Program-made: the position numbers and the translations under genes | Part shown: piece by piece, positions 1 through 64,000 of the stretch | Position numbering within the stretch: position 1 is the stretch's first letter | Layout: every line of letters starts with the position of its first letter | The notes under the pieces: model-generated | Seen by the model: the letters and a program-made list of their open reading frames with translations, nothing else | Database searches by the model: none | What the model was told of the DNA's origin: nothing | Origin: Candidatus Kapaibacterium sp. | Lineage (GTDB): Bacteria; Bacteroidota; Ignavibacteria; Kapaibacteriales; UBA4661 | NCBI GenBank assembly: GCA_025455065.1 | Contig: JALONG010000028.1 | Span: forward strand, 22,843 to 86,842 | Length of the DNA stretch: 64,000 nucleotides | Direction: 5' to 3'

Positions 1-711
1 AACGGAGTTCAAAATAATCCGTGCGCCTTTCTGGATCAGACCTTGTGCCTGCTCCTTCGTTGCAGCAACCGTACCAAGTACGAGGTTATGCCGGAGAACA
101 ATCTCGAAAATTTGGTCAATCACTTTTTTTACTTCGTCGTGCGCCGGACCGTCGTAAAAACCCATCGTCATAGCAAGGTCGCGTGGACCAATAACGAAGC
201 CATCTACACCCTTCACCTTGCACATTGCTTCCAGATTATCCATTGCTTTAATGTCCTCAATTTGCGGCAACACGAGCGTTTGTTCATTGGCAAAATTCAC
301 ATATTCGAGCTGCGATTTTTTGCCGAGCATATAATCTGAAGCCCTTACGGGACCTAGTCCACGCTCACCAAGCGGCGGGTATTTCATTGCGCGAACTAAT
401 TTTTCACAATCTTCCGCCGTGTTGCAACCCGGCATCATTACTCCCATTACGCCTAAATCCATGAACTGCAAAATCAGTTTTTCATCCAAACTACGCACCC
501 GCGCAAGCGGCGTAATTCCTACACTCTCGGCAGCACGAATCATGCCGTCGGCGTTGGAGGGCGTAATTGCGCCGTGTTCGCCGTCCAACATATAAAAATC
601 GAATCCCGCAAGACCGCAATACTCAGTAATTACGGGGTCGGTCGTAGGCGAAATCACACCGAAAATCGGCTGTCCTTTTTGGAGTTTGGTTCGTGCTTGG
701 TTTTCGCGCAT
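1..711 (-). CDS. HpcH/HpaI aldolase/citrate lyase family protein, C-terminus runs off the window
   Basis: Reverse-strand translation from the ATG at 709-711 gives MRENQARTKLQKGQPIFGVISPTTDPVITEYCGLAGFDFYMLDGEHGAITPSNADGM..., an HpaI-type TIM barrel with the D-GEHG motif; no stop before the edge. Confidence 0.85.
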   Translation of the reverse strand, partial: MRENQARTKLQKGQPIFGVISPTTDPVITEYCGLAGFDFYMLDGEHGAITPSNADGMIRAAESVGITPLARVRSLDEKLILQFMDLGVMGVMMPGCNTAEDCEKLVRAMKYPPLGERGLGPVRASDYMLGKKSQLEYVNFANEQTLVLPQIEDIKAMDNLEAMCKVKGVDGFVIGPRDLAMTMGFYDGPAHDEVKKVIDQIFEIVLRHNLVLGTVAATKEQAQGLIQKGARIILNSV

Positions 712-779
712 TGGAAGAAAGAGATAAGGGAAAAAGGATAAGGGCTTGGCAGCATTTTCAAGGCTCATTGAGTTGCGAT

Positions 780-1319
780 TTATCGTAAATCCTTCGCCGT
801 TCCATCGGCAATTTTCCGCTTGATAAATTCCATCAGCCCGCCCGAAGACGCAATTTCCGCCACAAACGGCGCAACAGGCAATGCCTGAGCCTCAAAGCCT
901 GTGGTGAGGTTTTTGATGATGCCTGTGTCAGGGTTAAATTCCAGTTCATCACCCGTTTTAACGTGCTTCACGATGTCTTTGCAGGTGATGAACGGCAAGC
1001 CATAATTGGTCGCATTGCGAAACTGCAAACGCGAGAAGGAATCCGCAAACACCGCTTGAATCCCCGCTCCCATCATGCCCGTAACAACGTGTTCAATGCT
1101 TTTGCCGCCGCCCGCAAAGTTATGTCCCGCCACGATGAACGTGTAGCCTTCGTTTTTGAAAGCATTTTCGGCATTAAATTGTTCATCAACACCCGCCATA
1201 ACCCATTTTGCGTTCTCCGCAGGGTCTATCGCGCTTGTCCAAAATTTTTGAATGATGATGTCGAACGCATACACGTATTTTTCCGACACCCATGCTTTTC
1301 CGCGTTGAATGTGAGCCAT
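780..1319 (-). CDS. 3-isopropylmalate dehydratase/aconitase small-subunit-like protein with divergent active-site motif
   Basis: LeuD-like swivel fold (FIVAGHNFAGGGKSIEHVV...AVFADSFSRLQFRNATNYGLPFI) next to a LeuC-like gene. Confidence 0.8.
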   Translation of the reverse strand: MAHIQRGKAWVSEKYVYAFDIIIQKFWTSAIDPAENAKWVMAGVDEQFNAENAFKNEGYTFIVAGHNFAGGGKSIEHVVTGMMGAGIQAVFADSFSRLQFRNATNYGLPFITCKDIVKHVKTGDELEFNPDTGIIKNLTTGFEAQALPVAPFVAEIASSGGLMEFIKRKIADGTAKDLR

Positions 1320-1330
1320 GTTGGTAGAGT

Positions 1331-1441
1331 GGTTACTTGGTTAGTTGGGGCTTAGTTACTTGGGGCTTGGTGCTTAGTTACTTGGGGCTTGGTTGCTTAG
1401 TTACTTGGGGCTTGGTTGCTTAGTTACTTGGGGCTTGGTTT
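1331..1441. repeat. Tandem repeat, ~23-bp unit GCTTGGTTGCTTAGTTACTTGGG
   Basis: Direct reading: about four consecutive near-identical units between the two hydro-lyase genes. Confidence 0.9.
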
Positions 1442-1467
1442 GTTGAGAATTATTGGGCTTCATTGCT

Positions 1468-2733
1468 TCACAATTCTCGTGGGTCAGAGATAACACCCGT
1501 CAATGCTGATGCGGCGACGACGGCTGGCGACGACAAATAAATCTGAGCATTTTTGCTGCCCATGCGCCCTTTCATATTGCGGTTTCCTGCGGAGAGAACG
1601 ATATCCCCATCGCCCGCCACGCCAGTGTGAATACCCGCACAAGCCGCACAACTCGGCGTGTCCACCGCTACACCGGCTTCCACAAGTGTCGTGATATAGC
1701 CAGCCTTCAGCGCATCCAAATACACCTGCGTACTTGCCGGAACAAGCAGGAAATTCACATCACGGTGTACTTGCTTGCCTTCAAGAATTTTTGCAATCAT
1801 CGCAATATCCTCCAAACGCCCATTGGTGCAGGTTCCAACGAATGCCTTGTTGAATTTTGTGCCGACAACTTTTTCAATCGGCGCAATGTCGTCGAGTTTG
1901 TCCGGCATAGCGACCGTCGGTCCGATGTTCGTTACGTCCACCTCATAGACCGCATCGTAATGCGCGTCTGCGTCGCTTGCAATCATGCTCCAATCGCCTT
2001 TTGCCCGTCCTTTCAGGTACTCTTTCGTCACCTCATCCGGCGCAACAATGCCGTTTTTCGCACCTAAATCCACCGTCATATTGCAGAGCGTCATGCGTCC
2101 CGCCATAGAAAGCGCATGAATAGCGGGTCCCTCGAACTCCAGCGTTTTGTAGATAAGATGCCCGTTCCAGTGCATCATGCCCATAATATGCAGCGACAAA
2201 TCTTTACCCATCACGTAAGGCTGCCACGTTCCGGTGATATGAAATTTCACCGATTCCGGCACACGAAACCAGCATTTGCCAATCGCCATCGCCACCGCAG
2301 CATCGCTCACGCTGACGGCATTGCCAACCGCACCAACCGCACCGTAGGTGTTCGCATGGGAATCCGTACCAATACTGACCGTTCCCGGAAGCACGTGTCC
2401 TTGCTCAACCATGATTTGATGCGCTATTCCCTGTTTTCCAAGGTCGTAAAAGTGCGTGATATTATGCTCACGGACTACCTCGCGCCATTCGTTGAGCATG
2501 GTCGCAAACTGAGCCGTTGGCGGCGGAACAAGGTGGTCGGAAACACAGATAACACGGTCTTTGTCAAAGACTTCCGTTTTGCCGAGTTCGTGCAAGGCAG
2601 TAAAGGTCTGCTTTCCAAGATAATCCATCGTCATAACGGTATAAATATCCGTCCAGACAAGTTCAGCAGGGCGCACGGAATCTCGTCCGCTTTGCTGTGC
2701 CATGATTTTTTCGGTGATGGTCATTCCGGGCAT
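1468..2733 (-). CDS. 3-isopropylmalate dehydratase large-subunit-like (aconitase superfamily) protein
   Basis: 421 aa; Fe-S ligand motifs FVGTCTNGR and SCAACAG; DSH and GNRNMKGRMG motifs. Confidence 0.87.
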   Translation of the reverse strand: MPGMTITEKIMAQQSGRDSVRPAELVWTDIYTVMTMDYLGKQTFTALHELGKTEVFDKDRVICVSDHLVPPPTAQFATMLNEWREVVREHNITHFYDLGKQGIAHQIMVEQGHVLPGTVSIGTDSHANTYGAVGAVGNAVSVSDAAVAMAIGKCWFRVPESVKFHITGTWQPYVMGKDLSLHIMGMMHWNGHLIYKTLEFEGPAIHALSMAGRMTLCNMTVDLGAKNGIVAPDEVTKEYLKGRAKGDWSMIASDADAHYDAVYEVDVTNIGPTVAMPDKLDDIAPIEKVVGTKFNKAFVGTCTNGRLEDIAMIAKILEGKQVHRDVNFLLVPASTQVYLDALKAGYITTLVEAGVAVDTPSCAACAGIHTGVAGDGDIVLSAGNRNMKGRMGSKNAQIYLSSPAVVAASALTGVISDPREL

Positions 2734-2743
2734 AATCGGTCAA

Positions 2744-2770
2744 GGGATAAGGGATGAAGGATAAGGGGTG
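2744..2770. repeat. Short heptamer repeat (GGATAAG/GGATGAA)
   Basis: ggataagggatgaaggataagg upstream of the minus-strand start. Confidence 0.7.
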
Positions 2771-2833
2771 TAGATTTTATGCGTATTTGAGAGAGTTTTG
2801 TGTGTTTGAAGAGCATCATACTCCATACGTTCT

Positions 2834-3310
2834 TCAAATTGCTGCGACGCGGCGTTCTTCAATCATCGTTAATCCCTCAAACTGCCCATTGCGACTATGT
2901 TGCCACGTGCGCATACGGTGACCGTCTTCGATAAGCGTGATGATTTCAAACAGCATTGTTCCCGGTTCGCTTTTGTATGTCCAATAGAGGTTGATAACGT
3001 CGTTGCCGGACTCCCACGCCTCGCCCTTGATGCGCGGGTTATCGAATTGCAAGCGGTCATTTTCGTCAAAATAAGACGTGCCGAAATCGTGGAACTCGCG
3101 TTTTCCGCTCTCCCATGTATATTCATTTGTTTGTGACCACTCGTTGCCGACGAGCTTCAGTGTAAGACGGCTATTGTGTTTGTCAATAACCTCGCCCTTT
3201 GGATTGATGCGCGTGTAAGTACCTTCCCAGATACCCTCATGTTTAGGAAAAATTGACAGTGCCATGGTTGTAAGAAAGAATTGTGAACACAAAAACAGTA
3301 GTTTCACCAA
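2834..3310 (-). CDS. Hypothetical protein, lipocalin/DUF3598-like appearance
   Basis: 158-aa ORF (FPKHEGIWEGTYTRINPKGEVIDKH...); start may be the internal Met at MALSIFPKHEG. Confidence 0.55.
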   Translation of the reverse strand: MVKLLFLCSQFFLTTMALSIFPKHEGIWEGTYTRINPKGEVIDKHNSRLTLKLVGNEWSQTNEYTWESGKREFHDFGTSYFDENDRLQFDNPRIKGEAWESGNDVINLYWTYKSEPGTMLFEIITLIEDGHRMRTWQHSRNGQFEGLTMIEERRVAAI

Positions 3311-3325
3311 TCTAGGTTTTGCGCG

Positions 3326-3976
3326 TCAAAATCTCTTGTAAATAATTGGCATGGAGTACGGCGTAATCTGTTTCCCGTCTTTGATAAGCAGTTCCATCAC
3401 ACTAAAGGAATCTTTCGCAATCGTTTCTTCGAGGGTAAAACTGCCGCCCGGAAATTCATTGGGCGCTTTGATATAAAAACTTTTTGCTTCGGCATTATAC
3501 GTGTACAAGGTAGGTTTGAAGCTGGGTGAGAGTTTCAGGTCGTTGTAATCGAAGCGCAAATTTGCGTTATCGTTGCGAATGTCTTTCACGGGAATTGTCT
3601 TTGGAATCTGTATGGAATGGAGCTTCACAGCACCATTCTCTTCCGTGAACCAGAACAAATACGGCTTCACAACGGTATCTTGCGGCTTATCGGGATAGAC
3701 GTAGTAACTTTCTTCAAGGATGTAGAAGCCTTGATAATTCACGGGTTTGCCCGTTATTTTGTCATCGGCAAGGCGATTAACGTGCTTTGCGTAAGGGTGA
3801 ATTTGTTTTCCCGCTTTGCGCTCTTGCTCGACTTGTTCACGGTTGTCGAGGTCGCCTTGGATGTACTGTTTGAAAAGGTCGAAGGGTTTCATGGAAGCCT
3901 GTTGTTGGGAGAAAATTGGAATTGCAGCACAAAGAACAAGTGCTGCAGATACGAGGTTTCGTGCGGTTTTGAGCAT
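3326..3976 (-). CDS. Hypothetical secreted protein
   Basis: 216 aa with signal-peptide-like N-terminus MLKTARNLVSAALVLCAAIPIFSQQQ. Confidence 0.6.
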   Translation of the reverse strand: MLKTARNLVSAALVLCAAIPIFSQQQASMKPFDLFKQYIQGDLDNREQVEQERKAGKQIHPYAKHVNRLADDKITGKPVNYQGFYILEESYYVYPDKPQDTVVKPYLFWFTEENGAVKLHSIQIPKTIPVKDIRNDNANLRFDYNDLKLSPSFKPTLYTYNAEAKSFYIKAPNEFPGGSFTLEETIAKDSFSVMELLIKDGKQITPYSMPIIYKRF

Positions 3977-3995
3977 GGTATAAATAAGAAAAATA

Positions 3996-4388
3996 TTAAA
4001 ATTCGTAGCCTTGCGCTATCCAATAGTGCCAATCTTCAATAGCTTGCTGGGTTTCGTCATCAACGTCAATGCCCTGTAATTGCGCCAATGGAACAGCGAC
4101 TTCTTTCTTTTTCCATTGCACAAGAACAAGTATCTCATGCATACAATCATCTTCATCGCCCATTTCGATGACAGTTACTTTCTCGCCTTCATCAAGCACA
4201 GATACACTGCGCTTTTCCGTACAGACCGCCTTAAATGGGAATGAGAGAGTGTCTTGGAGATAGTAATACCAGCCCATCGCCCGTTCAGATTCATCATAAG
4301 CATCAACAACAATATCGTAATTTATGCGATGTTCGCGTTCCTCGTCTTTTCCGGGTCGCGTTTTTGTAAGTTTGTGGATGTTAGCCAT
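3996..4388 (-). CDS. Calcium-binding protein, CcbP-like family
   Basis: 130 aa; INYDIVVDAYDESERAMGWYYYLQDTLSFPFKAVC and acidic stretches resemble CcbP-type small proteins. Confidence 0.65.
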   Translation of the reverse strand: MANIHKLTKTRPGKDEEREHRINYDIVVDAYDESERAMGWYYYLQDTLSFPFKAVCTEKRSVSVLDEGEKVTVIEMGDEDDCMHEILVLVQWKKKEVAVPLAQLQGIDVDDETQQAIEDWHYWIAQGYEF

Positions 4389-4415
4389 AACATGAATTCA
4401 AAGTAAAAAAATGAG

Positions 4416-4925
4416 TTACAAAACATAATCACCATGCTTCTGCAAATAAGCAACCAAGCCGCCTTCAGCCAAAATATCAATCATCACCTGCGGCATTTTT
4501 GTTGCTTTGTAGGTTATTCCTGTGTTCGTATCGGTTACGCTTCCTTCCAGTAAATTTACCTCCAAAACCGCACCATTGCTAATGTTGTGGTCGGGAATTT
4601 CCAAGAGCGGCAAGCCGATATTGATAGCATTGCGAAAGAAAATTCGAGCGAAGTATCGTGCAATAACAACAGAAACTCCCACCACTTTCAGCGCAATCGG
4701 CGCTTGTTCACGCGACGAACCGCACCCAAAATTATCCCCCGCAACGATGATGTCTCCTTGCTTGACGCGGTTTTTGAAGTCAGGGTCAATATCCTCCATC
4801 ACGTGCGCCGCTAGCGACTGCACATCAAGAGTTTTGGTGTATTTGCCGGGAATGATGCGGTCGGTGTCAATGTTGTCGCCCATTGCGCCGGAATAGGCAT
4901 GAACAGTGCCTTGGAAGGTAGCCAT
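4416..4925 (-). CDS. 3-isopropylmalate dehydratase small-subunit-like protein (canonical motif)
   Basis: MATFQGTVHAYSGAMGDNIDTDRIIPGKY...NFGCGSSREQAPIALK; the supplied ORF to 5033 extends through the heptamer repeat, so the internal Met is preferred. Confidence 0.88.
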   Translation of the reverse strand: MATFQGTVHAYSGAMGDNIDTDRIIPGKYTKTLDVQSLAAHVMEDIDPDFKNRVKQGDIIVAGDNFGCGSSREQAPIALKVVGVSVVIARYFARIFFRNAINIGLPLLEIPDHNISNGAVLEVNLLEGSVTDTNTGITYKATKMPQVMIDILAEGGLVAYLQKHGDYVL

Positions 4926-4932
4926 AAAGAAG

Positions 4933-5002
4933 GGATAAGGGATGAAGGATAAGGGATGAAGGATAAGGGATGAAGGATAAGGGATGAAGGATAAGGGATA
5001 AA
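4933..5002. repeat. Heptamer tandem repeat, alternating GGATAAG/GGATGAA, ten units
   Basis: Counted directly: ggataag ggatgaa alternating from 4933 to 5002. Confidence 0.93.
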
Positions 5003-5033
5003 ATTTATTCCGTGCGTGATTTCGATGCACCAA

Positions 5034-6287
5034 TCACAAAAACTCTGCGGGGTCAGTAATCACGCCCTTGAGAGCCGATGCCGCCACCACTGCCGCCGAA
5101 CCCAGATAAATCCTGGCGTTGGGGTTGCCCATGCGTCCTTTGAAATTACGATTTGCCGTTGAAATCACCGTTTCGCCATCGCCCGGAACGCCCAGATGCG
5201 CACCCACACACACGCCACAAGCCGCATTGGTAAAGGTCGCACCAGCTTCCATCAGCGTTTGCATCGTGCCATCGTTCATTGCCGCCAAAAAAACATTTTT
5301 CGACGCTGGAGTGATAAGCAAACGTACGTTGGGGTGAATATGCCGCCCACGCAGTATTTGTGCGGCTTCGCGGAGGTCTTCCAAACGAGCGTTCACACAA
5401 CTTCCAATAAAAGCATATTGGATTTTTGTGCCTTCCACCACCGAAATTTCCTGCACATTATCGGGCGAATTTGGCACGGCTACTTGCGGACGAAGCGAGG
5501 AAACATCGAAGGTGTAGTGCTTTGCATATTCAGCGTCCGCATCGGGAAAAATTGGCGTGAAGTCGTAATCAAGCCCAAACTCAAGTTTCAAGCCATTGGG
5601 ATGCACAATACCCGTTTTTGCACCCATTTCGGCAGACATATTCGCAATCGTCATACGGCTGGAAAGCGAGAGCGGATGCAGTGCTGAGCCACAAAACTCA
5701 ATGGCTTGATACGTCGCACCCGAAATCGAAAGCTGCCCTGTGGTGAAGAGTATCAAGTCCTTCGCCGTTACGCCCTTTTGCAGCCTACCAGTGTACTCAA
5801 TTTTCACCGTTTGCGGCACTTTGAGCCAAATTTTTCCCGTCAGCATCACCGCCGCTAAATCCGTCGAACCAACACCCGTCGCAAATGCCCCCAAGCCCCC
5901 GTAGGTACAGGTGTGCGAGTCTGCGCCGACAAATAAATCTCCAGGCTTGACGAACTGCTCTTCCACCATAATTTGATGGCAAATTCCCGCACCGACATCA
6001 AAAAGCGGGCATCCCTGCTCGGCAGCAAATTCGCGCATCATCACGTGGAGGTTTGATATTTTCTCCGTTGGAGCAGGTGCGGCGTGGTCAATCACGAGCG
6101 GAAATCGCGCAGGATTCCAAACTTTTTTACCGCTTGTGCCGACCATTTCCCGAAATGCCTTGATTGCATATGGCGCGGTTGTGTCGGTAGCCATGATGCA
6201 ATCCACGTTCACAACCGTTAGTTCGCCCTGATACACATCGCGCCCCGAGCGGGCGGAGAGGATTTTTTCGCTGATGGTTTGTCCCAT
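5034..6287 (-). CDS. 3-isopropylmalate dehydratase large-subunit-like protein
   Basis: 417 aa; FIGSCVNAR, ACGVCVG, GADSHTCTYG motifs. Confidence 0.88.
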   Translation of the reverse strand: MGQTISEKILSARSGRDVYQGELTVVNVDCIMATDTTAPYAIKAFREMVGTSGKKVWNPARFPLVIDHAAPAPTEKISNLHVMMREFAAEQGCPLFDVGAGICHQIMVEEQFVKPGDLFVGADSHTCTYGGLGAFATGVGSTDLAAVMLTGKIWLKVPQTVKIEYTGRLQKGVTAKDLILFTTGQLSISGATYQAIEFCGSALHPLSLSSRMTIANMSAEMGAKTGIVHPNGLKLEFGLDYDFTPIFPDADAEYAKHYTFDVSSLRPQVAVPNSPDNVQEISVVEGTKIQYAFIGSCVNARLEDLREAAQILRGRHIHPNVRLLITPASKNVFLAAMNDGTMQTLMEAGATFTNAACGVCVGAHLGVPGDGETVISTANRNFKGRMGNPNARIYLGSAAVVAASALKGVITDPAEFL

Positions 6288-6293
6288 GATGTT

Positions 6294-7496
6294 TTACATT
6301 TTAATGATATTTTGCTCTTCCAATGCCTGTATTTCTGTGTCATCCAAGCCCAAATCACCTAAAATTTCCCGTGTATGCTCACCAATCTGTGGAGGATTCA
6401 TCGTTAATGAAAACTCTGTACCACCCATTTCAAGCGGTATTTTGGGCAATTTTGTGCGCGTTCCGTCGGGAAGCAAGGTTTCAAGCAGGCTGCCGCCCTC
6501 ATTAAGCTGCACATCATCAAACAAATCTTCGGGTCGGGCAATCGGTGCAAAGGTAATATCTGCCTCCTCGCAACGGCTGATGATTTCTGCCTTCGTGAAT
6601 GTTCGCATCATTGTTTCAACGGCCGGCAAAAACCATTCGCGCTCGGCAATGCGGTCATTATTGGTCGTGAGGCGCTCATCATTCAGCCAATCGTCTCTGT
6701 CAAATGCTTTGCAAAAGCGCTCCCAATGTTTTTCGCTGATAAGCCCCACAAACACTGCATCGCCGTCTTTGGTATCGAATGTGCGGTAAACCGACCACGC
6801 GCTAACCCGCGCAGGCATTGGCGGTACAGGCTCTTTCGTGATTGCGCCGTACGCCATATGCTGCCCCATGAGAAACGCTGTCGTTTCAAAGAGTGCGCTT
6901 TTGACGAATGTCCCCTTGCCTGTTTGATTACGCTCGTGCAGTGCTGCGAGAATACCAATCACCCCAAACATTCCGCCCGTAATATCCACAACGGACGTTC
7001 CAGCGCGAAGCGGCATCCCAACTGGTCCTGTCATGTATGCCAATCCGCCCATCATCTGCACGACTTCATCCATCGCATGGCGCTTTTCGTAGGGACCGGA
7101 AAGAAAGCCCTTGAGCGAACAGTAAATCAGGCGTGGATTAAGCACAGATAATGTTTCGTAGCCATAGCCAAGTCGCTCCATCGTGCCGGGTCCGAAATTT
7201 TCAACGAGAATATCTGCACCTTCTACAAGCCGCATAATCACTTGCTTTCCGGCTTCGGACTTAATATCAATCGCCAAACTTTGTTTGTTTCGATTGTAAA
7301 AGGAGAAATATCCCGTTCCAAAACCCCGCAAACGCCGCGTAGAATCACCTTCCGGCGGCTCAATGTGCATGACTGACGCGCCCATATCCGCCAAGAGCAG
7401 ACCGCAAGCGGGTCCCATAACGGCGTGGGTAAATTCGAGAACGGTGATGCCCTGTAATGGTGCGCCGTGTACGCTTTTTTCTGTTTCATTCTTCAT
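6294..7496 (-). CDS. CaiB/BaiF (class III) CoA-transferase
   Basis: 400 aa; LQGITVLEFTHAVMGPACGLLLADMGASVMHIEPPEGD, LVENFGPGTMERLGYGYETL, Asp in RHAMDEVVQMMGG. Confidence 0.93.
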   Translation of the reverse strand: MKNETEKSVHGAPLQGITVLEFTHAVMGPACGLLLADMGASVMHIEPPEGDSTRRLRGFGTGYFSFYNRNKQSLAIDIKSEAGKQVIMRLVEGADILVENFGPGTMERLGYGYETLSVLNPRLIYCSLKGFLSGPYEKRHAMDEVVQMMGGLAYMTGPVGMPLRAGTSVVDITGGMFGVIGILAALHERNQTGKGTFVKSALFETTAFLMGQHMAYGAITKEPVPPMPARVSAWSVYRTFDTKDGDAVFVGLISEKHWERFCKAFDRDDWLNDERLTTNNDRIAEREWFLPAVETMMRTFTKAEIISRCEEADITFAPIARPEDLFDDVQLNEGGSLLETLLPDGTRTKLPKIPLEMGGTEFSLTMNPPQIGEHTREILGDLGLDDTEIQALEEQNIIKM

Positions 7497-7499
7497 ACA

Positions 7500-7943
7500 T
7501 TATCTTTCATCCTTTTTGAGCCAATCACCAATACCATACGGGTCTGGAAGTGGCGCAGATACGTGTTCTTGGCGGATTTGCCACATTTCTTCGGCGTTTT
7601 TACGAAGAACAAAGGTTGCGCGAAATGTTTGCTCGAAAACTTTTCCTTTCACATTCACGCGCAGTTGCAAAATCCCCGCAACCCAAGCCATAGAGCCGCT
7701 TTCCTCAGAATACGGACCTTCCGTCCACGTGATGGATTCGAGTGCCATTGGCGCAGCATTAAAATCACGCCAACCTTTGAAGATATTTTCCGTGCCAAGC
7801 GTGGAATAGCGCGGTCCTTCGACAAAAACGTACGTGTCCGCGCCTTCGACGTAAGCGGCGCAAATTGCCTCGTAATCTTTGCGAATAATTGCCTCGTAGA
7901 AAGCATCAATACTCTCTTTTGGTGTCTTCATTTCATCCTTCAT
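7500..7943 (-). CDS. SnoaL-like/NTF2-fold protein
   Basis: 147 aa; MKTPKESIDAFYEAIIRKDYEAICAAYVEGADTYVFVEGPRYSTLG... Confidence 0.75.
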   Translation of the reverse strand: MKDEMKTPKESIDAFYEAIIRKDYEAICAAYVEGADTYVFVEGPRYSTLGTENIFKGWRDFNAAPMALESITWTEGPYSEESGSMAWVAGILQLRVNVKGKVFEQTFRATFVLRKNAEEMWQIRQEHVSAPLPDPYGIGDWLKKDER

Positions 7944-7964
7944 ACGTTATCATTCATCCTTTCT

Positions 7965-8324
7965 TTAGGTTCTTCCCAATTCTTCGGCAATATCCGCCAA
8001 ATCGCGGTGTGCTTCAGGGTTTTGCAATGCTTCGTGTTCTTGCTGGACGATGCGCAAAATACGGGCTACATATTCTGCGTGCCAGCGTTGGCGCTCGTCG
8101 GCGGCTTCGGGGCTTGGGCGGTATGCTTCAATATCAGCACGCGAGATTGTGCCTTTTTGCTCCAAAAGCCGTTCCAGCGTGTCGAATCGCTCGTGCATGA
8201 CAGCGAGTTCGCCCGCCACAGCCATAGTGATTGCCAAAACCCGCTCTACGGCTGGGTCGTCGAAAAAATACGGTCGCTTCCCTTTGCTCTTGGCATTAGC
8301 AAGCGCGATGACGTTGAGTTCCAT
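7965..8324 (-). CDS. Hypothetical small helical protein
   Basis: 119-aa ORF in the same orientation and tight spacing as its neighbours. Confidence 0.65.
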   Translation of the reverse strand: MELNVIALANAKSKGKRPYFFDDPAVERVLAITMAVAGELAVMHERFDTLERLLEQKGTISRADIEAYRPSPEAADERQRWHAEYVARILRIVQQEHEALQNPEAHRDLADIAEELGRT

Positions 8325-8325
8325 T

Positions 8326-8393
8326 TGGTTACTTGGTTTAGTTGGTTGAGTTAGTCATTAGTCATTAGCCATTGGTCATTAGTCATTGGTCGT
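8326..8393. repeat. Heptamer tandem repeat (TTAGTCA/TTGGTCA family)
   Basis: ttagtcattagtcattagccattggtcattagtcattggtc. Confidence 0.85.
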
Positions 8394-8443
8394 GTGTGCC
8401 TTTCCAAAGCCTTCATAATTCATACGTTATCCTTTATACTTTC

Positions 8444-9649
8444 CTACTTCTTCCACGCCCCAAATACATTCCACACTGCCGAGCGTCCATAATCCTCAAC
8501 TTCCGTCGGGCGCGGCTTGGTGAAATCTTCGAGGTCGTTCACGGCGCGAACACCGATTTGGAAAAAGGTTTCTTTGTTGAAGCCTGATTCTGCCATGAGT
8601 GTAGCGGGGTCAATGTCGTGCATCACGCCCCAAAACGGCTCGTTGTTGTAAAAAGCATCCCAATCACGTATGGTCTGCTCGAATAAGTCCATTTCCGGCG
8701 TGTATTGAGGCTGTTCAATGTGCATGGTGATTCCGCCGTCGGTGAGCATTCGGTAAATCTCACGCATAATGCGGTGAATGGCTTTGAATGAGGTTTCGTG
8801 CAGGAACATTGTGGTCTGAATCCAATCAAAGGACGCATCAGCAAAGCCCGTATTGGCAGCGTCGAGTTGCATGAATGTTACGTTTTTTATGCCCAAAGCC
8901 TGCGCCCGTGCATGTCCGTAACGCAACATCGGCACACCGACATCAATCGCTACAACTTCCGCGTCGGGATACGCCTGCGCAATCGGAAGCGTGTTATGAC
9001 CAAGCCCGCAGCCAATATCCAAAATACGCCTTGGCTTAAAATCTGGATGATGCGACAGTAACCACTGCGAAATTGCCTTCCCACCGCCGTCAGTGAGTTT
9101 TCCCAAGCCACCCGCCGTCGTTACAAACAAGCCCGTGTCGTAGTTTGCGGCTGCTGACACGTCGCCCTCGAAAAGTTCCGTGTGATAACTGCCTGGCATA
9201 CAGTGATTGTCCATAATCGTCAGGTAATGCGGGACTTTCACATCAGGATTCAAAACAAGTGTTGCTTTTCCGGCATTGAGTTTTTGCACTTTTTCGGCGA
9301 GTTCGGGTGCTTGACGAATCGTCATGGTACGTCCGTTTTGCTGACGCATTTCCATTGTTGTTCGCCGAAGAGCGCTCCACGTCTGGTAGTAGGGGTCGTG
9401 CTTCATTTCGGCGCGAACCTCGTCGCGGTTCTGGAAATCTCGCCCATGCTCGGCTTGAAATCGAGGTTTGACGCGCTTTTCGTAAGCAAGGCGGTTGCCC
9501 GGCGCAATTACGCCGGAAAGATGTTTGTTGAGATTTGCCAAAAAATTGTAGCGCGCTATTTCGTCATGCGTGGCTATGGGGAATACCTCGTGTTGTGTAA
9601 TGTTGCTCCAGACAGGCGGTACGGGCAGAGTTGTGGTTTTTGCGTTCAT
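8444..9649 (-). CDS. Class I SAM-dependent methyltransferase with long N-terminal extension
   Basis: RRILDIGCGLGHNTLPIAQAYPDAEVVAIDVGVPMLRYG; start chosen at MNAKTTTLPVPPVW. Confidence 0.85.
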   Translation of the reverse strand: MNAKTTTLPVPPVWSNITQHEVFPIATHDEIARYNFLANLNKHLSGVIAPGNRLAYEKRVKPRFQAEHGRDFQNRDEVRAEMKHDPYYQTWSALRRTTMEMRQQNGRTMTIRQAPELAEKVQKLNAGKATLVLNPDVKVPHYLTIMDNHCMPGSYHTELFEGDVSAAANYDTGLFVTTAGGLGKLTDGGGKAISQWLLSHHPDFKPRRILDIGCGLGHNTLPIAQAYPDAEVVAIDVGVPMLRYGHARAQALGIKNVTFMQLDAANTGFADASFDWIQTTMFLHETSFKAIHRIMREIYRMLTDGGITMHIEQPQYTPEMDLFEQTIRDWDAFYNNEPFWGVMHDIDPATLMAESGFNKETFFQIGVRAVNDLEDFTKPRPTEVEDYGRSAVWNVFGAWKK

Positions 9650-9736
9650 ATTGTTGAAATGCTTCTTGAAGAAATGTTGTTGATTGCGTAGATTTGTGCG
9701 AGAGAATTTCTGAGTTCTTCCAATATACAATCGCCA

Positions 9737-9955
9737 ATGACCATGAGCAATCGTCTCTTATATTCAAAAATTCAGATGCTTCAATCTGATGAGTTAAAGC
9801 ATGATGTCATGCGGTATGTGGAGTTTTTGCTGGCGAAACAAGCTGAGACAACGACCAAACGCATACCTGTCTTTGGCTCCGCAAAAGGAATGTTTCAGAT
9901 GAGTGCTGATTTTGATGAACCTTTGGACGACTTTAACGAATATATGCCTGAATGA
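9737..9955 (+). CDS. DUF2281-like antitoxin
   Basis: 72 aa; LLYSKIQMLQSDELKHDVMRYVEFLLAKQ...FGSAKGMFQMSADFDEPLDDFNEYM, overlaps the PIN-domain start. Confidence 0.8.
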   Translation: MTMSNRLLYSKIQMLQSDELKHDVMRYVEFLLAKQAETTTKRIPVFGSAKGMFQMSADFDEPLDDFNEYMPE

Positions 9956-10389
9956 ACCTTTTACTTGATACTCACGCGCTAATATGGCTTTTAGAAGGTG
10001 ATGAAACCTTGAGTTCCAACGCATTAATCGCTATCCAAAACCCTATCAATTCTTGCTTCGTAAGCAATGCCTCTTTATGGGAAATTGCGATAAAAATTAG
10101 CCTCGCAAAATTATCCATACAACGCCCGTACCACGAAATTCCTCAACTGATTTGGCAAAATGGCATCGAAATTCTTCCTGTTGAATTTGAACATTTTCAT
10201 CGTGTTTCCGAGTTACCTTTTTACCACAAAGACCCGTTTGACCGTATTATTATTGCTCAAGCAATCGTTGAAAATATGGGCATTGTTGGTAAAGACAGCC
10301 ATTTTGTGCAGTATGAAGTGCCACTTATACCAATTTACGTTGAAGATTGTGCATTGTTTTTTCAATGCTTTTCTCTGGAAGCAGCATAA
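9952..10389 (+). CDS. vapC: PIN-domain toxin, VapC type
   Basis: MNLLLDTHALIWLLEGDETLS...NASLWEIAIKISLAKL...DPFDRIIIAQAI. Confidence 0.9.
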   Translation: MNLLLDTHALIWLLEGDETLSSNALIAIQNPINSCFVSNASLWEIAIKISLAKLSIQRPYHEIPQLIWQNGIEILPVEFEHFHRVSELPFYHKDPFDRIIIAQAIVENMGIVGKDSHFVQYEVPLIPIYVEDCALFFQCFSLEAA

Positions 10390-11439
10390 ATACTCGCACA
10401 GACAAGAATGTCTGTGCCACTGATGCGTTGCAATAAAATGTGAACGGTCAGGAATGCCCGAAAGCAGTGTGTTTGCTGGGTAAAAACTATGTTTGGCGTA
10501 TGACTCTGCAAAAAGTTCAAATCGCTGACGGGCGAGTATATTCGGCATTCCTGCGCGGTGGCGTTCATGGCGAAGTGCTGTCAAATCAAGTGTTGCGCTT
10601 GCAACCATACTCTCACCCGTACTTGCTTCCGACAGCACCAAACCGCGATAATCCACGATTTTTGAGCCGCCGTCGGTGGAAGCAAAGGGAATATCCGTGT
10701 TCGCAATTCCGGCGGAATTGGCGGAAACAACGTAGCTCATATTTTCAATCGCACGAGCAAGTTTTGCTACGTTCTTTTGCGTCAAAAGCGGACTTCCTAC
10801 TTCGCTTGAGGAGTGCAAAAATATCTCGGCACCGCGCATAGCATGGCACCGCGCAATTTCGGGATACAAAATTTCTTCGCTGGCAATACACGCCAAATTC
10901 CCAATTTCCGTCCGCGTAACAGGAAATACGCCATCTAAACCGTAAATATCCAGATACTTATCCCAAACATCATGCGGCGTGGGTGCGAACATCGAAACCA
11001 AGCGCCGATAGCGTAAAATCAGGCTTCCCAAAGGGTCAATCACAAAACTTGTTTGAAAATAGAGGTCTGGAAAATGTGCATCTTTCTCGTACGCATTACC
11101 CGATAAAAATACGCCATTCACTTCAGCGACCTTCCCCAAAGCCTCATATTCCTTACCATTTGGCTCAAGCGCCGCTTTATCGCGCCATGCCTCCAACGTT
11201 TCGCCCATCGGAAAACCCGTCAGGAAATACTCCGGCAAGACAACTAAACGCAAATCCTGTCCGATAAATGCTTTCGAGGCGCGTATTTGCTTGCTCAAAC
11301 GCTCAATCGTCTGAAGCATTTGGGCTTCAGATTCTGCGCGGTTCGGGCAATGATTCACCGCGTAACACGTGGCTTGGAGAGCGAGGGCTTTGTAAGAGGT
11401 CATTGGGGCTTGGTTACTTGGGGCTTGGTCATTAGTCAT
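10213..11439 (-). CDS. Carbon-nitrogen hydrolase (nitrilase superfamily); C-terminus probably aberrant
   Basis: LVVLPEYFLTGFPMGE, IGNLACIASEEILYPEIARCHAMRGAEIFLHSSSEVG; last ~60 aa run through a REP-like hairpin and antisense to vapC. Confidence 0.75.
   Translation of the reverse strand: MTNDQAPSNQAPMTSYKALALQATCYAVNHCPNRAESEAQMLQTIERLSKQIRASKAFIGQDLRLVVLPEYFLTGFPMGETLEAWRDKAALEPNGKEYEALGKVAEVNGVFLSGNAYEKDAHFPDLYFQTSFVIDPLGSLILRYRRLVSMFAPTPHDVWDKYLDIYGLDGVFPVTRTEIGNLACIASEEILYPEIARCHAMRGAEIFLHSSSEVGSPLLTQKNVAKLARAIENMSYVVSANSAGIANTDIPFASTDGGSKIVDYRGLVLSEASTGESMVASATLDLTALRHERHRAGMPNILARQRFELFAESYAKHSFYPANTLLSGIPDRSHFIATHQWHRHSCLCEYLCCFQRKALKKQCTIFNVNWYKWHFILHKMAVFTNNAHIFNDCLSNNNTVKRVFVVKR
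10396..10417. repeat. REP-like hairpin GCACAGACA-agaa-TGTCTGTGC
   Basis: Perfect 9-bp stem; same family as 55710-55782 and 59707-59779. Confidence 0.85.
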
Positions 11440-11440
11440 T
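11401..11440. repeat. Hybrid short repeat (GGGCTTGGTTACTTGG plus TTAGTCATT)
   Basis: cattggggcttggttacttggggcttggtcattagtcatt. Confidence 0.8.
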
Positions 11441-11478
11441 CGTTGTTTGATGTGATGATGCTTTGCAATGCTAAAATT

Positions 11479-12705
11479 TTATGCGGCTTTGGGTGTAGGC
11501 TTCCGCATAACAATAACCATCGCAATCGCCACCAAACTCAAACCCAACATCAGCGTAAACGACGGAACATAGCTTCCTGTGTTCGTGCGAATACTACCCA
11601 GAACAATAGCACCGGCGCTGCCTGCAAGCGTGTCAATCATGGTGAACAACCCCAAAATTTTCGGATAGTTTTTTCCTCCAAAATATTCGGCAATCATCAC
11701 CTGAATCATCGTAAATGCGCCACTAAAGCCCACTCCATAGACCACTGCATAAATAAACGCAAGACCTGTCGGATTCGTGTCCATGACGCGCAAAATTGCC
11801 GAACCGACAGCAAGGCTAATCGTTGCAAGCAGCATAATCATGCGCTTGTCAAAACGGTCACTCAGAAAGCCAAAAAGGAGTTTTCCGACCATTGCCGAAA
11901 TACCGAATGTTACTAACACTTTCGCTGAAAAACCTGCATCCAAACCTACATCTTTGAAGAAAATAGTTTGATTTTGCGTAACGCCGACGATACAAAACCA
12001 CATTACCGCAGTAACAAACGCAAGCAAGTAAAAAACAGGCATTTTCACAACATCTGAAACAGTAAAGCCTTCTAGCATAGAAGCTGCTTCATTGCTTTTG
12101 TTTGACGGTAAGCCGTCTGCAAAGGTATTCTTTTCTGAGGGATGATTTCGGAGCAGTATCACAAAGGGAATAAAGACCATAATCGTCATTATTCCTGCTA
12201 AAACGAGAGAAGTTGTTCGCCATCCATAATTTTTCAATAACGGCGCAACAATACCTGAAAACAGTGCGGCTCCGAATGATGACCCCATGAGTAAAATACC
12301 CACTGCTAAACCTCGATACTTATCAAACCAGCGTGTAACCATTAGCACACTTGGCATCATCCCTGACATGACGATTCCGAAAGCAAACAGAACATAAATC
12401 CCCAGAAAGTGCCAATATGTCTGGATTTGCGAAAGTGCCAGATACGCAAGAATAAACACCACACTTCCACCAATCATAAAATTGCGTGCCGAAACGCGCT
12501 GCATAATTACCCCGAAAAACAAGGCGAAAAGTGCCGAAAAGGAAAACATTATTGATGGAGCAACTTGTATTTGTTGCGGTGTGAATCCAAATTCCGCGAT
12601 GAAAATTGGATAAAACATCGGCATAACGTTTACCGTCAAACCGTTTGTCGCCGTGTACGCAAGCAGTAGTGCCGCAAGCAAGAACCAACCGTAAAAGACG
12701 CGCAT
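11479..12705 (-). CDS. MFS transporter, monocarboxylate/oxalate-formate antiporter type
   Basis: 408 aa, 12-TM pattern; FYGWFLLAALLLAYTATNGLTVNVMPMFYP. Confidence 0.88.
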   Translation of the reverse strand: MRVFYGWFLLAALLLAYTATNGLTVNVMPMFYPIFIAEFGFTPQQIQVAPSIMFSFSALFALFFGVIMQRVSARNFMIGGSVVFILAYLALSQIQTYWHFLGIYVLFAFGIVMSGMMPSVLMVTRWFDKYRGLAVGILLMGSSFGAALFSGIVAPLLKNYGWRTTSLVLAGIMTIMVFIPFVILLRNHPSEKNTFADGLPSNKSNEAASMLEGFTVSDVVKMPVFYLLAFVTAVMWFCIVGVTQNQTIFFKDVGLDAGFSAKVLVTFGISAMVGKLLFGFLSDRFDKRMIMLLATISLAVGSAILRVMDTNPTGLAFIYAVVYGVGFSGAFTMIQVMIAEYFGGKNYPKILGLFTMIDTLAGSAGAIVLGSIRTNTGSYVPSFTLMLGLSLVAIAMVIVMRKPTPKAA

Positions 12706-12765
12706 AATGGGGAAAGTATGAATGATGAAGTATGAAGTTATTCCGAGTTACAATTCAGTTCCACG

Positions 12766-14244
12766 TTACGATTTTATACGGCTTCCAAGCCTTTGCCCCA
12801 AAAGCCGACCAAAACTGAGCGCGGGAGTAATGAGCATACCGCCGCAAAAGGCATGACCACTTGTTGCAGCAGCACCCAGAATTTCTCCGGCAGCATACAA
12901 CCCCTGAATTGGTGAGCCTTCCGTGTTCAAAACCTGCAAATCGCCATTCACCGCCAAACCGCCAAACGAAATAAGCGACGAAGCATTGATGCGAAGCGCA
13001 TAAAATGGTGCTTCTTGGAGTGGTGCGTGAAATGCGGCTCGTCCAAATTCATCTTCTTGATTGGCGAAGGTGTCTTGAAATTGAGCATTGAAGAGCGTTA
13101 CAGCGTTTTCAACATTCTGCCATGCCAAACCACACTTTTCGGCAAGTTCGCCCACACTTGATGCCGTGCGGCAGTACGTCCCACGTGCAGCGTGGGAGCG
13201 AACCATTTCGGGCGTTATCCACTGCCGCACAAGCGGCTCGTTTTCCTCGCACGATGTGCGCAAAGCGTGTTCGTCAAATATAACCCAAAACCGCCAGTTT
13301 GCTTGCTTCATCACCGCTCGTTCACGAATGTCAGCGCTTGGTTCGTCCTCGTTCATAAAGCGGTTGCCGTCGTCGTTCACGTAAATTTCACGTGTTTTGC
13401 GGTATGCCGATGAAAATACACTCGCCCACGCATCCCAATAATCCACGCGCTGCGAATTTGGCACCGTTTCAATGCCGCCCAAACTAACATTATGTTTTTC
13501 GGCATGATGAAATTTCGCGCCTATGCGCATAGCGGCTTGTATTCCCTCACCTAACGATGTGTGATTTGCCGTCGAAAAAAGCGGCGGTGCTTCCGGCAGG
13601 GTTTCGGCAAAAAATTTCGGATTTGCCGCATAACCGCCTGTTGTGAGTACAATCGCCGGAGCGTAGTATTCATGCGCTTCTCCGCGTGATTGTACTCTTA
13701 CCCCTTTCACTGCACCATTCTCACAAAGCACATCCTTTAGCGACGCACCCAAAAGTGGCGTAATTACGCCCTTTTTCACCCATTCTTCCCACAGTGGCAA
13801 AAGCAGCGAAAGCATCACCACACCGCCCCGCGCAACGTTTGCGTAATGCGTCCGCGCTGTTGTGTACGGAACGTGTCCGAAAATAATTTTTGGACAGTCT
13901 TTGTCAAACGGAAAGCCCAGCGATTCCAGCCAATTCAGCGTTTTTGGCGCTTCTTCGGTGGCAAGTTTTGTGATTACGGCATCGGCGGAATGTTCGGAAA
14001 TGCGCATCACTTCGGCACAATGCTTTTCCGGCGAATCCTTGATTCCATGCGCTTTCTGGCGATTTGTGCCGCCCCCGCTCAAATGCCCTACCGTCCAATG
14101 CAGCGTACCGCCTATCACAGTGGATTTCTCAATCACCAAAATTCGCTTCACGCCTGCTTTTGCGGCTTCGATTGCGCACGGGATTCCGGCTGTTCCCGCG
14201 CCGACGATGATGAGGTCGAAGGAAGTTATTTGGTCATTAGTCAT
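12766..14244 (-). CDS. FAD-dependent oxidoreductase (fumarate reductase/3-ketosteroid dehydrogenase-type flavoprotein)
   Basis: FDLIIVGAGTAGIPCAIEAAKAGVKRILVIEKSTVIGGTLHW; GLYAAGEILGAAATSGHAFCGGMLITPALSFGRLLG. Confidence 0.92.
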   Translation of the reverse strand: MTNDQITSFDLIIVGAGTAGIPCAIEAAKAGVKRILVIEKSTVIGGTLHWTVGHLSGGGTNRQKAHGIKDSPEKHCAEVMRISEHSADAVITKLATEEAPKTLNWLESLGFPFDKDCPKIIFGHVPYTTARTHYANVARGGVVMLSLLLPLWEEWVKKGVITPLLGASLKDVLCENGAVKGVRVQSRGEAHEYYAPAIVLTTGGYAANPKFFAETLPEAPPLFSTANHTSLGEGIQAAMRIGAKFHHAEKHNVSLGGIETVPNSQRVDYWDAWASVFSSAYRKTREIYVNDDGNRFMNEDEPSADIRERAVMKQANWRFWVIFDEHALRTSCEENEPLVRQWITPEMVRSHAARGTYCRTASSVGELAEKCGLAWQNVENAVTLFNAQFQDTFANQEDEFGRAAFHAPLQEAPFYALRINASSLISFGGLAVNGDLQVLNTEGSPIQGLYAAGEILGAAATSGHAFCGGMLITPALSFGRLLGQRLGSRIKS

Positions 14245-14280
14245 TAGTCATTAGTCATTGGTTATTTGGTCATTAGTTGG
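14231..14280. repeat. Heptamer tandem repeat TTAGTCA
   Basis: tggtcattagtcattagtcattagtcattggttatttggtcattagttgg. Confidence 0.85.
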
Positions 14281-15243
14281 GTTGTGCGTTTTTTGCTCAA
14301 AAAACTCGAACCAAACACCGTCGGGAGAACGCACAGCGAAACAACGTACCTTTCCGTAGGGTGCAATCTCAAGCTCTGAAAGCAGTGTAGTTATTGGTGT
14401 TCGAGCGGAAACGTGAGCAAAATATTCGTCAATGCCTTCCACAGGAAAACGGTACATCAGCAAACCACGATTCGGCGGAATGGCGCGGTCTGAGCGGTCT
14501 TCACCGTACAAACCCTCAAATTGAAAAACTTCGATAATCGTATCACGTGTTCCATCCGGTGAAAATCCCCCAAGCTGCACGGGAACTTGTGTTGAGAGAT
14601 TCCATGGCAAACGAAATACCGTCGGTGCGGGTTCGGAATTTTTCAGCGTCAGGCGTTCAAGTTCGGTAAAACCTAGCGTTTCTGTCAAAAACTGTGCTGT
14701 TTCGTCCATACTTTTTGCCACCGAAACGGAAAGATAAATCGTCCCCAACACGCCATTGTGTGCGGTTGTTGGCGGCAAGGGCGGTTCTTTGCGGTTCACC
14801 AACGCCAAACCCGATGCTTCGGGTCCAAAGAGCAGTGCTTCATCCAAAACGAACTGTCCAATGCGAAGTTCTATCGGCTCTCCAAAAACGTAGTACCCCG
14901 CATCTAATAAGGTGTTGTAGGTGGTCGCCATATCGGTTACGCGCAAATCAAAATCGAAAATACCGCCTGTTTCCCATATTTGCGCACCAGTCCGAATGCC
15001 GATTTGTTCACAGTTCTGAAATTCCACTAAACGCAGTAAACCATATTCTGCATCTGGAAAACCGCATAAATACTCGCTTCCGCTTGTTGGCTTTTGTAAA
15101 TGCCAAAACTGTATTTGGTTATGCGTAAGCGAACCTTCGTGCCTGAGCGTCCAGCCGAAAATGTCGCGCCAAACCTTGATTTCATGCGATATTGAACGGA
15201 CGCTTTTGACGATTTCGCGGAGTTTGTGGATTTTCCAAGCCAT
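14251..15243 (-). CDS. VOC (glyoxalase/bleomycin-resistance/dioxygenase) superfamily protein, two-module
   Basis: 330 aa; ITNDQ C-terminus derives from the heptamer repeat; VOC-like TIYLSVSVAKSMDETAQFLTETLGFTE. Confidence 0.75.
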   Translation of the reverse strand: MAWKIHKLREIVKSVRSISHEIKVWRDIFGWTLRHEGSLTHNQIQFWHLQKPTSGSEYLCGFPDAEYGLLRLVEFQNCEQIGIRTGAQIWETGGIFDFDLRVTDMATTYNTLLDAGYYVFGEPIELRIGQFVLDEALLFGPEASGLALVNRKEPPLPPTTAHNGVLGTIYLSVSVAKSMDETAQFLTETLGFTELERLTLKNSEPAPTVFRLPWNLSTQVPVQLGGFSPDGTRDTIIEVFQFEGLYGEDRSDRAIPPNRGLLMYRFPVEGIDEYFAHVSARTPITTLLSELEIAPYGKVRCFAVRSPDGVWFEFFEQKTHNPTNDQITND

Positions 15244-15283
15244 GCTGTTTGTCTATGATATTGAACGATGAAAAATTTGCGCA

Positions 15284-16210
15284 TTACCACCGAATATCAT
15301 CACGCTGAACAATAGAGTACATCTTGCCCGGAAGCGGTTTTTTGAGGAATTGGGCAAATTCTGAACTGACCGCCGCAACCCGCTTGACATCTATTCCCGT
15401 CGCAATGCCCATTTGATGCAGCAAATGAGCGGTGTCTTCGGTGGCGATATTCCCCGTTGCGCCCTTGATAAACGGGCATCCGCCCAAGCCACCAAACGCT
15501 GTGTCGAAAATGCTCACGCCCGCTTCCAGAGCCGCGTACAGGTTTGCCAAGCCTTTATTTTCCGTGTCGTGTTGGTGCAAAATAACAGGCTTTCCATTTG
15601 CTAATTGTACTATTTCGGTCATCACACGCCGCACGGCAACAGGGTTTCCCATACCCGTACTGTCAGCAAGCCCGATTTCATGGACTCCTGCGGCGAGATG
15701 ATGCTTCACCAAATCCAGCACAATATCTTCCGAAATATGCCCTTCGTAACGGCAACCAAACGCGCTTTGAATACCGCCACGCACCTGCAACCCCGCATCC
15801 AGAGCGATGTTCACCATTTCTTTGAACTCTGCTCGGGCTTCCGCGAGAGATTTTCCTGTGTTTTTTCGGCTGTGGGTATCGCTTGCCGAAAGCGAAACGG
15901 AAATATGCTTCAAACCCGCTTTGTAAGCCCGTTCTACGCCTTTGGTGTTGAGGGTGAGGGCTGAAAAAAGTACGTCATGTTGCTCTGGAAACAAGGAAGG
16001 AAGTTGCTTACAGAGTTCCTCCGCGTCCGCCATTTGTGGAACGAGTTTCGGATTGACAAAGGAGCACACTTGAATACGCCTCAAGCCAGATTCTACGAGG
16101 CTTTTGAGCATTTGCAATTTCATTTCCGTCGGTACAATGGTCGTCTCGGTTTGCAAACCGTCGCGCAAACCTTGTTCTTCGATGATGACGTGTTTGGGAA
16201 GTTGTGCCAT
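15284..16210 (-). CDS. Hydroxymethylglutaryl-CoA lyase-like protein
   Basis: VIIEEQGLRDGLQTETTIVPTEMK...DTAFGGLGGCPFIKGATGNIATEDTAHLLHQMGIATGID. Confidence 0.93.
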   Translation of the reverse strand: MAQLPKHVIIEEQGLRDGLQTETTIVPTEMKLQMLKSLVESGLRRIQVCSFVNPKLVPQMADAEELCKQLPSLFPEQHDVLFSALTLNTKGVERAYKAGLKHISVSLSASDTHSRKNTGKSLAEARAEFKEMVNIALDAGLQVRGGIQSAFGCRYEGHISEDIVLDLVKHHLAAGVHEIGLADSTGMGNPVAVRRVMTEIVQLANGKPVILHQHDTENKGLANLYAALEAGVSIFDTAFGGLGGCPFIKGATGNIATEDTAHLLHQMGIATGIDVKRVAAVSSEFAQFLKKPLPGKMYSIVQRDDIRW

Positions 16211-16444
16211 GAGATTCGAAGCGGTTTATAGGGAAATTGCTTTCCTGAAGAATGCCTTTGTGATGGATACAATGCTAAGGCGAAAACTTACCTACTTCGG
16301 CACGGGCAACCTTGTAAAAAATTGACAAAGGCTATCTCAGTTCAAGTCCAGGTCTCTGTAATCATGCAATGCCAATTTCCAACAAACTCACTTTTTTTAG
16401 GAATGCGAGTCAAATAGAAGCGTATTTTTTTAGCTGAAAGTTAG

Positions 16445-16558
16445 CATATTGTTCTTAAAATAAGCCATTATTAAAAAGCAAGTATTTAAGCTACTTTAAT
16501 TTTATTATACTGCATAAATACTTGATTAAAAATAACTACTTAAATCAAGAATAATGTA
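16445..16558 (+). repeat. AT-rich imperfect palindromic repeat, copy 1
   Basis: The 108-bp core (16451-16558) matches the reverse complement of 21711-21818 with 9 differences by eye; internal CAAGTATTTA...TAAATACTTG stem. Confidence 0.88.
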
Positions 16559-16728
16559 GTTAGATAAAATTTGACAACCCACATAAAACCTAGCTTCTTA
16601 CGACACCCTCACCCAACCCTCTCCCAAAGGAGAGGGCTTTGTAAACGATTGCTTTCTTTGGTCTTAGCACCTTCTCCCTTTGAGAGAAGGCGGGGGATGA
16701 GGGGTGAAACGCGCAATTTTATCTAACT
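16558..16728. mobile_element. Putative MITE-like element with 14-bp perfect terminal inverted repeats
   Basis: AGTTAGATAAAATT (16558-16571) and AATTTTATCTAACT (16715-16728), enclosing two CTCACCC/CTCTCCC-type hairpins. Confidence 0.5.
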
Positions 16729-16733
16729 TTCAA

Positions 16734-17636
16734 TTACGCACTAACTCCCACTAAATTATGCAGATAATAGCGAATGGGGCAATACTCGTTTTCGGCAAAA
16801 CGAGGAAGCGTGTTTTTGGAGGAAATACTTTGCAAATAATCCGTCGGGTTCATCCCCGTAAACGATTCAAAATCATGGACGAAGTGCGATTGGTCGTAAT
16901 ATGCCGATTCGTAGGCAATTTCTGTAAGAGAAAGGCGCTGTGAAGGTGCGACGAACTCAGTATCAGCGCGGTATTTGAGGAGTTTTAAGGAACGCTGAAA
17001 ACGCTGAATTCGTGCCAATGCTTTGGGATTGATACCAACAAATTTATCGAATTGCCGGAGAAGGTGTTTGTGACTAATGCCGATGGTCGTGGCAATATTC
17101 CGAATCGAAGGCTCTTCCATGCCAAGCACGTATTTAAGCGCGATTTCGACGGTGTTGTTCATTTGTAGATTCTGCCCTGCTTTTTCAAGAAGTGTATTGA
17201 CGGCAACCAAACACTGCGCCGCCGGAGAAGACGCAGCCCAAAGCCTTTCCCGAAAACGCTCGACTTCACTTGCGCCCCAGAGCGCTTCAATATCAATCAC
17301 GTTTTGCGTCAGTTCGTTCATCGGAACACCGAAAAATGGGTATGCGCCGCCCGGTCGAAAGCGAATCCCCAGTGCATGACACGCACGCTCTTGTTTTACC
17401 GAACAAGGATTCATGCGCTCTCCCGACAATGAACCTTTGGCAAAATGGTTGATTTTGCCATCCGTACCCAAGACGGAATACGGCGAACCTAAATTCACAA
17501 CCATTTGCACAACTCCGTCAGGAAAGATTTTTGCCGAGTATTCCAGCGCGTCATCGTTGATAATCCAAAACTTCTCAATGAAGCGGTGAAGCGGCTTTGT
17601 GGGTATGTACATCATACAGTTCATACGTTGCCCCAA
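16734..17636 (-). CDS. AraC family transcriptional regulator
   Basis: 300 aa; C-terminal HTH SIRNIATTIGISHKHLLRQFDKFVGINPKALARIQRFQ...LTEIAYESAYYDQSHFVHDFESFTGMNPTDYL. Confidence 0.92.
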   Translation of the reverse strand: MGQRMNCMMYIPTKPLHRFIEKFWIINDDALEYSAKIFPDGVVQMVVNLGSPYSVLGTDGKINHFAKGSLSGERMNPCSVKQERACHALGIRFRPGGAYPFFGVPMNELTQNVIDIEALWGASEVERFRERLWAASSPAAQCLVAVNTLLEKAGQNLQMNNTVEIALKYVLGMEEPSIRNIATTIGISHKHLLRQFDKFVGINPKALARIQRFQRSLKLLKYRADTEFVAPSQRLSLTEIAYESAYYDQSHFVHDFESFTGMNPTDYLQSISSKNTLPRFAENEYCPIRYYLHNLVGVSA

Positions 17637-17731
17637 TCGTAAAGTAAATGTCTATTTTTTACAAGGATTCTCCTGAAAGTTCAAAGAAATTACTATTTTT
17701 CGCGTCAAACGAAAACAATTTTTTGATATTC

Positions 17732-19771
17732 ATGGTTTATTCAATGGAAAAACACACACAAAGCCCGTCAAATCTGCGTTTCAGCAACATTAGCGATGAA
17801 GCGCTTGCGCAGGTTTTTGACGAAAAAACCCTCAAAAAAGCCGCAAAGATTGTCAAGACAGAAGAAATCAAAGGAGTGGAATATAATCCCAGCGACAATG
17901 CGGTCTATGCCGTGATTGAATCGGGCGGAAGTGTATGGAATCTGGATATTTCCGAAAATGCCTCTGGAAATTTGGAGTTCAACAGCGACATTGAGGACGG
18001 TGATTTTTCTCGCGTTGCTTCCGCAGCAGTATTGATGATATTCCGCACACAAGCCGCCTATACCGCACAGTATCATGCTTCTGTGGCTTCGACAAAGGCA
18101 GGCTCGCAGGCATCATCAGCAAAATCAGGCAGCAAAAAAAGCGGGTCGAACATTATCCGAGAGCGCCTCATCATGCTTTCTACCGAAGAATTAACAGATA
18201 TGCTCTTGGAATATGCAAGCAAAAATGCTGACATCAAACGCGACCTCACCGTACGCTTCAATACGAATAACGATGCGATATTGAAGGCATTATTGGCGGA
18301 TATTTCTAAAGTGTTTCCCAAGTCAAAAGCGGGATATGCGCGTTTTTCTGCCAGCACCGCTCTCAGCAAACTTAATCCTATTCTCGCCAGTATTGACAAA
18401 CTTCCCCAAGCACTGCAACGTGAGCCATTGTGGACAATTACCGAAGGAATTTTTGCCTTGTATAAGTCCACCGATATAGATTCCAAGCGCATTGCAGACA
18501 TTTTGGAACGCTGCAAAACACGACTGCTCGAACTTCATGCTGCCTCGCCAATTCCTGTGAAAGAGCGTCAGCAGATGCTTACAAGCACGATGAGGACAAT
18601 GGTTGAAAGTTACTACAATTACGGATTCCCCGATTCCGATAAAAACTGGCTGAAATCGCTGTGCCTTACTAATGACGATAGAACGGTGCTTATCGAAATT
18701 ATGAAAGGCATTAAGGAACGCTGGATATTCAAGAATTTTACGCCATTTTTGACAGAACTCTACGCGCTATCCGGCGACAGCAGTGGGAAACGGGTCTTGC
18801 TTGAGCAAAATTTAGAGATTGCCACTGATTACGCAGCACTGGCGGTTTACTGGCAGGAAGAAGGGAATATGGCAAAAGCGCTCGAAGTTGCCAAAACAGG
18901 CATGGAAAAAGTTCAAGGGCTTAAAATACCTCTCTTGCAGTTTTTCCAAAACCATTACCAAGCCGAAAACAACTACGAAGCATTATGGGAAATCTTTGAG
19001 AAAGCCGTCAATCCGACCTCCGCAGGGCAATCCGCACAAAAAGCCGCATTATCATCGGCTCAGAATAGGCAATTACAGGAGAATCTGTCTGTGCTGAGAG
19101 CGGCAGGATTTGACTTCTCAACGCCGCAACAAATTGTGCAAAACCCGTATTCTCATCCCTACTTCAATGTCCTTATTCAGTATTATCACACCACAAACAA
19201 CTACCAGCGTGTGAAGCAAATGCTGGAGTTTGTCTATCAGAATCAATTTTTGTCATTTCAACTCTATACCGACGCGGAGCAGTATCTCACGCCCGAAGAC
19301 CGAGACACGATGCAATCAGGTTTAATGAAGGCATTGCGCAGCAAACTAACCGCAGAGGAAGAAAATCACGCCCGTATTCGCCACTCGTATTCCCGCTACG
19401 CGGAAGCGGCTCACTTCGATGCCCAATCACCGACACGGCAGACACTCGCCAGTATTTATCGGCATCGCGGGGAGTTAGATTTGCTGTGGGAGACCATTCG
19501 CACAAGTTTTTCACTCTGCAAAGACCACGAAAAAGAGATGCTGCCGTTGCACACAGACGAGTATATCGCCGCTTATATGAAAAACGTAGAATACCTGCTC
19601 AACCAGCGACACAATCAAGCATACGAAATAGCGACAACCTGTGTTCTGCGCATTCGGGAAATTCTTACGACAGTGAAGAATAAACCCGAAGAATGGAAAA
19701 AATACCTTGAAGTAACGCGGATAAAATATAAGGCTCTGCGGAATTTTATGAAAATGATAGAAAAACTGTAA
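17732..19771 (+). CDS. Large alpha-helical repeat protein resembling a SWIM-zinc-finger protein without the Cys/His ligands
   Basis: FSNISDEALAQVFDEKTLKKAAKIVKTEEIKGVEYNPSDNAVYAVIESGGSVWNLDI then LIMLSTEELTDMLLEYASKNADIKRDL and a helical C-terminus; start uncertain (17648, 17732 or 17744). Confidence 0.6.
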   Translation: MVYSMEKHTQSPSNLRFSNISDEALAQVFDEKTLKKAAKIVKTEEIKGVEYNPSDNAVYAVIESGGSVWNLDISENASGNLEFNSDIEDGDFSRVASAAVLMIFRTQAAYTAQYHASVASTKAGSQASSAKSGSKKSGSNIIRERLIMLSTEELTDMLLEYASKNADIKRDLTVRFNTNNDAILKALLADISKVFPKSKAGYARFSASTALSKLNPILASIDKLPQALQREPLWTITEGIFALYKSTDIDSKRIADILERCKTRLLELHAASPIPVKERQQMLTSTMRTMVESYYNYGFPDSDKNWLKSLCLTNDDRTVLIEIMKGIKERWIFKNFTPFLTELYALSGDSSGKRVLLEQNLEIATDYAALAVYWQEEGNMAKALEVAKTGMEKVQGLKIPLLQFFQNHYQAENNYEALWEIFEKAVNPTSAGQSAQKAALSSAQNRQLQENLSVLRAAGFDFSTPQQIVQNPYSHPYFNVLIQYYHTTNNYQRVKQMLEFVYQNQFLSFQLYTDAEQYLTPEDRDTMQSGLMKALRSKLTAEEENHARIRHSYSRYAEAAHFDAQSPTRQTLASIYRHRGELDLLWETIRTSFSLCKDHEKEMLPLHTDEYIAAYMKNVEYLLNQRHNQAYEIATTCVLRIREILTTVKNKPEEWKKYLEVTRIKYKALRNFMKMIEKL

Positions 19772-19799
19772 TCTTCACAACAAATCCCTTCAAAACCGC

Positions 19800-21113
19800 A
19801 TGAAATCTACCAATCAAACACACTCCCCAGACTTCATCGAACAAACCTACTCCAAAGTTTCATGGCGGCTTATTCCGTTCCTTTTTCTGCTCTACATCGT
19901 TGCCTATCTCGACCGCGTAAACATTGGCTTTGCGCAACTTCAGATGAAAGCAGATTTGGGCTTTAGTGATGCGGTTTACGGGTTAGGTGCGGGGATATTT
20001 TTCGTCGGGTATGTGGTTTTTGAAGTGCCAAGTAATCTGCTTATGGAGCGGGTTGGAGCGAGGTTTTGGATAGCGCGGATTATGATAATGTGGGGCGTGG
20101 TGTCGGCTTCGATGATGTTTGTGCGCTCGGAAGCATGGTTTTATACGCTGCGTTTTTTGCTAGGCATTGGTGAAGCGGGATTTGCGCCGGGAATTATTTT
20201 GTATATCACATATTGGTATCCGTCGGAGCGCCGCGCCCGTGTGTTTTCGCGGTACATGATTGCGCTGGCAATTTCCGGCGTGATTGGCGGACCACTTTCC
20301 GGCTGGATTCTCACCTCGTTTGCCGGAGTGAACGGCTGGACGGGCTGGCAATGGCTGTTTTTGTTGGAAGGCTTGCCCGCAACAGTGCTTGGAATCATCG
20401 TTCTCTTCTATTTGGATGATGCACCGCGTTCCGCACAATGGCTTACCGACGACGAAAAAAATGTGCTGGAAAGCGCATTGGAACAAGAGCGGCAAGCAAA
20501 ACTCGCGGGCGGACATCAGCATAACCTCCGCGAGGCTTTGACGGATTCTAGAGTGCTGCTCTTGGGATTGTCATACTTCTTGATGTTGTGCGGCTTGTAC
20601 GGCATAAGCTTTTGGCTGCCACAAATAGTGCGCGGACTCGGCATTACAAACCCGCTCAATATCGGCTTTCTCACGGCAGCACTGTATAGCGCGGCGGCTG
20701 TCGCAATGCTGCTTGTGAGCCGAAATTCCGACAAAACGGGCGAACGGCGGAAGCATATTTTTGTATGTGGGCTTGTTGGCGCGATGGGATTTGTTGGAAG
20801 CGGCTTCACAAGTGGCTCTCCGGCGATTTCACTCATTGCACTTACCGTTGCGACCTGCGGTGTACTCGCCATTTTGCCCATATTTTGGACACTGCCAACG
20901 GCATTTTTAAGCGGCACGGCTGCTGCCGCAGGGGTTGCGCTGATTAACTCGTTTGGGAATTGTGGTGGTTTTGCAGCGCCCTACGGCATCGGACTTATCA
21001 AACAAGCAACGGGTTCGACCGATAATGCGATGATTGGGCTGGGGGTGGTATTATTTCTGGGAAGCGCATTGGTGCTGGTGTTAAAGGGAGATTCTCGACG
21101 CGGTGAACGATAA
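19800..21113 (+). CDS. MFS transporter, anion:cation symporter (ACS) type
   Basis: 437 aa; WRLIPFLFLLYIVAYLDRVNIGFAQLQMKADLGFSDAVYGLGAGIFFVGYVVFEVPSNLLMERVGAR. Confidence 0.92.
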   Translation: MKSTNQTHSPDFIEQTYSKVSWRLIPFLFLLYIVAYLDRVNIGFAQLQMKADLGFSDAVYGLGAGIFFVGYVVFEVPSNLLMERVGARFWIARIMIMWGVVSASMMFVRSEAWFYTLRFLLGIGEAGFAPGIILYITYWYPSERRARVFSRYMIALAISGVIGGPLSGWILTSFAGVNGWTGWQWLFLLEGLPATVLGIIVLFYLDDAPRSAQWLTDDEKNVLESALEQERQAKLAGGHQHNLREALTDSRVLLLGLSYFLMLCGLYGISFWLPQIVRGLGITNPLNIGFLTAALYSAAAVAMLLVSRNSDKTGERRKHIFVCGLVGAMGFVGSGFTSGSPAISLIALTVATCGVLAILPIFWTLPTAFLSGTAAAAGVALINSFGNCGGFAAPYGIGLIKQATGSTDNAMIGLGVVLFLGSALVLVLKGDSRRGER

Positions 21114-21130
21114 AATTTTACAAAGTGGCG

Positions 21131-21161
21131 GACAAATCTGCAATTTGATTGCAGATTTGTC
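21131..21161. terminator. Bidirectional intrinsic terminator-like hairpin
   Basis: GACAAATCTGCAA-tttga-TTGCAGATTTGTC, perfect 13-bp stem between convergent genes. Confidence 0.75.
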
Positions 21162-21212
21162 CCAAATTTACTCCTGATACAATACCGTTTCTGCTAGTTT
21201 CTAAGCAAGAAA

Positions 21213-21608
21213 TCACCCCACAAACAACGTTGAAACGCCCCAAATAAGCCATCCCGCAAAAATAACAAACACAGCATAACCGCCTACATCAAGGTCTTTG
21301 AGGAGGTATGCTCGGACGGTCAAAAGAAAAAAGCACCCGTAGGCGACAAGATCGCTTATCACTAAAAATCGTAGCAACTCGGGGTAATTCCAACTGACAG
21401 CCAGAATGTTGATAAGCCCAAAAAAGATGTTTAATCCTATTGCCCAGAAGAGCCAGAGCCTACTCCAATAACTCAGCGTGAACTCTTCACGAAAAATTTT
21501 CGTCCACTCATTGAGTATTTTTCGCCCAAATGCCTCATTGAAAAAGCCTATCATAAGCAAAGAGCCAAGGAAATTATACCAGCCCAATGTTAGCAAAAAG
21601 AATTTCAT
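21213..21608 (-). CDS. Small integral membrane protein
   Basis: MKFFLLTLGWYNFLGSLLMIGFFNEAFGRKIL...; about 4 hydrophobic segments. Confidence 0.65.
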   Translation of the reverse strand: MKFFLLTLGWYNFLGSLLMIGFFNEAFGRKILNEWTKIFREEFTLSYWSRLWLFWAIGLNIFFGLINILAVSWNYPELLRFLVISDLVAYGCFFLLTVRAYLLKDLDVGGYAVFVIFAGWLIWGVSTLFVG

Positions 21609-21710
21609 TGCAGTGTCCTCCGTGAAAGAAAATAGCTGAATACCATTTCGCAAAAGTACAATTATTTTCGCCACTGAGGAATGCGAGTCAAATAAAAGTG
21701 CATTTTTTAG

Positions 21711-21823
21711 TACGTTATTCTTGATTCAAGTAGTTATTTTTAATTAAGTATTTATGCGGCATGATAAAACTAAAGTAGCTTAAATACTTGCTTTTTAATA
21801 GTTGCTTATTTTAAGAACAATAT
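21711..21823 (-). repeat. AT-rich imperfect palindromic repeat, copy 2 (inverted relative to copy 1)
   Basis: Reverse complement aligns with 16445-16558. Confidence 0.88.
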
Positions 21824-21862
21824 ATTTAAAGCAGAACACTTATTCTGCGGTGTATCACGCAC

Positions 21863-21890
21863 GTAGGGACGAAAAATTTTTCGCCCTTAC
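21863..21890. repeat. 28-bp palindromic repeat GTAGGGACGAAAAA|TTTTTCGCCCTTAC
   Basis: Self-complementary except for two wobble positions. Confidence 0.8.
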
Positions 21891-22132
21891 TGCAAATGCA
21901 CTTTTATGTATTTCGTGTTCTTTACCTGCGCAATTCGTAAAAGCATTTTGGGGAATATGCAGGATTACAGCATTTACATACTGTCAATTTTTTACAAGGT
22001 ATTCCTCTGGGGCAGTGCTAATTTTCATTATCATTCAAGCGTATTTGAACGCCTGAGAGCGAAAAAACTATCGCCGAAACTTCCCGTCAAATCTACTGTT
22101 TGTGGAATTATTGTCAAAAGAGGAAACGCCAA

Positions 22133-23680
22133 ATGTCAGCACAGAATCTTCCTTACGACCTCATTATCAAAAATGTTCACCTTGTTCGCCCTAAAAGCAC
22201 CAGTATTGATGCGCTTGATATAGGAATTGCGGGTGGTAAAATTGCCGCACTCGGCATCAATCTCGACCCCGCGACAGCGCATGAGACCTACGACGGAAAG
22301 GGACTCCTCGCTTTTCCCGGGCTGGTGGATGCCCATATGCACACGGGGATTTATTCGCCGCTTGAAAAAGATGCCTTGACCGAAAGCCGCGCTGCTGCTA
22401 TGGGCGGCGTTACTTCGAGCCTGAATTATATGCGCACCGGGCAGTATTATCTCAACAAATCTGCGCCCTACAAAGAATTTTTCCCCGAAGTGCTGGCAAT
22501 TTCCAACGGGCGATTTTATGTGGATTACTGCTATCATTTAGCGCCCATGATGAAAGAGCATATCGCCGAAATGCCAATGTTGGCAAGGGATATGGGCGTT
22601 ACGTCGTTCAAAATTTTCATGTTTTACGGTTCGCATGGACTTCATGGACGTTCCGCGTCGCAAAAAGATTTTTTGATGATTCCCGATGATGAAAAATACG
22701 ACATTGCGCACTTTGAATTTGTGATGCGCGGTGCGAAAAAAGCAATGGACGAAAACCCCGCACTGCGAGATATTATCAGTGTTTCGCTGCATTGTGAGAC
22801 CGCCGAAATTATGACCGCGTACACCAAAATTGTCGAAACCGAAGGGAAACTTTCAGGACTGCCCGCTTACAGTGCATCGCGTCCGCCGCACTCGGAAGGA
22901 CTTGCTATCTTCATTGCGTCCTACTTAGCGCATGAAACCGCGCTTCCCAATATCAATCTCCTGCACCTCACCTCGCGCAAGGCTGTTGATGCGGCAATGA
23001 TGATGCAAATGGTCTTTCCGCATATCAATTTTCGGCGTGAAGTAACCGTCGGGCATTTGCTCATGGACACTGATTTGAAGCCACCTTCCATGCGTAGCGA
23101 AGACAAAGAATTTTTGAAAGACAAAGCAAAACGCGACCTCGAATGGACGCAGCTTTTCGCCAAGGTCAATCCGCCCATTCGCCCCAGACCTGACGTGGAG
23201 TACCTTTGGGAGGCATTGCTTGAAGGAAACATTGATTGGGTGTGCAGCGACCACGCCTGCTGCTCAGCAGAAATGAAAACTGACGCTTCTTCGCCCGATA
23301 ATGTGTTTGTAGCAAAATCGGGCTTTGGAGGCGCAGAATACCTGCTTTCGGGAATGTTTTCCGAAGGCTCAAAACGAGGAATGTCTGCCAATCGGGTTGC
23401 AGAATTGTGTTCGTGGAATCCCGCAGAACGCTACGGCTTGAAAAGCAAAGGCGACCTTGGAATCGGCTTCGATGCTGATGTTGTGCTGTTCGACCCGAAC
23501 GAAACCTTTACCGTCCGCGCCAGTGAATCCCCTTCAGCGCAAGGCTACACGCCCTTTGAAGGCATGGAACTTACGGGGCGCGTCAAAACGACGTTCTTGC
23601 GTGGGAAAAAGATTTTTGAAAACGGAAATGTTGTTGGAGAGCCGTCGGGAAAATACTTGTCACGTCCATACACCGCGTAA
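22133..23680 (+). CDS. Dihydropyrimidinase/hydantoinase-like amidohydrolase
   Basis: DAHMHTG, VTSFKIFMFYG (candidate carboxylated Lys), VSLHCETAE, LLHLTS, VCSDHACC metal-site motifs. Confidence 0.9.
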   Translation: MSAQNLPYDLIIKNVHLVRPKSTSIDALDIGIAGGKIAALGINLDPATAHETYDGKGLLAFPGLVDAHMHTGIYSPLEKDALTESRAAAMGGVTSSLNYMRTGQYYLNKSAPYKEFFPEVLAISNGRFYVDYCYHLAPMMKEHIAEMPMLARDMGVTSFKIFMFYGSHGLHGRSASQKDFLMIPDDEKYDIAHFEFVMRGAKKAMDENPALRDIISVSLHCETAEIMTAYTKIVETEGKLSGLPAYSASRPPHSEGLAIFIASYLAHETALPNINLLHLTSRKAVDAAMMMQMVFPHINFRREVTVGHLLMDTDLKPPSMRSEDKEFLKDKAKRDLEWTQLFAKVNPPIRPRPDVEYLWEALLEGNIDWVCSDHACCSAEMKTDASSPDNVFVAKSGFGGAEYLLSGMFSEGSKRGMSANRVAELCSWNPAERYGLKSKGDLGIGFDADVVLFDPNETFTVRASESPSAQGYTPFEGMELTGRVKTTFLRGKKIFENGNVVGEPSGKYLSRPYTA

Positions 23681-23699
23681 AATCTACAAGGAATCAATC

Positions 23700-24842
23700 A
23701 TGCAAACTCGAATTTTTAGGGTACTATTCACGCTTTGCGGCTTTGTTACAAGCGTATTTTCCCAAGAAAAGCTGCAAGAAAAACCCCTCCCCGATACAGG
23801 CATTTCCGGCGTGTACGAAGTGGTGCTTGGCGCGGCGCAGACAGGCGCGGAAAATCCTGCGTTTTTCATTCGCTATTTTGCGGAGTTTGGCTTTCGCGTC
23901 GTTGATAGCGCAGCATTTACGGCGGCGCAAGCAAAAGAACTCTATGGCGTGGAAAGCGGCATGAAATCATATCGTTTGCAAAATGGTGCGATTGATTCGC
24001 ACGGACTTTTACGCATTGTGGCATGGGAAAAGCCGCTTGGACCAGGCGTTGGCTACAATGTGCCGGAGACAATCGGCTCAAGAATGGCAGTGATGAAAAC
24101 CCGTGATGTTATCCGCCTTGTGGATGTGTTCAAGCAAGAACGCGCGAATGGTAAAAAGTGGCTGCCGATTGACCCAATTTTCGACGACCTCTACCGAATG
24201 TCTGACAAACAGCCGGATTTCTTCAACCGCCCAACGGGTGTGCGCGAAACGGCGGTCTATGGCGATTGGTTTATTCATGTGTTCTTCCAACGCTACGGCT
24301 ACAATATTCCGGGCTATGGCACTATCAACGACGCGGCACCGCTTCAAACCAGCGAGTTTACGCATCACGACTTTTTTATCCCTGCGCAAACGATGGACGC
24401 GACAAACTATTACCGCGATGCGCTCGGCTTCAAACCCGAAAAGGACGCGGAAGTAGATGGGGACTGGCTTCGCGGCCCGCAGCGTGTCTTTGATATGCAG
24501 CCCGGTTCGACGCATATTTACAAGGGATTTGTCTCGCCGAATAATGTTTGTGGCAAATTAAAATTCTTCATCCCGCAAGGCGTAAAACCTGACCGCAGCG
24601 TACATCAGCGCGTGGGAGAACTCGGAATGACGCTGCATACGCTCTGGACACCAAAACTCGAAATGGTCTTTGACCTTGTGAAAAAACAAGGTATTTCGCC
24701 CACGAAAATTCTAAAAAACGAACTCGGTGAACGGTGTTTTGTGTTCAAAGGTCCCGACGGTGTGTCGTGGCAAATCATTGAAAAAACGACAACTTCAAAT
24801 AAACCCGTTACAAAGTTTGAACTCCAACGAGTGAATAATTAA
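23700..24842 (+). CDS. Secreted VOC-superfamily protein
   Basis: N-terminal signal peptide MQTRIFRVLFTLCGFVTSVFSQ then glyoxalase-like repeats; start follows the 23680 stop. Confidence 0.75.
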   Translation: MQTRIFRVLFTLCGFVTSVFSQEKLQEKPLPDTGISGVYEVVLGAAQTGAENPAFFIRYFAEFGFRVVDSAAFTAAQAKELYGVESGMKSYRLQNGAIDSHGLLRIVAWEKPLGPGVGYNVPETIGSRMAVMKTRDVIRLVDVFKQERANGKKWLPIDPIFDDLYRMSDKQPDFFNRPTGVRETAVYGDWFIHVFFQRYGYNIPGYGTINDAAPLQTSEFTHHDFFIPAQTMDATNYYRDALGFKPEKDAEVDGDWLRGPQRVFDMQPGSTHIYKGFVSPNNVCGKLKFFIPQGVKPDRSVHQRVGELGMTLHTLWTPKLEMVFDLVKKQGISPTKILKNELGERCFVFKGPDGVSWQIIEKTTTSNKPVTKFELQRVNN

Positions 24843-24932
24843 TCGAATTGTTACCTGATAACAAGCTCAAAACAGTGTAGAATCTCAGGTTAAGGCTGTC
24901 GAAACATTTTCTTCACCATATTTTTTTCAACC

Positions 24933-25241
24933 ATGCCCAAAATCATCGTTCTTTTTAACCTCAAAGACGGCGTAAATGCTGGCGAATACGAATCATGGGC
25001 AAAAACTGCCGATATTCCAACGGTGAAATCTCTCGGCTCGGTCAGCGATTTCCAAGTCTTAAAATCCGCATCAATACTCGGCTCTGACGCTGCTCCACCC
25101 TACAAATACTTCGAGATAATTGATGTGAATAATATGGAGAAATTTTTTGCCGACATAAGCGCCGATGCGGTTCAGAAGGGCGCGGCACAGTTTGCGCAGT
25201 ATGCCGAAAATCCGATGTTTATTGTAACAGATAATATCTAA
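24933..25241 (+). CDS. REDY-like/HapK family small protein
   Basis: 102 aa; PKIIVLFNLKDGVNAGEYESWAKTADIPTVKSLGSVSDFQVLKS. Confidence 0.7.
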   Translation: MPKIIVLFNLKDGVNAGEYESWAKTADIPTVKSLGSVSDFQVLKSASILGSDAAPPYKYFEIIDVNNMEKFFADISADAVQKGAAQFAQYAENPMFIVTDNI

Positions 25242-25248
25242 AACCATT

Positions 25249-26100
25249 ATGGGAATCTACCAACTTCAAGGAAAAACCGCTATTGTCACAGGCTCTGGGC
25301 GCAAAGGCGGCATTGGGGAAGCAGTTATCATGCGCTTTGCGGCGGAGGGCTGTAATGTTGTTGTGTCGGATATTGGCACATCGGCAGGGGAAAACTTTCC
25401 CGGCTCTGCAATCGGCTCAACGCAAGAAATGGAGATTATTGCAGAGGATTGTCGTCAGCATGGCGTAAAGGCTATCACAGTTCCGTGTGATGTGCGCAAA
25501 GAAGCAGACATGGCTAACCTTGTGGAGCAAGCAGTAACGGCGTTTGGCAGCATAGATATTTTCGTAAACAACGCCGGAGTGGGCTATTTAATGCAACTTG
25601 TCACGGAAATGGACGAAGACAAATGGTCGGCAGTGATGGATGTGAATGTGAAGGGATATTTTCTTGGCATCAAACACGCCGGAAAGCGCATGATTGCTCA
25701 GTCGGAGGCTAGTAAAAAAGGTGGAAGAATTATCAATATCGGCTCGCAAGCCTCCAAATCAGGCTTCCCCTTCGCAGCCGCTTATACCGCATCAAAACAC
25801 GCTGTTGTGGGACTTACACGCTCTTCCGCGATTGAACTTGCCAAATACGGCATCACGGTAAACACCGTCTGCCCAAACCACATCACCACTGGCTTAGGAG
25901 CGTGGCAGAACGAATTTTTTGCCGAAAAACTTGGTTTAACACTTGACCAGTACCTCGCCCGCATGAAATCGAACATTCCGCTTGGTCGTCCGGGACTGAC
26001 GAGCGACATTGCGAAAGCCTGTGCTTTCCTTGCTTCCAGCGAAGCAGAATACATCACGGGTGAAGCGATGAACGTCAGTGGCGGCGAAGAAATGCACTGA
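25249..26100 (+). CDS. Short-chain dehydrogenase/reductase (SDR)
   Basis: GKTAIVTGSGRKGGIGEA; NNAGVGYL; AAYTASKHAVVGLTRSSAIELAKYGITVNTVCP. Confidence 0.95.
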   Translation: MGIYQLQGKTAIVTGSGRKGGIGEAVIMRFAAEGCNVVVSDIGTSAGENFPGSAIGSTQEMEIIAEDCRQHGVKAITVPCDVRKEADMANLVEQAVTAFGSIDIFVNNAGVGYLMQLVTEMDEDKWSAVMDVNVKGYFLGIKHAGKRMIAQSEASKKGGRIINIGSQASKSGFPFAAAYTASKHAVVGLTRSSAIELAKYGITVNTVCPNHITTGLGAWQNEFFAEKLGLTLDQYLARMKSNIPLGRPGLTSDIAKACAFLASSEAEYITGEAMNVSGGEEMH

Positions 26101-26160
26101 GCGCATTGACGAATCTCGAAAAATCTTAACGAGCCACCAACCAACTTCTCCTTTCAAACT

Positions 26161-28248
26161 ATGCCCTATCGCCTAGGAATTGACATCGGCGGAACATTTA
26201 CCGATTTCGTTTTGCTCAATGAAACAAGCGGGGATTTGCATTTCGGCAAAACGCTTACCACATACCCTGACCCCACAAACGGCATCATTACAGGCACAAA
26301 GCAGGTATTGAACGATTTCAACGTGAACGCAGCCGCAATTCACACGATTGTTCACGGCACAACGCTTGTAACAAATGCCGTCATTGAGCGGAAAGGCGCA
26401 AAAACGGGGTTTATCACAACGCAAGGTTTTACCGATGTTCCCGAAATCGGGCGCGAACTTCGCTACGATATTTACGACATTTTTCTCACGATGCCTGAAC
26501 CCCTTGTGCCGCAGAAACTCCGCGTTGGCGTGGAAGAGCGCCTGAATGCAAAAGGCGAAGTTGTAATGGCGCTCACACAGGCATCTATTGAAAGAGCCGT
26601 CGAAACGCTGGTGGGACGCGGTGTTCAGTCTATTGCGGTGTGTTTGTTACATTCATTTGTGAATCCTGCGCACGAGCGCATCATTGCTGAGATTATTCAT
26701 CAAAAATACCCCCACATTTACACCTCACTTTCGGTGGATATTATGCCGGAGATTCGAGAATACGAGCGTGCTTCAGCAACCATTATGAACGCTTACGTGC
26801 AGCCGATTACAGATAAGTATTTGGAGACGCTGGAAAAGCGCTTGCGTGTGCTGGGTTTTACGGGGAATATTGATATTATGATTTCCAGCGGACGCTTGAC
26901 AACGATTGAAGGAGCAAGGAAATCGCCTGTACAGCTATTGGAATCAGGTCCGGCGGGTGGTGCAATGGCTTCGGTGTTTTTCGGAAAACTCACCGGACGC
27001 GCAGATTTGCTGGGTTTTGACATGGGCGGAACAACTGCCAAAGCCTCGCTTATTTTGAACAACAGACCCGAAATCACGAATCAATTTGAAGCTGCCAGAG
27101 TACGCCGTTTCAAGAAGGGAAGCGGCTTACCGGTGCGCATTCCTGTTATTGATTTGATTGAAATTGGTGCCGGAGGCGGCTCTATTGCTCACATTGACCA
27201 CTTGGGCTTGCTCAAAGTCGGTCCTGAAAGTGCTGCATCGCAGCCCGGACCAGCGTGTTATGGGCGCGGTGGCGATAAACCCACCGTTACAGATGCCGAC
27301 CTTATTTTGGGTTATTTGAACGAAAAATATTTCTTAGGTGGAACAATGACGCTTGACCGCGAAGCTGCACGGGAAGCCGTTCACAGGCATATTGCTGAAC
27401 CGCTCGGCATCACGATTGAACAAGCCGCAATGGGCATTCGCCGCGTGGTGGATGAAAACATGGCAAGCGCAGCACGGGTACATATTCTCGAAAAAGGCTA
27501 CGACCCGCGCCGTTTCTCAATGATTGCCTTTGGCGGCGCGGGACCTGTTCACGCCTTCAGCGTAGCACGTCTGCTCGGTTCGCCGCAAATGATTATCCCC
27601 GTCGGAGCAGGTGTAACCTCAGCTCTGGGCTTTTTGGTCTCTCCCGTTGCCAGCGAAGCGATTCGCTCCTTTGTTTGCCCGTTGGATGAAATTGATTGGC
27701 AAAAACTGAACACTATGCTTCGTGCAATGGAAGAAGAAGGGTTCGAGTTTCTACGCCATGCGAAGGCAGATGTGAGCAAGGCAAGAATCACGTGCATAGC
27801 AGATATGCGGTATGTGGGGCAGGGACATGAAATAGCCGTACCAATGCCGCTTGGTGAACTTTCTGCCGATTCCGTTGCCGAAATTGAAGCCACATTTTTA
27901 AAAGAATACCAACTCCGCTACAACCGCACCGTTCCGGCAATGCGGCTTGAAACCGTTACATGGCGTGTGGCAGTGAGCGCAGCAGCACCGGAAATCACGC
28001 CCAATCAGCCTGGGGCGGAATTTGCTAATGAAAATGCCCTGAAAGCACATCGCAGCGTGTGGTTCGTGGGAGATTCCACCCCAACGGAAACGCCTGTCTT
28101 TAGCCGCTACGCACTCAGTTCCGGCGCGGTGTTTGAGGGTCCGGCAATCATTGAGGAAAAAGAATCAACAACCGTTATCGGGAAAAATTCGACTGTGAGA
28201 ATTGATGAGTTTAAGAATATTGTGATAGATTTGCACCACGCGAAATAA
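26161..28248 (+). CDS. hyuA: Hydantoinase/oxoprolinase family protein, HyuA-type subunit
   Basis: LGIDIGGTFTDFVLL; LLGFDMGGTTAKASLI; AFGGAGPVHAFSVARLLG. Confidence 0.94.
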   Translation: MPYRLGIDIGGTFTDFVLLNETSGDLHFGKTLTTYPDPTNGIITGTKQVLNDFNVNAAAIHTIVHGTTLVTNAVIERKGAKTGFITTQGFTDVPEIGRELRYDIYDIFLTMPEPLVPQKLRVGVEERLNAKGEVVMALTQASIERAVETLVGRGVQSIAVCLLHSFVNPAHERIIAEIIHQKYPHIYTSLSVDIMPEIREYERASATIMNAYVQPITDKYLETLEKRLRVLGFTGNIDIMISSGRLTTIEGARKSPVQLLESGPAGGAMASVFFGKLTGRADLLGFDMGGTTAKASLILNNRPEITNQFEAARVRRFKKGSGLPVRIPVIDLIEIGAGGGSIAHIDHLGLLKVGPESAASQPGPACYGRGGDKPTVTDADLILGYLNEKYFLGGTMTLDREAAREAVHRHIAEPLGITIEQAAMGIRRVVDENMASAARVHILEKGYDPRRFSMIAFGGAGPVHAFSVARLLGSPQMIIPVGAGVTSALGFLVSPVASEAIRSFVCPLDEIDWQKLNTMLRAMEEEGFEFLRHAKADVSKARITCIADMRYVGQGHEIAVPMPLGELSADSVAEIEATFLKEYQLRYNRTVPAMRLETVTWRVAVSAAAPEITPNQPGAEFANENALKAHRSVWFVGDSTPTETPVFSRYALSSGAVFEGPAIIEEKESTTVIGKNSTVRIDEFKNIVIDLHHAK

Positions 28249-28257
28249 TCAAATACT

Positions 28258-29823
28258 ATGACAACCAAATACGATCCCATTACCCTAAGCATCCTCTGGT
28301 CGCGCCTTTTGGCGATTGTGGATGAAGCTGGAACAACGCTTCAACGCACGTCGTTCTCGACCGTAACCCGCGAATCCAACGACTTTGCGGTTGTTCTCAT
28401 GGACAAATACGGGCGCTCCATTGCGCAATCCGGCATTAGTGTTCCGTCATTTTTGGGCGTACTGCCGATGCTCACGCAAGCGCTCTTGAAGGACTATTTT
28501 CCGCCGGAATCGTGGGCGGAAGGCGATACCGTCATGACCAACGATCCTTGGTTGTGTGCAGGACACAAGCCTGATATTGGCTTAGTATCGCCAATTTTCA
28601 AATCCGGTGCGCTGATTGGCTTTATTGGTACGATTGCTCATTCACCCGATATGGGCGGTGCGCTCTGGGGCGCGGGTGGGCGGGATTTGTACGAGGAAGG
28701 TTTAATGGTTCCGCCCACAAAGCTCGTCATTGCTGGTGCGGAGAATGTGACGCTCTTCAATATCATCGAAGCAAATGTGCGTGTGGCAAAGCAGACCATC
28801 GGCGACATTCGCGCCCAACTTGCCGCCAATGAGCAAGGTATTTCCTCGCTTATGCGGCTTATGGACGAAATGGGTATGGAAAATTTACAAACTGTTGCCG
28901 AACAGGTCATCGAAGCGAGTGAACGCGCCATGCGCGAGGCTATTCGCAAAGCACCCGACGGCACATACCGCTACGAATACGATGCCGACGGCGATGGTCT
29001 CGAAAACCCAGTCCACATCTCGTGTGCCGTGACGATTAAGGACGACGAAATTTTTGTGGATTATGCCGGAACATCCGGCGCACACCCGCTTGGAATCAAC
29101 GCTGTGATGAATTACACCTATGCTTATACCGCCTATCCGATAAAATGCGCCTTCAGCCCTGATGTTCCCAACAACGAAGGCTCATTCCGCCCGATTCATG
29201 TAACCGCGCCGAAAGGTTCGTTGCTCAATGCACAAAAACCCGTCCCGCTTGGTGCGCGGAACATCACGGGAAATATCCTCCACGCGGCTGTTTTTGGTGC
29301 GCTTTCGGAGGCAGTTCCCGCACAAGTGCAGGCAGATTGCGGTGCGGCGTGTTGGTGCGTTGTACTGAATGGTCATGACACAAGGAAACATCAGGATTAC
29401 GTCGAATACTTTTTCCTGAATGGTGGTTACGGTGCGCGTCCGACGATGCACGGTATTCCGACGCTCAGTTTTCCGACGAATGTGGCAAATGTGCCGATTG
29501 AAGTGCTGGAAAATAGTGCGCCCATCATGGTTACGGAAAAATCGCTCCGGCGCAATTCCGGCGGCAAAGGCGTGTACGATGGCGGTGCAGGGCAGCGTTT
29601 CTCGTTCAAAAATGTTGGTGAAGACCCCATCAATATTTCCATTCTCACCGAAAAAACGAAAACCGTTGCACGCGGCTTGCAAGGCGGTTTGGACGGTAAA
29701 AAAGGGAAAATCAGCATCAGACCAAAACGCTTCATTGCGCCCAAAGGCTTGGATAAACTTATGCCGAATGAAGAAATTGTGCTGGATTTACCGGGCGGCG
29801 GCGGCTTTGGAACACCGGATTGA
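28258..29823 (+). CDS. hyuB: Hydantoinase/oxoprolinase family protein, HyuB-type subunit
   Basis: YDPITLSILWSRLLAIVDEAGTTLQRTSFSTVTRESNDFAVVLMD; LDLPGGGGFGTP C-terminus. Confidence 0.94.
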   Translation: MTTKYDPITLSILWSRLLAIVDEAGTTLQRTSFSTVTRESNDFAVVLMDKYGRSIAQSGISVPSFLGVLPMLTQALLKDYFPPESWAEGDTVMTNDPWLCAGHKPDIGLVSPIFKSGALIGFIGTIAHSPDMGGALWGAGGRDLYEEGLMVPPTKLVIAGAENVTLFNIIEANVRVAKQTIGDIRAQLAANEQGISSLMRLMDEMGMENLQTVAEQVIEASERAMREAIRKAPDGTYRYEYDADGDGLENPVHISCAVTIKDDEIFVDYAGTSGAHPLGINAVMNYTYAYTAYPIKCAFSPDVPNNEGSFRPIHVTAPKGSLLNAQKPVPLGARNITGNILHAAVFGALSEAVPAQVQADCGAACWCVVLNGHDTRKHQDYVEYFFLNGGYGARPTMHGIPTLSFPTNVANVPIEVLENSAPIMVTEKSLRRNSGGKGVYDGGAGQRFSFKNVGEDPINISILTEKTKTVARGLQGGLDGKKGKISIRPKRFIAPKGLDKLMPNEEIVLDLPGGGGFGTPD

Positions 29824-29860
29824 GGCGAAGTATAAAGTATGAAGTATGCAATTTTGGAGT

Positions 29861-29897
29861 GAGGGTTTGTACGCAAAGCAGACCCTCGCTTTTCGTT
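29861..29897 (+). terminator. Intrinsic terminator of the GAGACCCTC hairpin family
   Basis: GAGGGTTTG-tacgcaaag-CAGACCCTC followed by gcttttcgttt, after hyuB. Confidence 0.7.
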
Positions 29898-29939
29898 TAG
29901 TGAGACTCGGAAATTTTTAGAACACTTTTGCGCAAAACT

Positions 29940-31355
29940 ATGACTGCAACAATCAACGTCCGTAATCCTCGTACAGGAAAGAACGACTACACCATAACCC
30001 CACCAAGCGCATCGGAACTTGCTTTACGGTGTACACAACTTCGTGAGGCACAAGTAGCATGGCAAGAAAATGGGGTAGAATACCGCATTAGCGTTTTGCA
30101 AAAGTGGAAAGAAGCCGCAACACGGCACAAAACCTCGTTACAAGAAGCACTCATCCATGACACGGGACGCAAGTGGGAATCAATCTTGGAGGCGGATTTG
30201 CTTTTTTCAAGTATTGACAGGTGGTGCAGATTAGGGCGTGAATTTTTCACAGAGCAAGCATCGAAGCCGTCTCACGTGCCGTTTATCGAAATTCGCCAAG
30301 ATGTGCAGCCGTTTCCGCTTGTGGGCGTGATTAGCCCTTGGAATTTCCCGCTTTTGCTGTCACTCATTGACGCAATTCCCGCTCTCATGGCGGGTTGTGC
30401 GGTAATTGTCAAGCCAAGCGAAATCACGCCGCGTTTTGTGAAACCGATGATGCAAATTATCGAAGAAGTCCCAGAATTAGCTTCGGTGCTGGTGTATGTG
30501 GAAGGAGCAGGTGAAACTGGCGGCACAATTATCCAAAACGTAGATTTGGTCTGCTTCACAGGCAGTGTTGCCACAGGGCGGCACGTCTATAAAGCAGCCG
30601 CAGACCGCTTCATTCCTGCGTTTCTGGAACTTGGAGGAAAAGATGCCGCGCTTGTTTTTGAAGGTGCAAATCTTGACCATGCAACGTCGTCGCTGCTTTG
30701 GGGTTCGACTGCAAACGCCGGTCAATCCTGCCTTTCAGTGGAGCGCATTTACGTTCAACAAAGCATTTATACGGATTTTCTGGAACAACTCACCGCTAAA
30801 GCGCAGAAACTCTCGTTTTGCTACCCCGACATTGACACGGGAAAAATTGGTCCGATTATTTCCGAAAAACAAGTCGCTATCATCAACGACCATTTGCACG
30901 ATGCTCTTCAGAAAGGCGCACAAATACTCACGGGAACGGGGCAATGCGAAGAACATGGTGGCGGAATGTGGTGTTTCCCGACGGTGCTTACTAACGTCAA
31001 TCACAACATGAAAATCATGACCGAAGAGACATTCGGACCAATTCTACCCGTCATGCCTTTTCAGGATGAAAACGAAGCGGTTGCTTTTGCCAACGGCACG
31101 ATATTTGGCTTGAGCGGCGCGGTCTTTGCGAAATCACACGAAGAAGCGCATAGAATCGGGCTTCGGATGCACTGCGGCGCGATAAGCCTGAATGAATCGG
31201 CACTGACGGCAATTATTCACGAGGGGGAAAAACAATCTTTCAAAGCATCCGGCATCGGTGGAACCCGCATGGGCGCTGCTGCGCTGAAGCGTTTTGTTCG
31301 CCAACGGACATTTTTGACAAAAGTACAAAATGTGGTCTCTCCATGGTGGTATTGA
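29940..31355 (+). CDS. Aldehyde dehydrogenase family protein
   Basis: GVISPWNFPLLLSLIDAIPALMAGCAVIVKPSE; LELGGKDAALVFEGANLDHA; NAGQSCLSVERIYV. Confidence 0.94.
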   Translation: MTATINVRNPRTGKNDYTITPPSASELALRCTQLREAQVAWQENGVEYRISVLQKWKEAATRHKTSLQEALIHDTGRKWESILEADLLFSSIDRWCRLGREFFTEQASKPSHVPFIEIRQDVQPFPLVGVISPWNFPLLLSLIDAIPALMAGCAVIVKPSEITPRFVKPMMQIIEEVPELASVLVYVEGAGETGGTIIQNVDLVCFTGSVATGRHVYKAAADRFIPAFLELGGKDAALVFEGANLDHATSSLLWGSTANAGQSCLSVERIYVQQSIYTDFLEQLTAKAQKLSFCYPDIDTGKIGPIISEKQVAIINDHLHDALQKGAQILTGTGQCEEHGGGMWCFPTVLTNVNHNMKIMTEETFGPILPVMPFQDENEAVAFANGTIFGLSGAVFAKSHEEAHRIGLRMHCGAISLNESALTAIIHEGEKQSFKASGIGGTRMGAAALKRFVRQRTFLTKVQNVVSPWWY

Positions 31356-31378
31356 AAAATACGGCTCGGTATAGTAAC

Positions 31379-32158
31379 CTACAAAACCCTCAACATCGGC
31401 TCTGTGTCTTGCTTCACAGCATCTCCTTTGTACATTACACGCTCCAAAAACAAACCACTCGGCGGGGCTGTCAGTGTCGCGGGAATACCGCTTTTGTCCT
31501 CGAAAAATTCGTGAATTGCGCCTAGTGACATCTTCCCACGCCCGACTTCTGCAAGCACACCAACCATCTGCCGCACCATTTTCCAAAGAAAGTGGGAGCC
31601 GCGAACCCTCACCAGTATGAGGCTGCCGGCCTCTTCGACCGAAAAAAGGTCAATGTTGGTTGTGGTAGATTTTTCTTCGGGGTCATCGGCGGTGAAAGAA
31701 CGGTAGTCGCGCCGCCCCTTGAAAATATCGGCTGCGGAGCGCATCACATCTATATCCAACTCGTCTTTTATCCACCAGACAAAACGTTTTCCAAACGCAG
31801 AACGGCGACGGGAAATTTGATACAAATACTGCCGTGAAACCGCGTCATATCTGGCGTGGAAGTCTTTGTGTGCTTTGTCAATACGCAGGATGTTAATATC
31901 GGCGGGAAGTTCGTCGTTCACTTTCATGCGGAGTATCTGCGGAGCAAGCATTGTCGAGGCTTCCAGGTGTGCTACCTGCGCAAGTGCGTGAACGCCGCTA
32001 TCAGTCCGCCCGGAGCCGTAGAACTCGAAATTGCGTGATTTTAAGACCGTTTCCAGCGCAACATTGATGTCGCCTTGCACCGTGCGAGCGTTTTTCTGCA
32101 TTTGCCAGCCGCTATACCGCGTTCCCTCGTATTCGAGCGTTACTTTGTATCGTGCCAT
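31379..32158 (-). CDS. truA: tRNA pseudouridine(38-40) synthase TruA
   Basis: YEGTRYSGWQMQKNARTVQGDI; GSGRTDSGVHALAQVAH. Confidence 0.96.
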   Translation of the reverse strand: MARYKVTLEYEGTRYSGWQMQKNARTVQGDINVALETVLKSRNFEFYGSGRTDSGVHALAQVAHLEASTMLAPQILRMKVNDELPADINILRIDKAHKDFHARYDAVSRQYLYQISRRRSAFGKRFVWWIKDELDIDVMRSAADIFKGRRDYRSFTADDPEEKSTTTNIDLFSVEEAGSLILVRVRGSHFLWKMVRQMVGVLAEVGRGKMSLGAIHEFFEDKSGIPATLTAPPSGLFLERVMYKGDAVKQDTEPMLRVL

Positions 32159-32164
32159 TGACGT

Positions 32165-33043
32165 TTAGCGCCCTTTCTTGGGTGATGATTTCTGCACTTG
32201 CGGCATCGGATATAATGCACCACTGGGAAAAATGTGCAATCGAATGTCGTTGCCTGTGAGATTACCGTTTGCATCAGTACGGATATTTTTCGCGTTTCGT
32301 GCATCGAAAACCTGTACTGTTGCGTCTCCCAAGACTTCAAACGTGCTATTCGGTTTGACAATAATGCACGTCGCTTCGTCAATGCCAACGCCCACAAGGT
32401 TGGGATGCTCCAAAACCAGCGTCAAAAGGCGGTTCTGGCGTTTGCGCTTCACAAAATGCTGGTCAATAATTACCGAGCGCACAAAACCAAAACCTTCCGC
32501 CGTTTCGATGTTTCCTTTGCGCACCATACCGTAAGGGTTCACGGTGTCCTTGTTCACAAGTTCGTCCCCTGTGAGCATAATACGGCTCTGCACAGCCGCA
32601 CCGGCGCTTGTTCCCGATAGCACCCCGCCTTTTTCATAAACCTTCCACACCGCTTGGAGAAACTTCGTACCGCGCAGTGCCTTCATAAGCCTGTTTTGGT
32701 CGCCGCCGGAGAAAAATACGCCCGTTGCGACATTGATTTTCGCAAGATTGGAATCCGCATCAGCGCTTGCGGAATCGCAAATCACGTAGTCCACATTCGG
32801 TGCGCCGAACTTCAGGAATTGCTCGCGCTGAGCTTTCGCTGTTTCGAGCATTTCTGAACTTGCCATCGGGATAATGAGTATTCGTGCCTTCTCGCCGCCA
32901 GCCAAGGCAATAATTTTCTTCATAATCGCTTCAGGGCGGGGTCCGCCTCCGATGATGACGAGATGACCTTTGGGGGTGGTAGTTTGAGAAATCAGGGCAA
33001 GTGATTGGAGCAGAACAATGAACAATGTAGCAAAGAGGCGCAT
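32165..33043 (-). CDS. Cyanophycinase-like peptidase S51 with signal peptide
   Basis: MRLFATLFIVLLQSLALISQTTTPKGHLVIIGGGPRPE; SGTSAGAAVQS nucleophile motif. Confidence 0.9.
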   Translation of the reverse strand: MRLFATLFIVLLQSLALISQTTTPKGHLVIIGGGPRPEAIMKKIIALAGGEKARILIIPMASSEMLETAKAQREQFLKFGAPNVDYVICDSASADADSNLAKINVATGVFFSGGDQNRLMKALRGTKFLQAVWKVYEKGGVLSGTSAGAAVQSRIMLTGDELVNKDTVNPYGMVRKGNIETAEGFGFVRSVIIDQHFVKRKRQNRLLTLVLEHPNLVGVGIDEATCIIVKPNSTFEVLGDATVQVFDARNAKNIRTDANGNLTGNDIRLHIFPSGALYPMPQVQKSSPKKGR

Positions 33044-33089
33044 TATAGGTCAGAAATAGTAGATAATAAAAGATGAAAAATAAACAGCA

Positions 33090-33314
33090 TTACAGCCAAT
33101 TCCGAAATTCTTCCAGCGAAATACCCGCTTGCTTTAGCAGTGAGCGCAATGTTCCTGCGCTAATTTCACGGTGGTTCGGAATAGATAACGCGCGGTGTTC
33201 GCCGTCTTTTTGTACAATGATATGACTCCCTCGCTGCCGGATTTCACGCCAACCGCGCTTTAGCAACAACCGAATAAACTCTTTTCCCGATACGGTTGGT
33301 AAATGCTCACTCAT
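33090..33314 (-). CDS. hicA: HicA-type toxin
   Basis: SGKEFIRLLLKRGWREIRQRGSHIIVQKDGEHRALSIPNHREISAGTLRSLLKQAGIS. Confidence 0.92.
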   Translation of the reverse strand: MSEHLPTVSGKEFIRLLLKRGWREIRQRGSHIIVQKDGEHRALSIPNHREISAGTLRSLLKQAGISLEEFRNWL

Positions 33315-33538
33315 GCAGCAACCCCAAGTTCAACGTCTATCGTCGTTACTTCGAGAAGTTGAAGCGGTTTATCCCAGCCCAATTCATCAGCCGTTTCAAG
33401 GATCAGTTCTACCGCTTCTCGGATATTGACTAATGCTTCGTCTCGGGTTCGCCCCTGACTAACGCAGCCGGGCAGACTTGGGCAAGTGGCAACTATCCAG
33501 CCATCTTCGCCGTCTTCAAGGATTATCGGTAGTTTCAT
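33311..33538 (-). CDS. hicB: HicB-type antitoxin
   Basis: MKLPIILEDGEDGWIVATCPSLPGCVSQGRTRDEALVNIREAVELIL. Confidence 0.92.
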   Translation of the reverse strand: MKLPIILEDGEDGWIVATCPSLPGCVSQGRTRDEALVNIREAVELILETADELGWDKPLQLLEVTTIDVELGVAA

Positions 33539-33604
33539 AGCAACACAAAATCGTAAGAAAAACAATCGTGAGAAAACAAACCGTAATTTACTCACTTCTT
33601 GCCA

Positions 33605-34855
33605 TTACGCAAACATCTTCTGCACCTTCCCAAGCGCACGAATCATCGTGTCAATTTCCTCGCGGGTGTTGTAAAATGCCAGCGAAGCGCGGCACGTTGC
33701 CGGTACGCCAAAGCGCTTCATAAGCGGCTGCGTACAATGATGCCCCGTGCGAATGGCGACACCTTCGTTGTCGAGAATCGTTCCCACATCGTGCGGATGA
33801 ATTGCGCCGCTTGCGCCGGAAAGCATGAACGAAATCACGCTGGCTTTTTCCCGTGCCGTGCCAATAATCCGCACCCCACCCAAAGTTTCAAGCGCTTCGG
33901 TGGCATAGCCGAGTAGATCGTGTTCGTGTTCGCCAATGGCATCCAGACCAATGCTGTTCACATACTCCAATGCCGCTCCAAGCCCGATAATTCCTTCTAC
34001 GTGGGGCGTTCCGGCTTCAAATTTGAAAGGAATTTCGTTGTAGGTGGTTTTCTCGAATGTTACCGAACTAATCATCGCACCGCCGCCGTGATAGGGCGGC
34101 ATTGCTTCAAGCAATTTTGCTTTGCCGTACAGAACACCGATTCCCGTCGGCGCAAAGACTTTATGCCCCGAAAACACGTAAAAATCAGCATCCAGCGCCC
34201 GCACATCCACTGCCAAATGCGGCACAGACTGCGCACCATCCACAAGCACCACAGCGCCGCGTTCATGCGCGAGGTCAATGATGCGCTTCACAGGGTTGAT
34301 TGTGCCGAGTGTGTTAGAAATGTGCGTAATTGCGACAAGTTTTGTGCGGTCGGTGAGCAGGTTTTCGTATTCATCCATTTCCAATTCGCCGTCATCATTC
34401 ACCGGAACTACCTGCAAAACCGCTTTCTTCCTTGCACAGAGCATTTGCCAAGGAACGATATTGGAATGATGCTCCATAGCAGAAATTACGATTTCATCGC
34501 CTTCGCGGATGTCCAATTCGCCAAACGAAAACGCCACCAAATTTATCGCTTCGGTTGTGCCGCGCACGAAGATAATTTCGCGGTCTTCGGCTGCGTTGAT
34601 GAAGGTCTGCACGGTGCGCCGAGCGGCTTCCAGAGCGGCTGTCGCCTGCTGACTGAGGAAATGATTGCCTCGGTGAACATTGCTGTTCATAGCGCGGTAA
34701 TAGCGGTCAATCGTTTCGATGACCTGACGCGGCTTTTGGGAGGTGTTGCCGTTGTCCAAGTACACAAGCGGCTTTCCGTGTACTTTTTCGGAGAGAATCG
34801 GGAAATCCTTGCGAAGTGTTTCTACGTCAAAATCAAGTGTTGATGCGGTTGTCAT
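33605..34855 (-). CDS. sufS: Cysteine desulfurase SufS
   Basis: FPILSEKVHGKPLVYLDNGNTSQKPRQVIETIDRYY; DFYVFSGHKVFAPTGIGVLYG; VAIRTGHHCTQPLMKRFG. Confidence 0.95.
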   Translation of the reverse strand: MTTASTLDFDVETLRKDFPILSEKVHGKPLVYLDNGNTSQKPRQVIETIDRYYRAMNSNVHRGNHFLSQQATAALEAARRTVQTFINAAEDREIIFVRGTTEAINLVAFSFGELDIREGDEIVISAMEHHSNIVPWQMLCARKKAVLQVVPVNDDGELEMDEYENLLTDRTKLVAITHISNTLGTINPVKRIIDLAHERGAVVLVDGAQSVPHLAVDVRALDADFYVFSGHKVFAPTGIGVLYGKAKLLEAMPPYHGGGAMISSVTFEKTTYNEIPFKFEAGTPHVEGIIGLGAALEYVNSIGLDAIGEHEHDLLGYATEALETLGGVRIIGTAREKASVISFMLSGASGAIHPHDVGTILDNEGVAIRTGHHCTQPLMKRFGVPATCRASLAFYNTREEIDTMIRALGKVQKMFA

Positions 34856-34954
34856 GGTGATTTGGGAGATGGTGAAATATTTCCTGAGTTCTACGACTGC
34901 CACGAGGATGTGACGAAGCGGTAGGACGGGCTTTTGTGTACTGCGTGAGCAAGA

Positions 34955-35752
34955 TTATTTACTACCAACATCAAGCATATACCGCACTCCCAGCGCAATC
35001 GAAATCGGCTGCACATTCAGTGTCCGATAGCCTGCAAGCGGGTCTTTGCCGACGATGTTAAAATTATCGGGAATCTGCGTGAGCGGCACCATACGAACCA
35101 TTTGCGACAGCGCCATACTGCCTTGTCCATAGACAGAAAACTTACCTTCGCCCAGCGTAAAGGTGATAATGCCAATTTCTGCGCCAAGTTCAAAAAACGG
35201 TTGTAATCGTGCTTGCGGCATTGTATAGGTGGTAATCTTGCCGGCATTCGGTTGCGCACCGCCGTTGGTCTCGAAGACATCCACACTTGCGTCATAGACC
35301 ATGTGGACAGGCATACTTCCTCGCAAAAACAAACCAAATTCCGGCAACACATTCAAAAACTTCAAAAAGCGAAGCCCCGCCGATGCCGATAAACACAGGG
35401 CATTTGCGGTCATAATAAATTCATTGGTTATCTGACCGCTAAACGGGTCCACAGAACTACTACGGGCTACGGCGTTCATTATGCCAATATCCAAGACGGC
35501 AAGTGCATCTTTTGAAGCGCTAATCGTGTAGGTGGTCTCAATGCCCACGTCCGGCAGTGCTGCTATGGCAAAACTTCCCCGTGAAAGCGCCGTTATGGAA
35601 GAATTCCAGCCGCCGCGCCCTGCAACATACCCGCCAATACTGATTGTTCCCGGTAAAATACCTTGCGCCGCAAGCGGCATAGCTGCAATCATAAGCACCG
35701 AGGCAGTAACGATGCTGCTTTTGCGAAGATAGTCGAACACACGTTTCATCAC
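34955..35752 (-). CDS. Hypothetical exported, probably outer-membrane protein
   Basis: Signal-peptide-like N-terminus and beta-rich sequence. Confidence 0.6.
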   Translation of the reverse strand: MMKRVFDYLRKSSIVTASVLMIAAMPLAAQGILPGTISIGGYVAGRGGWNSSITALSRGSFAIAALPDVGIETTYTISASKDALAVLDIGIMNAVARSSSVDPFSGQITNEFIMTANALCLSASAGLRFLKFLNVLPEFGLFLRGSMPVHMVYDASVDVFETNGGAQPNAGKITTYTMPQARLQPFFELGAEIGIITFTLGEGKFSVYGQGSMALSQMVRMVPLTQIPDNFNIVGKDPLAGYRTLNVQPISIALGVRYMLDVGSK

Positions 35753-35778
35753 ATCACCTTTGAAAAACGGTAAGAAAA

Positions 35779-36501
35779 TTACTGCAAATCATCAAACTCA
35801 AGATACAAGGTTTTATCGAATTTGAGGAGCATTTTTCCTGTATTAACGCTAGTTTGAGCCGAGAAGTTTCCTTTTTTGAGCGGGCGATTTTGTTCTGCAA
35901 GGCTGCAAACCGCATAATTACTTGACTTCAGGCTTTCCTCTGCAATGGGACAATTACGAAGGCTCACAATCTGGTCAAAATCTGGTTTTGCCGTGATAGT
36001 GTGCGCGGCGAATTGCTCTTTGTTATTGCCAAAAACAAGGTATGATAGGGTTTCAGAGCGTTTTGCCGCAGTGTCGAATTTTTGGCGATAGATAACGCGC
36101 TTAATGCTCACGGGCAGTTTCCCCGTAATCGGCTCGCCACCACGCTCGAAATGTCCTGCGTAGATTTCTGCTTTGAACGGGCGCGGATTATCCAGCATTT
36201 CCGGCAGCACAAAGACCTCCGGCACAAGCGTATAAACAGTTTCTTTGGGATTTGTGCGCAGGCTTTTTTGGTATGCGGCGCGGGCTTCATCGGCAATTTC
36301 CACTTCGAGAATAATTTGGTAATCGTGCGGCGTATGGAACATCGGCAAATGCGACGCATAGACGCTGGGCGACTTTTTCCCGCCGAAGAACATCATACCG
36401 TGCAGCGAAGGTTTGTCGAGATAGGATGTTACTTTCGTTTGGGCGATAGTGGTTTCCACCAACAGAAACATTGAGAAAATGATGAGGGCGAAAAGGCGCA
36501 T
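35779..36501 (-). CDS. Hypothetical exported protein
   Basis: MRLFALIIFSMFLLVETTIAQTKVT signal peptide, 240 aa. Confidence 0.65.
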   Translation of the reverse strand: MRLFALIIFSMFLLVETTIAQTKVTSYLDKPSLHGMMFFGGKKSPSVYASHLPMFHTPHDYQIILEVEIADEARAAYQKSLRTNPKETVYTLVPEVFVLPEMLDNPRPFKAEIYAGHFERGGEPITGKLPVSIKRVIYRQKFDTAAKRSETLSYLVFGNNKEQFAAHTITAKPDFDQIVSLRNCPIAEESLKSSNYAVCSLAEQNRPLKKGNFSAQTSVNTGKMLLKFDKTLYLEFDDLQ

Positions 36502-36660
36502 AAATACTGGGATTTAGTGTGACGCATCAAAACAATTTTTACCCCGTCCTATCGCTTCATAGCGATAGAGCGGGTTTCGCGGTACTGTACAAACCCGTAG
36601 CACGGCAGTGTTATTGTACTCCTCAGCCATACTACGGGAGAACGAAGGCAGAATCATCTC

Positions 36661-36705
36661 AAAAAAAAAACGCTCTGCGCATCAAAAATACTGCCGCAGA
36701 GCGTT
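36661..36705 (-). terminator. Intrinsic terminator downstream of sufD
   Basis: AACGCTCTGCG...CGCAGAGCGTT perfect 11-bp stem, followed on the minus strand by a 10-T run. Confidence 0.9.
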
Positions 36706-36732
36706 GGAAAAACTGAATGTTTGACTGGAAAT

Positions 36733-38055
36733 TTATAGTAATTCCTGATGCAAACGTTCTGCGATGATAGATTCTAAGCGCTCTCGGAGCGGTTCGAGTT
36801 CGATTTTTTCGGTAATCTCTCCTGCGAAAGCGTAGAGCAGAAGCGCCCTTGCCTGCTCTTTGTCCAAACCGCGTGCGCGAAGGTAAAAAAGTGATTCGTC
36901 ATCAAGCTGCCCTGACGTACAGCCGTGACTACACTTCACATCATCGGCAAAAATTTCCAACTGCGGTTTGGTGTTTACCGTCGCATTCGGTGAAAGCAAG
37001 ATATTACGATTCGACTGATACGCCAAGGTTTTTTGCGCATCGGGACGCACCATAATTTTCCCGTTGAATACGCCAGTTGCTTTGTCGTCCATAATGCCTT
37101 TGTACAGTTCATTGCTGGTGCAATGCGCTACGGCGTGGTCTGCAAGCGTGTGATTATCCACGAGTGTTTTGCCGTTCACCAAATACAAACCATAAAAGTG
37201 CGTATCGGCGGCTTTTCCGGCAAGAACAGCGTTCAGATTATTCCGCACAACACCGCCCGAAAGCGTTACCACAACAGTATTCAAAACACTTGTGGCTTCC
37301 TGATGCGCGTGAATTGCGCCAACAAAGTGGGATTGCTCCACGTCGTTCTGCACTTTGTAATGGCTCAGTTTTGCGTTGTCGGCAAGCACAAGTTCGCTCA
37401 CAAGATTTGTCAAGCCGACATTAGCACCGGAAACAAGTGTGTGTACGCTTTCCACGATAGTCGCTTCGGCATTCGCCCCAACAATAACGAGGTTTCGTGC
37501 AGGTGCGAAGGTGCTTTGTTTGCGCGAATCGTTCACATACAAAAGGTGGAACGGCTCTTCGATAACTGCGCCTTTCGCAACCTCAATGTACGCGCCGTTC
37601 AGCGCGAATGCGGTGTTCAGCGCGAGCATTGCGTCGTTTTGCCATGCGGCATACTGCGCAAAGTGTTTTTCGACCGTTGCCGTTTTTTTCTTGAACGCCT
37701 CCGAAAGAGGCATCACTTCTACACCTTTATCGGAAATAATCGTCGAAAGGTCGGCGGAATATGTACCATTGACAAAAACCAGTACATTTGCTTCCACATC
37801 CGGCATCAGGAAGGGTTCAATGTCTGTTTTTGTAAGATTTGGTGCGGTTTGCAACCCAAGTACATAATCTTGCTTCACAACGGACATGAGATTGGTATAT
37901 TTCCACTCTTCATGGCGAATCGTCGGGAAACCAAGTTCTGCAAAGCGCTTCAGTGCTTGCTTGCGGATAACATGAATGGGTGTTTGTGCTTGTCCGTTGA
38001 GTGCTGTCTCAACTGTCTGAAAGCCTGAGATAAGTTTTTCTTGTAAATCTTGCAT
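36733..38055 (-). CDS. sufD: Fe-S cluster assembly protein SufD
   Basis: MQDLQEKLISGFQ...; NTKPQLEIFADDVKCSHGCTSGQLDDESLFYLRARG. Confidence 0.95.
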   Translation of the reverse strand: MQDLQEKLISGFQTVETALNGQAQTPIHVIRKQALKRFAELGFPTIRHEEWKYTNLMSVVKQDYVLGLQTAPNLTKTDIEPFLMPDVEANVLVFVNGTYSADLSTIISDKGVEVMPLSEAFKKKTATVEKHFAQYAAWQNDAMLALNTAFALNGAYIEVAKGAVIEEPFHLLYVNDSRKQSTFAPARNLVIVGANAEATIVESVHTLVSGANVGLTNLVSELVLADNAKLSHYKVQNDVEQSHFVGAIHAHQEATSVLNTVVVTLSGGVVRNNLNAVLAGKAADTHFYGLYLVNGKTLVDNHTLADHAVAHCTSNELYKGIMDDKATGVFNGKIMVRPDAQKTLAYQSNRNILLSPNATVNTKPQLEIFADDVKCSHGCTSGQLDDESLFYLRARGLDKEQARALLLYAFAGEITEKIELEPLRERLESIIAERLHQELL

Positions 38056-38128
38056 GATAAAAGTAAATAATCCTGTAAGTGTTTTATCGTAGTTGTTTAT
38101 GATGATTAGACAATAAATTGGCAAGCAT

Positions 38129-38974
38129 TTACTCGCTCAAATGCAATTCCACACCAACGGTGAAGCGTTCAGTTCGCCAAGAAAATTGTGGTATAAGCGG
38201 TGTAAGCGGATGATAATAGCGTGCATAAAAATACACCAAATCATTAACGTGAGCGCCCACGCCACCGAGTAGCATGATTGGGATACTGACATTTTCGAGA
38301 GGAACAGGTTGGGTCTTTGGGCAGTTACCACTAGTTACTGTGTTGTATAAACTACCCTCCGCTTCAACAGTACCACCATTACGAATATCATATTGTTGTC
38401 TCAAATAGAAACGACTGTCAAACATCGCTGAACTTTCCGCGCCTAGCTCTAAGTATATTTTGGATATAATACGATGACGATATGAAGCACTCAGTGTTAG
38501 GTGCATTAACGTCATTGAAATATCGTGTTCTACTCTTATGCTGCGGGCATTAGTTTCTACACTGCGATTTGGTAGCTGGTTCTGCAAATACCAGGGTAGT
38601 TGCTCCATTGTTGCTGATTGCGATTCACGGAAACTTGCAAAATCTGTATTCCAACCGACACGAACAATAACATTGTTCTCTGCACTTGGCATGAAATTCC
38701 ACAGAAACCCCTGATGAATACTCAGACCAGTAGCTTGCATTGAACCAACAGTAATAAAATTCCATCGGTTAAAATTCGCATTGTGAGCGTGGTGACTAAC
38801 TGAACCCAACTCAAAAAAATACCCACCCATGCTGCGCGGGTATGTTATACCCTGTGAGGTTGAAGATAAAGGTGTTACCGTGTCTTGCGCATTCAAGATA
38901 TTCAATGATACGAAAACAACACAGCACAGTGGGAACAAATACTGCGTCCATTGAGGCAAGGAAGAAGTTTTCAT
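38129..38974 (-). CDS. Hypothetical outer-membrane-type protein
   Basis: 281 aa, signal peptide and beta-barrel-like sequence. Confidence 0.6.
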   Translation of the reverse strand: MKTSSLPQWTQYLFPLCCVVFVSLNILNAQDTVTPLSSTSQGITYPRSMGGYFFELGSVSHHAHNANFNRWNFITVGSMQATGLSIHQGFLWNFMPSAENNVIVRVGWNTDFASFRESQSATMEQLPWYLQNQLPNRSVETNARSIRVEHDISMTLMHLTLSASYRHRIISKIYLELGAESSAMFDSRFYLRQQYDIRNGGTVEAEGSLYNTVTSGNCPKTQPVPLENVSIPIMLLGGVGAHVNDLVYFYARYYHPLTPLIPQFSWRTERFTVGVELHLSE

Positions 38975-39062
38975 AGAACACCTTTATCCATTAACGTTAA
39001 AAAATTGAGTTGTTATTGACAACACATCGTCATCTTGCACAAAGTTTTCTTCTGGGCAAGTA

Positions 39063-39827
39063 TTACACACCAGCTTCTTCCAGCGCCAATTCCTTCACCC
39101 AATCATACCCTTTTGCCTCAAGTTCCAATGCCAATTCTTTCCCACCGGACTTGACAATACGCCCTTTGTAGAGAACGTGAACGAAATCGGGAACGATATA
39201 ATCCAGCAAACGCTGATAGTGTGTGATGACGATAGTAGAGGTCTCTTTGGAGCGGAGTTTATTGACACCATTTGCCACGATTTTCAGCGCGTCAATATCC
39301 AAGCCCGAATCGGTTTCATCCAAAATAGACAGTTTCGGCTCCAGCATTGCCATTTGGAAAATTTCATTGCGCTTTTTCTCGCCGCCGGAAAAACCCTCAT
39401 TCACGGAACGGCTTACCATTGCTTGGTCCATTTCCACAAGCGCCATTTTTTCGCGCATCATGTTCAAAAATGCTTTCGGCTCCATCGGGTCTAAACCGCG
39501 ATGTTTGCGCACTTCGTTCACGGCAGCTTTAAGGAAATTGGTATTGCTTACGCCCGGCACTTCGACGGGATACTGAAAGGCAAGAAAAACACCTTCGCGG
39601 GCGCGTTCTTCGGGAGACATTTCGAGAAGGTCATGCCCGTCGAAATTGACCGAACCGCCCGTAATTTCATAATCTTCACGCCCTGCCAGCACCGATGCCA
39701 GCGTACTTTTACCGGAGCCGTTCGGGCCCATAATCGCGTGAATTTCGCCTTTGCCAATGGTGAGGTTGATACCTTTCAAAATCTCTTTGCCTTCGACAGA
39801 GGCTTGCAAATTGGTGATGGTCAGCAT
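39063..39827 (-). CDS. sufC: Fe-S cluster assembly ATPase SufC
   Basis: [64 protein letters not shown]. Confidence 0.96.
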
Positions 39828-39884
39828 TAGTTAATCTATCCTAAAAATGGTGAAAGTGTATTGTTTCTTGTATTGTGTAGCTCG

Positions 39885-41501
39885 TTATCGTCTCGGGCGC
39901 TCCAAATCAAGGGAGACGTTGTTGTTATTGCGGCGCATGGAAGTATAGCGCGGAGTATGCTGGGCGATTGCCAAGCGGTCATTCAAACCGTTCACTGCTG
40001 TACGCATTTCCGGTGTAAGCGGTTCACCGCTCTTGGAAATAAGCGAGCGCAGTGACAATGCCAAACTGTGTAAATCGTTTACGGAAATTGCAATTTGGTC
40101 CACACCGTGCGAGGATTGGTCAATGATTTCGGAGATAACCGTAACGCTGCGGGCAATTTCACCACTTGCTTTCGACTGTTCTTCACTTGCCACAGCAAGG
40201 CGTGTGAGAGCATCCGAAACATTTTGTACGCGCCCCAAAACTTGGTCAAGCGCTGCGGCGGCTTCCTGAGCGAGTTCGCGTCCATTCTCGGCTTCGGCTC
40301 TGCCTTCGTTCATGACTTCCATCACTTCGCTGGTTTTGGTCTGCATTTGCTGAATCATTCCGGCAATTTCTTTCGTTGCTTTGCGTGTACGCTCGGCAAG
40401 TTTGCGCACTTCGTCGGCAACAACCGCAAAGCCGCGTCCTTGGTCGCCTGCACGGGCAGCTTCGATAGCGGCGTTGAGTGCCAGAAGATTGGTTTGGTCG
40501 GCAATCTCACCGATAACTTGTATAATCTGCTCAATTTCTTCGCTGCTGCGCACAAGCGAAATCATCGTATCGGAAGAGCGAATAACAGAATCTGAAATCG
40601 TCGTCATGCCGTGAATTGCTTGCTGCATGATGTGTCCACCACGGCGTACTTCCTCGCTGGTACGCTCTGCTTCGCTTGCGGCAAGTGCTGTTTGGCGCGT
40701 GTTTTCTTCAATCGTAGCGGTCATTTCTTCCATCGAAGAGGCGATGTCGGAAACTTGCGTTGATTGCATTCGCATTCCGCTTGAAAGTTGCTGTACGCTG
40801 CTGGAAATCATCGTGCTGGAAGTAGCAGTAGCATCAACGGCATGACCAATTTTACCCGAAAGCCAGAAACCAAGAACAATAATTGTAACAAACCCAACGG
40901 CAATAACAACATATTGCATAAGGCGGTTTTCTGCCAGCAGCGATAAGTTTTCTTCGTTGGTTTGCTTGGCAACACGCTGTTTCTGCTCCATCAACTTTTC
41001 AATATTGTTCTTCACGGTCTCAGCAGCCGGAATACACTCGGTCAAAATGGCGCGAACAGCACCTTCGTAATCCGCAGTTTGTGTCAGATTCTGCACTTTA
41101 ACACCAACCGCCTTAAAGGTCTGCATAGATTTGTTGTACTCGGCAAAAAGTCTCTTACCTTCGTCGGTGCGTAATGCTTGCTCATATTGTGCACTGCGCT
41201 CTTCCACCTTAGCGAGATATTTGGCTGCCCGCTCGTGAAATCGGCGCATTTGTTCTTGGTCACCATGCGTTGCTGCAAAAACTGCATCTCGCAAATCCAC
41301 GCGAATAGACAAAAATGCCAACGAAATATCATTCAGATATTCAAGGGGAATAATGTCTTTGTTGTAGGTTGTCGTTGTTCTGTCCACAATACGGGCTGTT
41401 GTAACAAAGCCGCTATAACTCATACCGGCGGTCAAGAGCGCAGCCAAAACAAACACGCTGGTTAGTTTTTGGCGCAAGCTAAGATTATTGAACCAACGCA
41501 T
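39885..41501 (-). CDS. Methyl-accepting chemotaxis protein (4-helix-bundle sensor)
   Basis: [43 protein letters not shown] signalling tip. Confidence 0.95.
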
Positions 41502-41572
41502 AGCACTTAAAGGAATAAGGTGAGGGATGATGATTTGAACTTGCTTGATGTAATTATACCTATGTTCCTCAT

Positions 41573-42049
41573 TTATTCATGCAGCCGTTTCATATCCGGC
41601 GGGTCTCCGGCTACTTCGACGACTTGAATAAAAATGTTGATATTGTGAAGACGTGCAAAGCGCTCAACTGTTGTGCGAAACTTGCGAAAATTGAACCATT
41701 GTGATTCACTGACCTTAAATTCCACGACCGAGCCGTTTTTGAAGTGCAAGGCAACTTCCGTCGAATTTGCAATAACTTTGATGATATTTGCCCATTCGTA
41801 CCACGTCGCCTGCCCGAAGATTGTGGGTTTGTAATCAATGCCTTCAGCGTTTAGGATGACAAAACGCTGCCCACGCAGCAGCAATAACAGCACGATGGTT
41901 GCATAGATAGCCACGCCAACAAGCCACAATGTGGAAATATCAAAGCGCGTTACATACAGCACCAATGCTGCTCCGCCGATAGCCAGTCCGAGTTTTTCCC
42001 CCGCGTTCAGTTTGCGGTTGCCGAGAACGATTTCTTGTAATACCTGCAT
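41573..42049 (-). CDS. Hypothetical membrane protein, PH-like
   Basis: 158 aa, two N-terminal TM segments then soluble domain. Confidence 0.55.
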
Positions 42050-42062
42050 AACCTTTACTATT

Positions 42063-42683
42063 TCAACGTTGAACTTGTGTTACTTGCTTTGCGCACTCTT
42101 CCATGATGTAGGACAGCACACCGAAGAGTTTCTCAAGGTCGCCTATCGTATAGGGGTAGGTAAAGCACTTGCCTTCCAGCTTTCCGAACTCCCACGATTC
42201 ACCGTTGGTGGCAATACCGAACACCGTCATTTCCTCATCGGCGTTGATTTTTTGGACACTAACCATCTCTGCCGAACATTGCCCCCAACCTAGCTCAAAA
42301 TCGTCCTGCTTCGCTTCAATCGCCACCAAAATCGGTTTGCCCAAAACAGCAACACCGAGTTCCGATTGCTTGGCTATCAAGTACTTCGGCGTTCCACACA
42401 GCACGAAGTCATGGTCAAGTGCAACGTGACTCCATAGCTTGAGCATGGAACGATATTCTTGCCAAACGTCGTACAAAATTGGTGCAATGAGCATTTCACA
42501 GCGTACTGCCACCGACGATTTGTGCAGACATTGAGCGAGAATAATCGGTAATCGCTCAAGAAAACTTGTAATGGGTGCAATGCTGTCTCGGTGCGCAATG
42601 CAAGTAGCAATGTACATTTGAATTTGAAACTCCTGCGCGACCGCCGCAAGCGATGTGAATTGCGAATATGCTATAAAGCTCAT
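42063..42683 (-). CDS. Hypothetical protein (restriction-endonuclease-like appearance)
   Basis: 228-aa ORF; start taken at MSFIAYSQF outside sufB; ..IPVL-type LGVAVLGKPILVAIEAKQDDFELGWGQC. Confidence 0.55.
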   Translation of the reverse strand: MSFIAYSQFTSLAAVAQEFQIQMYIATCIAHRDSIAPITSFLERLPIILAQCLHKSSVAVRCEMLIAPILYDVWQEYRSMLKLWSHVALDHDFVLCGTPKYLIAKQSELGVAVLGKPILVAIEAKQDDFELGWGQCSAEMVSVQKINADEEMTVFGIATNGESWEFGKLEGKCFTYPYTIGDLEKLFGVLSYIMEECAKQVTQVQR

Positions 42684-42693
42684 TCTAAAATTA

Positions 42694-44163
42694 TTACCCA
42701 ACGCTGCCTTCAAGCGAGACAGCAAGCAGTTTCTGAGCCTCCACAGCAAATTCCATCGGAAGTTGGTTCATCACTTCTTTTGCGTAACCGTTCACAATCA
42801 TCGAAACAGCCTGTTCGGTGTCAATGCCGCGCTGGTTGAAGTAAAAGAGCGTATCTTCACCGATTTTGGAAGTCGTTGCTTCGTGTTCGACTGTTCCTGT
42901 CGGATTTTCAACGTCAATGTAGGGAAAGGTGTGCGCACCGCATTTGTCGCCGATAAGCAGCGAATCGCACTGCGAAAAATTCCGCGCATTTTGGGCTGTT
43001 TTACCCACGCGAACCTGTCCGCGATAGCTGTTCTGGCTCTTTCCAGCGGAAATGCCCTTAGAAACGATGCGGCTTTTCGAGTTTTTGCCGATGTGAATCA
43101 TCTTCGTCCCCGTGTCTGCCTGCTGCATATTGTTCGTAACAGCCACCGAGTAAAACTCGCCGACGGAATTATCACCTTTCAACACCACGCTGGGATATTT
43201 CCACGTGATTGCAGAGCCGGTTTCGACTTGCGTCCACGAGATTTTTGCGTTTTTGTATGCTGTCCCGCGCTTGGTAACGAAGTTGTAAATACCGCCTTTG
43301 CCATCCTTGTCGCCCGGATACCAATTCTGCACGGTGGAATACTTGATTTCTGCGTTGTCGAGAGCAATAAGTTCCACCACTGCAGCGTGAAGCTGGTTTT
43401 CGTCTCGCATGGGCGCTGTACAGCCTTCCAAATAGCTCACATAGCTGCCTTCATCGGCAATAAGCAATGTCCGCTCGAACTGCCCCGTATTTTCGGCATT
43501 GATGCGGAAATACGTGGAAAGTTCCATCGGACAACGCACACCTTTCGGGATGTAGCAAAATGAACCGTCCGAGAAAACCGCAGAATTAAGCGCTGCGAAG
43601 TAGTTATCGGATTGCGGGACAACTGAGCCGATGTACTGTTTTACGAGTTCGGGATGCTCCTGAATTGCTTCGCTAATGGAGCAGAAAATAATACCCAGCG
43701 ACGCAAGCTTTTCCTTGAACGATGTGGCAACCGAAACGCTGTCCATAACGAAATCCACCGCTATGCCGCCCGTCAGTCCGTCGTGAACACCTGTGATACG
43801 CTCTTGCTCTTGGAGCGAAATGCCGAGTTTGTCGAGTGTTCGGCGGAGTTCGGGGTCAATATCATCGAGGCTTTTGGGTTTGACGGTTTGCTTGGGAGCC
43901 GCATAATAGCTGACTGCTTGGTAGTCAATCGTTGGGAATGTGACGTTTTGCCATTGTGGTTCCTTCATCGTCAGCCAGTTGCGATACGCTTTCAAGCGCC
44001 ATTCCAGCATCCATTCCGGCTCATTTTTCTTTGCCGAAATCATGCGCACAACGTCCTCATTTAAGCCTATTGGAGCGATTTCTTGCTCAATGTCCGTAAC
44101 GAAGCCGTATTTGTACTCACTGGAAACAACTTCGTCCAAAATATCCATATTTTCTTTAGCCAT
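42694..44163 (-). CDS. sufB: Fe-S cluster assembly protein SufB
   Basis: [28 protein letters not shown]...[49 protein letters not shown]. Confidence 0.97.
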
Positions 44164-44242
44164 AGCCGGGGTAGTGGTGAAAGGTTGGTGGTAATAGTTT
44201 TTTGGGTCAATTATTGCATACAGATTGCACAGAATACGGCTT

Positions 44243-44488
44243 CTAAAACAGCCCTGCAAAAAATTCTCCTGCTGCTTCCGCAAGCGTACTTGCGCCTTCA
44301 GCAGCGATGTCTGGAATCGCGTCGGCGAGCGCTGAAGCAGATTCGGTAACAGCTTGAAGCGCAGTATCTAAGGGCGCTTCAGACATTGTGAGAACGTGCG
44401 TACCAACATCAAGCGCACCGATAACAGCGTCCGGCACTGCGGATTGCTGCTTTTGTGCCTCCTGAGCAAGTTGTTCCATTGGGTTCAT
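44243..44488 (-). CDS. Small acidic Ala-rich protein
   Basis: 81 aa; tight spacing with flanking genes. Confidence 0.55.
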
Positions 44489-44494
44489 GGTGTT

Positions 44495-44800
44495 CTATGG
44501 TAGTAAATACTCGTCGTTGAAAACTTCTTGCCATGTTAGCAGGGGAAGTATTGCTTTTTGCTTCATTTCTGTTTCGGCAGCCCGCCGTGCCGCTTCAAAG
44601 CAAGCAGGAAATGATGCTGCAATATACTCGTCGGTAATGCCGGGCGAAATTTTCCGTAGCCGGACAATATTCTGCCGTGCGGCTTGAATACTATTTTTCC
44701 AGCTTTTTGTACGACCATTTCGTTGCGTTTTCCATTTGATAATATGCTGCATAAGAATTATCAAATGGCTTTCTATTGCCCTACGGTCTCGTCGTCCCAT
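44495..44800 (-). CDS. DUF29 family protein, N-terminally short copy
   Basis: RRAIESHLIILMQHIIKWKTQRNGRTKSWKNSIQAARQNI. Confidence 0.8.
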   Translation of the reverse strand: MGRRDRRAIESHLIILMQHIIKWKTQRNGRTKSWKNSIQAARQNIVRLRKISPGITDEYIAASFPACFEAARRAAETEMKQKAILPLLTWQEVFNDEYLLP

Positions 44801-44809
44801 ACTGCGAAG

Positions 44810-45319
44810 TTATTGAGAATTGTTGCCATTCTCAAGGCGAGACAAGGCATATTCATTATCAAAAACCTCCGCCCATGAAAGCAATGTTGTCGTCGGTTCA
44901 TGCCCTGTTTCAATTTCTGCTTCTAATACTGCAATATCAAAGACTTGCTGCCATGAATCTTCTATATGCGAGGTGTTAAGAGCAGGCGTATCTTCAAGGA
45001 TATTGCTAATCTCACGGCGAGATTCTAAAATGCTCAGGGAGCAAGCAACGGTGCGATATTCAGGTGAAAGTTTCCACTTGAGAATATGTTTCATTAATCG
45101 CACCAACTGACCTTGCAATGCTCGTTTGTCGCTTCGCGTTAAGGCATCAATGAGTTCGGTAACACCCATGATAGCCTCCTGCATATTCCCTGCGTACAGC
45201 TCTTGACGCACTTCGACGGCTGTTTGGTAATGCGATGTGCTTGCAAGTTCAGCCCAATTTTTCATGGCATTTTCTAGTGTAAATGGTTTGAAAACGATTA
45301 TACCATCAAGAACATTCAC
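44810..45319 (-). CDS. DUF29 family protein
   Basis: KRALQGQLVRLMKHILKWKLSPEYRTVACSLSILESRREI. Confidence 0.8.
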   Translation of the reverse strand: MNVLDGIIVFKPFTLENAMKNWAELASTSHYQTAVEVRQELYAGNMQEAIMGVTELIDALTRSDKRALQGQLVRLMKHILKWKLSPEYRTVACSLSILESRREISNILEDTPALNTSHIEDSWQQVFDIAVLEAEIETGHEPTTTLLSWAEVFDNEYALSRLENGNNSQ

Positions 45320-45750
45320 AGCGCATACTCATCGTCAAAGACTTCTTGCCATGTCAGGGTTGTCAGTCCCGACTTTTGTTCCATTTCATCTTCCGCATCC
45401 TCCAGCGCGTCGGCAAACGCTTTGTCCCAATACCCACGAATGGTTGCCTCCGTAATACTTGGCGTTGCCTCGCGTATTGCATCAATTTCACGCCGAGCGT
45501 TGCGGATAGTACGCTTCCACGAGCGAGAACGCTGGCTTTCCTGCGTTTTCCATTTGATAATGTGCATCATCAGCACCGTGAGATGACTTCTCACCGCACG
45601 TCGGTCAATTTTTGACATAGATTCAATGAGTTCACTTGTGCCAAGCAAAGCCGCTTCTACATTGCCGTCCAGCAGTTCCGATTGGATTGCGGCTGCTGTC
45701 AGGTAATGCGAAGAAAAGACTAGTTCTTGCCACTCTTGCTGTGTTTTCAT
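45316..45750 (-). CDS. DUF29 family protein
   Basis: DRRAVRSHLTVLMMHIIKWKTQESQRSRSWKRTIRNARREI. Confidence 0.85.
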   Translation of the reverse strand: MKTQQEWQELVFSSHYLTAAAIQSELLDGNVEAALLGTSELIESMSKIDRRAVRSHLTVLMMHIIKWKTQESQRSRSWKRTIRNARREIDAIREATPSITEATIRGYWDKAFADALEDAEDEMEQKSGLTTLTWQEVFDDEYAL

Positions 45751-45971
45751 GGGGTTTTGCTTGATTGAACTCTACGCTCTAAAACAATTTCGTAGTACCG
45801 CACACTACCGTATGTTCCGTCACCGGGGGCAAAAATTTGTACCAAACGCCAGCCTTTTTTTGCGTGTTCTTGGATGACGTTTTGATACTCCTCTTCTGCC
45901 GGCTTTGAGGACTTGATAAATTTGCTGAAATCAAGTCTTACAAATTTGTACTCAAATTCTTGCTGTTCCAT
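45747..45971 (-). CDS. DUF4177-like small protein
   Basis: EYKFVRLDFSKFIK...YQNVIQEHAKKGWRLVQIFAPGDGTYGSVRYYEIVLER. Confidence 0.8.
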   Translation of the reverse strand: MEQQEFEYKFVRLDFSKFIKSSKPAEEEYQNVIQEHAKKGWRLVQIFAPGDGTYGSVRYYEIVLERRVQSSKTP

Positions 45972-45980
45972 ACTTACTTT

Positions 45981-46190
45981 TTAGTGTTCATGGTGGAGTG
46001 GTCGTTCAAAAATCAGTTCGTAGTACGGCTCTTTGCTACCGACTTCAGGCGCAAAAATCTGTACCAAACGCCAGCCTTCGGCAGCGTGTTCCTGAATGAT
46101 ATGGCGGTAATCGTCCTGTGCGACGTTTCCTCCTTCCATCCAGGTCTCGCCAAAGCGAACAAACGTGTATTCGTAGCGTGGATGCGCCAT
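45981..46190 (-). CDS. DUF4177-like small protein (paralog of 45747-45971)
   Basis: YEYTFVRFG...YRHIIQEHAAEGWRLVQIFAPEVGSKEPYYELIFERP. Confidence 0.8.
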   Translation of the reverse strand: MAHPRYEYTFVRFGETWMEGGNVAQDDYRHIIQEHAAEGWRLVQIFAPEVGSKEPYYELIFERPLHHEH

Positions 46191-46225
46191 AGAAAAGCAA
46201 ATTACATTGCGATAATAAAAATGCT

Positions 46226-46603
46226 TTACACACCAAACGACGAGCCGCAACCGCAGGTTTTCGTCGCATTGGGATTGTTAAACGTAAAACCTCGTCCATT
46301 CAAACCATCGGTGAAATCAAGTTCAACGCCCATGAGGTAAAAAAGGCTTTTTTTATCAACATACATACGGACTTCCTCGCCCAAAGACAAGATTTTGTCG
46401 TTGTCGCGGGCTTCCGCATCAAAACCGAGTGTGTAGGAAAGCCCTGAGCAACCGCCGCCTTTTACGCCGACGCGCAGACCGTAATTCGCGGGAATCCCAT
46501 TCTGCTCACGGATTTTCTTGATTTCGCTGATTGCTTTTTGGGTTACTTTAATGTCGTCGTCCATTGTTGTACCGACGATTCCTGTGGAAATGGTCTCAAC
46601 CAT
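46226..46603 (-). CDS. sufA: A-type Fe-S carrier (SufA/IscA/ErpA family)
   Basis: YGLRVGVKGGGCSGLSYTLGFD...FNNPNATKTCGCGSSFGV. Confidence 0.93.
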   Translation of the reverse strand: MVETISTGIVGTTMDDDIKVTQKAISEIKKIREQNGIPANYGLRVGVKGGGCSGLSYTLGFDAEARDNDKILSLGEEVRMYVDKKSLFYLMGVELDFTDGLNGRGFTFNNPNATKTCGCGSSFGV

Positions 46604-46678
46604 AGCTTTTTGCTGAAAAGTGAAACAAAAAATCAACAATAATGTGCAACATCTGTTATTATGTTCAGTGTTGCGTGG

Positions 46679-47161
46679 TTAGTTTGTCATATTCAAATTT
46701 GCTACACCGTTGCCATTTGGTAATATACTTTGAACGGTGTAATAGCGCTCCATATGCGGGAAAGCGAGTTGATGAACGGTTATCGAAGACAGCACTTCGT
46801 CAATTCGGCGCTGTAAAATACCCATGGGTGTTTTTATCGTGCAACGTCCGTGCATTGAACAGGAATCACCTCCGGATTCACCACAACACTCAACAATTTG
46901 CGACTTCCCCTCAATTGCTTCTATCACCTGTGCAATCGAAATTTCCTGCGGCAACCGTAAGAGCGCGTAGCCGCCCGTTGCGCCTTGCTGCGATACAACA
47001 AGTTTATTTTTCATTAGAATTTGTAACGTTTTGGCGACAAATTCAAACGAAATACCATAATGCTCGGCAATTTCCTTTGCCGAAACCAAGCGCCCTGTGT
47101 TGATTGCGATATACTGCAGCGCAATAAGCGCATATTCGGATTTCTTAGAAAGTCGTATCAT
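46679..47161 (-). CDS. Rrf2 family transcriptional regulator with cysteine cluster
   Basis: MIRLSKKSEYALIALQYIAINTGRLVSAKEIAEHYGISFEFVAKTLQILMKNKLV; IVECCGESGGDSCSMHGRCTI. Confidence 0.93.
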   Translation of the reverse strand: MIRLSKKSEYALIALQYIAINTGRLVSAKEIAEHYGISFEFVAKTLQILMKNKLVVSQQGATGGYALLRLPQEISIAQVIEAIEGKSQIVECCGESGGDSCSMHGRCTIKTPMGILQRRIDEVLSSITVHQLAFPHMERYYTVQSILPNGNGVANLNMTN

Positions 47162-47314
47162 GGCATATAAGACGGAATCAGTCCGCTTTTCGTGTATATT
47201 GTTCTAAAGCTGAAAAAGCGGCACTGAATCTGGTTTGGCGAAGATATTTCCTAATATACGACTTTTTTTGTCGGACTTCAACAATAAAAAAGCGCGAGGC
47301 TGTAAAAAAACAAA

Positions 47315-47346
47315 GTGAGACCCTCAGTAACGACTGAGAATCTCAC
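47315..47346 (-). terminator. Intrinsic terminator of the GAGACCCTC hairpin family
   Basis: GTGAGAccCTCAG-taacga-CTGAGaaTCTCAC; T-rich on the minus strand. Confidence 0.75.
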
Positions 47347-47420
47347 AGTTTGTAATATATAATCGGTGCTTCAATTACACAGAACACCCTTATACTTTTT
47401 CCCGTATCCCTTTGCCATTC

Positions 47421-47792
47421 TTAGTCTTGGCTATGTTTCCAAATGAGAAATTGGGTTTGGGTAAATTGGTTGGTCGTGCTGGAAAGACGACGTGCAAGCG
47501 ACGTAATAAGTTCTTTTGCCGTATCGGGGTATGCACGAATAACTTCGTCAAGCCCTTGGGTAATGTGGGTCACGGAACAGGGAGTTTTTGCAACAATCGT
47601 ACAAGAACGTGCTTGCCCCAAAATATCGGACATTTCACCAAAAATTGTTCCGGCAATAATCACTTCACGGATTTTTACGCCTTGCTTAATCACTTCAAAA
47701 CTACCGCTTTCCAAAATATAAAAACCATCGCCGCCACGGTCGCCTTCGCGCATGATAATGTCGCCCGGCTTAAAGGAAATTGTTCTGCTCAT
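47421..47792 (-). CDS. Stand-alone cyclic nucleotide-binding domain protein
   Basis: FKPGDIIMREGDRGGDGFYILESGSFEVIKQG...IFGEMSDILGQARSCTIVA. Confidence 0.9.
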   Translation of the reverse strand: MSRTISFKPGDIIMREGDRGGDGFYILESGSFEVIKQGVKIREVIIAGTIFGEMSDILGQARSCTIVAKTPCSVTHITQGLDEVIRAYPDTAKELITSLARRLSSTTNQFTQTQFLIWKHSQD

Positions 47793-47898
47793 AATTCAAT
47801 AACTCCTCAATGGAGGTGCATGAAAGAAAAAATATGGACAAACCGAATACGATGAGCCTTTGACGGCACAAGCAAAGAAAATTCGTCAAGATTATCGG

Positions 47899-48270
47899 CT
47901 ATTTCCGCGTCAATTCCAAAAACGCCAATTTTCCTTGTGTAAGCGCATCGGTTGTCGTGGAAATGCGCTCTGCAAGAGCGATAACGAGCTGTTTAGCAAT
48001 ATCAGGGTGTTGGCGAATGATCTCATCCAAACTAAACGGATAATACGATACTTGCGCAGAAGTTTCGGCTGTCGCCGTGCAGGTGCGCGGCTCATCGAGA
48101 ATATCACTCATTTCACCGAAAATCGTACCTGAACCGGCTAATTCAGAAATTTTCACTCCTTGTTTGCTGAGGCTGATGGTACCGGACTCAAGGATGTAGT
48201 ATCCTTTTCCACGTTCACCTTCACGAATGATGACCTCGCCCGGACGGAATGTAAGAACTTTCTGCGACAT
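47899..48270 (-). CDS. Stand-alone cyclic nucleotide-binding domain protein (tandem paralog)
   Basis: FRPGEVIIREGERGKGYYILESGTISLSKQG...IFGEMSDILDEPRTCTATA. Confidence 0.9.
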   Translation of the reverse strand: MSQKVLTFRPGEVIIREGERGKGYYILESGTISLSKQGVKISELAGSGTIFGEMSDILDEPRTCTATAETSAQVSYYPFSLDEIIRQHPDIAKQLVIALAERISTTTDALTQGKLAFLELTRK

Positions 48271-48420
48271 TAACGTTTCTCCTGATAGTTAAATTGAGAC
48301 GATAGAAGGAAATTTTCTTAGCTATATTTTTATTTGGCAAAAACTTTATAGGCTGTGAAAATACACAAAGCATGACTAATTACAAACTTTTTTCACAATG
48401 TTGCGAAAACGAAACGAACT

Positions 48421-49461
48421 TTAGGCTGAAAAATGTTCGCCCTCAGCAAGCGGCGTACCTTTTACCCAACCTTTTGCGGCAAGTGCTTCGGCAATCTGCA
48501 CCGCATTAGTAGCAGCACCTTTGCGGATATTGTCCGAGACCACCCACATATACGCACCATGCTCGACAGAATCATCGTTGCGAATACGACCAACAAAGAC
48601 TTCATCACGGTTGTCGCTCATGCGTGGCGTGGGATAGACGGCGTTCTGCGGCTCATCGGCGATGATAATTCCCGGAGCGGCTTTCAAAGCGGCGGTCATA
48701 GCTTCAGGCGAAATTGCTTTTTCGGTTTCGATATTCACCGATTCGGCGTGTCCGCCCAGCGTCGGCACACGTACACAGGTTACGGCAATTTTCAGTTCCG
48801 GCAACTCCATAATTTTGCGGATTTCATTCAGCATTTTTGTTTCTTCTTCTGAAAAACCAAACTGCTCTTTAATCGTATGAAAAACCGTGTTATAGGCAAT
48901 CGGCGCAGAAAACGGCGATTTCACCTCTTTGCCTTGCAATTCTCCTTGAAGCGTCTCCACACCTTGATTTCCGGCACCACTTGGGGATTGATAGGTGGAA
49001 ACAACCACACGCTTCAGTCCGAATGTGTTATGAAGCGGCTCCAACGCTACGACGAGTTGAATCGTCGAACAGTTCGGATTGGCAATAATACCGTGATGAT
49101 GCTCAAGCGCATGAGTATTGACTTCCGGCACAACAAGCGGCACGTGTTTGTGCATCCGCCACGCGCTGCTATTGTCAATCGCCACACAGCCCGCTTTTGC
49201 CGCCGACGGAGCAAATTCTTTGCTGGCAGCGCCTCCAGCCGAAAAGAGCGCAATATCTACTCCCGCAAAGGAATCATGCGTTAGTTCTTCGACGGTGTAT
49301 TCTGTACCTTTCCACTGCATTTTCGAGCCTGCAGAGCGCTTGGAAGCAAGTAACTTGAGTGATTTTACAGGAAAATTACGCTCTTCCAGAACTTTGAGCA
49401 TTGTCCGCCCGACAAGCCCTGTTGCGCCTGCAACGGCGACATTGTAACCTTGATTACTCAT
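48421..49461 (-). CDS. asd: Aspartate-semialdehyde dehydrogenase
   Basis: VAVAGATGLVGRTMLKVLEERNFPV; GIIANPNCSTIQLVVALEPLH. Confidence 0.95.
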   Translation of the reverse strand: MSNQGYNVAVAGATGLVGRTMLKVLEERNFPVKSLKLLASKRSAGSKMQWKGTEYTVEELTHDSFAGVDIALFSAGGAASKEFAPSAAKAGCVAIDNSSAWRMHKHVPLVVPEVNTHALEHHHGIIANPNCSTIQLVVALEPLHNTFGLKRVVVSTYQSPSGAGNQGVETLQGELQGKEVKSPFSAPIAYNTVFHTIKEQFGFSEEETKMLNEIRKIMELPELKIAVTCVRVPTLGGHAESVNIETEKAISPEAMTAALKAAPGIIIADEPQNAVYPTPRMSDNRDEVFVGRIRNDDSVEHGAYMWVVSDNIRKGAATNAVQIAEALAAKGWVKGTPLAEGEHFSA

Positions 49462-49656
49462 AAAATGACGATTGATAAAAAAAACGTGACTCTTGTCGCT
49501 CTTCGACGCAGATTATCATGATTAGACTGATTGCGCAGTATTTGAGCGGCTTTGAGGATAATTTTTTGATTGTTGTTTGCAGATAAACAATCATGAAAAT
49601 CTGTTCAATCATGAAAATCTGCGTCAAAAATTTATGACCTCAACAGGTAAAAAAAC

Positions 49657-51030
49657 TTATAGCATAATCGGAATATACGAACCGTGCGAAACGGCTGAAG
49701 ACAAGGTATTTCCTTGCTCCGCAGCAGTATCAATCAATACCGCCCGAACGGTTTCGCCATCGGTTTCGAGCAAACGCACCTGCATCGGTGCTTGCACTAA
49801 GGACGGCGGTGCAGCAAATTCCACACGAACATAGTTTTCCGTCCAACCCGACCACAAGCCGCTTTCAGCGCTGCGTTGCTCAGGAATAACCGTGCGAATA
49901 GTACCACATTCACCGCGATAAAAATCAAATTTTTTCTTTGCAGACAAGGTGCGAAGGCGCTTAGAGCGTTCTGCGCGTTTGTGCATCGGCACACCGCCTG
50001 TTTGGGCAGAAAACTCCGCAGCAGGGGTGTTTTCTCGCTCGGAGTAGCTAAAGACGTGCAGATACGAAACAGGAAGTTCGTGCAAAAACGCGAATGTTTC
50101 CTCAAAATGCGCATCCGCCTCGGTCGGGAAGCCCACAATCACATCAGCACCAATCGCTGCATCCGGCATTGCGTCTTTGATGGAATGAATAAGGTCGCGG
50201 TAATACTCGGCTTTGTAACGGCGACGCATTTGGCGCAAAACCTCTGACGAGCCGCTTTGAAGCGGGATGTGGAAGGAATGACAAAAGACATTCGACTCAG
50301 CAATAATGTCAATAATTTCTTTCGTGAGCAAATTCGGCTCAATCGAAGAAATCCTGACACGGAGGCGCGGCTGCAACGTTTCAATCAACCGCACAACGTC
50401 GGTAAAAGTTTCGCCGGAAGGTGCTTCGTAATCACCCAAATTGATGCCGGACAGCACCACTTCGTGGTATCCGCTTGCTTCCAAATGGCGTATTTTCTCA
50501 GGAATGAGCGAAAAATCCATTGCACGGCTTTTCCCCCGTGCAAGCGGAATCGTGCAAAAGCTACATTTGTAATCGCAACCGTCCTGAAGTTTCAAAAATG
50601 CCCGTGTACGGCTGTCTGTCTCGCTTGATTGCGCTTCAACAAAATCCAATGCACCATCTAATTCATCCACAAAACACTGTGGCGTGTCGAATTTGCGGAA
50701 TTCCCGCACCAATTCGGGGATTTTGAACTTTTCTTTTGCACCAAAAACCGCATCAACGCCGTCAATTGAGGCAATTTCTTCCGGCTGCAACTGCGCATAG
50801 CAGCCCGTAACACCGACAAACGCTTCTGGGGAAACACGCAGCGCACGACGAATAATTTGCCGACATTCTTTATCGGCATTGTCGGTTACGGTGCAGGTGT
50901 TGATGATGACGGCATCGGTGGGCTGTCCAAAGGGAACAACGGTGTGCCCGTTCTGTTCAAAGGTGCGTTGTAACTGCGAAGTCTCGGCATAGTTGAGTTT
51001 GCAGCCGAGCGTATAAAACGAAACGTTCAT
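49657..51030 (-). CDS. mtaB: tRNA t6A37 methylthiotransferase MtaB
   Basis: [43 protein letters not shown] radical-SAM CxxxCxxC. Confidence 0.94.
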
Positions 51031-51036
51031 AGTGGC

Positions 51037-52896
51037 GTGGTTGGTAAACGGCTTGGATTCAAGCAGAATCGTAAATTTACAATTTTTTACACTGTTTTAC
51101 AAATCAACGTTGTTGATTACATTTTGCTGATTATGGGTAAAATCCTAAGTTTGAACATTCGATTACTTCTACTTATCACCACATTCTTCCGCTCCTTCAC
51201 TATGGAACTCATGTTACGTTGGTTTTTGCCCAGTGAATTTCTGCCCCGCACTGACGAGCGCCGCCGCGCACGAATCCTCATAGACACGGCTTTTATCGTT
51301 GCTTTTATAGCGTTTGTCCACGCACTTTTGTATATGTCTTTTTTTGGACTATCGTGGCATTTCGTTGTTGCCTTAGTTTTTGTTTTTAACAGCATTGCTG
51401 CACCGTTCATCCTGCGTTTTTCAAGCTCACTAAAAGTGTCGGGTAATATTTTTGCCTTTGGCATGACGGGCGTTTTTGTTGGATTACAAATTTTGGAAGG
51501 CGGAGTTACGGCTTCCATTACGCCAATGCTTGTTCTACCGCCAATTATAGCGCTTTTAACCGCAGGGAGGCTTGCAGCAATTCTTCATTTTTTCCTTGTT
51601 GCCTTGTCAATTATTACAATAACATCCCTCCGATACTTGTCTTTGTTACAGCCTTTCGAGTATTCATCACAGTGGGATGCACTCTTATCGGGAACCGTCA
51701 TTTTTGCTGTTGTTTTTGGCTGTTTGGCGCTTATGGTCATGTTCGATAATGGTCGGCGATACAGCCTTAAACTGCTGGAAGAAGAAACAACAAATTCAGA
51801 ACAAAAAGTGATTGATGCGGTTGAACAAATCCGCCAACAGCAAGTGGAAGCGCGGGAAAAAGAGGCAGAGAATTTGCGGCTTGCCCAGAATCAGAAAGAA
51901 TATCTCGAAGAAAGCGCACGCATCATTTTAGAAGCGATGCAGCGCTTCGCTTTTGGGGATTTGACTGTACGAGTCCCTGAAGACCGCACGGACGATATTG
52001 GACAAATTTTTCTGGGGTTTAATCGCAGTATCGCATCAGTTGAAAAATTGGTACGGCAGGTCATACGCAACGTTGCACAGACCAACGACATCGCAACACA
52101 TATCAGCACAGCATCCAACCAAATGGCGGCGACCAGCGAGGAACAAACGGGTCAAATCACTAATATCGCTTCCAACATTGAGCAAACATCTCACACTGTG
52201 AGTGAAAATGCCCGGCAAGTTGCAACCGTAGATTCACTCACACATCAAACCGGCACACAAGCAATGCGTGGTGCGGAAGTTGTTCAAACTGCCGTTGCAA
52301 AAATCGAAGAAATGACAGTTGTTGTCAGCGAAGCGGCATCGGTTGTGGAAGCACTAGGCAATTCAAGCGCAGAAATCGGGGAAATTGTCCAAGTTATTGA
52401 AGAAATAGCCGACCAAACAAATCTTCTTGCGCTGAATGCGGCAATCGAAGCGGCACGTGCCGGTGAGCAAGGACGCGGTTTTGCTGTCGTTGCTGACGAG
52501 GTGCGCAAGTTGGCAGAGCGTACAGCGCAAGCAACAAAACAAATTAGTCAAACCATCAAAGTCATTCAAAACGACACATCGCAAGCGGTTAGCAGTATGC
52601 GGCGCGGCGATGCAGGCGTTCGTCAGGGACTCGCATTAGCACAGCAAGCGGGAGAAGCACTGACAACCATTGTTCAGAGCGCACACGAAGTAGCTTCTAT
52701 GGTCAAACAGTCTGCTTCAGGAATGGAACAACAATCGTTATCCGTCAATTCCGTTGCAAAAAGTATTGAACACATTTCTGTTTCAGCTGAGGAAACAACA
52801 CACAGTCTCGCTGAAATAGCGCGTTCTACCGAACATCTCTTGAGTTTAACCGATGAATTACACAATCTTGTCAGCCAATTTGAAGTAGGCGGGTGA
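51037..52896 (+). CDS. Methyl-accepting chemotaxis protein with multi-TM N-terminus
   Basis: [43 protein letters not shown]; start may be an internal Met. Confidence 0.9.
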
Positions 52897-52945
52897 ATCT
52901 TCGTGCGTGATTGTGCAATAGAGCCTTTAGCAGAGCCAAAGCCGA

Positions 52946-55603
52946 TCAATTCGCACCCCGCCCAACACGCTGTTTCTCAAAAAAGCCACTCACCAAGCGC
53001 TCCACGGGCGAAAGCATCGCTGCCAAAAGCACATTCATCAGTAATTCCAGCACCGGAACGCCACCCGAAACGTTGCTCATGTAGCCTTCCAGCGTCGAAA
53101 CAAATGTTTCCACCACAACCAAAAGCGTGATGAACGTGATGACTGTCGCCAAGCGGGTTTGGGTGCTGTACCGGTTCATAGCAAAAGATATTCCCAGCAG
53201 AACGACAAAAAACAAAATCTGCAAAACACGAAACCACCATGTTTCCCACCATGGCGGGCGTACAACAAGCGTTATTGCGGCTCCGCTGTCGTTCCACACG
53301 CCGTCGTTGTTGCAGGCAATCACACGGAAGGAATATGTCCCCGGCTCAAGGTTCGTGTAATACGCCGTGCGGCGCGTTCCGGCTTCCGTCCACTCAGTAT
53401 CGAAGCCGTCCAGACGGTATTTGAAGAGGACTTTTTCGGGAAAAAGGAAACTGAGCGCGGTGTACTGAAACTCGAATTTGCGGCAATCATGCGGCACTTC
53501 CACGTATTGCGTTCCTTCGCGTGGTTGCTTGGTTGCACTCGTGTCCACCAAAAGCGTCGTTACGACAACAGGCGGCGGAAGCGGGTTGGAAGGGATGTTT
53601 TCGGGGTCAATGATGACCAGACCTTTGGTCGTCAGAAAAAACATTACGCCGTCGGGAAATTTCTGCGCAACCGACGGAACATTGCACTTATCCGTTTTCA
53701 TGCCGTCGGAGCGCCCGTAGAGGATGCCGCCGATTTGGTAACGGGCGCGGTGCGCGGTGTCCAGCGCAACACTGTCAAAAACCGCATGAAGCCTTGCTTT
53801 TGGCACACGCAAAATGCCGTATTGACTGGTCAGCCACATTTCGCCCCGATTGTCCTGCAAAGTCTGCCCGATTGCTTCGCCCGGAAGCCCGTTTGTAACA
53901 GCGATTGAGGCGATTTCTTGTTTGCCGTTCACCGTTCTGACTCGCGTCAAACCTCGTGCTGTGGAAAGCCATACGGTGGAAAGCTGTGCGATTTTTTCCG
54001 CGTCTTCGGTGATGCTCAAAATGATATTACTTGCCACACCGTTTTTCGCGTTCAGCACCGTGATTGCGCCTGTTTGCGGGTTCAAAATATTCACACCGCC
54101 GCCGTCCGTGCCAATCCAAATCATGCCGTTGTGGTCTTCCATAAGCGAAATCACGCTTTTGTTTGTGAGACCGTTTTGGGTGGTGAAGGCAGTAAATACG
54201 CCATTTTGGAACTTATTCAGCCCCGACGTTGTACCAATCCACAACGCGCCGTCGCGGGATTCTATCACGCGGCGCACCATTTTCCCCACCAAGCCGTCTT
54301 TCTCAACGTAGGTTTTAACAGCCCTCCCGCCGATAATTTTCGTCAAACCGCCGTACTGTCCAGCCCAAATCGCACCGTCGCTTGCTTCGCAGAGTGTTCG
54401 CACGGCGTTTGCTGCCAAACCGTTGTCTTTGGTGAAGTTCGTAAACACGCCGTTTTGCCAGCGTTGCACACCGCCAATCATTCCCAGCCAAATACTGCCG
54501 TCCTTTGCGGGAATGACTGCATACACAATGTTCCCGAGCAGACCTTCCTGTTCGGTGAAGGTCGAGAATTTACCACGCTTCAGGCGGTTCAAACCGCCGT
54601 AATATGTTCCCGCCCAAATGCTGCCTTCCACATCCTGCGTGATAGCCGTGATGCGGTCGTCGGACAATCCGTCTTTTTTGACCAGTGTCCGCAGCGTCGT
54701 TTTGTCAAAACATTTTAGTCCGCCGTCCGCTCCAATCCAGATATTTCCTTGCTTGTCGCCGTAAATTGCATTGACAGCAGTGGTCGTTCCGGCGCTGTCG
54801 AAGCGTGTAATGGTGCACTTTCCGTCCGATGTTTGCTTGATGATGCACACTCCCGCGCCCGTTCCAATCCAAATATCGCCGTTTTCAGGAGATTCATACA
54901 CCGAAAAGACCGTTTGAGAACTCAAGCCTTCTTTGACGGAAAAATGCTCCAAACCCGCATCAGACAAAGCATACACACCGTCATTGTTTGTTCCCGTCCA
55001 GACTGTTCCTTTTTTCGTGCCTTTGACCACATTCACAAGGTCGGTAATTGGTGTGGGAAGGCGCTTTGCTGGGGTGAGTTTACCGTTTTCCCAGACATCT
55101 AGCCCTTTGTTTGTACCGAACCATACACGTCCTTTGGCATCTTGCGAAATGCTGCGCACGAAATTGTCCGAAAGCCCGTCAGCACTGGTGATTGCGGTAA
55201 ATTCGCCGTTGGCATATTTCAACACGCCGCTTTCTTGCGTTCCCACCCACAAATTACGCTTACTGTCCTCGAACACACCAAAAATGCCGTTCGCCTTGAT
55301 AACAGCCGTGTTTGAGGAATTAAACACGCGAAATTTCACGCCGTCAAACCGCACGAGTCCACCAAACGTCCCCATCCAAATATAGCCGTCATGCGTCTGG
55401 CAAATAGACAGAACGGTGCTGCTCGGCATCCCGTTTTCCGCCTGCCAAACGTCCAGCGCAAAGCGGGAAAGCATCTTCTCTGCACCAAAGGTGCGGGAAG
55501 GCTGTGCGGATGCGCTTTGTGGGGAATATGACGACAAAGCGGCAATGACGGCGAAAAGTGCTGCAAACAAGTGTAGAAGCTGTGCGGAAGGGTGATTTTG
55601 CAT
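52946..55603 (-). CDS. Two-component-regulator beta-propeller sensor with Y_Y_Y domain and TM, no kinase domain visible
   Basis: Repeated DGxIWIGT/xGGLxRF propeller blades; KFEFQYTALSFLFPEKVLFKYRLDGFDTEW; ends after TM helices. Confidence 0.9.
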   Translation of the reverse strand: MQNHPSAQLLHLFAALFAVIAALSSYSPQSASAQPSRTFGAEKMLSRFALDVWQAENGMPSSTVLSICQTHDGYIWMGTFGGLVRFDGVKFRVFNSSNTAVIKANGIFGVFEDSKRNLWVGTQESGVLKYANGEFTAITSADGLSDNFVRSISQDAKGRVWFGTNKGLDVWENGKLTPAKRLPTPITDLVNVVKGTKKGTVWTGTNNDGVYALSDAGLEHFSVKEGLSSQTVFSVYESPENGDIWIGTGAGVCIIKQTSDGKCTITRFDSAGTTTAVNAIYGDKQGNIWIGADGGLKCFDKTTLRTLVKKDGLSDDRITAITQDVEGSIWAGTYYGGLNRLKRGKFSTFTEQEGLLGNIVYAVIPAKDGSIWLGMIGGVQRWQNGVFTNFTKDNGLAANAVRTLCEASDGAIWAGQYGGLTKIIGGRAVKTYVEKDGLVGKMVRRVIESRDGALWIGTTSGLNKFQNGVFTAFTTQNGLTNKSVISLMEDHNGMIWIGTDGGGVNILNPQTGAITVLNAKNGVASNIILSITEDAEKIAQLSTVWLSTARGLTRVRTVNGKQEIASIAVTNGLPGEAIGQTLQDNRGEMWLTSQYGILRVPKARLHAVFDSVALDTAHRARYQIGGILYGRSDGMKTDKCNVPSVAQKFPDGVMFFLTTKGLVIIDPENIPSNPLPPPVVVTTLLVDTSATKQPREGTQYVEVPHDCRKFEFQYTALSFLFPEKVLFKYRLDGFDTEWTEAGTRRTAYYTNLEPGTYSFRVIACNNDGVWNDSGAAITLVVRPPWWETWWFRVLQILFFVVLLGISFAMNRYSTQTRLATVITFITLLVVVETFVSTLEGYMSNVSGGVPVLELLMNVLLAAMLSPVERLVSGFFEKQRVGRGAN

Positions 55604-55707
55604 GAAAATGAGGGTATGACTGAAGATTATAAACGAACTGTTGCGATTGCTCCACGCTACTGCTTCGTACGATTGGCTTGAAATAAAGTTCCTGCTGGGA
55701 TAATCAG

Positions 55708-55784
55708 TGGCACAGGCATTTTTGCCTGTGCAAGATTTGGTGATGATTCTAGGATGTTTCGCACAGGCAGAAATGCCTGTGCCA
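55708..55784. repeat. REP-like inverted hairpin doublet
   Basis: GTGGCACAGGCA-tttt-TGCCTGTGC ... GCACAGGCA-gaaa-TGCCTGTGCCAC. Confidence 0.9.
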
Positions 55785-55874
55785 CTGCATTGTTTTCAAC
55801 ACTGTTTATTGAGATTTATTGAGCATTCCTTAGCAGTAGAACGGGTTACCGAAACATACTTATTCAGACAGCTT

Positions 55875-56522
55875 TCACCCCAAATGCGCACGACGTTTCC
55901 CCCTGAGCAAACGCCGCAGACTACACGTAAAGCGGACACAGGGGCGGCGTAAAATAGCACGATTTTGAAAAAAATATTCTGCGCCCGTCCAAACCGTAAT
56001 AACCGTTACAAGCAGCATCATGCCTTGCAGGAAGAAGGGATGAAGAACGAAGGAAGCGACGCGATGAATCCATGAAGGAATTGGCAGTTGCTGTGCAGCG
56101 AGGAAAACCAGTACAACGATAATAAACGTCATCTGCACAAAGGTTTTGACTTTTGCACTCCACGAGGTTACAAGCGGCTTCCCGACGGCATCGGCGTATG
56201 AGCGAAAAGCAGTTGTGGCTATATCCCGCACTACCACAAGCACCACCATCCACCATGCAACATAATCCTGCATAGCAAATCCCAAAAAGGCGGCAGTCGT
56301 TAGTACCTTGTCAGCAAGCGGGTCCACGAGCATTCCCCATGCCGAACTTTGTCCATATTTCCGCGCAAACCATCCGTCGAGATAATCGGTGATTGCGGCA
56401 ACAATAAACAGCACCACAGCCGATACCACTTGCCACTGTCCGCCATGCAGCAAGAGTGCCAGAAATATCGGTGCTAAGACCGCCCGCGAGAGGGTGAAGA
56501 TATTTGGGAGGTTGAGTTTCAT
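55875..56522 (-). CDS. pgsA: CDP-alcohol phosphatidyltransferase, PgsA type
   Basis: LNLPNIFTLSRAVLAPIFLALLL; DYLDGWFARKYGQSSAWGMLVDPLADKVL. Confidence 0.93.
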   Translation of the reverse strand: MKLNLPNIFTLSRAVLAPIFLALLLHGGQWQVVSAVVLFIVAAITDYLDGWFARKYGQSSAWGMLVDPLADKVLTTAAFLGFAMQDYVAWWMVVLVVVRDIATTAFRSYADAVGKPLVTSWSAKVKTFVQMTFIIVVLVFLAAQQLPIPSWIHRVASFVLHPFFLQGMMLLVTVITVWTGAEYFFQNRAILRRPCVRFTCSLRRLLRGKRRAHLG

Positions 56523-56560
56523 AGTGATTCTGTGTTCGGTCAGTTGTCACAGAAGTTTAT

Positions 56561-56663
56561 CCACGAATCACACGAATTGCCACGAATCTTTTGTGAGAAT
56601 TTTGGAAAAAAAACTATTGTGATTGCCATGATTCGTGAGGATTCGTGCAATTCGCGGACAATT
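56561..56663. repeat. Inverted repeat of the CACGAATY family
   Basis: CCACGAATCACACGAATTGCCACGAATC and, inverted, GATTCGTGAGGATTCGTGCAATTCGCGGA. Confidence 0.75.
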
Positions 56664-56776
56664 ATCATCCATAAACCTGACCGAATACCACAAACTTATT
56701 GAAGTGCAAGGACATTTCCGCCATTTTTCAAGGCTCGTAAAAAAAATGACAAAATTTTCATGGAAAGTATTTTTTA

Positions 56777-56810
56777 TTTGGTTGATATATCAACTTTTTT
56801 TGTAGTTTTG
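56777..56810 (+). promoter_or_regulatory. Candidate Bacteroidota-type promoter with palindromic operator
   Basis: TTTG (56777-56780), GTTGATATATCAAC perfect 14-bp palindrome (56781-56794), TAGTTTTG (56803-56810) matching TAnnTTTG, ~100 bp upstream of the start at 56911. Confidence 0.55.
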
Positions 56811-56910
56811 TGCATGACTGTGAACGACAGCCAAAATCTGTGCAAAAACACACAACAACGCATCTCATAACTCCTTCATTCTTCAATTTTTAACCAAGTG
56901 GTGTTCAGCT

Positions 56911-58695
56911 ATGACAGCTACCGAAGTACAAAAACTCCAAAAAGGCGGCGCATTTCTCATGGAAGATACAGCGCCGGAGACCGTTTTTTCACCCGAAGAT
57001 TTCAGTGACGAACTGAAAATGATTGGTCAAACCACCCGCGATTTCTGTGAAAATGAAATCATTCCGAATATCGAAAAATTGGAGAAATTGGAAGGTAATC
57101 TGAACGAAGAACTGCTCCGCAAACTTGGCGACATTGGGCTTTTGGGCATCGAAATCCCCGAAGAATACGGCGGAACAGACCTTCCGAAAACAGCAGCAAT
57201 GCTTGTTGCTGAAGGAATGGCTGTCTTGGGCGGTTTCAGCACCACCTACGGCGCTCACCAAAGCATCGGTTCACTGCCGACGGTCTATTTCGGCAACGAT
57301 GCACAAAAAGCAAAATATCTTCCCAAACTCAACACTGCCGAACTTATCGCTGCTTACGCCCTCACAGAGCCGAATGCAGGCTCAGACGCGCTCGGCGGTC
57401 AGTGCAAAGCGACGCTCACCGAAGACGGTAAATACTACGTTTTGGAAGGGACAAAAATGTGGATTACCAACGCCGGTTTTGCTGACCTTTTCACCGTATT
57501 TGCTCGCGTAGATGGTCAAAAAGAAAAATTCAGCGCGTTCCTCGTTGAAAAGACCATGGAAGGCGTTTCCACCGGCGCAGAAGAGAAGAAAATGGGTATT
57601 AAATCTTCTTCAACACGAATGCTCATTTTGGACAAAGTGAAAGTTCCCGTAGAAAATCTTTTGGGCGAAGTTGGTCAAGGCGCAAAAATTGCGTTTAACA
57701 TTCTCAACACCGGACGCTTCAAACTTGGTGCTGGCGGCTTGGGCGGCGCGAAAAATTCTCTCGCCATCGCAGCAAAATACGCTCAAGAGCGCAAGCAATT
57801 TGGTCAGCCGATTGCAAATTTCGGTATGATGCAAGAAAAACTCGGCGAAATGGCAGCCCGCATCTTTGCTTGCGAATCGGTGATTTACCGCACCGCAGGT
57901 TTGATTGACAATGCTATCGGCGACAGCCACGACGGCGCATTCAAACTGAAGTGCATCGAAGAATATGCTGTTGAGTGTTCGATGATTAAAGTGCTTGGCA
58001 GCGAGGTTTTGAGTTATGTTGTGGACGAAGGTGTGCAGATTCACGGCGGTTACGGCTTCTCGCAAGAGTACGCGATTGAGCGTGCTTACCGCGATGCCCG
58101 TATCATGCGCCTTTACGAAGGCACCAACGAAATCAACCGTATGCTCATTCCGGGAATGTTGCTCAAACGCGCAATGAAAGGCGAGTTGCCGCTTCTGCAA
58201 GCTGCACAAGGCGTTCAGAAAAAAGTCATGGATGCAAGCCTCGAAGAGCAAAACGACGGTGGTCTGCTCGGTGAAGAACTCCGCGCTGTGCGTAATTTGA
58301 AAAACATTGTACTGATGCTTGCCGGCACAGCCGCTATGAAGTTCGGTCCGAAATTGGACGCAGAGCAAGAACTCATGGCACGCATCGCGGACATCATCAC
58401 GAATTTGTACGCTTCGGAATCCGCTATTTTGCGTACACGCAAACTCAATGCACGTGGCATGGACACAAGCCTCATGGAAGAGATGACGAAACTTTACACC
58501 CACGACGCAGTAGAGCGCTCTGCCGTTGCCGGACGCGAAGCTATCTGCCGCATGACTGACAATGAGCAGGAAATCGCAGTCTTTATCGGTGCTTTGAAGC
58601 GCTTTACACGCCATGCAACGGTGAACATGATTGCGCTTCGCCGCTCAATCGCGCAGAAAGTCTTGGAAGTAAGCGGTTATCCGATTGAGGCGTAA
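56911..58695 (+). CDS. Acyl-CoA dehydrogenase family protein
   Basis: YALTEPNAGSDALGGQCKATLTEDGKYYVLEGTKMWITNAGFADLFTVFA; QIHGGYGFSQEYAIERAYRDARIMRLYEGTNEI. Confidence 0.96.
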   Translation: MTATEVQKLQKGGAFLMEDTAPETVFSPEDFSDELKMIGQTTRDFCENEIIPNIEKLEKLEGNLNEELLRKLGDIGLLGIEIPEEYGGTDLPKTAAMLVAEGMAVLGGFSTTYGAHQSIGSLPTVYFGNDAQKAKYLPKLNTAELIAAYALTEPNAGSDALGGQCKATLTEDGKYYVLEGTKMWITNAGFADLFTVFARVDGQKEKFSAFLVEKTMEGVSTGAEEKKMGIKSSSTRMLILDKVKVPVENLLGEVGQGAKIAFNILNTGRFKLGAGGLGGAKNSLAIAAKYAQERKQFGQPIANFGMMQEKLGEMAARIFACESVIYRTAGLIDNAIGDSHDGAFKLKCIEEYAVECSMIKVLGSEVLSYVVDEGVQIHGGYGFSQEYAIERAYRDARIMRLYEGTNEINRMLIPGMLLKRAMKGELPLLQAAQGVQKKVMDASLEEQNDGGLLGEELRAVRNLKNIVLMLAGTAAMKFGPKLDAEQELMARIADIITNLYASESAILRTRKLNARGMDTSLMEEMTKLYTHDAVERSAVAGREAICRMTDNEQEIAVFIGALKRFTRHATVNMIALRRSIAQKVLEVSGYPIEA

Positions 58696-58725
58696 TCAGG
58701 TTTATAGCACAAATTTGATGTGTAT

Positions 58726-58776
58726 GCGAGGCTCTCGTTTCCCATGTCTTCGTGGGACGAGGGTCTCGCTTTTTTT
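58726..58776 (+). terminator. Intrinsic terminator of the GAGACCCTC hairpin family
   Basis: GCGAGGCTCTCGTTTCCCA...TGGGACGAGGGTCTCGC then TTTTTTT. Confidence 0.85.
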
Positions 58777-59861
58777 CAGGGTATCACTACGCGCCGCGTC
58801 TCCGCAAGCCCAATAAACAAACCGATTCCAGCCCCTTTCACGTTCCACAGCACATTTTCCCCGTTTGTCCCACCAAAAAGATTCGATGCCTGCTGACCGC
58901 GTGAGCGCGTTTGCGAATAGGTGTAATACGCTTTGTCAAATGCCACAACCGACACAATCGTCCGCACAGGCATCCGCCGCGCGAAGGCTTGCGTTTGCAG
59001 GGGAAGCAGCCCCGTAACAAGACTTGATGACGCATTAGAAGCCGTCGTGCTAAAGACAAGCCCACCGTCGAAGGTTTCAGTGAGGATGCGCCCTTGCGTG
59101 TCGGTCAAATACACACCTGCACGGTACGCGGTCTCCGCACGAGGCAAAATGCTCACTTCCGCGCCCAAAAGCGTGTCGCGGCGCGTTGTGGTCACGGGTT
59201 GTGTTCCGGGAATGTAGGTGGCGGATGTTAAACTCAGAATCTCGCGGCGTAGTGTCTGTACCGTCTGCACGTCGGGTGCTGCGGGAACACTTGTTTCAGC
59301 GCTTGCTGTCTTGCCTTTCCATTGCACGGTGAGCGAATATGTGCTGCCGGATTCGGCAATAATCGGCGCACCGTTATTCAGCGCATGATAGAGCGAAGCA
59401 TGAGGATTGGTGCGGTTTGGCTGCACGGTGAGCGGAAAAGAACGCCCGTTTACCGTCAGCGTTCCCTGTGCGTCCCAGACCGCAACGGCGCTGTCGCTGA
59501 GATTGTCCAAGGCGTTCAACGATTTTGTAATGGCAATATCCCGCACAGGCTCACCGGAGCACACCACGCCTCGAATGACGAGCGTTTCTTGAAACGACAC
59601 ATCAAGCGGTTCGGTGAGTGTGGTAATGCAGGAAGTGAGGAATGATGCGGTGAGGAGGAGGGAAAGGATTATCAGGACAATGGAGGAAAATTGAGCATTC
59701 TTAGTGGCACAGACATTTTTGTCTGTGCGGAACACCCTACAAATACCACCAAACCTCGTACAGGCAGAAATGCCTGTGCCACTGACATTTGCATTGAGGT
59801 TATTTTTTTGAGCGGTTACTATGCGCACCAGAACTTGTTTCATAACATCAAACTTCATCAC
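58776..59861 (-). CDS. DUF4249-type lipoprotein; true start uncertain
   Basis: Lipobox region IVLIILSLLLTASFLTSC followed by DVSFQETLVIRGVVCSGEPVRDIAITKSLNALDNLSDSAVAVWDAQGTLTVNG; upstream part of the ORF is REP-derived. Confidence 0.75.
   Translation of the reverse strand: MMKFDVMKQVLVRIVTAQKNNLNANVSGTGISACTRFGGICRVFRTDKNVCATKNAQFSSIVLIILSLLLTASFLTSCITTLTEPLDVSFQETLVIRGVVCSGEPVRDIAITKSLNALDNLSDSAVAVWDAQGTLTVNGRSFPLTVQPNRTNPHASLYHALNNGAPIIAESGSTYSLTVQWKGKTASAETSVPAAPDVQTVQTLRREILSLTSATYIPGTQPVTTTRRDTLLGAEVSILPRAETAYRAGVYLTDTQGRILTETFDGGLVFSTTASNASSSLVTGLLPLQTQAFARRMPVRTIVSVVAFDKAYYTYSQTRSRGQQASNLFGGTNGENVLWNVKGAGIGLFIGLAETRRVVIP
59706..59781. repeat. REP-like inverted hairpin doublet
   Basis: GGCACAGACA-tttt-TGTCTGTGC ... 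GTACAGGCA-gaaa-TGCCTGTGCC. Confidence 0.9.
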
Positions 59862-59862
59862 T

Positions 59863-62295
59863 TCAAAAACGGATTCTCATGCCGACCGTCGGCAGAATGG
59901 GAAAAATCGTGAGTTGCTGCACAACGGGTTTTGCCACGCCGGGCGCATTGGGAACGGTTTCGGTGGAAATTATCCACGCAAAGGGGTTCATGTTGTTGTA
60001 AACATTGTAAATGCTGATGTAGTATTCGCCCGGAAAAAAGAGAATGACCGTGCGAATGGTAGCACTGATGTCCAATTTATGAAACGGTGTCATACGAGAG
60101 CCATTGCGCTCTGCGAAGTAATACGTCGGCGAAGGCGCTTGCAAGCTCACTTGTGAGCCTTGCAAGGACGTTCCCGTGATGTCGGGGATATTCGCCTGTC
60201 CCGCAGGAAGCGTAATAGGCTGACCGCTCACAAACGTCCACGTTGCGCCAAATTCCCATTGGTCATCCAACACGTAGGAAAGCGCCAGCGCGATGTTGTG
60301 TCGGCGGTCGTAGCGCGGGGAAAATGCTCTGCCGCCGTTGAGTTCGGGAAAGGTGCGCTGCGCCCACGAAAGCGTGTATCCAAGCCATCCGGTAAGAGCG
60401 CCGCTTTTGCGTTCCAAGAGCAGTTCCACGCCGTAACCTTCGCCCACACCGCTTGTAAGCTGCTCGCTGAGACGGCTCAGATTCAGCGTATTCAGCAATG
60501 TGCCGTCGCGGTATTCGTAGAGGTTTTGCATGGTTTTGTAGTATGCTTCGGCGGAAAATTTCAGTTCGCCGTCAAAAAGTGGCATCTCTGCGCCAAGTGT
60601 GTATTGAAGCGCTCTTGCGGGAAGAATCTCGTCAGTGGCGGGAAGCCAAATGTCGCTCGGCAGCGAAATATCGTTCCGCGAAAGTAAATGCAGATACTGA
60701 TTCACCACCGAAAACGATGCTGTGAGCCGCACATCGTCCGTAAGAGCATATCCGGCAGAAAGGCGCGGTTCGATATTCCACCGCGCACCCGCTTGAAACC
60801 ACGATGCACGAAAACCCAAATTCACCAGCAACCGCTCCGTTACTTGCCATTCGTCTTGAGCGAACAGCCCCGCTTCGAGGCTGGTTAATCTCCCGTCGGT
60901 CTCACTTGTGCCGATGCCCACCGCAGCAGGTTCTATGCGTGTTCCGACGGTATTGCGAAAGGCGTGGCGGATAAGTTCAAACCCTGCTTTTAGGCTGTGG
61001 TCGGCGGTGGGAGTCCACTGCGCTTCGGCTTTTGCCGTCCAATCTTCAATTTCCGAAACGGTCGAAAACCTCAACCGTGAGCGCCCAAGCGGTGCGGTGA
61101 GCGATGTACCGTAATCGTATTTGGTGTAAATCAGCGAAAAGTTGGTGAAAAGCGACGGCGAAACAACGTGCGCCCAGCGCAAATTCCCGCTTAGATTTCC
61201 CCAGCCCAAGCCAAGATTTAAGCCGCTTGCATCGAAACCCAAGTTGTCGCGTCCGTTGTACAGGCTGAGAAAAATGCGGTCGTTGTCGGAGAGTTTGTAA
61301 CTGAGTTTTGCGTTCACGTCGTAAAAATAATAGAGCGGAAGCGGCGCATCTTGCGGAATGTTGTCGGTTAATGCTTTTTGCGCTTCCACAAGCCAATCCA
61401 AAATCATGCGCCGCCCCGACAGCATGAAGGTCGCATTGCTGCTCACAATCGGACCTTCTACGTTTGCTTCGGCGATAATCGTGCTAAAGGTGACATTGCC
61501 TTTGACGCGCTTGGCTGTGCCTTCGCGCATGGTCAGGTCAATCACGCTGGACAAACGTCCGCCGTATTCCGCAGGAAACGCGCCTTTGTAAAGACGGATG
61601 TCTTGGATAGCATCGGCATTAAAGGTGCTGAAAAAGCCCGCTAAATGCGTGGGATTGTAGATAAGCGCACCGTCTAAGAGCGTTAAATTCTGGTCAGGCG
61701 AACCGCCACGCACGTACAACCCGCTTGAAAGCTCGCTTGCCGTCTGCACTCCCGGAAGCAGTTGCAGCGCCCGAAACACGTCTTTTTGTCCGCCAAACGA
61801 GGGCAGCCGCGCAATGGTTTCGGCTTGAATATCCACACGGGAAATCGTCTGCACCGCCTCACGTAAATCACCCGTAGCTCGCACGGTTACTTGCCCCAAT
61901 TTAGTGCTTTGTCGGGAAAGCGTGATGGGCAGTGAACGGTCTTGGGGAATTTGCACACGGCGCACCAACGTTGCATAGCCGACTCCCCGCACAACAAGGA
62001 AATATGAGCCTTCGGGAACATCCGGCAAGGAGAAAAAACCGACTTTGTTTGTCCGCGCACCGCGTACAATGGCGCTTGCAGGCACGTTTCCCTGCGCTTT
62101 TGCTGCCGTGTCGCGTGTCAGAAAGACGCTTACGCCGATAACGGCTTCGTTGCTTTCGGCTTCGCGGACGGTGCCGGAAAGTGCGGATGCTGTGCCGGGA
62201 AGTGCGGAAGAGGTTTGTGCAAGGCTGTAGCACGGGAGCAGAAGAATACTGAGAATAACAGCAATAATGACGAAAACAGGGTTTGAGATTTTCAT
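59863..62295 (-). CDS. TonB-dependent receptor with N-terminal carboxypeptidase-regulatory-like domain
   Basis: LSGTVREAESNEAVIGVSVFLTRD...GVQTASELSSGLYVRGGSPDQNLTLLDGALIYNPTHLAGFFSTFNADAIQDIRLYKGAFPAEYGGRLSSVIDLTMREG. Confidence 0.95.
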   Translation of the reverse strand: MKISNPVFVIIAVILSILLLPCYSLAQTSSALPGTASALSGTVREAESNEAVIGVSVFLTRDTAAKAQGNVPASAIVRGARTNKVGFFSLPDVPEGSYFLVVRGVGYATLVRRVQIPQDRSLPITLSRQSTKLGQVTVRATGDLREAVQTISRVDIQAETIARLPSFGGQKDVFRALQLLPGVQTASELSSGLYVRGGSPDQNLTLLDGALIYNPTHLAGFFSTFNADAIQDIRLYKGAFPAEYGGRLSSVIDLTMREGTAKRVKGNVTFSTIIAEANVEGPIVSSNATFMLSGRRMILDWLVEAQKALTDNIPQDAPLPLYYFYDVNAKLSYKLSDNDRIFLSLYNGRDNLGFDASGLNLGLGWGNLSGNLRWAHVVSPSLFTNFSLIYTKYDYGTSLTAPLGRSRLRFSTVSEIEDWTAKAEAQWTPTADHSLKAGFELIRHAFRNTVGTRIEPAAVGIGTSETDGRLTSLEAGLFAQDEWQVTERLLVNLGFRASWFQAGARWNIEPRLSAGYALTDDVRLTASFSVVNQYLHLLSRNDISLPSDIWLPATDEILPARALQYTLGAEMPLFDGELKFSAEAYYKTMQNLYEYRDGTLLNTLNLSRLSEQLTSGVGEGYGVELLLERKSGALTGWLGYTLSWAQRTFPELNGGRAFSPRYDRRHNIALALSYVLDDQWEFGATWTFVSGQPITLPAGQANIPDITGTSLQGSQVSLQAPSPTYYFAERNGSRMTPFHKLDISATIRTVILFFPGEYYISIYNVYNNMNPFAWIISTETVPNAPGVAKPVVQQLTIFPILPTVGMRIRF

Positions 62296-62318
62296 AACAA
62301 ATGAAGTAGTCTAGTGTG

Positions 62319-62377
62319 CGCGAGGCTCTCGCTTTTCGTGAAGAGCGAGACCCTCAATAAGAATTGAGAGCCTCGCG
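62319..62377. terminator. Compound hairpin of the GAGACCCTC family
   Basis: CGCGAGGCTCTC (62319) and GAGAGCCTCGCG (62366-62377), perfect 12-bp arms with a nested GCGAGACCCTC. Confidence 0.7.
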
Positions 62378-62424
62378 TAGAGAGTGCATCCGAGAGAGTG
62401 CTTTGTTGCTTGGTTTGAAGGGAT

Positions 62425-63108
62425 TTAGTCCCAACCCCAATAATTGTAGCGGCTTCGCAAATACAGAAAACATCCCATGCGGACCGTTAAGCCGGGTTCA
62501 TTATTGGGAACATTGCCTCGTGCAAGAATGTTGAATGTATGATTGTACGCGGCTTGTAGGCTCAAAACGATAGGAGAATTGGGCAAAAAATACTCCGCGC
62601 CTACACCACCATTAACATTCAGAAACGCGATTCTCGTAATGCTGTCCAGTGCAATCGTTGTCGTGCCTACGCCAAGAAAGGGATAAACCTTGAGCGTTGG
62701 CGTTTCCAGAACGGCATAACCACATTGAATATCTGTTTGCAGATTTTCAAAGATGCGTGCATTGGGAAACGTATTGAGCAATTTATGTAAACTAACACCC
62801 CAGCGTAATTTGCTTGTCTGAAACAATAAATCACCCCAAGACATAGAGCTGATGCCGATACCGATAACAGGCTCATTACCGTACTTTGCTCGAAATTCTT
62901 CCGGCAGACCAACACTGCGTTGATTCAAGCCAAGTGATGACGAAATGCCGAAGTGCTGCCGCATAGCAATTCTCGTTGTGTCCGCGCTCACGCTATCGGC
63001 ACCGGGCTGAATCAGGTTTGGCTGCACCGGATTTGGCTGCGTGGCAGCAGATTGAGCAAACACGCTACTCCACGAACAAACAAGCACCAGAACAATCACA
63101 CGCATCAT
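62425..63108 (-). CDS. Hypothetical exported, probably outer-membrane protein
   Basis: MMRVIVLVLVCSWSSVFAQ signal peptide; paralogous to 63212-63892. Confidence 0.7.
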   Translation of the reverse strand: MMRVIVLVLVCSWSSVFAQSAATQPNPVQPNLIQPGADSVSADTTRIAMRQHFGISSSLGLNQRSVGLPEEFRAKYGNEPVIGIGISSMSWGDLLFQTSKLRWGVSLHKLLNTFPNARIFENLQTDIQCGYAVLETPTLKVYPFLGVGTTTIALDSITRIAFLNVNGGVGAEYFLPNSPIVLSLQAAYNHTFNILARGNVPNNEPGLTVRMGCFLYLRSRYNYWGWD

Positions 63109-63211
63109 GGTTTTTTTTTCACGAAAAATGGAACAACGGTTTTTTGGATATAGACACAAAAGCGGGAGAATTTTTGCAGGGTTTTGTGAAAAATTGGTAT
63201 CAATGCCGCTA

Positions 63212-63892
63212 TTACCAGTATGTGCGCCGAGTTTGAAGCAAAACAACCACCGTCGCACGGGCAATAATGCCGGGCTGACTATTCGGAACTTCGGATGCTG
63301 CGCGGAGATTCCACGCATGGTTGTAGGAGGCTTGGAAACTGAACGCTAAAGGAGTATTGGGCAGAAAATAATCTGCACCCGCGCCGATGTTCGCACTGAG
63401 CAAAGACACCCGTGCAAGAGCATCCACCGTGATAAATGCTTGCGAGAAGCCAAGAAACGGATAAACCTTGAGCGTTGGTGTTTCCACAAGAGCATAGCCA
63501 AATTCCATGCCCATACGAATGTTTTCCAACAGTTTTGGGGAAGGATAGGCATTGAGAAATTTTTCCATGAACATTTGTGTCCGAATGTTGTTGGTGTGCA
63601 GAAGCAAATCGCCCCACCACACCGTTGATATGCCAAGGCTTAGAAGCGGCGTATTTCCTATTTGTTCGGCATACTGCGCAGGCAAACCTACAGCCCGATT
63701 ATTCATCACCGAAGAACCGGAAATGCCTATGTATTGCTTCATGAGGATTGGAGTAATTTCCTGCGAGGTAGTGCTTTGTGTGGTGCTTTGCGCTGCGGTG
63801 CTGTCATTTCTGCCAACGGCAAACAAGCCGTGAGGGCAGAATACACTGAGCATTGCAGACAAAGCGAGGCGAAGAAAAAGAGAGCGAATCAT
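63212..63892 (-). CDS. Hypothetical exported, probably outer-membrane protein (paralog)
   Basis: Shares YALVETPTLKVYPFLG, YFLPNTPLAFSFQASYNHAWN with 62425-63108. Confidence 0.7.
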   Translation of the reverse strand: MIRSLFLRLALSAMLSVFCPHGLFAVGRNDSTAAQSTTQSTTSQEITPILMKQYIGISGSSVMNNRAVGLPAQYAEQIGNTPLLSLGISTVWWGDLLLHTNNIRTQMFMEKFLNAYPSPKLLENIRMGMEFGYALVETPTLKVYPFLGFSQAFITVDALARVSLLSANIGAGADYFLPNTPLAFSFQASYNHAWNLRAASEVPNSQPGIIARATVVVLLQTRRTYW

Positions 63893-64000
63893 TGTGCAGA
63901 TAATTTAGTACCTAACGATTTTTCTTTCTCAAACGTCATATTCCAGAATCCCAGTTTTTAAGAGACTTGCAGAGAGCTATGACATCACGAGAAGGATTGT

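Follow-up and report, generated by a model that had tools for sequence, protein, structure and literature searches.

What does an aconitase-type hydro-lyase do once the serine and arginine of its small subunit have both been replaced? The question is raised by a LeuD-like small subunit of 179 residues, here called the variant LeuD, in a stretch of 64,000 nucleotides from a Candidatus Kapaibacterium genome (the window; Table 1). An earlier note, made from the letters alone, had pointed to a rewritten motif, GHNFAGGGKSIEH, at 1089-1127 (residues 65-77) and to a missing NIDTDRIIP motif, and both are indeed what the frame encodes. The stretch YAFDIIIQKFW stands where the paralogous small subunit of the same window (4416-4925, complementary strand) has NIDTDRIIPGKY, and the motif of that paralogue reads GDNFGCGSSREQA. 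GCGSSRE has thus become AGGGKSIE, and DTDxIIP is gone. In the numbering of mitochondrial aconitase, which the Protein Data Bank entry titles for the S642A and R644Q mutants place on the SSR triplet, Ser642 is replaced by Lys73, Ser643 is kept as Ser74 and Arg644 is replaced by Ile75. The alignments further place Glu76 opposite Glu645 and reveal an insertion of one residue between the Phe and the Gly loop. The two replacements, already proposed in the earlier note, stand with this insertion added, as the loop is anchored on a conserved E-H helix. Aconitase uses Ser642 as its general base, and even the highly divergent aconitase X depends on the counterpart, Ser70, for activity (PMC8184944), in keeping with the catalytic role that had been ascribed to the lost residues. 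The active-site residues, the serine base among them, are described as fully conserved across the aconitases, with aconitase X as the sole exception (PMC8184944). Our literature searches found no earlier report of Ser642/Arg644 swaps.

Profile comparison, proposed earlier as a check, places the variant LeuD below all curated LeuD family cut-offs. The protein reaches 103 bits against TIGR02084 (1.2e-29; cut-off 245.85) and 90.7 bits against TIGR02087 (LeuD/DmdB; cut-off 108.95), the NCBIfam family model for the DmdAB-type small subunit. The nearest solved relative is the small subunit of a methanogen isopropylmalate/citramalate isomerase (PDB 3vba, 5.3e-32). The predicted structure has the swivel (aconitase C) fold, with 3vba, 2pkp and 1v7l as top matches, in a model of mediocre confidence (mean pLDDT 76, with loop residues 69-72 below 50).

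The motif is shared by 18 genomes of several Bacteroidota lineages, collected by a genome scan and whole-genome searches, which answers an earlier call to look for other such small subunits. Among these genomes HNFAGGGKSIEH is identical in proteins otherwise down to ~65% identical, and the only variable residue of the motif is the one before His (G or A). The general-base serine and the arginine of SSRE are absent from all 18, with Lys73 and Ile75 in their places. Carriers include the window genome, the Kapaibacterium MAG SKYG85, Chitinophagia, Chitinophagaceae, Saprospiraceae and other Bacteroidetes MAGs. As a comparison, 30 loci were retrieved from across the phylum with the LeuD/DmdB model; a motif search could read 29 of these ordinary LeuD-family loci, and each time the motif was GCGSSRE. 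The KSIE form is rare, occurring in 8 of 299 genomes in the order of G406, in one of 150 in the family of G407 and in at least 5 of 396 genomes of a phylum sample. An exact-pattern scan of the latter found only two, an undercount since G022, G043 and G140 carry an A-H-N-F version outside the pattern. No plasmid relative of the variant LeuD exceeds 36.7% identity, and SSRE is present in the three haloarchaeal relatives that were read. An identical run in 18 genomes of different lineages does not stem from chance or sequencing error. An ordinary isopropylmalate dehydratase misread through a frameshift or assembly error is hardly credible. Databases would call the protein LeuD by similarity, but open frames with the same motif occur in 18 independent assemblies, and canonical leucine and TCA enzymes are separately encoded in the genome. 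We conclude that the pair represents a genuine active-site variant in the aconitase superfamily, and a fixed one; our literature searches turned up no earlier description of it.

A housekeeping role finds little room in this genome. The genome encodes four aconitase-family large proteins, i.e. two at the gene cluster described below, a 484-residue LeuC-like protein (contig C83) and a 908-residue aconitase-like protein (C126), as well as a separate LeuD-like small subunit on contig C55. With leucine and TCA enzymes encoded elsewhere, the variant pair is not housekeeping, and the canonical LeuC-like, LeuD-like and aconitase genes rule out an ordinary leucine enzyme. Judged from context, the separate loci and the catabolic neighborhood speak against a part in the leucine pathway, and the surrounding genes point to degradation rather than to leucine synthesis.

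The large subunit has changed as well. The variant LeuC (421 residues) matches PF00330 at 1.4e-85, and its three Fe-S cysteines C302/C362/C365 correspond to C358/C421/C424 in all proteins compared. As the earlier note described, it keeps FVGTCTNGR and CAAC and has DSHANTYG...NAVSVSD, whereas the ordinary paralogue at 5034-6287 has DSHTCTYG...TGVGSTD. D100, H101, H147, D165, S166, H167, N258, N446, R447 and R452 are retained in all eleven variant LeuC proteins. Glu262 is replaced by Asp (Asp222) in 11 of 11, compared with Glu in 12 of 12 comparison proteins. Other fixed changes absent from the 12 are DSHT or DSHS to DSHA and an extra residue in HWNGHLIY. In the trees of both subunits the KSIE pairs form one matching clade with 100/100 support, and this clade is unplaced relative to other LeuCD lineages, the outgroups being few and some long-branched. 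Given the matching clades and the subunit-specific fixed residues, the two subunits diverged together, as had been suspected. In some genomes, an amine-oxidase/protoporphyrinogen-oxidase-like flavoprotein lies between the two genes (L110:7961-9298, L111:8172-9512, L113:5373-6734).

These replacements might have altered the chemistry or merely the substrate. It is quite possible, if short of probable, that the chemistry is unchanged, with Ser74 replacing Ser642, Lys73 taking over the carboxylate binding of Arg644 and substrate preference alone shifting. Ser74 is invariant and most other catalytic residues of the variant LeuC are kept. The insertion could shift the register of the poorly modeled loop, and Ser74 might move into the base position since residues 69-72 have pLDDT below 50. 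The downstream E-H helix, however, anchors the alignment and places Lys, not Ser, at the Ser642 position. A drifted or non-catalytic small subunit, either regulatory or a pseudoenzyme, would account for the loss of two residues considered essential, yet is very unlikely given that a run of 12 residues stays invariant in an otherwise diverging protein (down to ~65% identity), and that the partner keeps all cluster ligands. We suggest instead a functioning two-subunit Fe-S hydro-lyase, probably from the LeuCD/DmdAB branch of the superfamily, with a rebuilt proton-transfer and carboxylate-binding loop in the swivel subunit. The acid/base would be Lys73 or the kept Ser74, and the loss of Arg644 would suit a substrate different at one carboxylate, such as an alkyl-substituted or half-amide acid.

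The neighborhood gives an indication of what this substrate might be (Table 1). Cluster families were defined across nine genomes and then checked in further genomes. A fixed-order core consists of DUF3598, variant LeuC, variant LeuD, HpaI-type aldolase, HapK/REDY-like, SDR, HyuA and HyuB genes, usually followed by a methyltransferase-like and a SnoaL-like protein. The aldolase occurs in the cluster of all nine genomes, and in almost every cluster the DUF3598 protein lies upstream of the variant LeuC. In the window genome, the LeuC-LeuD-HpaI part and the HapK-SDR-HyuA-HyuB part are separated. DUF3598 loci are also found on Novosphingobium plasmids.

Table 1. Features of the variant LeuCD locus and its gene cluster (window coordinates).
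Feature	Position	Strand	Evidence
HpcH/HpaI-type aldolase, directly downstream of variant LeuD, runs off window	1..768	-	PF03328 1.5e-29; HpaI model 5.8e-45, below cut-off
Variant LeuD, small (swivel) subunit, 179 aa, aconitase C-terminal domain family	780..1319	-	PF00694 8e-7
Rewritten motif GHNFAGGGKSIEH	1089..1127	-	residues 65-77, in place of GxNFGCGSSREH
Variant LeuC, large subunit, 421 aa	1468..2733	-	PRK00402 3.9e-151, above cut-off
DUF3598 N-terminal-domain protein	2834..3271	-	PF12204 1.2e-9; PDB 2o62 6.4e-5
Family F13, CpcT-like fold	3326..3976	-	Foldseek and hhalign
Second LeuD, ordinary SSRE motif	4416..4925	-	TIGR02087 3.4e-59, above cut-off
Second LeuC, ordinary	5034..6287	-	PRK00402 2e-165
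CoA-transferase family III	6294..7496	-	PF02515 3.6e-110
SnoaL-like protein	7500..7943	-	PF13474 7.7e-12
Methyltransferase-like protein F7	8444..9646	-	conserved in cluster
Carbon-nitrogen hydrolase, candidate half-amidase	10213..11439	-	PF00795 5.1e-27; 7/9 clusters
FAD-dependent fumarate-reductase/flavocytochrome-like oxidoreductase	12766..14244	-	TIGR01813 1.8e-59, below cut-off
HMG-CoA-lyase-like enzyme	15284..16210	-	PRK05692 1.5e-89, above cut-off
Cyclic amidohydrolase (allantoinase/hydantoinase/imidase group)	22100..23680	+	TIGR03178 4.7e-63, below cut-off
HapK/REDY-like small protein	24933..25241	+	family F16; homologue L018:11344-11652 PF11639 1e-7
SDR dehydrogenase	25249..26100	+	conserved cluster family
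HyuA / caprolactamase-alpha-like ATP-dependent lactamase subunit	26161..28248	+	family F10; homologue PF01968 2e-88; homologue vs caprolactamase alpha 8.6e-166, below cut-off
HyuB / caprolactamase-beta-like subunit	28258..29823	+	family F11; homologue PF02538 8.7e-144
Aldehyde-dehydrogenase-like protein	29928..31355	+	named by sequence reading; family F12, 8/9 genomes

A second module combines the SSRE LeuCD pair with a CoA-transferase III, an HMG-CoA-lyase-like enzyme, a cyclic amidohydrolase and a CN-hydrolase or isochorismatase. On haloarchaeal plasmids (Halorubrum, Haloferax, Natrinema), isochorismatase, amidohydrolase, CoA transferase, HMG-CoA lyase, LeuC and LeuD (SSRE) form a tight operon, apparently a general module for an undescribed degradation pathway. 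An LLM flavin oxidoreductase accompanies the operon in two of the three haloarchaeal plasmid loci (L059, L061, L064). Wherever its surroundings were read, the variant pair is part of a catabolic cluster with many lactam/imide-opening enzymes. Going by the family names, the chemistry could run from imide opening through half-amide hydrolysis, hydration of a substituted maleate and CoA activation to lyase cleavage. Cyclic-imide-derived diacids, guessed earlier as substrates, fit the neighboring amidohydrolase, CN-hydrolase/isochorismatase and HyuA/HyuB genes. Literature searches yielded no paper on a bacterial pathway matching the cluster.

A link to pigments comes from two further protein families. 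Family F17 is CpeT/CpcT by sequence (PF06206 1.4e-32, and also 4.1e-27; 6e-11 against the phycocyanobilin lyase CpcT, 4o4o) and occurs in six of the nine clusters as well as in those of G022, G043 and G140. In the window genome its gene (L004:12277-13311, i.e. G000:C80:20276-21310) lies ~1.5 kb below the window start and is the sole CpeT/CpcT gene, as it is in the relative G006. Family F13, with a CpcT-like fold, belongs to no Pfam family and occurs in seven of the nine clusters. Its confident model (pLDDT 88) has CpcT 4o4o as top Foldseek match (E 9.1e-6, probability 1.00) followed by CpeT 5hi8, and its profile aligns to that of F17 with an hhalign probability of 92. The comparison of DUF3598 with the CpeT profile found no relationship. 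Both F17 and F13 are of the bilin-lyase type, F17 by sequence and F13 by predicted fold, though a CpcT fold is no proof of bilin binding. The fold is also found outside proteins known for bilin binding, with a weak match to the chloroplast CRL protein, and CpeT homologues occur in 18 of 61 (~30%) related genomes without the cluster. Hypothetical proteins 33-46% identical to F13 are encoded on the Clostridioides difficile plasmid pB12_2 (L060:1-570) and a Lachnospira eligens plasmid (H37, H38). We know of no bilin context for these relatives. No ring-cleaving bilin oxygenase was identified, and the only candidates seen for a bridge-cleaving oxygenase, or another enzyme that would free the single rings, were VOC-family, FAD and amine-oxidase-family proteins.

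Taken with the context, we see an about even chance that the variant pair is a divergent Fe-S hydro-lyase in lactam/imide ring catabolism, perhaps of rings from bilins or other tetrapyrroles. The enzyme would hydrate or dehydrate an intermediate produced by ring opening. More weakly, the source of the substrates might be bilins or other tetrapyrroles. Oxidative breakdown of chlorophyll and heme is known to yield maleimides and hematinic acid, which have been reported from leaves and lake sediments (PMC7318184; PMC10343206). Oxidized pyrrole rings would be methyl-ethyl- or methyl-vinyl-maleimide and hematinic acid, which the amidohydrolase, HyuAB and amidases could open to 2,3-disubstituted maleates. 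The two LeuCD pairs might hydrate these maleates, and the products might be cut by the CoA-transferase with the HMG-CoA-lyase-like enzyme and by the HpaI-like aldolase. On ring opening, hematinic acid would give a methyl-substituted cis-homoaconitate, and methyl-ethyl-maleimide an analogue of dimethylmaleate, so that two pairs would suit two ring types. Against this scheme, the usual substrates of HpaI enzymes are 4-hydroxy-2-oxo acids rather than substituted malates. The full combination is possible but less likely: lysine as catalytic base in place of serine, together with an undescribed bacterial route that mineralizes bilins or other tetrapyrrole fragments, first to maleimides, then to disubstituted maleates and malates, and finally to pyruvate and acyl-CoA.

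The same enzyme and context could instead serve another lactam, imide or N-heterocycle (nicotinate-, pyrimidine-, hydantoin-type or caprolactam-like), a possibility that we take seriously without favoring it. The best-scoring models are caprolactamase for HyuA and allantoinase/hydantoinase for the amidohydrolase, and the haloarchaeal operons have the imidase-CoA transferase-HMG-CoA lyase-LeuCD part along with the flavin oxidoreductase and isochorismatase. DmdAB, moreover, hydrates dimethylmaleate in nicotinate fermentation. Two CpcT/CpeT-type cluster families would, however, be without an obvious role there. For a tetrapyrrole substrate, the cluster makes testable which enzymes return the pyrrole rings of chlorophyll and phycobilins, pigments made and destroyed on a huge scale, to central metabolism. 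Even with another substrate, ~25 conserved co-localized gene families are a clear target, as literature searches found no described pathway.

Several known systems come close to the variant pair and its cluster. The archaeal-type isopropylmalate/citramalate isomerase LeuCD (3vba small; 4nqy/4kp1 large) has the same layout of two subunits and the same swivel fold, aligns over the full length, and shares the Fe-S cysteines and most catalytic residues of the large subunit. The variant pair differs by the rewritten loop with its insertion, the loss of DTDxIIP, E262 to D, DSHA, the additional residue in HWNGHLIY and a catabolic context. 2,3-dimethylmalate dehydratase DmdAB and maleate hydratase have LeuCD-type subunits and would resemble the pair in acting on 2,3-disubstituted maleates. 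To our knowledge, both keep the standard SSRE motif. Aconitase X (cis-3-hydroxyproline/phosphomevalonate dehydratase) was likewise recruited to another substrate with an altered active site, but it keeps the base Ser and changes Fe-S ligands (PMC8184944), whereas in the variant pair the ligands are retained and it is the base position that has a new residue. A lineage in which the serine and arginine of SSRE are both replaced and fixed thus provides a natural experiment on Fe-S chemistry. Within the cluster, HyuA and HyuB fall into the families of the ATP-dependent lactamases HyuAB, caprolactamase and OplAB (PMC11033972) and score well below the caprolactamase equivalog cut-offs. F17 and F13 resemble the phycobiliprotein lyases CpcT/CpeT (4o4o, 5hi8), yet in Bacteroidota they adjoin catabolic genes, unlike CpcT/CpeT of phycobilisome gene context.

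The cluster of the window also encodes a CcbP-type calcium-binding protein (3996-4388) that is not conserved in other genomes. Short, near-perfect intergenic repeats lie between cluster genes at 1320-1450 and 4926-5000 (cttggttgcttagttacttggggc; ataagggatgaagg).
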